38,940 bases of DNA, taken from an uncultured Verrucomicrobiota bacterium (lineage in GTDB: Bacteria > Verrucomicrobiota > Verrucomicrobiia > Limisphaerales > UBA9464). The translations under genes and the position numbers were made by a program. The notes under the pieces are model-generated. The model was not told the origin of the DNA, did no database searches, and was given only the letters and a program-made list of their open reading frames with translations. Each line of letters begins with the position of its first letter. Position 1 is the first letter of the stretch. Where the stretch lies: the NCBI GenBank assembly GCA_903939515.1, contig CAJAHH010000056.1, forward strand, positions 1-38,940, given 5' to 3'. Below, piece by piece: positions 1-38,940 of the stretch.

Positions 1-252
1 AGGCCGACTGCGGCACATCCTGCGATTCCGCGATAAACGCCAGGGTCTCTGTCGAGGAGGCCTAGACCATCAACGCTATCCCAATGCGTTCTTCGAGAAG
101 CTCGGGCTAATCTCTCTATACGCCTTAGCCCAAGCCAAACGTACCAGTCCCGCCACAAGCGGGTGACTCACCGACTGGAGAGCCGGATGCGGGAAATCCG
201 CCAGTCCGGTTCGGAGGGAGGGGTGGCCGACAACGGCCATCCCTACCCCTAT
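1..252 (+). mobile_element. Group II intron, 3' end (truncated by window edge)
   Basis: After the end of the intron-encoded protein lies a typical domain V at about 180-212. It starts GAGCCGGA and ends TCCGGTTC; these arms pair over 8 positions, with the AGC catalytic triad at the 5' side and a GCGG/CCGC inner stem capped by GAAA. Domain VI follows at about 217-252 and is rich in G on the left arm and C on the right. A candidate branch-point A at 245 sits seven bases before the predicted 3' end, which reads CCCCTAT and finishes in AT as bacterial introns often do. The intron is on the + strand and its 5' part is outside the window. The exact 3' splice position (252, or two bases later) is inferred from branch-point distance only. 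Confidence 0.82.
2..166 (+). CDS. ltrA: Group II intron reverse transcriptase/maturase, C-terminal fragment
   Basis: An open frame enters from the left edge and ends at TGA 164-166, giving the last 54 residues. The stretch YPNAFFEKLGLISLY, followed by an alanine/glutamine-rich tail, resembles the extreme C-terminus of many bacterial group II intron proteins, where the sequence (W/Y)PNAYF..LGL.SL is common just before the stop. The stop lies 13 bases before domain V, the normal position for a protein encoded in domain IV. The reverse transcriptase and maturase cores are outside the window, so activity cannot be judged. The symbol is used in the generic family sense. Confidence 0.7.
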   Translation, partial: GRLRHILRFRDKRQGLCRGGLDHQRYPNAFFEKLGLISLYALAQAKRTSPATSG

Positions 253-257
253 ACCAG

Positions 258-366
258 CCCGGGGTGGAACCCCGGGTAAGGCAAAGCGGGAGCCGACGCG
301 TTCTGAAGGAACGCCGTAGAGTGCGCAGATCGTCCACTGACGCATCGGGATGCGACAGTTCGTCAG
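258..366. repeat. Run of palindromes immediately 3' of the intron
   Basis: Three dyads follow the intron end. CCCGGGG/CCCCGGG (258-276, loop TGGAA) is a perfect 7-bp stem. GCGTTC/GAACGC (298-314, loop TGAAG) is a perfect 6-bp stem. CTGACG/CGTCAG (337-342 with 361-366) encloses a further small hairpin, GCAT/ATGC (342-353). No convincing ORF covers the region. It could be a REP/RAYT-type palindromic unit or a structured RNA segment that served as the intron target. The identity is not established. Confidence 0.45.
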
Positions 367-420
367 AACACCTACTGAACCTCATTCGGAGCATCCTTGC
401 CCGTGCAGGGGTTGGCCCCC

Positions 421-444
421 ATGCTGACTCCGCGGAATCAGCAT
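421..444 (+). terminator. Hairpin just upstream of the HAD gene
   Basis: ATGCTGA (421-427) pairs with TCAGCAT (438-444) across a 10-base loop, followed by CTTTTG. The stem is only 7 bp and the T-run is short, so termination of upstream transcription would be weak. It ends 13 bases before the start codon of the next gene and could instead be a 5' leader structure. Confidence 0.3.
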
Positions 445-457
445 CTTTTGGAAGACT

Positions 458-1372
458 ATGAAATTCGGCTACCTCATCGATATGGACGGCGTGATCTACC
501 GCGAAAACCGGCTGATCCCCGGGGCGGTGGAGTTCGTGAATGCGCTGTTGAGCACGGGCACGCCGTTCCTCTTCCTAACCAATAATTCCGCGCCAACGGC
601 CGAGGACTTGACGGTTCGTCTGCGCCACCTCGGTGTGAATGGGCTTTCTCCGAAGCATTTCTACACGTCCGCCATGAACACGGCGGACTTTCTGGCGGAA
701 ACGCATCCCAACTGCTCGGTGTTCGCAATTGGTGAAGGTGGCCTTCTGACGGCCTTGCATGACTACAAGATCGCCAATGATGCAATTCGTCCCGATTACG
801 TGGTGGTGGGCGAGGGGGCAGCCACGACGGAGAAATTAGCCAAGGCTCATGAGTGCATCGAGCGGGGAGCACGACTCATTGCGACCAATCCCGACAATTG
901 GTGCCCGGTGTCGGAGGAGAAGACTCGACCTGGGGCCGGAGCTATCGCTGCTTTCCTAGAGGCGAGCACGGGTTCGCGTGCCTATTACTTGGGCAAACCC
1001 AATGGCTATATGTTCCATCGGGCGCGCCGCAAGCTGATGGAGTCGGCTCTCAACTTCTCAGGTCCGGTGGCCATGATTGGCGACACCATGGAGACGGACA
1101 TCCGGGGTGCAGTGGAGGCGGGGTTGCTCGGGTTTCTGGTGCTCACCGGCTCCACTCAATTGGAGAATGTCTGCGACTACGTGTATCAGCCGAGTCGTAT
1201 CTTGCAGAGTGTGGCTGACCTCACCGAAGAGATTCTCACTGGCAAGGCGGCTAGCCATTTCGAGACCACTCTCGGAGCACCGCGCAACACCGGGGGGAAG
1301 TCGGGCCATCGGCACCAGACCGATGTGTTCGCGTTCCACAAGCCCCGTCCTCGCCCGGCGATGACCAAGTAG
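458..1372 (+). CDS. HAD-IIA family sugar/nucleotide phosphatase (NagD-like)
   Basis: A 304-residue soluble hydrolase of the haloacid dehalogenase superfamily, subfamily IIA. Motif I is DMDGVIY at residues 8-14, with Asp8 as the expected nucleophile and Asp10 as the acid/base. Motif II is the TNNSA stretch near residue 41. The motif IV region is MIGDTMETDI, around residues 206-215. The cap between motifs II and III is of the C2 type used by NagD and p-nitrophenylphosphatases. Family members dephosphorylate small phosphorylated sugars, nucleotides or glycolysis side-products; the substrate cannot be read from sequence. About 40 residues at the C-terminus, rich in His, Arg and Pro, extend past the usual NagD end. 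The gene stands alone between the intron remnant and a convergent phosphate transporter. Confidence 0.85.
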   Translation: MKFGYLIDMDGVIYRENRLIPGAVEFVNALLSTGTPFLFLTNNSAPTAEDLTVRLRHLGVNGLSPKHFYTSAMNTADFLAETHPNCSVFAIGEGGLLTALHDYKIANDAIRPDYVVVGEGAATTEKLAKAHECIERGARLIATNPDNWCPVSEEKTRPGAGAIAAFLEASTGSRAYYLGKPNGYMFHRARRKLMESALNFSGPVAMIGDTMETDIRGAVEAGLLGFLVLTGSTQLENVCDYVYQPSRILQSVADLTEEILTGKAASHFETTLGAPRNTGGKSGHRHQTDVFAFHKPRPRPAMTK

Positions 1373-1460
1373 GCACCCAGTAGTCGCAAACGCGTTCAGC
1401 CCAAGGCGGAACGCGGAGGTGAACTCTTACCTCATCCGAGGGGGCCAATCTCGGCGGGCA

Positions 1461-2555
1461 TCAACGAATTAATCGCAAGAGGCCGTAGGCCAGCAGGGCC
1501 GTGACCGGTAGCGTTAATACCCAGGCCCAAAGGATGCGCTCGACCACACTGAGGTTCAGCGCACTGAAGCGCTTGGCGCAGCCCACTCCCATGATGCTGG
1601 TGGTGATGGCGTGGGTGGTAGAGACCGGCATGCCGAAGTGCCCAGCAATGCTCAACACGGTGGCCGCGGTGGTCTCGGCTGCGAATCCATGAACCGGTTG
1701 GAGCTTCACCATCTTGTGTCCCATGGTCTTAATGATTTTCCAGCCTCCAGCGGCCGTGCCAGCGGCCATGACCAACGCGCAGGTGACTTTGATCCAGGTG
1801 GCGATGGCTTCCTTGCCACTGCCGTCACTCACCATGGGGTGCGCCAAGAAGTTGGACCAATCAGGAAGGTCTTTGAGCAGGCCTGATTTGTCGGCTCCAA
1901 CCAGTGCCAATGCGATGATACCCATAGTTTTCTGCGCATCATTACTGCCGTGGCTGAAGCCCATGTAGGCGGCGCTGGCCAACTGGGCCTTGCCGAAAAC
2001 CCGAGTGACCCACCGCGGGGTCCAGGAACGTAGAAGCCAGTACAGCAGGGTCATCACCAACAATCCCACCAGCAAGCCCATCACGGGGGACAAGAACATG
2101 GGGATAATCACTTTATAGAGCAGACCCTCATGCTTGTACCAAGGCATGCCTTCCTTGACCTTGGCGAAAACGACGACCGCTAAATTGTTGTCGGCCGCTG
2201 CGAGTCCGCCGCCGACCAACCCCCCGATGAGGGCGTGACTGGAACTCGAGGGGAGCCCGAACCACCAGGTCAGCAGATTCCAGATGATGGCGCCGAGCAA
2301 TGCGGCCACGAGCGCTTTCTGGGAGAGGTCGGCGGGAATGAGTTTCTGATCGAGCAGGCCCGAACTAATGGTCTTGGCCACCGCGGTGCCGTAGAGGGCT
2401 CCAATGAGGTTGGTGATGGCTGCCAAGCCGATGGCGAGTCGGGGCGTCAGGACTTTGGTGGACACCACCGTGGCGATGGAGTTGGCCGTATCGTGGAAGC
2501 CGTTGATGTATTCGAACACCAGGGCGACCAGAATCACCGTCAGCAGGAGGGTCAT
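1461..2555 (-). CDS. pit: Inorganic phosphate transporter, PiT family
   Basis: A 364-residue integral membrane protein with about ten hydrophobic segments. It carries both copies of the PiT signature: an N-terminal EYINGFHDTANSIATVVSTK at residues 15-34, and the inverted repeat copy around GFSHGSNDAQKTMGI, near residues 200-214. A third landmark, PVSTTHAITTSIMGVG, lies close to the C-terminus. PiT proteins take up phosphate, often as a metal-phosphate complex, driven by H+ or Na+. The length fits the short bacterial PiT group. It follows the DUF47 gene with a 15-bp gap, so the two are almost certainly co-transcribed, and it is convergent with the HAD phosphatase. Confidence 0.93.
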   Translation of the reverse strand: MTLLLTVILVALVFEYINGFHDTANSIATVVSTKVLTPRLAIGLAAITNLIGALYGTAVAKTISSGLLDQKLIPADLSQKALVAALLGAIIWNLLTWWFGLPSSSSHALIGGLVGGGLAAADNNLAVVVFAKVKEGMPWYKHEGLLYKVIIPMFLSPVMGLLVGLLVMTLLYWLLRSWTPRWVTRVFGKAQLASAAYMGFSHGSNDAQKTMGIIALALVGADKSGLLKDLPDWSNFLAHPMVSDGSGKEAIATWIKVTCALVMAAGTAAGGWKIIKTMGHKMVKLQPVHGFAAETTAATVLSIAGHFGMPVSTTHAITTSIMGVGCAKRFSALNLSVVERILWAWVLTLPVTALLAYGLLRLIR

Positions 2556-2570
2556 GGGACAGTGGGTAGC

Positions 2571-3197
2571 TCAGGAGTTCTTGAGCACGATTTGCACGAT
2601 GATGTTTCCGGCATCACGGCAACGGTCGATGACCTTCTCCAAAAGGTCGTAGAGGTCTTTCAGGGCCACCACGCTGATGGCATCGTGCGGAGAGTTATAG
2701 AGGTCCTTAAGTCGTGCGACCATGAGCTTGTCGGCCTCTCCTTCAAGATACTGGAGCTTGAGATTTTGGTCTTTGATCTTAGCCAGATCCGGCGAGGATC
2801 GGAGTTCTCGCACCATCAATTCGAGTGTTTCCATGGCTTGCTGGAGCAACTCGGACTGACGTTGGAAAGCGCTTTTGGGCAGGTTCGGAGGGCTGATCTG
2901 GAAGCGCTCGGCGAACTTCTCCAGGGTCTTGGGAATCTTGTAGAGGGCCAGAGCCAGTGCGTCGATGTCCTCGCGCTCGAGGGGCGTGACGAAGGTCTTG
3001 GTGAGCCGTTCACTGATTTCTTCGGTGATGCGCTTCTCCTTGCGACGCACGATGGCGAACTGATCCAGCGCCGCCGGGTTGGGTGAAGCGAGGTTCCTGA
3101 CAAAAATCTGGACGCTCTCGTGGGCCTCGCCGGCGCTCTGCTCAAGGAGGTCAAAGAAGATGTCGCCGCCGCCAACCAGTCGTTGCAGTGAAATCAT
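2571..3197 (-). CDS. DUF47 family (PhoU-like) partner of the PiT transporter
   Basis: A 208-residue, mostly alpha-helical protein with charged heptad-like helices throughout. The C-terminal part (DKLMVARLKDLYNS, then VALKDLYDLLEKVIDRCRD) matches the DUF47/PhoU-like pattern, in which a conserved acidic helix binds metal clusters. These proteins are typically encoded directly before pit and are thought to control PiT activity, as PhoU does for the Pst system. The ATG at 3195-3197 was chosen because it is the first in the frame and lies close behind a promoter-like element. There is no clear ribosome binding site. The position first in a two-gene phosphate operon supports the call. Confidence 0.87.
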   Translation of the reverse strand: MISLQRLVGGGDIFFDLLEQSAGEAHESVQIFVRNLASPNPAALDQFAIVRRKEKRITEEISERLTKTFVTPLEREDIDALALALYKIPKTLEKFAERFQISPPNLPKSAFQRQSELLQQAMETLELMVRELRSSPDLAKIKDQNLKLQYLEGEADKLMVARLKDLYNSPHDAISVVALKDLYDLLEKVIDRCRDAGNIIVQIVLKNS

Positions 3198-3218
3198 TGT
3201 TCTAATGTTAGGGGTTGA

Positions 3219-3238
3219 GTGTGTCGAAAGTGTGTCAA
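3219..3238 (-). promoter_or_regulatory. PHO-box-like direct repeat overlapping a -35 box
   Basis: On the + strand GTGTGTC occurs twice (3219-3225 and 3230-3236), separated by GAAA. This is a 7+4+7 arrangement with the 11-bp period of a PHO box. On the minus strand the upstream end reads TTGACA (3233-3238), a perfect -35 hexamer, 36 bases before the DUF47 start. The base composition only loosely resembles the E. coli PHO box, so PhoB control is inference from architecture and from the phosphate genes it precedes. Confidence 0.45.
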
Positions 3239-3259
3239 GCAGGTGAACGGTCGGTAGAG

Positions 3260-3526
3260 TTATGCTGCTGAGCCAAAACGATGCAGTTGGGAGTACGATC
3301 GATCCAATTGAATCGGTCCGGAATAGCGGATGGCTTCTGCAACGGAGTTAGCCATCCCAACCCTCTCGCGGTCATCCAGAATGATCCGCAGAATCTCGTC
3401 GGTCGAGTCGGTCCGTTTCAGGAAGTCGCCCCGAGCTAGATTAGCAGCGATGGCTTCGGTCATTGTCTGGTGAGGATCTCCCGGTTGGCTGCGGGCGGAT
3501 TCGAAGATGCTGAGGGTCCTACTCAC
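3260..3526 (-). CDS. Small hypothetical protein
   Basis: An 89-residue frame starting at GTG 3524-3526. I do not recognise its family. It is hydrophilic, has no signal peptide or membrane segment, and contains a charged central part (RTDSTDEILRIILDDRERVG). It lies on the same strand between recG and the phosphate pair, separated from recG by 120 bases. Amino-acid usage looks like a real protein and no better frame competes over most of its length. The start codon is uncertain and there is no clear ribosome binding site. It could be a non-coding remnant. Confidence 0.4.
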   Translation of the reverse strand: MSRTLSIFESARSQPGDPHQTMTEAIAANLARGDFLKRTDSTDEILRIILDDRERVGMANSVAEAIRYSGPIQLDRSYSQLHRFGSAA

Positions 3527-3646
3527 GGCTGCTGTGAGTCGCGAGAGGGGGCCGAAGGATTCGACGAACTTCGTCAGGATTTTGAAGACCCGCCAAGGAT
3601 CCTCTTGGATGCGGTGTGAGTGGAGAATCCTTCATGCGATGGAACG

Positions 3647-5944
3647 CTATCGGGCCTTGTTGCTGGGGTCCGTCGTAGGATGTCCGGTCGGCGGCCTTCT
3701 TAAATGGCGGCGCACCAACTGCCGGGCGAACTCCACCAGCGGTCGATCCTCGATCAGGCTGCCAAAGCGCAGATGATCAGAGCCGCTCTGGGCTAGTCCG
3801 GTTAATTCGCCCACGCCCCGGAGCTTGAAATCCAGTTCGGCCAATTCGAATCCGTCATCGGTCTCGGAGAAGGCCTTGAGCCGGGGATCCGGTGGGAGCG
3901 GAGCGGATGGGCTGGCCAAAGCGGCTGATGATGCCGATGCCTTGCCGCTCATTAGAATACAATGGCTCTCGGCAGCCCCACGGCCGATCCGCCCGCGCAA
4001 TTGGTGCAACTGGGCGAGCCCAAATTGCTGGGCGTTCTCGATGAGCATGAGCGTGGCCTGCGGCACGTCGATGCCGACTTCGATGACCGAGGTCGCCACC
4101 AGGGTTTTGACTCGGCCGGCGCGGAACTCCCCAAGGATCCGCTCTTTTTCTTCGGGCGGCATCCGGCCGTGGAGCTTGCCGACGGCATGGGGCTCGAGGG
4201 CTTTGCAAATGCGCGGATACTCCGTTTCAACGGATTTGGCGTCCTCCTCGCCGTTGTCGAGGATGCGGGGATACACGATGTAAGCCTGATGCCCGAGCTC
4301 GAGTTCACGGCGAATGAAGGCCCAGACCTTGGGCAGCGCATCGGGCGTCCGCAGGTGCGTCCGGATCTTGCCGCGCCCTGGGGGCTTCTCATCAAGCACG
4401 CTGATGTCGAGGTCGCCGTACAAAGTCAGCCCGAGGGTGCGGGGGATGGGCGTGGCGGTCATCACCAGCAGGTGGGGATAGCGACCCTTGCGCAGGAGTC
4501 GTTCTCGCTGAGCCACGCCGAAGCGGTGCTGTTCGTCGATAATCACCAAGCCCAGCCGCTCGGGCAGGAAACTCGATTCGATGAGGGCGTGGGTGCCCAC
4601 AGTGAGTCCCACGTCGCTGAGTCCGAGGTTCAAGCCGGGTTCGGAGCGCGACTTCACGCTGGCGGTCCAAAGATGAACGGGGATTTGAAGCGGTTCGAGC
4701 CAACGCCGGAAGTTGGCGTGGAGCTGCTGGGCCAAGATTTCGGTGGGGGCCATCACCACGGCCGAGTACCCGCTCTCGAGCGCCATCAGCGCCGCCGCGG
4801 CCGCCACCAGCGTCTTGCCCGAGCCCACGTCGCCCTGGAGCAGTCGGCGCATGGGCACCGTGCCGCCCATGTCTTCGCGGATCTCCCGCAACACCCGGTT
4901 CTGGGCCTGAGTGGGTCTGAACCCGAGTCGCGCCAGGAAAGGGCGCATGAGCGAATTGTCGCCTTGGCAGGGCAGGGCGGTGGCCTTGGATTCCAGATTA
5001 AGACGGCGGCGCTGGATCTCGAATTGCAGCGCGATGAACTCGTCGAGCGCGAGCCGTTGCCGGGCCCGTTCGGCATCGGTGTCGGAGACCGGAAAATGCA
5101 AATCCCGAATCGCTTGCGCCCGCGAAGGCCACGCTTGGGCGAGGAGCGGTATTTCCTGCTGGCCGTCCGCGGAGGCCGTCCAACCCGACCGACTGGCCTC
5201 AACCAACAAGTCCGGGTCCGCCTCCGGGATGCGGCCGCCGAAGGCTTTTAGCGCGTTCCAGGCAATCCACCGCCGCGCCCGCTGGGTGAGTCCGTCAGTG
5301 AGGCTGTAGATGGGCACCCATCGGCCCACGTGCAAGCTGGGTTCTTCGGCCAGATCGACGGCCCCAGCAGCCCCGACGGCCCCGGCGGCGAGCGTCTCCG
5401 GATCGGCCTCGCGAGTGACCGACGAGAGCGTCTCGGTCTCTGGATGGTCCATGGCCTTGGGGCGCAGCGAGCGGACCTTGCCGTGAACCACCAGTTCATC
5501 GCCCACATCGAAGAACCGTTCCATCTGGGGCAGGTTCCACCAGCGGCAATGGAGGTGAGCGCTGCCGTCGTCGAGGATGACTTCGAAGACGCTGCGCCCG
5601 GTGCGGGCGAAGGTCTTGTTGCCCATCGCGATGACCTTGCCCGACACCGTTGTCTTCTGACCCTCCTGAAGATCGCGGATCTTGCTGAACTGGCGTCGGT
5701 CTTCGTGGCGTCGCGGCGCATCCAGCAGCAGATCGCCCACAGTGAGAATGCCCCGTTTGGCCAACAGGCGTGCCCGCGCCGAACCCACCCCGGCCACCGC
5801 CGACACCGGCGATTCCAGGCCAGCCGTTTCCGCGGAGGCGTGTGCCCCGGTGCTGGTCATTGCGGCAACGGGAGCAGCAGCAAGTGCCGATTTCGGCACT
5901 GGTGCCTGCTCTGGTGTCGCAGCGTTGTTGGTCTCCTTCCCCAT
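3647..5944 (-). CDS. recG: ATP-dependent DNA helicase RecG
   Basis: A 765-residue superfamily 2 helicase that remodels stalled replication forks and Holliday junctions. In order: a helix-hairpin-like SPVSAVAGVGSARARLLAKRG (about 45-65), a wedge/OB domain (about 95-170), Walker A GDVGSGKT (371-378), the DExH box DEQH (470-473), TATPIPRT (496-503), and the helicase C lobe with the ATSVIEVGID and QLRGRIGRG motifs, ending in the usual SGSDHLRFGS region. It is longer than typical RecG (about 690 residues). The excess comes from an Ala/Pro-rich N-terminal extension of about 40 residues, an Ala/Gly-rich stretch at 184-200 and a Ser/Ala-rich insert in the C lobe. The ATG at 5942-5944 was chosen; internal starts would remove only low-complexity sequence. 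Confidence 0.96.
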   Translation of the reverse strand: MGKETNNAATPEQAPVPKSALAAAPVAAMTSTGAHASAETAGLESPVSAVAGVGSARARLLAKRGILTVGDLLLDAPRRHEDRRQFSKIRDLQEGQKTTVSGKVIAMGNKTFARTGRSVFEVILDDGSAHLHCRWWNLPQMERFFDVGDELVVHGKVRSLRPKAMDHPETETLSSVTREADPETLAAGAVGAAGAVDLAEEPSLHVGRWVPIYSLTDGLTQRARRWIAWNALKAFGGRIPEADPDLLVEASRSGWTASADGQQEIPLLAQAWPSRAQAIRDLHFPVSDTDAERARQRLALDEFIALQFEIQRRRLNLESKATALPCQGDNSLMRPFLARLGFRPTQAQNRVLREIREDMGGTVPMRRLLQGDVGSGKTLVAAAAALMALESGYSAVVMAPTEILAQQLHANFRRWLEPLQIPVHLWTASVKSRSEPGLNLGLSDVGLTVGTHALIESSFLPERLGLVIIDEQHRFGVAQRERLLRKGRYPHLLVMTATPIPRTLGLTLYGDLDISVLDEKPPGRGKIRTHLRTPDALPKVWAFIRRELELGHQAYIVYPRILDNGEEDAKSVETEYPRICKALEPHAVGKLHGRMPPEEKERILGEFRAGRVKTLVATSVIEVGIDVPQATLMLIENAQQFGLAQLHQLRGRIGRGAAESHCILMSGKASASSAALASPSAPLPPDPRLKAFSETDDGFELAELDFKLRGVGELTGLAQSGSDHLRFGSLIEDRPLVEFARQLVRRHLRRPPTGHPTTDPSNKAR

Positions 5945-6267
5945 GCAAGTTCCCGGGCAAACTCTCCGTCAGCCCTCCGATTCGGGGCAACCTTGAAGGC
6001 TATGGGCTGGATATCTGAGAGGGCCTGCCGGTTGCTCGATGGGCATCCGTGGTGGAGGTGGTGTGAAGACCGTTTGCGGAACGAACGACAGCCGACACAG
6101 GGGACTGCCATCGTTCGGCTGATTTGGTAACGCGGTTACTCCGGAGTGATTCGGCGACCTACCTCAACTTGCGACGGCCATGAACGAGGATATCCGACGT
6201 GAGTGAACCGTTGACCACAGATTCGTGATGGCAGTGTTTTCGAGTAACAAAAACAGATGAGTCTTCG
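5945..6267. other. Gene-free gap between recG and the toxin-antitoxin island
   Basis: No convincing coding frame was found. Two weak dyads are visible: CAGCCGA/TCGGCTG (6089-6095 with 6115-6121) and GTAAC/GTTAC (6127-6139). The recG promoter should lie in the left part. The frames crossing the right part are shadows of the PIN gene. Confidence 0.4.
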
Positions 6268-6657
6268 TTACTCAGTGGCATCGCAGGCTGCCAGCAACAA
6301 GCCATGTGGAACCATTGGAGTGAAATCACTTTGGTTGCTGGTTGCCAAAGCCGCTTGAGACCGAATGGCCACCGCTGCGATGCAGCAATCCGAGTAGGTC
6401 TTGCTACGGCGCCCGGTGCGGTTGAACAGGTACGACGCCTTCTCTGCATCCATTCGTTCCAGCCCGACGGCGTCGGAAAAAAGCCGTCGCGAGAGGGCTT
6501 CAGCGGAGGCAGAGATCGGTCCGCAAAGGAATTCGCCCCACGCCAGCGCACTAATGCCCACCGTTTCGCCGGCATCGAGCCATGTGACCAGTTGTGCCTC
6601 CTGCGAACTCCCCGGCACAAGAGCATCGATCAGGAAATTGGTGTCCAAGTGAATCAT
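6268..6657 (-). CDS. PIN-domain ribonuclease toxin (VapC-like), module 1
   Basis: A 129-residue PIN-domain protein. Predicted metal-binding acids are Asp5 (MIHLDTNFLID), Glu42 (ALAWGEFL), Asp90 (TYSDCCIAA) and Asp111 (ATSNQSDF), in the standard PIN spacing. VapC toxins cut tRNA or rRNA when released from their antitoxin. The frame is open upstream, but the ATG at 6655-6657 puts the first beta-strand at the N-terminus as in the family and was chosen for that reason. It lies 23 bases behind the small gene at 6681-6902, which fits an antitoxin-toxin pair. It is the outermost of three PIN genes on this strand. Confidence 0.85.
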   Translation of the reverse strand: MIHLDTNFLIDALVPGSSQEAQLVTWLDAGETVGISALAWGEFLCGPISASAEALSRRLFSDAVGLERMDAEKASYLFNRTGRRSKTYSDCCIAAVAIRSQAALATSNQSDFTPMVPHGLLLAACDATE

Positions 6658-6680
6658 GCTGTATTTGAGACCAATTGAAC

Positions 6681-6902
6681 CTACCGACGGCCATCTTGGA
6701 CTGCAGACTTCCAAACTGTAGCAGCAGTCGGGGTCAACCCAATCTCCCTCTGAAGTTCCCTGAAAATCTTCAACGATTCAGAAACTTGTTTGATCGGCTC
6801 GGGCACCGCTGCCAGACGACTTTCTAGCCACGTCAGGAGGGACTTCTGATCCTGTGGCGGCAAATCGGCAACCTCAGATTCGATTCGCAAGAGTGCGCTC
6901 AT
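6681..6902 (-). CDS. Probable antitoxin of PIN module 1 (unclassified)
   Basis: A 73-residue acidic/helical protein starting at ATG 6900-6902, behind a purine-rich GAGAG at a suitable distance. The frame is open further upstream, but that part encodes an unrelated hydrophobic stretch and was not used. The N-terminal half (RIESEVADLPPQDQKSLLTW) resembles short proteins often found directly before PIN genes in Verrucomicrobiota and Planctomycetota; I cannot place it in Phd, AbrB, RHH or MazE families. The antitoxin role is inferred from size, position and tight linkage to the PIN gene. Confidence 0.65.
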   Translation of the reverse strand: MSALLRIESEVADLPPQDQKSLLTWLESRLAAVPEPIKQVSESLKIFRELQREIGLTPTAATVWKSAVQDGRR

Positions 6903-6926
6903 AGTTGTAATCTCTCGAATCCCTTC

Positions 6927-6936
6927 TGACGCGTCA
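6927..6936 (-). promoter_or_regulatory. Short palindrome upstream of module 1
   Basis: TGACGCGTCA is a perfect 10-bp palindrome, 25 bases before the antitoxin start. Read on the minus strand its neighbourhood gives TTGACG, similar to a -35 box. An autoregulatory operator is possible, but a 10-bp palindrome alone is weak evidence. Confidence 0.25.
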
Positions 6937-7124
6937 ACGGCGGCTTCCGATGGATCGAAATCACCTTTTTTGACTCTCCGAGATCGGTCGATAAAGTACG
7001 TCAAAAATAACCCGCTAAAGATGAGAATCATCATCGGTTAACAGCGGCGCTGGAGACCAACACATGCCTTAACGACTAGTGGCAGTTGGGGTTCCAGCCG
7101 ATCAAATCGATTAAATGATGCGGA

Positions 7125-7577
7125 TCAGGGGCGGACTTCGAGAATTGCAGCCCGCGCGAGCCGGCGCTGTTTTTTGTCGAAGGTGAGCAGTTCGGTCGCA
7201 TCCAGGTGGAGCGCTGTGGCGACGTGGAGAATGTCGACACCGCGGTGACCGCCGGTCTTCGTGTGTCGGCGCGAGAGCAGTTCTGCGCGGCTGAGCACGT
7301 CGGGCCATTGGGCCGCAGCCAGCACGACCGCACCGCTGTCGAGATCGGATTGAAGGTCGGCCAGAGCCTGATCGGCGTCGGTTTGTGGGAATCCTTTGGC
7401 CGGATTCTGCCGGTGCAGCCACGCCTGGAAGCGCATTCCCTGGCGGAATTCATACAGCAGCAGGGTCGAGACATGCAGCGGCTCCTTCATGTCGGCAAAA
7501 TGGGCGGCGGCCGCCGGAGAATTGTCCTGCCTCCGGTAGAGCGCACACAGAAAGGAGGTGTCTGGGTAGGCGATCAT
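7125..7577 (-). CDS. PIN-domain ribonuclease toxin (VapC-like), module 2
   Basis: A 150-residue PIN protein. The acidic residues are Asp6 (MIAYPDTSFLCALY), Glu43 (LLLYEFRQG), Asp115 (HRGVDILHVATAL) and Asp134 (LLTFDKKQ), giving a complete predicted active site. The start ATG at 7575-7577 overlaps the stop of the antitoxin gene by four bases (ATGA), so translation is probably coupled. The frame continues upstream without a stop, but that part lies opposite the antitoxin frame and lacks the family N-terminus. The protein belongs to the slightly longer PIN group with an insert between the second and third acids. Confidence 0.87.
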   Translation of the reverse strand: MIAYPDTSFLCALYRRQDNSPAAAAHFADMKEPLHVSTLLLYEFRQGMRFQAWLHRQNPAKGFPQTDADQALADLQSDLDSGAVVLAAAQWPDVLSRAELLSRRHTKTGGHRGVDILHVATALHLDATELLTFDKKQRRLARAAILEVRP

Positions 7578-7831
7578 CCTTCTTCGCCCTCCAGCTCGGC
7601 CGCCCGCATCGCCTCGACCTCCTTGGCCGAGAAGACCCGGTCGCCCCAAGTCTTGCGGAGCCGGGCCATGATGTCGGGTTTCACAAGCCGGGGCGGCAGA
7701 GCGGGTTGGGCGGGCACGAGGCGGGCGAAGAACTTGCCTGCTTTGGTGATGACGACCTCCTCTCCGTTGTCGATCCACGCGGCCACTCTGGCGAACTCGT
7801 TCCGAAGGTCTCTGACCGTGGCAGTCTTCAT
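7574..7831 (-). CDS. Phd/YefM-family antitoxin, module 2
   Basis: An 85-residue antitoxin. Its N-terminal half shows the Phd/YefM pattern: MKTATVRDLRNEF, then a short helix, then GEEVVITKAGKFFARLVPA, which forms the DNA-binding dimer fold. The C-terminal part, rich in Arg and Glu, should wrap the PIN toxin. The ATG at 7829-7831 was preferred to an in-frame TTG twelve bases upstream, because family members begin M.(T/S)...LR and because a near-perfect 23-bp palindrome lies directly upstream. It is coupled to the PIN gene by an ATGA overlap. Confidence 0.88.
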   Translation of the reverse strand: MKTATVRDLRNEFARVAAWIDNGEEVVITKAGKFFARLVPAQPALPPRLVKPDIMARLRKTWGDRVFSAKEVEAMRAAELEGEEG

Positions 7832-7870
7832 TGTGAGACACAAAGTGTATCACAGCGGGTATGCTGTCAA
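7832..7870 (-). promoter_or_regulatory. Promoter with overlapping palindromic operator of module 2
   Basis: 7832-7854 is a 23-bp near-perfect palindrome: arms TGTGA and TCACA outside, ACAC and GTGT inside, centre AAA, with one mismatched pair. On the minus strand the same DNA holds TTGACA (7865-7870) and an extended -10, TGA plus TACACT (TACACT at 7844-7849), 15 bases apart. The palindrome covers the -10 and directly abuts the antitoxin ATG, as expected for an operator bound by the antitoxin or toxin-antitoxin complex. Function is inferred. Confidence 0.6.
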
Positions 7871-7925
7871 CGAGGTCACCCACTGGGCGACCGCAGGAGG
7901 ATCGGTCGTGTGTCGGTGTGGCCGA

Positions 7926-8330
7926 TCACTCTATTGGGGACAAAGTGGGCAAACTGGGGAAATAGGTGCGGAGATAGCCGCGATCGATGGTGGCGAGACG
8001 GTCGGCCTGCACACTGGCGTGAGCGGCGATGAGAAAGTCCGGGATGAGGTGCTGTCGTGGCCCACCTTCCCGCCGGTACCTTAGGAATATCTGGCCTGCG
8101 CGGTAAGCAGCAGCAGGGGTGATGGGATCATAGAAAATGTGGAGGCGATCCAAGTCGGCGAGGGCCGATTCCACGCTGGGATAGGCGATGGAGAATTCAG
8201 CAAAAGCGATCGGGGAGATGATCAATTCGCCTTGAAGGGCCGCCAGTTGAAGGCTGTTTCGCCAAGCCTCCCAACCGGGTTGTTTCCGGTACAGGAGGAT
8301 CAGGACCGAGCTGTCGAGGGCGGTGCGCAT
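7926..8330 (-). CDS. PIN-domain ribonuclease toxin (VapC-like), module 3
   Basis: A 134-residue PIN protein of the VapC type. Predicted metal-binding acids are Asp6 (MRTALDSSVLILLY), Glu45 (IAFAEFSIAYP), Asp98 (LIPDFLIAAHA) and Asp116 (LATIDRGYLRTYFP). The last motif, DRGYxRxYFPxL, is frequent in VapC proteins. The first ATG in the frame matches the family start. It follows the AbrB-type antitoxin gene by 12 bases. Its stop is 94 bases from the start of module 2, so each module probably has its own promoter. Confidence 0.88.
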   Translation of the reverse strand: MRTALDSSVLILLYRKQPGWEAWRNSLQLAALQGELIISPIAFAEFSIAYPSVESALADLDRLHIFYDPITPAAAYRAGQIFLRYRREGGPRQHLIPDFLIAAHASVQADRLATIDRGYLRTYFPSLPTLSPIE

Positions 8331-8342
8331 GGCGGTGGCTGT

Positions 8343-8597
8343 TCAAGGCTGAGCGGGCGAAGGCAATTCGACCGGTCCCCGCAATTGGTCCAGGACCTCT
8401 GGGATGCTCAACCCGGCCCACGGGTCCGTGGCATCGGTTCCAAATTCCTCCCAGGCTTCGGCCGGAATGGCCTTGGTGGCTTTCAAAAATGGAGAGGTTT
8501 CATCGAACTCTAGAATGTCGCCCGGCTTGAGGTGAAGACGGTTGCGGATGTCGATGGGGATGGTGATTTGGCCTTTAGAAGTAAGAGTGGCCTGCAT
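8343..8597 (-). CDS. AbrB/MazE-like (SpoVT-AbrB fold) antitoxin, module 3
   Basis: An 84-residue antitoxin. Residues 1-34 (MQATLTSKGQITIPIDIRNR, then LKPGD) form the swapped-hairpin AbrB DNA-binding fold with the classic SKGQITIP and LKPGD motifs. The rest is acidic and proline-rich, the usual toxin-neutralising tail. The ATG at 8595-8597 was chosen because the fold begins there; the open frame upstream encodes unrelated low-complexity sequence. The pairing with a PIN toxin is the common VapB(AbrB)-VapC arrangement. Confidence 0.87.
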   Translation of the reverse strand: MQATLTSKGQITIPIDIRNRLHLKPGDILEFDETSPFLKATKAIPAEAWEEFGTDATDPWAGLSIPEVLDQLRGPVELPSPAQP

Positions 8598-8606
8598 TGG
8601 AAACAG

Positions 8607-8624
8607 GTAAGATTTAAATGTAAG
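8607..8624 (-). promoter_or_regulatory. Direct-repeat element upstream of module 3
   Basis: GTAAG occurs at 8607-8611 and 8620-8624 around the 8-bp palindrome ATTTAAAT. This AT-rich element lies 10-27 bases before the AbrB-type antitoxin start, in an otherwise GC-rich region, and could bind the antitoxin. A TTGAAT resembling a -35 box lies just upstream on the minus strand. Support is weak. Confidence 0.3.
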
Positions 8625-8684
8625 GAATTCAACAGAGATCTGTGACCCGGGTCCTTCACCGCTCGGCGCTGCTCCTCCTCTGCC

Positions 8685-8825
8685 TTTCCGGTTGGTCTGC
8701 GGAGTGCGAGGCGATACTGTTGTGGTTTCCATGATTACCATCGCTGTCCTAGGGGCGTTTGATACGAAGAGGGAGAATCATCGCACTAGGACGGCTCGAA
8801 CCGGGGAGCACAGGCATTCGATGCA
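8685..8825 (+). pseudogene. Decayed partial copy of the start of the Tm-1-like gene
   Basis: This stretch aligns without gaps to 10412-10552, covering 46 bases before the start codon and about 95 bases after it; the coding part is roughly 80% identical by eye. The translation MITIAVLGAFDTK matches MATIAVLGTFDTK of the intact gene. Similarity stops at about 8825 and the frame runs on into unrelated sequence to a stop at 8935-8937, so the copy lacks more than 90% of the gene. The rest of the gene-free stretch (8598-8684 and 8826-8972) contains no other recognisable feature beyond the repeat near 8607. Confidence 0.7.
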
Positions 8826-8972
8826 GTTCTTCCAGGGTCCCAAACTCGCATCTGAGAAGCTGACGTTGGCGATGTTAGCCGTCTCCGACGAAGGCACACT
8901 CTCCAGGACATGGCGCAAGGTTCGGTTGGAAACCTAGAGCTATTCGGCCTCCCACGCGAAACGATCAAATGT

Positions 8973-10184
8973 ATGAATCCTAAACGAAGCGCTTCTGCGG
9001 CATTAAACTCTCGCCCCACCAGCCTAAGGTCGTTCGTCACAGCCTTGGCTGCCGTGATGAGCCTCGTCGTGTTGGCCGTCGACGGGCGCGCGCAGGGCAA
9101 AGCGAAGCCGACGTACCAGTATGAGTCGGGCGACATTCGGGTTAGCATACCCACCGCGGACGAGCCGCGCGTGAAAAGCTTCGGAGCCGGGTCGCTCAAG
9201 CGAGCGGCGAAGTATTTGGAGGATGGGGCGGTGAGCTGGGTGCGCGAGAAGTCCTGCGTGAACTGTCACACCACCGGGACTTATCTCGCCGAGCGCTCGG
9301 CATGGACGAAACAGTTCGGCCAACCCAGCGCTGAGGTTCACGCAGACTTTGTCGGTTCCGTCCCGAAGCAAGTCGTGCAGGTGAAGGAGACCGAAGGGGG
9401 CGGCCACCGGCACTATCCAGACACGTTCTACAGCGTGTGGCGCAGCCTTGGATTGGCGGAGTGGGACAAGCACCGCAGCGCCCAGACCACCGAACCCACC
9501 GACCGTTCTTTGCGCGACCTGTTTGAGCACCAGTCTGCCAACGGATCGTTTGTCAGCCATGGGGAGGTGGAGATTCCGCACATCACCACAGACTTCGAAC
9601 TCACCCTCCAAGCAGCCCGCGCGATCACGGCGGCGCCGGGGTGGCTGGCCAGCCTCAACGACGAAGCTCTTCTTGCCCGTGTTGCGAAGTTGAAAGGATG
9701 GCTGCGCACTGCGCCCCCGAAAAACGACTTCGATCGCGTCCTAAAACTCCAACTCGCGCACTATCTGCCTGAACTGGTCTCCCAACCCGAGCAGGACGCG
9801 GCGCTGACCTTGCTGTCCTCCCTGCAGCATGCCGATGGAGGCTGGTCCACACGTGATTTTTCGCCGGTTGATGGCTGGCACTTCGAGATGAGCCCTGCCG
9901 TTTTAAACCTCATCAAAAATCTGCCCGATGCCGCAAAGCCGGAGAGCGATGCGTACATGACGGCGCTGGCCACCGTGTTGTTGCGGCAGAGCAAGGTCCC
10001 CGTCGCTGACGCCCGCATTCAGCGGTCTCTTGCTTGGCTCCGGCGTGAGCAGCGCGAAAGCGGCCGCTGGTGGATGCATTCGCTCTACCGCGGCAACTAC
10101 CACTACATCACCTACATGGCCACCGCACAGGCGTTGAAGGCGTTTGACCTTTGCGGCGAGCTGTCGGTTGTCTCGACGGACTGA
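8973..10184 (+). CDS. Secreted cyclase-fold (prenyltransferase-like) protein with CxxCH motif
   Basis: A 403-residue exported protein. A hydrophobic segment (about residues 21-36, FVTALAAVMSLVVLAV) after a basic N-terminus is a signal peptide ending near GRAQG. Residues 95-99 are CVNCH, the covalent heme c-binding signature, though no clear distal ligand is visible. The rest is helical with repeats of the terpene-cyclase/prenyltransferase alpha-alpha barrel type: ASLNDEAL, LLSSLQHADGGWSTRD (QxxDGGW) and RSLAWLRREQRESGRWW. Similar proteins with a cysteine pair before a squalene-cyclase-like toroid occur in PVC bacteria; their role is unknown. The ATG at 8973 was preferred over 8910 because it leads directly into the signal peptide. 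No DxDD cyclase motif is seen, so enzymatic cyclisation is unlikely. Confidence 0.75.
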   Translation: MNPKRSASAALNSRPTSLRSFVTALAAVMSLVVLAVDGRAQGKAKPTYQYESGDIRVSIPTADEPRVKSFGAGSLKRAAKYLEDGAVSWVREKSCVNCHTTGTYLAERSAWTKQFGQPSAEVHADFVGSVPKQVVQVKETEGGGHRHYPDTFYSVWRSLGLAEWDKHRSAQTTEPTDRSLRDLFEHQSANGSFVSHGEVEIPHITTDFELTLQAARAITAAPGWLASLNDEALLARVAKLKGWLRTAPPKNDFDRVLKLQLAHYLPELVSQPEQDAALTLLSSLQHADGGWSTRDFSPVDGWHFEMSPAVLNLIKNLPDAAKPESDAYMTALATVLLRQSKVPVADARIQRSLAWLRREQRESGRWWMHSLYRGNYHYITYMATAQALKAFDLCGELSVVSTD

Positions 10185-10457
10185 CAGGTAGACTCGTTTT
10201 GCCCGCACCAAATTTCAGCTCAGGATCGAGGGGATTTTCAGGCCGGCTCGTCTCCGTGGGTTAATGGCAGCCAACAAGTTCACCGAAGCGGCAGTTCAGG
10301 TTGAGCCGTGGAGGTGTTGGTAATTCTGAAGTGTCTCTGCGGAACTGTGAGCCCAGGGGAGTGACCGCGGGATCCCCATTCGCCTCATTGACTCCATTTG
10401 GGTCGGCCCCCTTTCGGGTTGGTCTACAACGGAGGCGACGGTAGCGTTCGGGAATCC

Positions 10458-11663
10458 ATGGCTACCATCGCTGTTCTGGGGACGTTTGACACGAAGGGGG
10501 AGGAGCATCGCTATGTGGCGGATCGCATCCGGGAGCACGGGCATTCGGTGCTGCTCATCGATGTGGGCACGCTCGGCCCGGCGACGCTGGAGGCCGATGT
10601 TTCGCGCGAAGAGGTGGCCCGCGAGGCCGGCGTCGATTTGGCCGCAGTGGCCGCTCGCCGGGATCGTGGCGAGGCGGTGGCCCTAATGACTCGCGCCGCT
10701 CCGTTGGTGCTGGCCGGCTTGCAGCGCGAGGGCCGGATTGACGGAGTGGTCTCGTTGGGCGGTGGCGGCGGCACGGCCATTTGCACGGCGGCCATGCGCG
10801 CGCTGCCCGTGGGTTTTCCGAAGCTCATGGTCTCCACGCTGGCTAGCGGCAACACGGCGCCCTATGTCGGCGTGAAGGATATTGTGATGATGCCCAGCGT
10901 GGTGGATGTGGCGGGCATCAACCGGTTGTCGCGCGTGATCCTGGCCCAGGCGGCCGGGGCCATTTGTGGCATGGTGTCGGCCCGCCCACCCGAGGCCGTG
11001 CTGAAACCCGTGATCGTGGCCTCGCAGTTCGGCAACACCACGGCCTGTGTCACCCACGCCCGCGAGATCCTGGAGGCCGCCGGCTATGAGGTGATGATCT
11101 TTGCAGCCACCGGTACCGGAGGGCGAACGCTGGAGTCGCTGGTGGAGAGCGGGCTTGTGTCGGGAGTGCTGGATATTACCACCACCGAATGGGCTGATGA
11201 ACTCGTAGGCGGAGTCTTGAATGCCGGACCCACGCGCTGCGAGGCCGCGGCCCGAGCTGGGGTTCCGGCGATCGTCACACCCGGATGCCTCGACATGGTC
11301 AACTTCGGCGAACCGGCCACGGTCCCAGCCCGATTCGCGGGTCGACGCTTCTACCATCACAACGCGCAGGTGACATTGATGCGGACCAACCCCGAGGAGT
11401 GCGCTCAGTTGGGCAAGGTCTTGGCCGAGAAGTGCAATTTGTCGAAGGGCCCTATTCGGGTGTTCATTCCGCTGCGAGGCATCAGCGTCATCAGCGCCCC
11501 GGGGCAGCCGTTCCATTGGCCGGAAGCCGATGCCGCGCTCTTCGATTCCTGGAAGTCGAACCTTCGCAAGGACATCCCTGTGACCGAGTACGACGGCAAC
11601 ATTAACGATCCGGAGTTTGCCCGCTTGTGCGCCGAGGGGCTTCTGGCATTGATGTGCCAATAG
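10458..11663 (+). CDS. Tm-1-like ATP-binding domain protein (UPF0261)
   Basis: A 401-residue cytosolic protein of the UPF0261 family, related to the N-terminal domain of the tomato Tm-1 resistance protein. It begins MATIAVLGTFDTKGEEH, a family hallmark, continues with GVVSLGGGGGTAICTAAMR (nucleotide-binding glycine loop, around residues 96-114) and has LASGNTAPYVGVKDIVMMPS further on. The C-terminal half holds SVISAPGQPFHWPEADAALF. The ATG at 10458 was chosen over 10398 because the fold starts there. Family enzymatic function is not established. The 273 bases before the gene contain no other gene; their last 46 are duplicated at 8685. It is followed after 38 bases by a deacetylase-family gene on the same strand. 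Confidence 0.9.
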   Translation: MATIAVLGTFDTKGEEHRYVADRIREHGHSVLLIDVGTLGPATLEADVSREEVAREAGVDLAAVAARRDRGEAVALMTRAAPLVLAGLQREGRIDGVVSLGGGGGTAICTAAMRALPVGFPKLMVSTLASGNTAPYVGVKDIVMMPSVVDVAGINRLSRVILAQAAGAICGMVSARPPEAVLKPVIVASQFGNTTACVTHAREILEAAGYEVMIFAATGTGGRTLESLVESGLVSGVLDITTTEWADELVGGVLNAGPTRCEAAARAGVPAIVTPGCLDMVNFGEPATVPARFAGRRFYHHNAQVTLMRTNPEECAQLGKVLAEKCNLSKGPIRVFIPLRGISVISAPGQPFHWPEADAALFDSWKSNLRKDIPVTEYDGNINDPEFARLCAEGLLALMCQ

Positions 11664-11701
11664 ACCGAACCAAGCTTGTTTCTTTCTGCCTGAAAATTCC
11701 C

Positions 11702-12565
11702 ATGACCATCGTCTTGGATCCTAATTGCACCGGTTATCATCAGCCCGGTCATCCCGAGAAACCCAACCGTGTGGCTCGGACGGTCGACTTGCTGCGCTTG
11801 CAGAAACCCATCGCCTTGGAATGGGCTACGCCGGCCGCCGTCACCGATGTGGTTCTGCTGCGAGGCCACACGCCTGAACATTTGGCACGTTTGAAAGTAG
11901 AGGCCGCCTTTGATGCGGACACTCCGTGGCACCCGGACATCGAGGGCCATGCGCGTCGTTCCGTCGGGGCCGCGGTGCGCGCGATGGAACTGGCGGCCTC
12001 GGGCGAGCCGGCCTTCGCGCTGATGCGTCCGCCCGGACACCATGCCGAACGGGATCGGGCCATGGGGTTCTGTTATTATTCGTCGATGGCCCTGGCGGTG
12101 CTGGAAGCCAAGGCTCGAGGATTGGGTCCGGTTGCCGTGTTCGACTTCGATGTCCACCATGGCAATGGCACCGAAGACCTCCTAAAGAATGTGGAAGGCG
12201 TGGCCTTCGCCTCGGTGCACCAAGGCGATACCTATCCCGGCACGGGCCAGGCGGATGTAGGTTCTAATTGCTTCAACCGTCCCTTGCCGGGAGGCACTCC
12301 GAGGGCCGTTTGGCTGCGAACTCTGGAGGCAACGTGGCAGCGACTCTTAGCCACCCAGCCGCGGTTGATCGGGATTTCCGCAGGCTTCGATGCCTACAAC
12401 AAGGACCCCCTGGCCAATGGCACCTTGGAACGCGAGGACTTTAACCTGCTGGGTCAGTGGGTCCGCGCCTCAGGCATCCCGACTTTTGTCATTCTGGAGG
12501 GCGGCTACAGCCTCGACCTGCCCGATTTGGTGCTGCATTTCCTGCTGGGCTGGGAAGGGAAGTGA
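11702..12565 (+). CDS. Histone deacetylase family amidohydrolase (AcuC/HDAH-like)
   Basis: A 287-residue zinc hydrolase of the arginase/deacetylase fold. Landmarks are RPPGHHAE (His113-His114, catalytic pair), DFDVHHGNGT (Asp150 and His152 as zinc ligands), SAGFDA (Asp230, third ligand) and EGGYS (Tyr269, catalytic tyrosine). All key residues are present. The usual DAHxxDPL is DAYNKDPL here. Bacterial members remove acetyl groups from lysines, acetylpolyamines or similar amides; sequence alone does not say which. The ATG at 11702 places the N-terminal YHQPGHPEKPNR motif as in the family; an open frame continues upstream into the previous gene. It is probably co-transcribed with the Tm-1-like gene and with the flavin reductase, whose start lies 3 bases after its stop. 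Confidence 0.93.
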   Translation: MTIVLDPNCTGYHQPGHPEKPNRVARTVDLLRLQKPIALEWATPAAVTDVVLLRGHTPEHLARLKVEAAFDADTPWHPDIEGHARRSVGAAVRAMELAASGEPAFALMRPPGHHAERDRAMGFCYYSSMALAVLEAKARGLGPVAVFDFDVHHGNGTEDLLKNVEGVAFASVHQGDTYPGTGQADVGSNCFNRPLPGGTPRAVWLRTLEATWQRLLATQPRLIGISAGFDAYNKDPLANGTLEREDFNLLGQWVRASGIPTFVILEGGYSLDLPDLVLHFLLGWEGK

Positions 12566-12568
12566 GTG

Positions 12569-13177
12569 ATGGAACTCGATCCAGACCAACTCAATACCCG
12601 GACGATGTACGAGTGGATGATCCACTCCATCCTGCCGCGGCCTATCGCTTGGGTGAGCACCGTGTCCATATCCGGGGTCACGAATCTGGCGCCGTTCAGT
12701 TTTTTTCAGGGAGTGTGTGCGCGTCCGCCGACGCTGATGTTTTGTCCGGTGAACCATCGGGACGGCTCGTCCAAGGACACCTTGCGAAACATTGAGGCGA
12801 CCGGGGAGTTCGTGGTGAACACGGTTTCAGCCGCAGACGCCGAGGCCATGAACGCCACGTCCGCGATGCTGGGTTTTGAGGAAAGCGAGTTTGAGCGGTT
12901 CGGGTTGGCCGCGGTGCCTTCGGTGATGGTCCGCCCACCCCGGGTGGCGAGTGCGTCGGTGGCCTTTGAGTGCCGATTGGACCGCATTATTCGCGTCAGC
13001 GAAGGCCCGGCCGGCGGCAACATCGTTTTGGGACGTATCGTGCGGATGCACGTGGCCGATGCCGTGATCGGTGCCAACGGATATCCGGATCCGGACCGAC
13101 TCGACCTGATCGGCCGTATGGGAGGTACCGAATACCTGCGAACCCGAGACCGCTTTTCGATCGATCGCCCGTTGTAG
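12569..13177 (+). CDS. Flavin reductase family (FMN-binding split-barrel) protein
   Basis: A 202-residue protein. The N-terminal SILPRPIAWVSTVS, then NLAPFSFFQGVCARPPTLMF and the later KDTLRNIEATGEFVVN are the conserved blocks of the flavin_reductase split-barrel family, which binds FMN. Members reduce free flavin or act as oxidoreductases on small molecules. GTG 12566 and ATG 12569 are both possible; the ATG was chosen. A GGGAAGGGA stretch at 12551-12559 can serve as ribosome binding site. It ends the three-gene run, and a strong hairpin begins at the base after its stop codon. Confidence 0.9.
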   Translation: MELDPDQLNTRTMYEWMIHSILPRPIAWVSTVSISGVTNLAPFSFFQGVCARPPTLMFCPVNHRDGSSKDTLRNIEATGEFVVNTVSAADAEAMNATSAMLGFEESEFERFGLAAVPSVMVRPPRVASASVAFECRLDRIIRVSEGPAGGNIVLGRIVRMHVADAVIGANGYPDPDRLDLIGRMGGTEYLRTRDRFSIDRPL

Positions 13178-13198
13178 GCCCGGTGCCCCTCACCGGGC
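13178..13198 (+). terminator. Strong hairpin after the flavin reductase gene
   Basis: GCCCGGTG (13178-13185) and CACCGGGC (13191-13198) form a perfect 8-bp GC-rich stem with loop CCCCT, directly after the stop codon. Only GGTTTG follows, so it is not a classic U-tract terminator. It may also belong to the dispersed repeats of this gap. Confidence 0.5.
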
Positions 13199-13219
13199 GG
13201 TTTGTCGGGAACGGGGAAC

Positions 13220-13239
13220 GCCGGGTCGGGGGACCCGGC
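13220..13239. repeat. Perfect GC-rich palindrome
   Basis: GCCGGGTC and GACCCGGC form an 8-bp perfect stem around GGGG. With flanking TAGGCC (13175-13180) and GGCCTA (13237-13242), this and the preceding hairpin form a larger inverted structure, typical of dispersed intergenic palindromes. Confidence 0.5.
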
Positions 13240-13261
13240 CTACGCGGTGATGTCCTTAGCT

Positions 13262-13472
13262 GGTGCGCCTCGGAGATCCAGCCCTACCTAGTACCGCTGG
13301 GATGAGCGGCCGGCTCGGAGGTCCAGCCTTACCTAGGAGTATCGATGGCTTAAAATAGATGGCTCAGAAGGTAGGGCGATTTCTCCGAAAGCGCCGGTAT
13401 TGGGAGGTGCGCCTCGGAGATCCAGCCCTACCTAGCACCACTGGGATGAGCGGCCGGCTCGGAGATTCATCC
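13262..13472. repeat. 67-bp direct repeat pair with inverted core copy between
   Basis: 13262-13328 and 13406-13472 are 67-bp direct repeats with five mismatches. The core includes CTCGGAGATCCAGCCCTACC. Between them, 13370-13387 carries a related core in inverted orientation (GGTAGGGCGATTTCTCCG). Together with the two hairpins to the left, these repeats fill the whole 13178-13498 gap; no gene was found there. Relatives of the core are present at the right end of the window. Confidence 0.75.
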
Positions 13473-13498
13473 CTCGCCAGTCATCGCAGAAGCCCGAG

Positions 13499-16309
13499 TC
13501 ACCGGTCCGGGAATTCGAACTCCACCTTGCCTCGCTGGCCGAGCACCAGGTGCGCCGTGAAGTTCTTGCCAGCCTTCGAAACGAAGCCGCTCAGAGCCTC
13601 GGTGCGGCCGTCTTGCAAGAGCTTCTCGACCTGCGGTCGTTCAACGGTCTGATCCAAGATCTTGCGCCCCACTTTGAAGGTGCACTTTCGCGTGTCGGCT
13701 TGAGTGCGTTCGCAGACCCACGATGTCGGTCCCTCAAACACCTTGCCTTTGCACTTGGGGCAGGCACCCAAAGACGTCTGCCCAGTAAAGTCGACCTTGG
13801 CTTCGGGTTCTGCAGTCTTCTTGCCCTTGGCCGGGAATTTCTTTTCGCGCGGCGCAAATTCAAAGCTGACCTTGCCATCCTTCATGGTCAGGAACGCCTC
13901 GAACTTCCGTCCGGTTTTCTTGGAAACGAAGTCTTTCAGCAGGTCGGTTTTGCCTTGGGTGAGCAGCTTGGCTACCTGAGTCCGGTCGATGGATTGCTGG
14001 AGGATGACGCTGCCGGTGCGGAAGTCGCAGGACTTGGCAGCCCCGACGGAACGCTCGCAAACGTAGTTCATTCCGTTCTCGAAGACGTTGCCTTGGCACT
14101 TCGAGCACTGGCCTACGGGTTCCTTACCAGTGAAATCGACCTCGGCGGAGGTGCCGTCTTCCTTCTTGTCGTCACCAAAGTCGAAGACGAGTTTCTTGTC
14201 GGCATCGAGCTTGAGGACGGCTGCAAACGGGAAACCCTGGCGGGAACGGAATCCTTGGAGCGGGCCGAAGGTTCCGGAAGTAACAAGTTGCTCCATCTCG
14301 CTGCCTTCCATCAGGCGGCTGGCGAGAAACTTCGGCAGGCTGAAGTCGCAACCCGAACATTGGAAGCGCCGGTAGTTCTCTTTCACCTTACCGCCGCACT
14401 TAGGGCAGGGGGTGAGCAGATCGCCGAAGTCACCGGGCACCTCGTCACCCTGGAAGGCCTTGGTGCGCTCAACGATGCGGCGGGTCATCTCGGCGATGTC
14501 CTGCATGAACTGGGGCCGAGTGTAGCGGCCCGCCTCCATCTCCTTGAGCTTGTGCTCCCACTCGCCCGTCAGCTCGGGCTTGCTCAGTTCTTCGATGCCC
14601 AAACCGCGCAGGAGCGCGATGAGCATGAAGGCCTTGCCCGTGGGCTGAAGCTCGTTGCCGTTGCGGTGGAGGTATTCTTCATCGACCAAGCCTTCGATGA
14701 CCGAGGCGCGTGTGGCCGGGGTGCCCAGACCTCGGTCGGCCATGGCCGAGCGCAGTTCATCGTCTTCGACCAGCTTGCCCGCACCTTCCATCGCACCGAG
14801 CAACGTGGCTTCGTTGTACCGGGGGGGCGGTTTGGTTTGGTTGAGCTTGAGGTCTATCTCTTCAGTTTGAACCCGCTCGCCGGGCTTCACCGGGACCAGA
14901 TTGGCGGTGGCCTCTTCGCCCTCGTTCTGGGTTTGGGCCTCGCGGCCGTAGATCTCGAGCCAGCCGGCCTTTACCAACACCTTGCCGTCGGTCTTGAAGG
15001 GTTCGCCCTCGACCCGGGTGATGCGGGTGGTGATGAGGTATTCTGCCGCCGGGTAAAACACGGCGAGGAACCGCTTGGCCACCATGTCATAAATCCGCAA
15101 CTCCACGTCGCTCAGATTCTTAGGCTCCACCGAGGTGGGGATGATAGCGAAGTGATCGCTGACCTTGGCGTTGTTGAAGATGCGCTTATTGGGTCGAACC
15201 CAGCCTTGTTCCAGAATGGTGGCGGCAAATTTTCCGTATCCGCCGCCGTTCATCGTCTCGAGCACGCCCCGGGCGGTCCCAAGGTAATCTTCGGGCAGCG
15301 CGCGTGAATCGGTACGGGGGTAGGTGAGGACCTTGTGACGCTCATACAGCGCCTGGGCAATTTGCAGGGTCCGTGTCGCCGAGAATCCGTAGCGACGGTT
15401 GGCCTCACGTTGGAGTGTGGTTAGGTCGAACAACGTGGGGGAGAGCTGGTTGCTGGGCTTGCTCTCTTCGGTAACAATGCCCGGTTTGCCGAGGCAGCGT
15501 TCCCGAATGGTGGACGCCTTGGCGGCATCCCAAATGCGGTCGGCGCGGAGGGCTTCGTCGGCGTCTTTGCCGGCCGGCTTGCTGAAGCGCTCGTCGAACC
15601 AGCGACCGACATACTGACCGGCCTCGCAGCCGAACGTGGCGTGCAATTCCCAATAATTGCGCGAGACGAACTTCCGGATCTTTTCCTCCCGTTCCACGAG
15701 GATGGCCAGCGTGGGGGTTTGAACCCGACCAACGGTGGTCTTGTTGAAACCGCCCCCCTTGGAGTTGAAGGCCGTCATGACCCGGGTGCCATTGATGCCG
15801 ACCAACCAATCGGATTCCGACCGACAGGTGGCCGCCGCAGCCAGGGGTTGCATCTCTTGATCGGAGCGCAGCCGATTGAACCCGTCGCGGATGGCGGTGG
15901 GCGTCATGGACTGCAACCACAAACGCCGGACCGGTTGGCGGGCTTGGGTGTATTGAGCGATGTAGCGGAAGATCAGTTCTCCCTCGCGGCCGGCGTCGCA
16001 CGCATTGACCAGGGCATCGACATCCTTGCGCTTAATGAGCTTCTGGAGGGTCTTGAGCTTGGCCTCAGATTTCTCGCGAGGCTGCAAGTCGAAGTGCGGT
16101 GGAATGACCGGTAACGCGTTGAAACTCCACTTGCCCTTCTTGGCTTCGTAGGCCTCAGGGGCACGGATTTCCAGGAGGTGACCGACGGCCGAGGCGACGA
16201 TCGTGTCTTCCCGTTCGAAGTAGTCATCGACGCGTTTGAACCCACCTAGGGCTTTGGCGATGTCCGCGGCTACGGATGGTTTTTCGGCGATGACGAGGGT
16301 TTTTCCCAT
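13499..16309 (-). CDS. topB: DNA topoisomerase III (type IA) with C-terminal zinc repeats
   Basis: A 936-residue type IA topoisomerase. The TOPRIM domain starts at the N-terminus (MGKTLVIAEKPSVA) and includes NACDAGREGELIFRY at 102-116. GRVQTPTLAIL is at 194-204, and the active-site tyrosine is Tyr330 in LTYPRTDSR. After the core come a four-cysteine zinc ribbon (CPKCGGK...CSGC) and two more units of about 100 residues, each made of a Cys-rich ribbon followed by a conserved domain containing L...GKT(D/E).L..FVSK.G. These match topoisomerase C-terminal repeats. The enzyme decatenates and relaxes DNA through single-strand passage. The ATG at 16307-16309 fits the TOPRIM start; the longer open frame upstream is not homologous. 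It is divergent from the VOC-folP run, with 177 bases between them. Confidence 0.95.
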   Translation of the reverse strand: MGKTLVIAEKPSVAADIAKALGGFKRVDDYFEREDTIVASAVGHLLEIRAPEAYEAKKGKWSFNALPVIPPHFDLQPREKSEAKLKTLQKLIKRKDVDALVNACDAGREGELIFRYIAQYTQARQPVRRLWLQSMTPTAIRDGFNRLRSDQEMQPLAAAATCRSESDWLVGINGTRVMTAFNSKGGGFNKTTVGRVQTPTLAILVEREEKIRKFVSRNYWELHATFGCEAGQYVGRWFDERFSKPAGKDADEALRADRIWDAAKASTIRERCLGKPGIVTEESKPSNQLSPTLFDLTTLQREANRRYGFSATRTLQIAQALYERHKVLTYPRTDSRALPEDYLGTARGVLETMNGGGYGKFAATILEQGWVRPNKRIFNNAKVSDHFAIIPTSVEPKNLSDVELRIYDMVAKRFLAVFYPAAEYLITTRITRVEGEPFKTDGKVLVKAGWLEIYGREAQTQNEGEEATANLVPVKPGERVQTEEIDLKLNQTKPPPRYNEATLLGAMEGAGKLVEDDELRSAMADRGLGTPATRASVIEGLVDEEYLHRNGNELQPTGKAFMLIALLRGLGIEELSKPELTGEWEHKLKEMEAGRYTRPQFMQDIAEMTRRIVERTKAFQGDEVPGDFGDLLTPCPKCGGKVKENYRRFQCSGCDFSLPKFLASRLMEGSEMEQLVTSGTFGPLQGFRSRQGFPFAAVLKLDADKKLVFDFGDDKKEDGTSAEVDFTGKEPVGQCSKCQGNVFENGMNYVCERSVGAAKSCDFRTGSVILQQSIDRTQVAKLLTQGKTDLLKDFVSKKTGRKFEAFLTMKDGKVSFEFAPREKKFPAKGKKTAEPEAKVDFTGQTSLGACPKCKGKVFEGPTSWVCERTQADTRKCTFKVGRKILDQTVERPQVEKLLQDGRTEALSGFVSKAGKNFTAHLVLGQRGKVEFEFPDR

Positions 16310-16486
16310 GAAAGGATTCGGGGGGACCTCTACCTGTCGTGTCCGGTCCCGGGCAAGGAGTTCTTTTGGTAGACGCAGTTTACTTTTATGTATTCGGAAG
16401 CATTCGTCCGGTTTTTCGGGGGAGATTTTCAACAAAAAACACCCGCGTTGCTGGCCATCAAATCCAAGTAAGACTAAGGTCGCCCG

Positions 16487-16900
16487 ATGCGCGTCTCGAA
16501 ACTGCTTCATACCCGCTATCGGCTCAACGACCTGGAACGTTCGGTGCTTTTCTACAAAGAAGTTCTGGGTCTGGAAGAGGTGCGCCGTCACAAGTCTCCG
16601 CGGGGTTCGGAGTTGGTTTTTTTGAAGGCTCCGGAGAGCGAGGAGACCATTGAGTTGTGTCATTTTCCCTCGAGCGGGCCGGTGGAGGTTCAGGCCGATC
16701 TAACCCATTTGGCGTTTGAGGTCTCGAGCTTGGATGCCTTTGGTCAACACTTGGCGAAGCTAGGGCTTCGGTACAGTGACGGTCCGACCTATAAGCCCGA
16801 CGGTTCTGGCGGGTTTGCCTTCGTCGATGCTCCGGAGGGCTATGAGATTGAGCTCATCCAGCGTTCGCCGGTGGCTGCCTCAGGTGCAGCCTCTTACTAA
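16487..16900 (+). CDS. VOC family protein (glyoxalase I-like)
   Basis: A 137-residue two-module VOC protein. It begins KLLHTRYRLNDLERSVLFYK, with the glyoxalase-type first His, and continues with a Glu in ETIELCHF, a second His in DLTHLAFEV and a final Glu in GYEIELIQ. These are the four positions that bind Ni or Fe/Zn in glyoxalase I. This makes lactoylglutathione lyase or a closely related lyase likely, but the VOC family is broad. An AAGG lies 14 to 11 bases before the ATG. It is first in a run with folP (36-bp gap), cdaA and cdaR. Confidence 0.83.
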   Translation: MRVSKLLHTRYRLNDLERSVLFYKEVLGLEEVRRHKSPRGSELVFLKAPESEETIELCHFPSSGPVEVQADLTHLAFEVSSLDAFGQHLAKLGLRYSDGPTYKPDGSGGFAFVDAPEGYEIELIQRSPVAASGAASY

Positions 16901-16936
16901 TTCTGGCACCTGGGTCTTGCTGAACTGCCTCCGCAG

Positions 16937-17782
16937 ATGGAATTCAAGGCGCGCCAATACCGTTGGAGTTTCCCACGTCCCGCCATGGTCATGGGGATCC
17001 TCAATGTGACGCCCGATTCTTTTAGCGATGGCGGATGTTTTTTAGATCCCGACCGGGCCGTGGCGCGGGGAGAGGAGTTGGTCGCCGAAGGGGCCGAGTT
17101 TATCGACATCGGGGGGGAGTCCACCCGGCCGGGGGCGGCTCCGGTCGACGAGTCCGAAGAGTTGCGACGAGTCATTCCAGTGGTGCGGGCGCTGGCGGCC
17201 AAGACCCACGCGGTGATTTCCGTCGACACTCGCAAGGCCGGGGTGGCCCGTGCGGCTTTGGATGCCGGAGCCAGTGTCATTAATGACATCGAGGCTCATC
17301 GGACGGATCCAGAACTTTGGAAAACAGTGGCGGCCACCGGAGCCGGCTACGTGCTCATGCACATGCAGGGAACCCCTCAGACCATGCAGGAGGATCCGCA
17401 CTATAAGAATGTCGTCGATGAGGTCGGCACCTTTTTTGAAGAGCGATTGCTTCGATTGGAGGAACACGGGGTGCGACGGGAGCAAGTCTTGTTGGATCCG
17501 GGCATCGGCTTCGGTAAGACATTACCTCACAATTTGTCCCTTCTGCGAAGTTTGGGGGTGATTTCAGCCCTCGAACGACCGATGCTTCTCGGCGTCTCCC
17601 GAAAGTCCTTCATCGGCCGATTGTTTGATGTAGAACCTAATCAGAGGTTCGGTGCTTCGGTTGCTTGCGCCTTGTGGGCTGCCGAAGCAGGAGTGACTGT
17701 GTTCCGGGTTCACGATGTGGCCCAGACCGTTCAGGCTTTGCGCATGAGAGAAATCCTGAATAACCAGACCAAGACGAGTTGA
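16937..17782 (+). CDS. folP: Dihydropteroate synthase
   Basis: A 281-residue TIM-barrel enzyme joining p-aminobenzoate to dihydropterin pyrophosphate in folate synthesis. The pterin and pyrophosphate sites are clear: GILNVTPDSFSDGG (about 20-33), DIGGESTRPGA (about 57-67), ISVDTRKAGVARAAL, ASVINDI, LDPGIGFGKT, GVSRKSFIGR and RVHDVAQT near the C-terminus. Length is typical. Its stop overlaps the TTG start of cdaA by four bases, indicating translational coupling. Folate and c-di-AMP genes are also neighbours in some Firmicutes-type clusters, but this exact order is not one I can cite. Confidence 0.97.
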   Translation: MEFKARQYRWSFPRPAMVMGILNVTPDSFSDGGCFLDPDRAVARGEELVAEGAEFIDIGGESTRPGAAPVDESEELRRVIPVVRALAAKTHAVISVDTRKAGVARAALDAGASVINDIEAHRTDPELWKTVAATGAGYVLMHMQGTPQTMQEDPHYKNVVDEVGTFFEERLLRLEEHGVRREQVLLDPGIGFGKTLPHNLSLLRSLGVISALERPMLLGVSRKSFIGRLFDVEPNQRFGASVACALWAAEAGVTVFRVHDVAQTVQALRMREILNNQTKTS

Positions 17783-18606
17783 ATTTTCTGCTGCCATTAT
17801 TGCAGGCCATCTGGCGCCCGACCCTAGAGATTGGAATCCTTGGGGTGGGTATTTATTATGGCTACCGCTTCCTCAAGGGGACCCGTGGCCAGGCCGTGGT
17901 GACCGGTTTCGTGGTCGTGCTCTTGGTGCTGACTTTGTCGGTGCGCCTGCTGCGCTTAGATGTCCTCAACGCCATCCTGAACCAGATATTGCCCTTCCTG
18001 GCGCTGGCCATTGTGGTGCTCTTCCAACCAGAAATTCGCCGGTTGCTAGCAGAGGTGGGAAATTTGCCGCTCTTCACCAACTTGCAGGAGCAGCGTGAAA
18101 ACTTGGAAGTCATCGTCGAGTCGGTCGATCGAATGGCTCCGGCCCGCATGGGGGCGCTCATCGCCATCGAACAGTCGATTTCCGTGACCGAGACTGTCGA
18201 ATCGGGAATTCCTGTAAACTGCGAGGCGACGCCCGAAATGATCGAGACGATCTTCTTCCCGAACAACGCCATCCACGACGGCGGCGTGATCATTAAGGGG
18301 GATCGAATCTTGCGGGCGGGCGCGATTTTCCCGCTGACCCAACGGGGCGATCTTCCCAAGTCACTGGGCACCCGCCACCGGGCAGCCGTGGGTCTGAGTG
18401 AGGAAACCGATGCCGTAGTAGTGGTCGTGTCCGAAGAGTCCGGTGGTATTTCGTATGCTCATCGGGGCGCACTGACCCGGAATGTCTCGGTCGAGCAACT
18501 CCGGGCCTTCTTGACGGAGGTGCTAGTGAAGCGGTCTTCGGGTCGCCCGGGCAATTCGTGGCTGCGACGTTGGTTCACCGGAGCCGTGAGCAGCGGAGGA
18601 CACTGA
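17779..18606 (+). CDS. cdaA: Diadenylate cyclase CdaA (membrane c-di-AMP synthase)
   Basis: A 275-residue enzyme with three N-terminal membrane segments (about 14-32, 38-58 and 64-83) followed by a DisA_N/DAC domain, the standard CdaA layout. It makes c-di-AMP from two ATP at the membrane. The RHR motif is intact (GTRHRAA, 197-203). The DGA motif reads DGG (HDGGVII, Asp167-Gly169), so the catalytic Asp is kept but the alanine is replaced. The start is TTG at 17779-17781 inside the last codons of folP; no ATG precedes the first membrane segment. The YbbR-domain gene begins one base after its stop, as in the cdaA-cdaR pair of Bacillus. Confidence 0.94.
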   Translation: MNFLLPLLQAIWRPTLEIGILGVGIYYGYRFLKGTRGQAVVTGFVVVLLVLTLSVRLLRLDVLNAILNQILPFLALAIVVLFQPEIRRLLAEVGNLPLFTNLQEQRENLEVIVESVDRMAPARMGALIAIEQSISVTETVESGIPVNCEATPEMIETIFFPNNAIHDGGVIIKGDRILRAGAIFPLTQRGDLPKSLGTRHRAAVGLSEETDAVVVVVSEESGGISYAHRGALTRNVSVEQLRAFLTEVLVKRSSGRPGNSWLRRWFTGAVSSGGH

Positions 18607-18607
18607 C

Positions 18608-19009
18608 ATGGCTTGGCGCGAACTGCTTATTCAAAATCGGGCCCAGAAGCTGGGCTCTTTGGCCTTGGCCACCCTTATCTGGCTCACGGTCCGATCCAAT
18701 TTGGGCATGGATCGGTTGGCCTCCAACGAGTCGTTTCGCGTTCGGGTGCTGGAGAACATCCCCGTGGGCGTATTGGCGACGGGGCAGGGAGAGTCTCAGG
18801 TCCAGATCTTGCCCTCGGTGGTCGATGTTGAGGTCGAGGGCGACCCCGATGTGGTTCAACGACTCACCCCGAGTGATGTCCAAGCCTACGTGAACCTCTT
18901 GAGCCCGGAAGCTCCTCGGCAAGGCATGTTCCGAGTCAACGCCCGAGCTCCGGGTGTGCGGGTGGTTGTGGTGCTGCCCGAATCGGTGCGGGTGGAACGC
19001 CCGCGGTAG
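18608..19009 (+). CDS. cdaR: YbbR-domain protein, CdaR-like regulator of CdaA
   Basis: A 133-residue protein with one N-terminal membrane segment (about 15-28, KLGSLALATLIWLTV) and a single extracytoplasmic YbbR domain of beta-strands, ending in the VxVxLPESVRVE pattern. Bacillus CdaR has several YbbR domains; a single one is short but seen in other phyla. CdaR binds CdaA in the membrane and tunes c-di-AMP production. A good GGAGG (18595-18599) precedes the ATG. It is the last gene of the run before a tandem repeat. Confidence 0.85.
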   Translation: MAWRELLIQNRAQKLGSLALATLIWLTVRSNLGMDRLASNESFRVRVLENIPVGVLATGQGESQVQILPSVVDVEVEGDPDVVQRLTPSDVQAYVNLLSPEAPRQGMFRVNARAPGVRVVVVLPESVRVERPR

Positions 19010-19113
19010 CTCCGACCGGACGAGGTCTTTATTAGCCTCGACCGGACACAGTCCTTATTGGCTCCGACCGGACGATGTCTTTATTAGCTCCGACCGGACG
19101 ATGTCCTTATCGA
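19010..19113. repeat. Tandem repeat, four units of 26 bp
   Basis: Units begin at 19010, 19036, 19062 and 19088. The consensus starts CTCCGACCGGAC and ends TCTTTATTAG or a close variant. Units 1, 3 and 4 are very similar; unit 2 is more diverged. The array begins at the base after the cdaR stop codon and its last unit runs over the TAA (complement of 19107-19109) of the convergent propeller gene. The unit length is not a multiple of three, and there are no spacers, so it is not a CRISPR. Confidence 0.9.
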
Positions 19114-20582
19114 GGGATCTCGTTGAGGGTGTAGTAGGCCAGTGGGTGCAGCAGCGGTTGGCCTGCCTTAGAGCGCACCCCGGTGGGTTTGAGTTCGTGC
19201 AGGTGGCCCAAGTGTAATGCGGTCTTGAGACGCACACTGCGGCCGTCGGCAGCCACGGTCACCGACTCGATCGCCGGTTGGGTGGCATCGACCTCAGGCG
19301 ATCCGTAGTTGGACTGGTAAATGTAGGTGAAGGTGCGGAACTGGTACGACTCCACCTTGCCTGCGGTCTCCGGATCCACGGGTTCGGTGAAGGTCAGTTC
19401 GAACCCATCCGACTTGACGTGCATTTCGTGGATTTCGAAGGGGGTCTTGCCGCTCCAGTTCATCCGTTGGAGGGCAAAGGGCTTGCCGCCGCGAGCACCC
19501 CATCCACGGTCAGTCCCGCCCACGAACAGCGTGCCGTCGGAGGCCATTTCGAGACTGAGCGTGCCGCTGTCAAAGCCCTCACGGAAGGGGAAGCAGGCGC
19601 CTTGATACACACCATTGACCTCTTCCAAGTACACCCGCATGACCGTGCTCCATGTTTGGTCGCCGACGAAGAGCTGGTTCTTGAAGGGACCAAACTTTCC
19701 AGCGGTGCCGTCGTTCTGGATACCCGAGGCGCTCTGGCCCATTTTGTTGTAGGGAAATCCGATGGCCGGAGGCACGAACTCCGGGATCTTGGCCCGCTCG
19801 ACCGGAATGCGGCTGTTGCTGGTCGGATCCTTCGGCCGAGGGCCCATGTTCGAGGCCTTCTCGTACCAGCGGTTGCCCGTGGGGTTGCCCACAAACTGCC
19901 CGGGCTTCAGGTGCTTGAGCCAACACGTGCCATTCCAGGGCCCTTGGTTGTCGGTGTAGAACATTTCGCCCAAATGGTTGGTGGCGATGCCGCCGGGCGA
20001 ACGCAGTCCGCTGGTGGTGGGGATGGTCTTGCCGTCCGGGGTGATGCGCAGAGCCCATCCGCGGTACGGATTCTCGCTCGTGAAGGAACCCGTGAGGCAG
20101 AGGATGACCCAGATGTTGCCGTCGCGGTCGAACTTCGAACCAAAGGCGTATTCGTGGTAGTCGCCGTTAATGCCCCAGCTGTCGGCGACAGTCTCGAAGA
20201 GGTCGGCGCGACCATCGTTATTGGTGTCCTTGAGGCGCGTGAGTTCGCCGCGTTGCGTGGCGTAAATCCATCCATCGCCCCGGGTCGTCAGCCCAAGCAC
20301 CTCATGCAGGCCTGAGGCGAAGCGGGTGAACTTCGCCTTGGCGGGATCTTTGTCGAAGGCGTTGGCGACGAACCAGATTTCGCCCAGTCGTGTCGAGACG
20401 GCGATGCGTTGGTCGGGCAGCACTTGGATGGCACCGGCCTCCAGCACCACGCCCTCTGGCACGGGCAGGGTGGTGATGGGGTAATACTCCGCTTCCTGCT
20501 CGGCCTTGGTGGCGGCGAACACAGGCAGGAGGGTCGCGAGACCGAGGGCGGCGGTGAGCGCGGTGGGGGTCAGGAACTTCAT
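19107..20582 (-). CDS. Secreted beta-propeller, sorbosone/PQQ-glucose dehydrogenase-like
   Basis: A 491-residue exported protein. The ATG at 20580-20582 opens a clear signal peptide ([20 protein letters not shown], cleavage near AFAAT-like VFAAT). The body has repeating blades with [67 protein letters not shown] and [20 protein letters not shown], typical of the soluble glucose/sorbosone dehydrogenase propeller group abundant in PVC bacteria. Such proteins oxidise sugars or related alcohols in the periplasm, but PQQ ligands cannot be verified here. The C-terminal 100 residues are Ig-like. It lies 52 bases after the multi-heme cytochrome gene on the same strand, a natural electron acceptor. 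Confidence 0.82.
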
Positions 20583-20634
20583 GCGGGAGAGGGGAAAGAG
20601 GCTGGGGTTGGGTTCGAGGGATTCCACACGAGGA

Positions 20635-23400
20635 TCACCAGGTCATCTCCACGCGGAGTTCCGATGCATTCGGTTGGAGGGCGACGCGGAGTTCGTCGCC
20701 GACGAGGGTGGCCTGGGCACCGGGGCCCACCTGAATGAGTAATCCACCGTCGACCTTGAAACCGTTGCCGGCCGGTTGGATGCCACCCTTGGCCAGTCGC
20801 AGCCAGAGGGGCTGGGTCGGTGTGCCCTGAAAGCGGAAGGTCCGCACCAGCGTCATGTCGACGCTACCGGGCTTGGCCAGAGGGGTCTCCTCTATGGTCA
20901 GGCCGAGGACGCGATAGTGGAAGGTGGGTTGCTGGCGCGCATCGAGCCGGTAGCCCAAGAATTGGCTGCTGGTGTCGATCGCGGTTGGCCAGGGGGCCGT
21001 GGGCGAAGACAGGGTCGCGAAGGCCGGCCCCTCGGGCAGGCGGATGCGGTGGTCACCCAGCGGCGGTTCGTAGCCCGTGCCGCGGTCGGTGCTATGGCGG
21101 GCCATGTCGATGAAGGGACCTTGCCAGAGCAGGGCCATGCGGAGGTTCTGGGCATCGAAGGCCAGGTTGGCCCGCTCAGGATAACCCACGCCGATGGCCC
21201 GGGCTCCGCCGCCTTCGATGAAGTTGCGATAAATCACGGCCTCGTCATCGACCACGATCTCCTTCTTGCCGCGGATCAGCCCGGCCGGGATCTCAGCCTT
21301 GGCCCCGTCGGCCAGGTAGGCGTAGATGGCCCGCAGTTGGCCCGTGGTGTCGCCATTGAGAATCTTGGTGTTCACCGCCTTGCCCTCGGGCCAGAAGGTC
21401 GGCATGCGGGTGCCGGGGCGCAGGGCCGCCGGGTTGGGCAGGTAGCGTTGCAGCCATTCCCATTCGAGGCGCTCACCCATCTTGTCGAGGGCCAAGGCCG
21501 GAATACCCATGGATCCATGCGTGGTAAAGGTGTGACAGGCCACGCAGCCCAGCCCATCGCGGCCTATGAGTTTCCAGCCGACCTTAGCATCCTGAGAAGT
21601 GGTGACCGGCGCCGGAGTCGCTGTGGTCGGGGCGTCGAGGCGTTTCAATTGGGCCGCCAGCGTGTGGACCTTCGGGCCGAAGACCGGCATGCGGGTGGCC
21701 ATGTACGGACGCACCTTGGTGCCCTGGGTCAGGATTTGCTCGAGGGCTGCCGCCTTGAGCTTGCTGCCGACTCCGGTGAGGTGCGGCGGGATGCGGCCTT
21801 CGTCACCGAGGTCGGCCTCGCCGATGACGGTGAACCATTCCGAACGTCCTGAGGCGGTCGGGCCACCCACCTCATTGCGAGAGTGACAGGCCAGGCAGTT
21901 GAATTGGCTCAAGGTGAGGTCGACTTGGGCTGAAGCGCCGTTGGCTGCCTTCTGGGCCTCGGCCGGATTGCGTAGGGTCTTGCGGAGGCTCATCCGGTCG
22001 GCGGTTGAGAGGTCGAAGCGCGGAGCCTTGGCGGGAGGAATGTCAGACAAACAGCCTTCTTGGGTTCGCAGGGCCAATTGGACCATGGGCTTAGACTTGC
22101 GAGCCTGAACCAACCCCGTGGCGTCGGTCACTGCATGGCACGCGGCACAATTGAGCGCGGCGAATTGCTCCCGACCCGCGGCGACCTTGGTGGGATCGAG
22201 GGAGAACTCTTCCCAGTCGAGCGGACGCACTACCTGGCCGCCATGCTTGAGTCGATCGCCCGGGATGAGGCCGCGTTTCTCACCCGGAGGAGCCCATTGC
22301 ACTTGGAACTCGGTTTCGCCGCCGCCTTGGAAATACACCACTTCCAGTTCATGGAGGCCGGGCTTGAGGTTTAGGGTGCCGTTCTTTTCGGCGGCCGGAT
22401 GAACCCCGTCATTATTCAGGAGCGCTCGGCCATCGATGGACAGTTGGGAGCCGTCGTCCGATCGGATCCAGAAGCGGTACTTGCCGTCGGTTGGGATGTC
22501 GATGAACCCCGAGAAGCGGACACCCCAGTTGTTGTTGGGGTGAGGAAGGCTCAAGTCGAGGGCGGTGGAGACCCCTGTGGATTTCGGGGTCATGGCCAGC
22601 AACTGACTGATGGAACCGGCCGCTCCCTCAAAGAATTCGTACTGAAGCCCATCGACCATGGCCGGTGCCTTGGAAGGTGCGTTGTTGGCGGAGACCTGAT
22701 CCCGCAACAAGTAGAGGGCGATGGCTCCGGCCTCTGAGGGCGACAAGTTCATCGAGGGCATCCGACCCGAGGGACGGTGCACCAGCGGATCGCGCAGCAG
22801 TCGGGCCAGTTCCGAAGCGGGATATTTTCGGGCGAGGTCTCCCAGCGGGATGGACTGTTCTTGGATTTCTTTGAAGGCTTGGTCGGTCACTCCTTCGGGG
22901 CGTGTCTCGGGCGCGTGGCAGGCGACACATCCGACCGTGTGGTACAGGGCACGCCCTTGGTCGATCCGGGCTGGGTCTGAGCGGAGGCCGGAAGGTTCGT
23001 TGGTCTTGCGCAGGGAGACCAGGTAGTGGGTGAGCACGTCGACGGTCTTGGTCTTCTGGGCTTCAGTCATCCCGTGCAGCACGTCGGGCATGGCGGACCC
23101 CGGTTTGGCTTGGTGGGGACTGGAGAGCCAGCGCCGCATCCAGGTCGTCGAGGTTTTCAGCGGATCCGCCCCAAGCACAGGAGCCCCTTTGGGAGCGGCC
23201 CAGTCGGGGAGGGCGGCCGAGGCCTGCAGACCCTTGTCGCTGTGGCAGGCGGCGCATTGCAATTCGCTGACTAGAAGTGTGCCGCGGTCCACCGAGGGAG
23301 GGTGGACTCCCGTCTGGATCCCGGCCGAGGCTTGGAATACGGCGGAGAATAAGACCGCCGCGACGGTAAACGGGGCCGAGACTCGGTGCAGGAAACTCAT
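20635..23400 (-). CDS. Five-heme c-type cytochrome with PA14 domain
   Basis: A 921-residue secreted protein with a signal peptide ([16 protein letters not shown], residues 11-26). CxxCH heme sites occur at 49-53, 157-161, 417-421, 501-505 and 618-622, with candidate Met ligands such as GSAMPDV, GRMPSM, TRMPVF and TRMPTF. A PA14 domain (about 250-385, [24 protein letters not shown]... in part) sits between hemes two and three; PA14 domains usually bind carbohydrate. The C-terminal 200 residues are heme-free and rich in beta-strands. Fusions of cytochrome, PA14 and dehydrogenase modules are a hallmark of Planctomycetota and Verrucomicrobiota. It probably takes electrons from the neighbouring propeller protein during polysaccharide or sugar oxidation. 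Confidence 0.88.
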
Positions 23401-23623
23401 GGAATTTAAGAGACCCTATGCCGAGGTGCCAGAAGCAGCCAAGACCGTAGAGCAGGGGAGTCGTGAGTTTTTTAGCTCCTCCGGGTGGGCGCAAATCGGT
23501 GAGGGATTAGACCTCCGTTGGCCATCCGGATTGGGGGCCGGCCTTGGAGCCAATGACACCCCAGGTCGTCTTTGGGATTCTTTGAGCTTCCGTTCGAGGC
23601 CGGACTTTCGTTTACCTTGACCC

Positions 23624-24346
23624 ATGGGAGCCCAATGGAAGCAGGCGGGTCGCGAGGCGGCCGCACAGAAAAAAGGTCAAGTGGTCGGCAAGCTGACCCG
23701 CGAAATCATGATCGCAGCCAAGTTGGGCGGGCCGGAGATCGAGACCAATGCCCATCTGGCGGCGGCGGTCGAAAAGGCCAAGAAAGCCAGCGTCAACAAG
23801 GACACTATTGAGAGGGCCATTAAGAAGGGGGCCGGTCTCTTGGACGAAAAGGTGGATTTCGAGACCGTGCTGTATGAGGGCTTTGCTCCTCACAAGGTGC
23901 CTGTGATCGTCGAGTGCTTGACCGATAACCGAAACCGGACGGCTCCGGAAATTCGCCAACTCTTCAAGGAGGGCCAATTGGGACAGCCCGGCAGCATGTC
24001 GTTTTTTTTCCACCGTCTGGGTGTGGTGGAAGCCACTCATTCCGACGCCAAGCGCGATCCCGAATCTGACGCCATCGAAGCCGGCGCGCAGAATCTTGAA
24101 CCGCTCGACGGGGAAGAAATTCCTGAAGGGCATGTGGGAACTCGGTTCCTAGCCGAGGTGAAGGATTTGGCCACGGTCACCCATTGGCTCTCCAAAGCCG
24201 GTTGGAAAGTCCTCGCCAGCGAGATCCGCCACGTGGCCAAAAACCCCGTGGAACTCGGAGACGCCGAAAAGCAGCTGGTCTCCACGTTCCTCAATGCCAT
24301 CGATGACCATGATGATGTGCATCGCCTGTACGTTGCCATGAAGTGA
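23624..24346 (+). CDS. yebC: YebC/PmpR/TACO1 family regulator
   Basis: A 240-residue protein of the YebC/TACO1 family. Typical blocks are the start MGAQWKQ, REIMIAAKLGGPEIETNAHL, KKASVNKDTIERAIKKG, YEGFAPHKVPVIVECLTDNRNRT in part, and the central LGQPGSMSFFF. YebC proteins were first described as DNA-binding regulators, and more recent work ties them to translation of difficult peptide stretches. The start MGAQWKQ differs from the common MAGHSKW but keeps the following Lys. It is divergent from the cytochrome gene, with 223 bases between them that contain no recognised feature. A hairpin overlaps its stop. Confidence 0.94.
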   Translation: MGAQWKQAGREAAAQKKGQVVGKLTREIMIAAKLGGPEIETNAHLAAAVEKAKKASVNKDTIERAIKKGAGLLDEKVDFETVLYEGFAPHKVPVIVECLTDNRNRTAPEIRQLFKEGQLGQPGSMSFFFHRLGVVEATHSDAKRDPESDAIEAGAQNLEPLDGEEIPEGHVGTRFLAEVKDLATVTHWLSKAGWKVLASEIRHVAKNPVELGDAEKQLVSTFLNAIDDHDDVHRLYVAMK

Positions 24347-24359
24347 GCCGATTCGGCTC
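24345..24359 (+). terminator. Hairpin at the yebC stop
   Basis: GAGCCG (24345-24350) and CGGCTC (24354-24359) form a 6-bp perfect stem with loop ATT, overlapping the TGA of yebC. No T-run follows, so intrinsic termination would be weak. Confidence 0.35.
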
Positions 24360-24488
24360 CTCGGCAAACGACAGAAGCGCTCCCGCTTCAGGATTCGGTC
24401 GCTTGATCCCAGCCTTAAGTGAGCTATGGATTCAGTAGACCGCTTGGAATTGAACGAATGCGGCCAATTGTTATCCATGGCTACTGAC

Positions 24489-25874
24489 ATGACACCGAGT
24501 GTCTTGAAGAGAACCTTCTTCGTTATTTTTGGAGCAGGCACACTTCTGGTTGGGGCGTGCTTTGTTCCAGCCTGTGCTCAGCAAACCGACCTGACGAAGG
24601 CGGATGCTTTGGATGTCCGCCGCGACGCCGTCGTGGAAGCCATCGAGCGCGTGATGCCGAGCGTGGTCAACGTCGAGGGTTCGGCCGATGTCGACCCAAA
24701 CAGCGTCGACGACCGCCTGATGGCTGAATTTTTCGGATGGCGGTTGCAGCAAGTGCAGGAGGCGGTGGTCAGCCGCGGGTCCGGTGTCGTCATCGACGAG
24801 GAAGGTTACGTGCTCACCAATGTTCACGTGGTCGATGGCGTGAAACGAGTGTTCGTGAAGTTCAACGACGGATCCGATCCCATCGAGGCCGAACGGGTGG
24901 CGCTCAACGCCGCCAAAGATGTGGCGTTGCTGAGGCTCAAATCTCCGGGTCGAAAGTTCCCGGCCGTCAAATTTGCTAAGGACGACGACCTCTTGCTGGG
25001 CGAGACGGTCATCGCCTTGGGCAATCCCTTCGGATACGCGGGTTCTGTGAGTCGGGGCATCTTGAGTTCCCGCGCCCGCCGCGGTCCCAATGAGGACCGT
25101 TCGCGCGGAGAACTCGATACCTTGGACTGGATCCAGACCGACGCGGCCATTAACCCGGGTAATTCTGGCGGCCCGCTCATCAATTTGCGGGGCGACCTCA
25201 TCGGCATCAACGTGGCGACATTGCGTCCGCAAATGGGCGCCCAGGGCATTGGTTTTGCCATCCCCATTAAACGGGTTAACCAAGCCTTGGCCGAGGTGCT
25301 CAGCGGCGAGTCGGTGGGGCGTTTTTGGTTTGGAGCCCGTCTCAAGGCGGCAACGCGGCCCCTGACCATCCAAGCGGTGCAACCCGGTAGTCCGGCCGAA
25401 AAAGCGGGGCTCAAGGCGGGCGACGTGATTGCTGCGATTCAGGGAGATCCGCCCAGCGGTATTATCGAATTCAATCGGGCTCTGGTGAAGGCTGGAGATT
25501 CAAAGGACATCCCTCTGAGTGTTCGACGGGGAGGCAGCCTCAAAGAGTTGCGACTGCGCCTCGTCGACGAGGCGGACTTTTTCAACAACGAGTACTTGTC
25601 CGCACGGGCCGGTTTCAAAGTGGCTCCGGTGCGGGGAGGAGGGTTTGTCATCCAAAGTGTCGATGCCAACGGCCCGGCGGCCGCAGTGGGGCTCAAGCGA
25701 GGGCACCTGATCCGCGGGTTGGATCGCACCGAATTCCCAGATGTCGTGGCCTTGGCTCGCTATTTGTTTAGTCGGCCCAAGGGCGAATCCGTGGAGTTGG
25801 GGATTTTGTTTGATCAGCGCACGGCCTTGGGAGTGGTTCGTCAGGCGGGAATCGTGGCGCTCAAATTGCGGTAG
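24489..25874 (+). CDS. HtrA/Deg-family serine protease with two PDZ domains
   Basis: A 461-residue envelope protease with an N-terminal export signal (RTFFVIFGAGTLLVGAC). The signal could end at a lipobox-like VGAC, making it a lipoprotein, or at ACAQQ for ordinary cleavage. The trypsin-like domain has the full triad: His113 (TNVHVVDG), Asp144 (AAKDVALLRL) and Ser226 (INPGNSGGPL). Two PDZ domains follow (about 275-365 and 385-455). HtrA proteins degrade or refold damaged periplasmic proteins. The ATG at 24489 was chosen for a normal-length signal peptide; 24477 and 24426 are possible alternatives. The gene stands alone, 142 bases after yebC. Confidence 0.92.
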   Translation: MTPSVLKRTFFVIFGAGTLLVGACFVPACAQQTDLTKADALDVRRDAVVEAIERVMPSVVNVEGSADVDPNSVDDRLMAEFFGWRLQQVQEAVVSRGSGVVIDEEGYVLTNVHVVDGVKRVFVKFNDGSDPIEAERVALNAAKDVALLRLKSPGRKFPAVKFAKDDDLLLGETVIALGNPFGYAGSVSRGILSSRARRGPNEDRSRGELDTLDWIQTDAAINPGNSGGPLINLRGDLIGINVATLRPQMGAQGIGFAIPIKRVNQALAEVLSGESVGRFWFGARLKAATRPLTIQAVQPGSPAEKAGLKAGDVIAAIQGDPPSGIIEFNRALVKAGDSKDIPLSVRRGGSLKELRLRLVDEADFFNNEYLSARAGFKVAPVRGGGFVIQSVDANGPAAAVGLKRGHLIRGLDRTEFPDVVALARYLFSRPKGESVELGILFDQRTALGVVRQAGIVALKLR

Positions 25875-25961
25875 AGCCCCGGACAAACCGACCCGTTTCT
25901 CAGCCCTCCCCGCCGATTTGCGTGCCTTCTCGAGAGGATCGGAGAGGTGGTCAGGCTAAAT

Positions 25962-26012
25962 GAGGCTACTTGAGGCCTGAAAAAAATTGCCAATGTGGCC
26001 TCAAGAGGCTAC
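25962..26012 (+). promoter_or_regulatory. Inverted/direct repeat before PIN module 4
   Basis: CTTGAGGCC (25969-25977) and GGCCTCAAG (25997-26005) form a perfect 9-bp inverted repeat around 19 AT-rich bases. GAGGCTAC occurs on both flanks (25962-25969 and 26005-26012) as a direct repeat. The element ends 9 bases before the antitoxin ATG, a plausible site for toxin-antitoxin autoregulation. Confidence 0.45.
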
Positions 26013-26021
26013 ATCTGAGTG

Positions 26022-26360
26022 ATGAGACACTCCACCACCACCCCGGTGCGTTATCCTCTAGGGACCTCAGAGGGCGCCAAAACGGGCGAGGTCCTTCGAG
26101 AGGTGGCTGGGTTGCAGCCGCAGTCCACATCGATCAACGTCCGTGCTGCCAAGGATCAGTTGTCGAGCCTTCTCGAGCAGGCCTCGCGGGGCGCTGAAAT
26201 TGTCATTACCAGCGACGGTCACCCCAAGGCCCGACTGGTGCCTGTGAGGTCCCACGGCAAACCCTATTCGGTGGACTGGGAGTGGTTGAGGGGGCAGCCG
26301 CTGGTTTGCGGCCCTTCGGCGGAGGTGCTCATCCGTGTTGAGCGCGATGGACGGGATTGA
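26022..26360 (+). CDS. Phd/YefM-family antitoxin, module 4
   Basis: A 112-residue antitoxin. Residues 36-76 (STSINVRAAKDQLSSLLEQ, then GAEIVITSDGHPKARLVPV) form the Phd/YefM DNA-binding fold. It has about 35 extra residues before that fold, so an internal start is possible, but no ATG occurs closer to it. The tail (SVDWEWLRGQ) is probably toxin-binding. GTG 26019 and ATG 26022 are adjacent starts; the ATG was used. A PIN gene follows on the same strand. Confidence 0.84.
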   Translation: MRHSTTTPVRYPLGTSEGAKTGEVLREVAGLQPQSTSINVRAAKDQLSSLLEQASRGAEIVITSDGHPKARLVPVRSHGKPYSVDWEWLRGQPLVCGPSAEVLIRVERDGRD

Positions 26361-26418
26361 TCCAAAAATTCCTCAGCCTTCCCAATCTCAAAGTCCCCCA
26401 AACCGCGAAGTCTTCCGC

Positions 26419-26865
26419 ATGTATCTCGACTCCTGCATTCTGGTGAAACTTCTGATCCGCGAACCGGACAGCGAGTTCTACGCCCGCCTAGTTGAGGGAC
26501 ACCCCGTTTCGTCCTCCATGTTGGCCTTCACCGAGGTCTGGTCTGCCATGCTGGCTCGGGAGCGAGCCCAACTCATCGGAACCCGACTGCGTCTCGAAGC
26601 CTGGCAACGGTTCGACGATCAGATGCGAACGCAAATGATCGATTTGTCGCCCATTTCCGAGGCGATCATTCGGCGAGCCCATTGGATTTTGGGTCGCGTG
26701 CATCCGAAGGTGCCCTTGCGATCCCTCGACGCCCTTCACTTGGCGACAGCCGATCAGCTCCAAGACTGGCCTTTGGTGACCAGTGACCAACGGCTCCGCG
26801 AGGCGGCCCTCCACCTAGGGTATCCCCTCAACGACCTGCCGGGTCCGATTCTACCCGCATACTGA
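26419..26865 (+). CDS. PIN-domain ribonuclease toxin (VapC-like), module 4
   Basis: A 148-residue PIN protein. The predicted acids are Asp4 (MYLDSCILVKLLI), Glu39 (AFTEVWSAML), Asp104 (RSLDALHLATA) and Asp123 (LVTSDQRLREAA), so the site is complete. RxLDALHLA and TxDxRL are common VapC signatures. The ATG at 26419 places the first strand at the N-terminus; an in-frame ATG at 26347 would overlap the antitoxin by 14 bases and add 24 unrelated residues. With the start used, 58 bases separate it from the antitoxin, more than in the other modules, so the upstream start deserves checking. Confidence 0.86.
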   Translation: MYLDSCILVKLLIREPDSEFYARLVEGHPVSSSMLAFTEVWSAMLARERAQLIGTRLRLEAWQRFDDQMRTQMIDLSPISEAIIRRAHWILGRVHPKVPLRSLDALHLATADQLQDWPLVTSDQRLREAALHLGYPLNDLPGPILPAY

Positions 26866-26984
26866 CCCCTCAACGTTCCTTGGCCATGACAGGGTTTTGC
26901 CATCTACCTGCACACCGTTGAATCTCCGGGGTTTTCTGTTCCTGCGGTGAGGCTTCCCGAGTACTTTAAGAGACTCCAAGGCGG

Positions 26985-27950
26985 ATGTCTGACTCCACTC
27001 CCATGATCGAGGTCCGGGACCTCACGAAGCGCTACCCCGGACGCACCGCGGTGGACGGGATCTCCTTCACCGTGGGTCGAGGGGAGGTTGTCGGATTCCT
27101 GGGCCCGAACGGGGCAGGCAAATCGACCACGATGCGCATCCTGTCGTCGTTCATGCCGGCGACCAGTGGCACGGTTCGCATCGCTGGCTTCGATGTGTTT
27201 CATCAGCCCGACGAAGTGCGTCGCCGCATCGGCTACATGCCGGAGAACAACCCCCTGCATATCGACATGCGGGTGCGAGACTACCTCAAGTTTCGAGCGC
27301 GACTCAAGGGATTGGGCATCGGCCGCAGCCGAGACCGGGTGGATCGGGTGATTGAGCAATGCGGGCTCAAAGACGTCGAAAAGCGAATCATCGGGCAGCT
27401 TTCTAAGGGCTACCGCCAACGCGTGGGGCTGGCCGATGCCCTGGTCCATGAGCCCGACCTGATCATTCTCGATGAGCCCACCATCGGTCTCGATCCTCAT
27501 CAGTTGCGATCCGTGCGAGCCTTAATTAAGGAATTGGGGCGTCAGCATACGGTGCTGCTGTCTACGCACATCCTGACCGAGGTGGAGATGACCTGCTCCC
27601 GGGTATTGATCCTCAATCAGGGGCGCATTCTGGCGGCCGATCGGGTGGAAGACTTGGAGAGTCGCTTCAGCCAAGATGGCCGGGTGGTGGCCGAGATTGA
27701 CGCGACGCCCGAGGCCATCCGCGAGGCGTTCCGCGATTTGCCCGAGGTGGCTTCGATCGAAATCCAGGCCGCCGCGGGCAGTTTTCAACGGGTGGCCCTC
27801 ACTCCTAGGGCAGGGGAAGACCTCAGGACTTTGGTGTTCGAACAGGTACGCCAGCAGGAGTGGAATTTGCGGGAATTGACCCGGCCTCGGTTGTCGCTGG
27901 AAGACATCTTCATTCAACTCACGCAGAAGAACAAAAGAGGGGGCCTTTAA
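26985..27950 (+). CDS. ABC transporter ATPase, GldA-like
   Basis: A 321-residue ATP-binding subunit. Walker A is GPNGAGKST (40-48), the signature is LSKGYRQR (139-146), Walker B is LIILDEPTIGLDP (159-171) and the switch His is in STHIL (about 193). The last 100 residues form the extension seen in ATPases that pair with ABC-2 permeases. GYMPENNPLHIDMRV is typical of the GldA/CcmA-like group. In Bacteroidetes GldA works with GldF and GldG in gliding motility and secretion; in PVC bacteria the same trio occurs without the rest of the gliding machinery, role unknown. It opens an apparent operon of five or six genes; the permease starts 2 bases after its stop. Confidence 0.93.
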   Translation: MSDSTPMIEVRDLTKRYPGRTAVDGISFTVGRGEVVGFLGPNGAGKSTTMRILSSFMPATSGTVRIAGFDVFHQPDEVRRRIGYMPENNPLHIDMRVRDYLKFRARLKGLGIGRSRDRVDRVIEQCGLKDVEKRIIGQLSKGYRQRVGLADALVHEPDLIILDEPTIGLDPHQLRSVRALIKELGRQHTVLLSTHILTEVEMTCSRVLILNQGRILAADRVEDLESRFSQDGRVVAEIDATPEAIREAFRDLPEVASIEIQAAAGSFQRVALTPRAGEDLRTLVFEQVRQQEWNLRELTRPRLSLEDIFIQLTQKNKRGGL

Positions 27951-27951
27951 T

Positions 27952-28707
27952 ATGAATGTCTTCCTGACCCTCGTGCGGCGTGAATTGGGAGCCGCCTTCA
28001 ACTCGTTGACTGGCTATGTGGTCGTGGCCATCACCTTGCTCCTAGCCGGATTCGGCCTGATGGACATCGTGGAGCGACTCAATTCAGACCGTACGCCGTC
28101 GCCGATCCCTGAGATTTTCTTTGCCGATGGCATCGTGTTCTGGGTGACCCTGATCCTCACCACACCGGTGATCACCATGCGCACGTTTGCCGCCGAAAAG
28201 GCGCTCGGGACTTATGAGGCATTGATGACCACGCCCGTCGGTGAATGGCAGGTGGTTTTGGCTAAGTTCACTGGTTCCTTGGCGTTTTATCTTTTGAGTT
28301 GGGCTCCCTTGATCGGGGTTCTGGTCGTCCTGAGGCAGGTGACTCATCAACCTCAGTTGTTGGACCCTTGGGCCATGTGCGGGGTGCTCACGGGCATCGC
28401 CTGCATCGGGTCGACCTTCCTGTCGATTGGGGTGTTTGCGTCATCGTTGACTCGTAGTCAGATCATCGCAGCCATGACCTCGCTGCTCATCGGCATCGGA
28501 CTGTGGACGATGAGTTTGCGCTTTTCGCAGACCGACACCACCGGCGACCGGTTGGGACGCCTCATGGATCACTTGTCGGTCACCCACCACATGCAGGACT
28601 TTGCTCGAGGCGTTATTGACGGTCGGGCCTTGGTCTTTCACCTGAGTGTGACGTTTTTCTTCCTGTTCCTCACTCAGCGCGTGATCGAAATGCGGAGGTG
28701 GAAATGA
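27952..28707 (+). CDS. ABC-2 type permease, GldF-like
   Basis: A 251-residue membrane protein with about six hydrophobic segments. MRTFAAEKALGTYEALMTTP (about 81-100) matches the conserved cytoplasmic-loop motif of GldF and of NosY-like permeases (MR..AEE...GT.E.L...P). It starts 2 bases after the ATPase stop, and its own stop overlaps the next start in ATGA, so the products are made together. A GAGG stretch near 27936 can serve as ribosome binding site. The substrate is not predictable; GldF-like permeases may work as mechanotransmitters rather than classical transporters. Confidence 0.9.
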   Translation: MNVFLTLVRRELGAAFNSLTGYVVVAITLLLAGFGLMDIVERLNSDRTPSPIPEIFFADGIVFWVTLILTTPVITMRTFAAEKALGTYEALMTTPVGEWQVVLAKFTGSLAFYLLSWAPLIGVLVVLRQVTHQPQLLDPWAMCGVLTGIACIGSTFLSIGVFASSLTRSQIIAAMTSLLIGIGLWTMSLRFSQTDTTGDRLGRLMDHLSVTHHMQDFARGVIDGRALVFHLSVTFFFLFLTQRVIEMRRWK

Positions 28708-30224
28708 GCGACCCGACGACAGAGCTTTCCAGCGTGCTGCCTCCCAGCTACGAGCCCGGCCGTCGCTGGAGTGCTGGTTTCAATTCGTTCATCGGGGTGG
28801 TGGCGTTGCTGGCGATTTTGGTGATGGTCAATTACCTGGCCGCGACACGCCTGCAGTGGCGCTATGACTGGGTCTCTTCCCAGCGTCCCCAATTGTCGCC
28901 GCTCACTGTGGCCACCTTGAGCGGACTCACCAACGAGGTGAAGGCCATCGTCTTGTTCGACCCGTCTTCCGACCTGTACCGGCATGTGAAGGGCTTGCTC
29001 CGGGAATATTCTCTGCAGTCGCCGCGGATCTCGGTCCAATTGGTTGATTACGTACGGGATGCGACCCTAGCGACGGCCATCAAGACCCGCTACGGCCTCG
29101 GGGCCAACACGGGCGATTTGGTCATTTTTGATGCGGGTGGCGGACGGTTCCGCACCGTCGATGATTCCGAGATGTCCACCTACGATGCCGACGTGAAGGG
29201 CATGATGGCCGGCAAGAATCAGGAGATCCGCCGTGTGGCCTTCCGAGGTGAGGCTCTGTTCACGGCTGCCTTGGCTGGACTGTCCGAGGCTTCTGGGACC
29301 CGTGCGTATTTCCTCCGTGGACATGGAGAAAACGACCCGTCCTCCGACGACGAGCGCAATGGATACTCCCGATGGGTCCGGCTGTTGGCCGAGAAGAACG
29401 TCGAATCGAGGGTCTTTACCAACTTGCTGGCCGGCGTGCCCGAAGGTTGCAGTTTGTTGGTGGTCGCAGGACCGGTGCAACCGCTGCTCACTTCAGAAGC
29501 GGCCGCCATCTCGAAGTACCTAGACCGAGGTGGCCGAGTTCTGGTGACCCTTTCGCTGGAGACTCTCCGCCGTCAGGGTCCTCTCGAGGGTTTGCTGGAG
29601 GAGTGGGGCGTGTTCTTGCCCTCGCAATTGGCCAATGATGAAAAAGCCTCGGTGCGCGGGTTTGATGTTGTCGCCAACTCTTACGGATCCCATCCAGTCA
29701 CCTCACCCCTGACCCGGGCCGGGGCGAAGGTTCACTTTCAGGCGCCGCGCGTCGTCGTGCCGATTCCGTCCAATCGCCTGCCTGCCGATGCACCGAAGAC
29801 CACGGCGCTAGTTTTGACCGGTCCGGAGGGTCGAACTCTCTCCGATTTTGACGGACGAGAATTTTCCTATGTTGAGGGCAAAGACCGTCGTGGTGAGATC
29901 CCCTTGGCCGTTGCTTCTGAAAAGGGTGGGGTCAGCGGGTTGAGTGCGGGCCGCGGTACCGCACGGTTGATCGTTGTTGGTGATTCGGCGCTTTGGGCCA
30001 ATGGGCCGCTCCAGAGTTTGGGGAATCGCGATTTTGCCGCCCTCTGCGTCAACTGGTTGCTGGATCGTCAGCAGTCGATGGCCATTGGGCCTCGGACTAT
30101 TTCGGAATACCGGTTGAACCTCACGGCGCCCCAGTTGCGACTTCTGAATGGAGTCTTGCTCGGAGCGCTGCCCGGTGGCGTGTTAATCTTGGGCTTCATG
30201 GTCTGGGCACGGAGGCGGGGTTGA
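28704..30224 (+). CDS. GldG-like ABC-associated membrane protein
   Basis: A 506-residue protein with a membrane segment near the N-terminus (about 28-46, FNSFIGVVALLAILVMVNYL in part), a large extracytoplasmic domain, and one membrane segment at the extreme C-terminus (LLGALPGGVLILGFMVW). The domain includes LSPLTVATLSGL near residue 65 and AYFLRGHGENDPS around 200, both typical of the GldG/DUF4350-like group of ABC-type uncharacterised proteins. The ATG at 28704 overlaps the permease stop by four bases and follows GGAGGTGG, a good ribosome binding site; the frame also has an ATG two codons earlier. It pairs with the GldA/GldF-like genes upstream. Confidence 0.88.
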   Translation: MSDPTTELSSVLPPSYEPGRRWSAGFNSFIGVVALLAILVMVNYLAATRLQWRYDWVSSQRPQLSPLTVATLSGLTNEVKAIVLFDPSSDLYRHVKGLLREYSLQSPRISVQLVDYVRDATLATAIKTRYGLGANTGDLVIFDAGGGRFRTVDDSEMSTYDADVKGMMAGKNQEIRRVAFRGEALFTAALAGLSEASGTRAYFLRGHGENDPSSDDERNGYSRWVRLLAEKNVESRVFTNLLAGVPEGCSLLVVAGPVQPLLTSEAAAISKYLDRGGRVLVTLSLETLRRQGPLEGLLEEWGVFLPSQLANDEKASVRGFDVVANSYGSHPVTSPLTRAGAKVHFQAPRVVVPIPSNRLPADAPKTTALVLTGPEGRTLSDFDGREFSYVEGKDRRGEIPLAVASEKGGVSGLSAGRGTARLIVVGDSALWANGPLQSLGNRDFAALCVNWLLDRQQSMAIGPRTISEYRLNLTAPQLRLLNGVLLGALPGGVLILGFMVWARRRG

Positions 30225-30237
30225 TGCGATTTCATCG

Positions 30238-32043
30238 ATGAACCGAAGAACCACATGGGTGTTGGTGTTGCTGGCCGTCCTGCTCGGGGGATGGCTTGCC
30301 ATGACCGAACGCCGCGATGAGGTCCGGGTGGCTGGCGCCACCGGATCGGTGCGCTTTCGCCGATTAGACCCGCGTGAGGTGATCTCGGTCGAAATCCTCC
30401 GATCCAATGTGGCCATCCGCTTGGAGCGGACCAACTCGGGGTGGTTCCTGAGGTCTCCGATCCATTACCCGGTCCAATCGACGAGCGTGGAACGTTTGTT
30501 GGAGATGATCGGTAATCTCGCACCCCGTTCGCACCAGTCGAGCGCCGAGGTGACCGCGCAGCGCGGGGCCTTGGCGGCCTTTGGGCTCGAACGTCCCGAC
30601 GTGCTCACCATTCGCACCCGCGAGGGCATGAACATTCTTCGCCTCGGCGGTCGAACGCCGCTGGGGAGTCAGTTCTATTTCCAGCAGGTCGGCCAAGACG
30701 GGGTGTTCACGGCCGAGGCCGGCCTTTTGGAGGCCTTGCCAGCTTCGCCCGAAGACTGGCGCGACCGACGCCTCTTTGATGCCGATTCGCTGCCCTTCGA
30801 TCGTGTAGAAATTCTTGGGGAGACCGAGTTTGAGGCGGCCATCACGACCAATGGGACGTGGAGTCTGATTCGTCCGTTGGTGGCCCGGGCCAATGATGAT
30901 CAAATTCGCCGACTCCTGACCGATGCGGCGGATTCCCGGGTGAATGCCTTCGTGAGCGATACGCTCACCGTTTCGGCCGAAGAGTATGGATTAACCAAGC
31001 CCACCGCCCAAATGGTCTTGAAGCGAGGCACCAACGAGCTCTTGAGACTCCAGTTTGGCCGGGCCTCGACGAATGCACCGGGAGAAATCCTCGTACGCCG
31101 CTCCGACTTCGGGAACATCGTCCGGATTACTAATTCCATTTTGGAATCACTCAAACGGCCGCTGGCCACCTACCGGGATCGCCGGTTGATGCCGCAGATC
31201 GCCGGATTGGAGCGACTCGAGGTGCGGGCGGGCAGTGAACCCTTCACTTTAGAGAAGCAGGGCACCAACTGGTGGGTCATTTCTCCGCGCCGCTTTTTGG
31301 CCGATGGTCCTTGGGTTCGGGAGACCTTCCAGCGGTTCATGCGGCTGCGAATCGAGGATTTCTTGGACGATCTGGGGACCAACCCGGGCCGTTACGGCTT
31401 GGACCAGCCCGCCCGCGAGTACTCCTTCTACCTCGGTAAATCCAATGGCTCCCCGGCATTGCTGACCCGTCTCACTATGGGGACCCCCTTGGGTGAGGGG
31501 CGGCGGCTCTCGATGCGCCGGTCCGATGAACTTGGGATTTACGGCATTGCCGCAGGGGATTTGCAAATCCTGCCCGTGTCGGCTCCACAATTCCGAGACT
31601 GGAATCTCAATCCCAGCAACATTGTCCAAATTGAGATTCGTCAACAGGGGCGCACGCGGATGCTCCGGCGGAATTCCCTGGGCCGATGGGATGGCGTGAT
31701 CGCCGCGCAGGGGTTGCTGCCAGATCCCGCCATCGACGAAGGGCTCTACCGCATCGGCCAGGCCCCAATCGGTCGCTTTCCAGTTCCCAACGACGTTGCA
31801 TTGAAACAGTTCGCCTTCGACCAACTCGACCACGCGGTGACATTGACCCAGAAAGAAGGCGGCAATTTTCGTTCGCTGCATCTCCGGTTCGGCGGCCGCA
31901 ATGCCATCAACCAGTTTGTCTGGGCCGCCTTCGACTCCGATGAGCCCGCCATCTTGACGCAGTTTCCGCTGAGCCTCTATCAGGAGTACATCGGGCCTTG
32001 GTTCAGTGCCCCGCCGGCCACCTCTAACGAAACGAAGCCGTGA
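30238..32043 (+). CDS. DUF4340 domain protein of the Gld-like operon
   Basis: A 601-residue protein anchored by one N-terminal segment (TWVLVLLAVLLGGWLAM, residues 5-21). The rest is extracytoplasmic with repeated beta-rich units. Characteristic DUF4340 features are ISVEILRSNVAIRLERTNSGW near 49-69, LRLGGRTPLGSQFYF near 134, and the later YRDRRLMPQIAGLERLEV and TNWWVISP. The unit appears at least twice. Proteins of this family almost always follow GldG-like genes; their function is unknown. It starts 13 bases after the GldG-like gene and its stop overlaps the GTG of the next gene by four bases. Confidence 0.88.
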   Translation: MNRRTTWVLVLLAVLLGGWLAMTERRDEVRVAGATGSVRFRRLDPREVISVEILRSNVAIRLERTNSGWFLRSPIHYPVQSTSVERLLEMIGNLAPRSHQSSAEVTAQRGALAAFGLERPDVLTIRTREGMNILRLGGRTPLGSQFYFQQVGQDGVFTAEAGLLEALPASPEDWRDRRLFDADSLPFDRVEILGETEFEAAITTNGTWSLIRPLVARANDDQIRRLLTDAADSRVNAFVSDTLTVSAEEYGLTKPTAQMVLKRGTNELLRLQFGRASTNAPGEILVRRSDFGNIVRITNSILESLKRPLATYRDRRLMPQIAGLERLEVRAGSEPFTLEKQGTNWWVISPRRFLADGPWVRETFQRFMRLRIEDFLDDLGTNPGRYGLDQPAREYSFYLGKSNGSPALLTRLTMGTPLGEGRRLSMRRSDELGIYGIAAGDLQILPVSAPQFRDWNLNPSNIVQIEIRQQGRTRMLRRNSLGRWDGVIAAQGLLPDPAIDEGLYRIGQAPIGRFPVPNDVALKQFAFDQLDHAVTLTQKEGGNFRSLHLRFGGRNAINQFVWAAFDSDEPAILTQFPLSLYQEYIGPWFSAPPATSNETKP

Positions 32044-35000
32044 ACCCTGCTGCCGGCCCGGTTACTGAGAATCGTCCGACTCGACGGTCGATTTGGTCTC
32101 GTGGAGCCTGGCCACGACGCCTCTTTCGGATGGGGCGACGCAGCGCCTATTTGGTTTTGGCCGTGATCGTCGGATTGGGAGCCTACCTGAACCAAGTCGG
32201 CATTCCCGAGAGCCTCAAGAACCGCCTGCTCGAGACCCTTCGACAACGGGGAGTGGCGATGGAGTTTGAGCGCATCCGTTTCCGGGCAACCCGGGGCATC
32301 GTGGCCGAACAGGTGACCTTGGGCCGTTTGGGCGACCTCGGCGGGGAGCAGTTTTCGGCGCAGGAAGTTCAGTTAGCGTTGGATTGGGGCCAGGTTCTGG
32401 CCCTCAAGCCCGAGGTGAGGGGACTCAAGATCCGCGGAGGGTCGGTCTCCATCCCACTGGTCGAGAGCAACCGTGTGGCATCCCGTTTTAACCTCCATGG
32501 GGTCGAGGCGCGCATTCGGTTTGAAGGTGCCGAGGAATGGGTCGTCGAAGATTTGCGTGCGACCACGGAGGTGGGATCCTTTCGGGCTTCTGGAATCTTG
32601 AAACACCCGACGGCCTTGCGATCGGTTTCTGACCCAGCACCCGCCCAAGCCTCCCCAGCGTGGCGTTCTACGTTGCTTCGGATCCAACGCACTCTGGAAG
32701 AAATTCGCTTCCAGAAACCGGCTGAGGTTCGACTCCAATTTCAGACCGACTTGGCCTTACCCGAGGCCTCCTCGGCCGAGTTCACACTTTCGGCCGGACA
32801 GGTCACCTGGAATGAACGCTCGTTTCAGCGCCTGAAGTTGGAGGCTCAGATGAGTCCGCTCACCGAGGCTCCGGGGCAATTGGCCGTGCACGTTCAATGG
32901 GAGGTGGATGGGGTGTCGGCGCGCGAAGGATCTGTCCGGGGACTGCGGGGCCAACTGAAGTCTACCCAACCGATCGACGCCGTGCTTCCCGCCAAGGTCG
33001 ATTGGAACCTCAGTGCGGAGGGGGTCCAGACGCCTCAGTTCTTGTTGGGCAGGGCTCAGGTCGAAGGTAAATCCGAGCGCTTGGCTTCCAATGCCATCCC
33101 GGTTCGTCCCTGGGATCCCAGAAACGAAACTTTGGTTGCGAAGGGGCTCACCCCTCAGTTCCAGTCCTCCCTGAAAATCCACCTGAACGAATTCAAGACC
33201 CTTGCCCCCGAGGTCCGCCTGAATGAGGCAACGGTTCAGGTGATCCTGGGACACGATTTGTCGGGATGGCATGAGGCGCAGTTGGAAGTCCGGGCCCCGG
33301 GTTTTCAGAGCCCTGGGTTGGACTGCGGTCCTCTGGAACTCTCGTTGACGGGCCACCCTCAAGGCCCCGGTCCTGGGCCTGAGGATGCTTCATTTTGGCG
33401 TTGGGTCCGCCCGTTCGTGCTGGCCGGAAGCTTGGAGGCCCGCACCGTGAATCACCCGCTTCTGCGATTGGACCGTTTTAAGACCCAGTTGCGTTTCGCT
33501 TCGACCCGCGCCCAGTTGGAGGACACGCAAATTGACCTCTTGGGCGGCACCGTGGCGGGTAACATCGAGTGCGATTTGGATACGCGACGCTTGAGTGTGC
33601 AGGCCACTTCGTCGGCCCATCCCTCCGGAGTCATCCCCGTGCTAACGCCGGCCGGTCAGCGATGGTTGGGGCAATTTTTCTGGCCCACCAATCAAGCCCC
33701 TCGGATCGCCGCCCAACTGGGGTTGGTGTTGCCGCCCTGGACCAACAGCAATCCCGACTGGCGTGGCACCGTGTTACCCACCGTCACCATCGCCGGATCG
33801 GCCACGGGAGAATCCTTCAGTTTCCGAGGCATCACGGGGGATTCTGCCAAGGGGGCTTTCACCTACACCAACCGCGTATGGCGGATTCCGGGCATGACGG
33901 TGGTTCGGCCCGAGGGACGGGTTGTCTTCGACTACGAGGGCCACGAGGTGACTCAAGACTACCGCTTCCGACTGACTTCCGGGGTGGATCCCAAGATCGT
34001 GCAACCGCTCATCGCTGAGCCGGGAGCCCAGCGGGTGTTCAATGACTTAAAGTTCGGCCAACCGCCTCAAATTAAGGGGGAGATTCGTGGGCGCTGGTTC
34101 TCGCCAGAATTGACGACGGTGCAGGTGGAAATCGCGGCGACCAATGTCACTTATCGGGGTGAGCATTTGGATTCAGCGCGGGCAAAACTGGGCTATACAA
34201 ACCGGTTTTTGTCGGTCGGCGAGGCCCGCGGTCGAGATGGCGAACAGTGGGTTACCGTCGATGGGTTTGCCTTCGACGCGGCGGTCGGACTCATTTCCTT
34301 CACCAATGCTGTCAGTGTTTTTGATCCGTGGCGGCTCACTCGATTGATTGGCCCCATCACGCACCGGACGATGAGCCCTTACCATTTCATAGAACCCCCG
34401 CTGGTTCATGTGAATGGTGTGATCGGCATTCGCGGAGACATGTCGCGTAACGATATTCGTTTCGACGCCGAATCCGAGGGGTCCTTCGAGTGGTGGAAAT
34501 TTCGAACCAAGGGGGTTTCTGCCAGCGTTCTGTCTATTGGCAGCCAATTGTATGTGACTAATATCCAGGCCGGCTTTTATGGAGGGCGTCTTCGGGGAAA
34601 TCTCCAATTCGAACTCGGTAAGGATGAGAACAATCGCCTGCGCATGGACACCGAGTTGAGGGACGTCGAATTGGGTGCGTTGGTAGCCGGCGTGTCGGGG
34701 CGGACCAACCGTCTGGAAGGGCGCCTGTCGGGAACCTTCCGCGTCGACGAAGGTCTCACCTCAGAACCGGCCTCTTGGAAGGGCGGGGGACAGGCCACCT
34801 TACGCAATGGCTTCCTGTGGGGATTCCCGGTTTTCGGCGTGTTTTCCTCCATCCTCGACGGCATGTCCTCCGGATTGGGTCAGGCTCGATTCACGGAGGG
34901 AACGGCCACGTATTCGCTGGCTCAGGGGGCCGTCCACACTCGCGATCTCCAAATGAAGTCGCCCTCGATGTCGCTCGGCTATTCCGGATCGGTAGCCTTT

Positions 35001-35297
35001 GACTACAAAGTCGACATGCTGGTGCAAGGTTCGATGTTTCGCCGGGTTCCTTTGTTCGGTCCCGTGGCTTCCATTGCCTTGTCGCCGCTCGAGAAGCTCT
35101 TCGAGTACCGACTGACCGGAACCCTGGATGAGCCCGTGACCGGTCCGGCCCATGTGCCCACCTTGTTGCTCTTTCCCTTCAGACCCTTTGGAACTCTGAA
35201 GGATCTCTTGCCCGAGGAGCGTCGGGCGGTATCGGATCCGGCGGCCTCCCCGGTCTCCAAACAACCTAAAAATTCCCCCGCGGTTCCCAAACCGTAA
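32040..35297 (+). CDS. Large AsmA-like protein (AsmA-like C-terminal region)
   Basis: A 1085-residue protein with a basic N-terminus and one membrane segment (about 36-50, AYLVLAVIVGLGAYL), then over 1000 residues of beta-rich, repeating sequence. The C-terminal third (NDIRFDAESEGSFEWWKF, then LQMKSPSMSLGYSGSVAFDYKVD in part, FRRVPLFGPVASIALSPLEK and a final LTGTLDEPVTGP) fits the AsmA_2/TamB-like group, whose proteins form hydrophobic grooves that bridge the envelope and carry phospholipids. The start is GTG at 32040-32042, overlapping the previous stop; no ATG occurs earlier. Linkage to a Gld-like ABC system is the notable feature. The lipid-transport role is inferred from the family. Confidence 0.82.
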   Translation: MNPAAGPVTENRPTRRSIWSRGAWPRRLFRMGRRSAYLVLAVIVGLGAYLNQVGIPESLKNRLLETLRQRGVAMEFERIRFRATRGIVAEQVTLGRLGDLGGEQFSAQEVQLALDWGQVLALKPEVRGLKIRGGSVSIPLVESNRVASRFNLHGVEARIRFEGAEEWVVEDLRATTEVGSFRASGILKHPTALRSVSDPAPAQASPAWRSTLLRIQRTLEEIRFQKPAEVRLQFQTDLALPEASSAEFTLSAGQVTWNERSFQRLKLEAQMSPLTEAPGQLAVHVQWEVDGVSAREGSVRGLRGQLKSTQPIDAVLPAKVDWNLSAEGVQTPQFLLGRAQVEGKSERLASNAIPVRPWDPRNETLVAKGLTPQFQSSLKIHLNEFKTLAPEVRLNEATVQVILGHDLSGWHEAQLEVRAPGFQSPGLDCGPLELSLTGHPQGPGPGPEDASFWRWVRPFVLAGSLEARTVNHPLLRLDRFKTQLRFASTRAQLEDTQIDLLGGTVAGNIECDLDTRRLSVQATSSAHPSGVIPVLTPAGQRWLGQFFWPTNQAPRIAAQLGLVLPPWTNSNPDWRGTVLPTVTIAGSATGESFSFRGITGDSAKGAFTYTNRVWRIPGMTVVRPEGRVVFDYEGHEVTQDYRFRLTSGVDPKIVQPLIAEPGAQRVFNDLKFGQPPQIKGEIRGRWFSPELTTVQVEIAATNVTYRGEHLDSARAKLGYTNRFLSVGEARGRDGEQWVTVDGFAFDAAVGLISFTNAVSVFDPWRLTRLIGPITHRTMSPYHFIEPPLVHVNGVIGIRGDMSRNDIRFDAESEGSFEWWKFRTKGVSASVLSIGSQLYVTNIQAGFYGGRLRGNLQFELGKDENNRLRMDTELRDVELGALVAGVSGRTNRLEGRLSGTFRVDEGLTSEPASWKGGGQATLRNGFLWGFPVFGVFSSILDGMSSGLGQARFTEGTATYSLAQGAVHTRDLQMKSPSMSLGYSGSVAFDYKVDMLVQGSMFRRVPLFGPVASIALSPLEKLFEYRLTGTLDEPVTGPAHVPTLLLFPFRPFGTLKDLLPEERRAVSDPAASPVSKQPKNSPAVPKP

Positions 35298-35312
35298 TCG
35301 TGCCCTGTGCCC

Positions 35313-36038
35313 ATGAATCGATCAGAACTCATTTCGTTTCCTGACACCGAAACCCTCGTGCAACAAGTGGCTGGCCGCTGGTTGGATGCGGTCGATGCCG
35401 CCACCACGGCGAAAAAGCCCTTCCACGTGGCCTTGTCGGGCGGTCGGGTGGCCGGTCGATTTATGGCTGCAGCTCATTTGCTGGGGTCCGCTCGGGGCAC
35501 TTGTTGGGACACGGTGCACGTCCACTGGGGCGACGAGCGCTGCGTGCCTCCCGATCATGCCGACAGCAATTACAAGCTGGCTCAGACGGCCTTGCTAGAT
35601 CCGGCCGGAATCGCAATCGAACAACAGCATCGCCTGCGTGGTGAGTTGCCGCCGGACGAGGCGGCTCACTTGGCCGAAGTCGAGTTGCCCCGGGTGACCG
35701 GCACCGCTTCCGGCAGCGTGCCCGTTCTCGATTTGGTGTTTCTCGGCATGGGCGAAGATGGTCACGTGGCCTCGCTTTTTCCAGGAGCTCCGCAATCGGT
35801 GGTGACCTCCACACGATGGGTGATCCCGGTGATCGGACCGAAGCCACCACCGCAGCGATTGAGCCTGACCTTCCAGGTCCTGGCCGCGGCCAAGGAGGTG
35901 TGGGTGCTGGCCTCCGGCGTGGGCAAGGAAGAGGCCCTCCAGGAGTCGTTGCGCATCGGTGGCAGCACTCCGCTGGCGCATTTGCTTTCGCTAAGATCCC
36001 GAACGCGCATCATGACCGATCTGCCGCTGCCTGCGTGA
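35313..36038 (+). CDS. pgl: 6-phosphogluconolactonase
   Basis: A 241-residue enzyme of the SOL/DevB type of glucosamine-6-phosphate isomerase-like lactonases. Motifs are VALSGGRVAG (about 40-49; usually SGGS/T), VHWGDERCVPPDHADSNYKL (about 69-88), LVFLGMGEDGHVASLFPG (about 143-160) and LSLTFQVLAAAKEVWVLASG near the end. It hydrolyses 6-phosphogluconolactone in the pentose phosphate pathway. The ATG at 35313 was used; a GTG two codons earlier is possible. It begins 15 bases after the AsmA-like gene and may share its transcript, although zwf and gnd are not nearby. Confidence 0.93.
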   Translation: MNRSELISFPDTETLVQQVAGRWLDAVDAATTAKKPFHVALSGGRVAGRFMAAAHLLGSARGTCWDTVHVHWGDERCVPPDHADSNYKLAQTALLDPAGIAIEQQHRLRGELPPDEAAHLAEVELPRVTGTASGSVPVLDLVFLGMGEDGHVASLFPGAPQSVVTSTRWVIPVIGPKPPPQRLSLTFQVLAAAKEVWVLASGVGKEEALQESLRIGGSTPLAHLLSLRSRTRIMTDLPLPA

Positions 36039-36090
36039 AGCAGTCTTAGCGCCGCAACAATCGAGGTGATGTGAGTTCGTAGATGTTGCC

Positions 36091-38661
36091 ATGACCCCAC
36101 CCCATCCGGTCCGACAGTCTGGAATCCCACTCGGCGTGAGGCTGGCGGTGGGTGCGTCCGGTGCCTCGGCACTGGGCCTTCAGATGGTCTGGGCACGGAT
36201 GTTTGCACTCGGTCTTGGACAAGAGTTGCCTTCCACCCTGGGTGTGATCACCGCCTTCTTTGGCGGACTGGCGGTGGGTTCGCGTTGGGGCGGTCGTGCT
36301 CTGGATCGCCTGCCGTCTCCCGGGATTCGCTGTGCAGTGCTTGAGGCTCTGACGGCCTTCTGGGCGCTGGCGACGGTGCTGCTCGTGCCGTGGGTTGCGG
36401 AGTCCTCCTGGCACTGGCTTGGGCCTGCTCCCGGGGTTGGGCTTCACTGGGTCGTCAGCCTGCTGTTGCCGGGGGTGGTTTTGTTCCCGGCCACCGTGTG
36501 TCTAGGAGCCATGATGCCGGCGATGGAACGATTGATTTCGGGTTTCCGTGCCGATGGACTTCGGGTGGGGCCCTTGTATGCGGTGAACACCTTGGGTGCG
36601 GTCGTGGGGGTTCTGGGTTCGGTGCTCTGGGTGCAACCCCGTTGGGGGCTGACCGGATCGGTGATCGGCTTCGCCGGCCTTCAGTGCCTTTGTGCCGTGT
36701 TGTTCTGGTGGACGGGACGCGGTGTGCGGTCCGTGGAACCGGTTACTTCGACGGTGGAACCGGGTGGTGAACGTCTGAGCACCTCGCGCCTCCGGACCAC
36801 GTTGTGGCTGAGCGGCTTCTTGGGCATTGGCTTCGAGGTGTTGGCCACCCGGTTGTTGTCGCAAGTCCTCGAGAACACGGTCTTCACCTATGCAGTGATC
36901 CTCGCCGCCTATTTGCTGTTCACCGCCTTGGGTGGGGCCTTGCAAAATCGGTTCGCCTCGCAAGCCAACCGCGCGCTGGTGTGGTTGCTTCCGGGGGTGG
37001 CACTGAGTGTGGCGATCGCGGGATGGGTTTTGCGTCAGACGCCGCTGCTGGTTTCGATGCTGCGTGGCGGCACAGGACCTCAGGCCTTGCCGGCCATGGT
37101 CTCAGAATTCTGGGTGGCCAGCTCGGTGGTGGCTCTTCCAGCACTGGCCATGGGAATGCTCTTCGCCTCGCTGGCCACCGAAGCGGGCAGGCACCCGCGT
37201 TTCCTCGGACCCGCCCTTTCCTGGAATCTCCTGGGTTCGGCCCTGGCACCCGCGGTGATGGCGCTCGGTCTGATACCGGCCTTGGGGACCCGCTGGAGTT
37301 GGATCTTGCTGGGTCTGGGATACCTGACGCTCGTCCCGGGGTGGCGGCGACAGCGTTGGGTCTCGAAGGCGGGATTGGCTCTGGCTGCGGTGGCACTGAT
37401 GAGTCTGCCGAAAGACCTCCATTTGCAAACCCCTCCGCCTGGGGGTCGCATCGTTACCTTGCGCGAAGGGCCCTCGGACACGGTGACCACCGTGGTCCAA
37501 GCCGATGGGCACCGCATTCTCCGCATTAATCAGCGCTTCACCATGGGTGGCACCGCCTCTGCCTTGGCTGAGCGACGCCATGGTCATCTGCCGTTGCTCC
37601 TGCATCCGGAACCGCGCCGGGCGTTGTTCCTGGGAGTCGGCACAGGCATCTCGTTCTCCGCCCTCGATGCGCACCCAGGATTGGTGGCCGAGGGAATTGA
37701 ATTGGTGCCCGAAGTCGCCGAGGTGATGCCTGAATTCGCTTCGCACAATGCCCACAGTGATCGGCTTACCGTACGGGTTGCGGATGCCCGGCGATTCGTT
37801 CGAGCATCTACTCAACGCTACGATGTCGTGATCGCCGACTTGTTCCATCCGGCGCGGGATGGGGCGGCGGGCCTCTACACCCTCGAACACTTCCAGACGA
37901 TCCGGGATCGCTTGTCGGACGGCGGGCTCTTCTGCCAGTGGTTGCCGCTCTTTCAGCTCGATACTTACGGGCTGAGGATGATCACCGCCACGTTTCTTGA
38001 GGTGTTTCCCGACGCCTCGGCGCTGTTGCTGCGACTCAACGCCGACACGCCGGTGATCGGACTTATCGGGGGGCACGGACGTCATCTCTGGTCGCCGGAG
38101 GCCCTGGAGCGGCGTCTGAATCAGCCTCGCTTGCGAGAAGCCCTCAAGCCCATGGCCTTGGCCGAGGTCCTGCCGGTGATGGGCACCTGGTTCGCTGATG
38201 CCGAAACCCTCAAGACTTACTCCCAGAGCGTTGGAATCAACACCGACGATCACCCGATCCTGCTCTTTGACGCACCTCGGACGTTGGGTCCGGTTCCGCC
38301 GAAGGGACAGGCTCTGCTGTCGGAGCTTCTCGATCTCCAGCGTCCGTTTCCCGCGGACTTGTGTGCCGGGCGACCGGCCGACGAGTGCCGTCGGTTCCGT
38401 GCCTATCTCGAGGCACGTGACGCTCACCTCCGGGGCCTCATTGCTGAGTCTCAAGGACGCCCCGAGGAAGCAGAGCAGGGTTTCCTTCGGAGTGTTGTTT
38501 TGAGCGCTGATTTTACGCCCGGGTATGCCCAATTAATCACCCGTGCCTCGCTGCGCGCTCATTCCGATCCGCACGGAGCTCACCGCCTGTTAGATCTTCT
38601 GATTCAGGCCCGACCGGAGCGCACCGTCGCCCGCGATCTCAAAGCGCGTCTGGGACTCTGA
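36091..38661 (+). CDS. Fused MFS-like membrane protein / spermidine synthase domain
   Basis: An 856-residue fusion. Residues 1-435 hold about 11 hydrophobic segments with MFS-like loops (FFGGLAVGSRWGGRALDR near 49-66). A spermidine-synthase-type Rossmann domain follows (about 450-710): LFLGVGTGISFSALDAHPG is the S-adenosylmethionine-type loop, then IELVPEVAEVM, VADARRFV and VVIADLFHPARDGAAGLYT. The canonical catalytic DxxDP of polyamine synthases is absent here (ADLFHP), so polyamine synthesis is doubtful. The C-terminal 120 residues (AESQGRPEEAEQGFLRSVV...) are TPR-like helices. Such fusions are frequent in environmental bacteria; the function is not known. It lies 52 bases after pgl. Confidence 0.85.
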   Translation: MTPPHPVRQSGIPLGVRLAVGASGASALGLQMVWARMFALGLGQELPSTLGVITAFFGGLAVGSRWGGRALDRLPSPGIRCAVLEALTAFWALATVLLVPWVAESSWHWLGPAPGVGLHWVVSLLLPGVVLFPATVCLGAMMPAMERLISGFRADGLRVGPLYAVNTLGAVVGVLGSVLWVQPRWGLTGSVIGFAGLQCLCAVLFWWTGRGVRSVEPVTSTVEPGGERLSTSRLRTTLWLSGFLGIGFEVLATRLLSQVLENTVFTYAVILAAYLLFTALGGALQNRFASQANRALVWLLPGVALSVAIAGWVLRQTPLLVSMLRGGTGPQALPAMVSEFWVASSVVALPALAMGMLFASLATEAGRHPRFLGPALSWNLLGSALAPAVMALGLIPALGTRWSWILLGLGYLTLVPGWRRQRWVSKAGLALAAVALMSLPKDLHLQTPPPGGRIVTLREGPSDTVTTVVQADGHRILRINQRFTMGGTASALAERRHGHLPLLLHPEPRRALFLGVGTGISFSALDAHPGLVAEGIELVPEVAEVMPEFASHNAHSDRLTVRVADARRFVRASTQRYDVVIADLFHPARDGAAGLYTLEHFQTIRDRLSDGGLFCQWLPLFQLDTYGLRMITATFLEVFPDASALLLRLNADTPVIGLIGGHGRHLWSPEALERRLNQPRLREALKPMALAEVLPVMGTWFADAETLKTYSQSVGINTDDHPILLFDAPRTLGPVPPKGQALLSELLDLQRPFPADLCAGRPADECRRFRAYLEARDAHLRGLIAESQGRPEEAEQGFLRSVVLSADFTPGYAQLITRASLRAHSDPHGAHRLLDLLIQARPERTVARDLKARLGL

Positions 38662-38688
38662 CTTGAGAATTCATGGTTCGGCTGTCTC

Positions 38689-38939
38689 GGTGTAGCCCAG
38701 TGACTTCCGAGGTAGGGACCGATCTCCGAGAGGTCCGTCCCCGTGACACTGTCCGTCGAGCGAGCCTGCCATGGAAAGTGCCGTCCCTCTGTCTTATTCG
38801 TCGAAGCGGCCATTTGGGAGAAATCGCCCTACCTCGGAGATGCTCCGGCGAGGCTGAGTTTGCGGAAAGACCCTGGGGTGTAGCCCAGTGACTTCCGAGG
38901 TAGGGACCGATCTCCGAGCGGTCCGTCCCCGTGGCACTG
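38689..38939. repeat. 63-bp direct repeat pair at the right edge
   Basis: 38689-38751 and 38877-38939 are 63-bp direct repeats with two mismatches. Each begins GGTGTAGCCCAGTGAC and contains GAGGTAGGGACCGATCTCCG. Between them, 38816-38838 holds a related core in opposite orientation (GGGAGAAATCGCCCTACC, then TCGGA). The core is shared with the gap at 13262-13472. No gene was found from 38662 to the window end; the second copy may continue past the edge. Confidence 0.8.
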
Positions 38940-38940
38940 G

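Follow-up and report, generated by a model that had tools for sequence, protein, structure and literature searches.

A block of five genes encoding an ABC ATPase, an ABC-2 permease, a GldG-like component, a long DUF4340 protein and a large AsmA-like protein recurs over much of the phylum Verrucomicrobiota. We interpret this block, identified here in the window (the whole stretch of 38,940 nucleotides that was analysed), as a conserved operon devoted to lipid traffic in the envelope, in which an ABC–GldG–DUF4340 machine would assist an AsmA-like conduit; the contact between the two, the cargo, its direction and the coupling to ATP are what we infer, and we put the probability of this reading at about 0.48, slightly short of even. 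A phylum-wide operon of this kind names candidate inner-membrane partners for an AsmA-like conduit, makes ATP assistance of AsmA-like lipid bridges directly testable, and hints at what the GldG-like and DUF4340 proteins, both from families that are poorly understood, may do.

Organization of the gene block

The five genes (A, P, G, D and M; Table 1) lie head to tail in that order, and the ORFs together with the profile matches confirm the tight packing, gene order and family assignments that had been proposed for them. Spacing ranges from −10 to +13 bases when read from the ORFs. As predicted, A and P are separated by +1 and G and D by +13 bases, and D and M overlap by 4 bases, but the predicted 4-base overlap of P and G is obtained only when G is started at the in-frame ATG at 28704, the GTG at 28698 giving an overlap of 10 bases. 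The ABC genes had also been described as genetically fused to M; a literal gene fusion is ruled out, there being five distinct ORFs with none joined to another. Similarly, the stretch originally assigned to the system ran on to 36038 and so took in a sixth gene, pgl, beyond the end of M at 35297. We exclude pgl from the unit because it lies 3′ of M in 16 of 50 order-level loci and in none of 60 phylum-level loci. A scan for sigma-70-like promoters between 25800 and 38900 gave one site against a shuffled mean of 2.5, and a terminator scan gave nine sites against a shuffled mean of 14.7.

Table 1. Genes of the five-gene block and its downstream neighbour, with window positions and principal profile matches
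Feature	Position	Strand	Profile match
ABC ATPase (A), GldA-like, 321 aa	26985..27950	+	PF00005, 113.1 bits
ABC-2 permease (P), GldF-like, 251 aa	27952..28707	+	PF12679, 34.8 bits (cut-off 27.2)
GldG-like component (G), 508 aa from GTG	28698..30224	+	PF09822, 57.5 bits (cut-off 34.7)
Long DUF4340 protein (D), 601 aa	30238..32043	+	PF14238, 120 bits in 3 stretches (cut-off 25)
AsmA-like protein (M), 1085 aa	32040..35297	+	PF05170, 27.0 bits (just below cut-off 29.8)
6-Phosphogluconolactonase gene (pgl), downstream neighbour, outside the unit	35307..36038	+	TIGR01198, 172.8 bits (cut-off 124.45)

Conservation of the linkage between D and M

The survey covered Verrucomicrobiota. In 43 of 50 order-level loci and 44 of 60 phylum-level loci, M is the gene immediately 3′ of D and shares its strand; the median D–M gap, calculated from uncurated ORF starts, is −4 bases in both sets. 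The order-level set consists of 50 neighbourhoods drawn from the 56 other M-bearing genomes among 59; two genomes, G002 and G058, gave no M match in this 59-genome search, G058 reaching 5e-6 when a profile was used. The phylum-level loci were hand-picked across families from the best DUF4340 matches, so this set favours long DUF4340 proteins. Among the loci scored as misses, L073 (order level) ends at a contig edge, on the other side of which (L153) D is followed by M, and L146 (phylum level) is a paralogous cluster of a genome, G343, whose true operon (L164) carries M. The adjacency of M is not peculiar to this genome, the outcome that the original prediction had named as contradicting it; the gene order recurs across the phylum, which rules out a local accident and places it beyond chance.

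By the coordinates of profile matches, M directly follows D in 89 of 132 genomes, that of the window among them, and the two lie apart in 43, both figures being counted among the matches listed; places were listed for 150 of the 171 D-positive and 147 of the 217 M-positive genomes. One of the 43, G303, is in reality linked and is cut by a contig end (L113), and in another, G173, the D and M matches are each close to the start of a contig. M is also apart from D in six of the 50 order-level loci, and in 11 of the 19 loci that could be read from an M-centred, non-random set of 20, hand-picked with a leaning towards genomes of unknown or questionable linkage. A tree of 111 D proteins, built without L041, L043, L084, L090, L146 and L153 and without rows that score below 65 or fall short of 400 aa, shows the unlinked state to be scattered, requiring 11 changes at the fewest, of which at least 7 are forced by starred branches; this scatter fits an old operon that has been broken several times.

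The co-occurrence of these genes is one-sided: the long-DUF4340 machine goes with M, but M can do without the machine. With both proteins called at E ≤1e-20, genomes counted irrespective of kinship and the lists transcribed by hand, a long D is present in 171 genomes of the phylum and M in 168 of these, the exceptions being G062, G182 and G242. Conversely, 49 of 217 M-bearing genomes have no long D, although the M set at this threshold may take in other AsmA-like proteins in weak-match families; among these 49 are two reduced genomes of 0.9 Mb that retain M (2.9e-89 and 4.6e-91) with no match to GldG or DUF4340. Strict dependence of M on the ABC machine is therefore unsupported, and these counts, with the 43 of 132 genomes in which M and D lie apart, disfavour an obligate link.

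The same observations favour an alternative, which we consider less likely but the strongest of the rivals, in which the genes are co-regulated and mechanically separate: M would be a passive conduit of the AsmA kind, the ABC–GldG–DUF4340 machine would perform another envelope job, and the operon would serve only to synchronize expression with envelope growth. So does a paralogous cluster from the same phylum, found also in the window's genome (L191), which comprises the same four families (A, P, G and a short DUF4340 protein) in identical order but differs in the length of its GldG-like (621–645 aa) and DUF4340 (333–410 aa) proteins, and which M adjoins in none of nine loci. M does not, then, accompany every ABC–GldG–DUF4340 cluster, and the linkage is specific to the long-DUF4340 subtype. 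Against co-regulation of separate functions, the D–M linkage has been kept over many families, whereas the pgl neighbour has not, and a long-DUF4340 machine lacking M is rare (3 of 171). The one-sided co-occurrence slightly raises the likelihood that machine and conduit are coupled and slightly lowers that of co-regulation.

Properties of the AsmA-like protein

That M is a beta-rich, membrane-anchored and largely amphipathic chain is supported by its structure model, its strand alternation and its N-terminal hydrophobic stretch. The model (pLDDT 84.1, pTM 0.65) has an N-terminal helix at residues 24–52, coinciding with the hydrophobic stretch at 35–56, and a long beta-rich chain of about 50 strands. 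Hydropathy alternates along the strands with z values of 7.3 for the window protein and 11.2 for the family mean, 47 of the 49 strands entered being long enough to score and short model strands being left out. The transfer of lipids across the envelope is the probable role of M. Two features temper that assignment: several strands show little alternation, for example within 86–175 and 688–746, which leaves a continuous oily face on M hypothetical, and in many families M is about 615–940 aa long, perhaps too short for spanning the periplasm.

Family profiles place M at the margin of the AsmA group. Besides its sub-threshold match to PF05170 (AsmA), M scores 21.3 against PF13116 (cut-off 46), and its position is absent among the matches of a Pfam AsmA search of the window's genome; M of genome G094 reaches the PF05170 cut-off (30.2 with its neighbours), and M of G004, G022, G085 and G100 falls below it. 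TamB (PF04357) matched neither M (E ≤0.05) nor any place in the window's genome (E ≤0.001). The best Foldseek match of the M model is ApoB100 (probability 1.00), with LptDE further down and a TamAB state matched weakly (E 0.22); the four matches at E ≤0.001 include a type VI secretion system effector at a probability of 0.10, and every TM-score is low. When the M profile was run against the sequences of solved structures, the best E was only 0.24. The sole NCBIfam match of M is GspN_Lepto (type II secretion; 35.1 bits, below the cut-off of 50). This match and the weak TamAB hit would suit a machine that exports or assembles a surface component, be it a lipoprotein, a polysaccharide or a protein, with M as a trans-envelope scaffold or assembly factor like GspN or TamB and not a lipid bridge. 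No observation speaks directly against such a role, which we consider improbable; the outer neighbours vary among the loci read gene by gene.

Components of the ABC machine

The membrane anchors anticipated in the original prediction are present as hydrophobic stretches, six in P, one near each end of G and one near the N-terminus of each of D and M; A has none. G and D pass the cut-offs of ABC_transp_aux and DUF4340, respectively (Table 1). The structure model of D (pLDDT 89.3) consists of an N-terminal anchor and a row of alike alpha/beta blocks, about four of which, judged by eye, are similar in secondary structure. A fold search with this model (best Foldseek E 2.1e-3, probability 0.20; best Z 2.6) identified no relative and excluded none, and the D profile, run likewise against solved-structure sequences, gave a best E of only 0.019. 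A report on Verrucomicrobium spinosum places an essential region within a DUF4340 protein, VSP_RS39600, an assignment made at family level (PMC12283558).

Working hypothesis

Our current working hypothesis is that the N-terminal helix of M would anchor it in the inner membrane and that its amphipathic beta sheet, reaching into the periplasm, would form an AsmA-type conduit for lipids. The ATPase and permease would constitute an inner-membrane ABC-2 machine, of which the GldG-like and DUF4340 proteins may be periplasmic arms. At M's inner-membrane end, this machine might extract, flip or load a lipid or other amphiphile; alternatively, it might gate M. Either way, lipid flow toward the outer membrane would be helped by ATP.

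Comparison with known systems

The window shares with the GldA/GldF/GldG complex of gliding Bacteroidota an ATPase, a permease and a GldG-like protein, and its ATPase contains LSKGYRQR, a signature cited for GldA in PMC9127263. It differs in the addition of DUF4340 and M and in missing all three equivalog cut-offs: the best NCBIfam model for A is GldA at 323.2 bits (cut-off 402.6), and P and G score 136.3 bits against GldF (cut-off 288.5) and 19.1 bits against GldG (cut-off 389.85). On these scores, a system distinct from gliding, as first proposed, is plausible. In Flavobacterium, the levels of GldJ and GldK are reported to depend on functional GldA; this precedent and the GldA match of A would accord with a Gld-like complex that stabilizes or positions envelope proteins, M among them, and transports nothing to M. 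We regard that role as very improbable; the missed cut-offs speak against it. A GldL search matched 0 of 14 genomes and none of its controls.

M resembles the AsmA-like proteins TamB, YhdP and YdbH in its N-terminal membrane helix, in a long chain, rich in beta strands, whose hydrophobic residues largely alternate, and in its partial matches, both under cut-off, to the Pfam AsmA and YhdP families. Unlike them, it is encoded alongside an ABC–GldG–DUF4340 cluster; the partners described for AsmA-like proteins in the source text available are TamA/BamA for TamB, the lipoprotein YnbE, and DedD for YhdP, none of them an ABC transporter. AsmA-like proteins are proposed phospholipid bridges, for which PMC8593681 favours diffusion over ATP, a view that sides with co-regulation of separate functions. 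A literature search, mostly at title and abstract level, yielded no paper that we recognized as dealing with the pairing of ABC–GldG–DUF4340 and AsmA-like proteins; PMC10260701, retrieved with ‘asma’ and Verrucomicrobia, was discarded, its hits in the retrieved text being to the author name Asmar.

LptF/LptG (PF03739) gave no match to P at E ≤0.05, and genes of the LptF/G family, matched in 16 of 16 genomes tested, sit elsewhere in the window's genome. The likeness of the present system to LptB2FGC–LptA–LptD is by analogy only, in that an ABC machine would feed a trans-periplasmic beta conduit. A more specific form of our hypothesis, in which phospholipid would be loaded into a trans-periplasmic, ATP-assisted AsmA-family bridge by a dedicated ABC-2 machine equipped with GldG-like and DUF4340 arms, following an Lpt-like logic that is old in Verrucomicrobiota, is one that we advance tentatively, as a doubtful but specific possibility.

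Results

The window makes up all of contig G000:C56, part of a draft genome of 4.7 Mb, and it carries, head to tail, genes for an ABC ATPase (A), an ABC-2 permease (P), a GldG-like protein (G), a long DUF4340 protein (D) and an AsmA-like protein of 1085 residues (M). Intergenic spacing is +1 (A/P), -10 or -4 (P/G, according to which start codon of G is taken), +13 (G/D) and -4 (D/M). Pfam scores exceed the cut-offs for G (57.5 vs 34.7) and for D (120 vs 25, DUF4340); those of M against AsmA and YhdP come from partial matches and fall short (27.0 vs 29.8, and 21.3 vs 46). The gene order and membrane anchors of the original prediction were upheld, the latter by a check of hydrophobic stretches, but its range, which ended at 36038, takes in a metabolic neighbour, the 6-phosphogluconolactonase gene (pgl).

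Features of the window and of the related loci that were read
Feature	Location	Strand	Remarks
Five-gene unit A, P, G, D, M	26985-35297	+	ORF reading
6-Phosphogluconolactonase	next gene after M		metabolic neighbour
856-aa protein after pgl	36091-38661		fused MFS/spermidine synthase model NF037959, 65.2 bits, cut-off 40
Pterin-binding enzyme gene (dihydropteroate synthase type) overlapping CdaA-type diadenylate cyclase gene	16937-18606
921-aa protein	20635-23400		cytochrome c and PA14 domains
Paralogous ATPase–permease–GldG-like–DUF4340 (400 aa)	L191 (G000:C3:11500-26500), 4593-9489		no adjoining AsmA-like gene; eight other loci alike
Second AsmA-like protein, ~1240 aa	L199 (G000:C145:5000-24500), 9195-12917		over Pfam AsmA cut-off
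Presumed MiaB-like genes	L163, 7175-8566; L164, 2635-3981; L134, 8571-9959

Of 59 genomes, 57 gave a match to M, counting that of the window. Neighbourhoods were read from 50 of the 56 other M-positive genomes (order-level set) and at 60 phylum-level loci centred on DUF4340, gene order in both sets being assigned by profiles made from the former. M lies directly after D in 43/50 and 44/60 loci, respectively, with a median gap of -4 in each; pgl follows M in 16/50 and 0/60. Since the phylum-level set was drawn from strong DUF4340 matches, linkage was recounted from coordinates, with M and long-D profiles over 288 genomes. Both places were listed for 132 genomes, and in 89 of these M lies immediately downstream of D. 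The D–M adjacency recurs well beyond the window's genome. A non-random, M-centred set of 20 loci comprised 8 linked, 11 unlinked and one cut at a contig start.

Long D occurs in 171 of 288 genomes, 168 of which also have M (the exceptions being G062, G182 and G242), while 49 of 217 M-bearing genomes are without long D and 68 genomes have neither; these are raw genome counts that ignore shared ancestry, and the M set, at the threshold used (E<=1e-20), may include other AsmA-like proteins. A general DUF4340 model, which counts paralogs too, gave, again as raw counts, 207 genomes with both, 16 with DUF4340 only, 10 with M only and 55 with neither. The plain reading is that the A-P-G-D machine seldom occurs without M and that M can exist without the machine. 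Long DUF4340 matches of three genomes (G153, G322 and G126, family f54) each cross one in-frame TGA, possibly by overrunning the true stop. Phylum genomes may also hold a second A-P-G-DUF4340 cluster, which differs from the window's unit in its shorter DUF4340 protein (333-410 aa) and longer GldG-like protein (621-645 aa). M was absent beside it at all nine loci read, including that of the window's genome, and thus accompanies one machine subtype.

Linkage is broken in six order-level loci (L056-L059, L081 and L082), where M is present, A-P-G-D is not upstream and D is located elsewhere in each of the six genomes. D loci were read from four of these genomes: in two (L151, L152) A-P-G-D is followed by genes other than M, and in two (L154, L156) it stops at the contig start, separation there being evident only from M's own loci. 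Further families have M apart from D, adjoining varied genes. A tree was built by a quick method from 111 D proteins, 92 of them linked to M and 19 not; 34 of its 108 inner branches are weak. The unlinked state required 11 parsimony changes on this tree, at least seven by starred branches; shuffled labels required 17.8 on average, and none of 500 shuffles was as low as observed. Such scatter fits an old operon broken repeatedly; a possible alternative is that D and M were joined several times. Two reduced genomes of 0.9 Mb (G094, G115) keep M, just 3' of a ~750-aa protein that we take to resemble PriA (L171, L172), and gave no DUF4340 or GldG match in genome searches. G182 keeps D, though its genome gave no match to M. 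A gene that is presumably MiaB-like follows M at L163 and L164 and directly follows D in G182 (L134), as if M had been lost there from a D–M–miaB order.

The model of M (74 input sequences, mean pLDDT 84.1, pTM 0.65) has an N-terminal helix, about 50 strands and a tail of low confidence. Along the strands hydropathy alternates more than in shuffled sequence, with z 7.3 in the window's protein and z 11.2 in the family mean; a sheet with a single hydrophobic face would give such a pattern. Alternation is nevertheless weak in a number of strands, including some within 86-175 and 688-746, so that the continuous hydrophobic groove originally sought is a putative feature. At a strand spacing of ~0.48 nm, 49 strands would by arithmetic extend some 23 nm, long enough for a periplasm. 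In other families M commonly has fewer residues (about 615-940 aa), and some of these proteins would not reach across the envelope by themselves. Foldseek placed ApoB100 best (E 1.3e-6, prob 1.00, TM 0.22 and 0.07). Below it came LptDE (E 6.3e-4, prob 0.38) and a T6SS effector (E 9.2e-4, prob 0.10), and a TamAB state matched weakly (E 0.22). VIA-align hits were chiefly ApoB100 together with barrels of the outer membrane; the top one (Z 12.8) had an rmsd of 11.8 over 286 residues, and such hits indicate no more than a curved beta sheet. The D model (pLDDT 89.3) consists of similar alpha/beta blocks in a row, and structure comparisons gave no informative fold relatives.

Discussion

LptF/LptG matches in 16/16 genomes tested make an LPS-type outer membrane likely, and the excerpt of PMC3422733 argues for a verrucomicrobial outer membrane from LptD and BamA. 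TamB was matched in 4/16 genomes tested, with no match in the window's genome or 11 others. An LptF/G-family gene lies ~5.5 kb from the second AsmA-like gene, on the opposite strand. In Verrucomicrobium spinosum an essential region falls inside a DUF4340 protein, which may be of either the long or the short type (PMC12283558).

The original prediction had an ATP-driven Gld-type complex powering or gating an AsmA-type lipid bridge. Our working hypothesis is a lipid-traffic operon in which the ABC–GldG–DUF4340 machine would help M, a candidate AsmA-like lipid conduit, at its inner-membrane end; that M touches the machine, what it carries and in which direction, and its coupling to ATP are putative. 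We give this reading a probability of roughly 0.48, raised from 0.45 because of the count of long D with M (168/171). Its main rival, two separate envelope tasks merely co-regulated in one operon, appears rather unlikely, and draws on the separability of M from the machine, seen in unlinked loci and M-bearing genomes without long D, and on the excerpt of PMC8593681, where diffusion is the preferred model. We consider it less probable still, and improbable overall, that M is a scaffold or secretion factor in the manner of GspN or TamB.

M and the machine both come from familiar protein families, and we recognised no description of their conserved association in the open-licence papers covered, two of which mention DUF4340. 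A Gld-like stabilising role of the machine (cf. the excerpt of PMC9127263) seems the least probable of these alternatives, well behind co-regulation. A, P and G of the window are like GldA, GldF and GldG, yet miss all three equivalog cut-offs.
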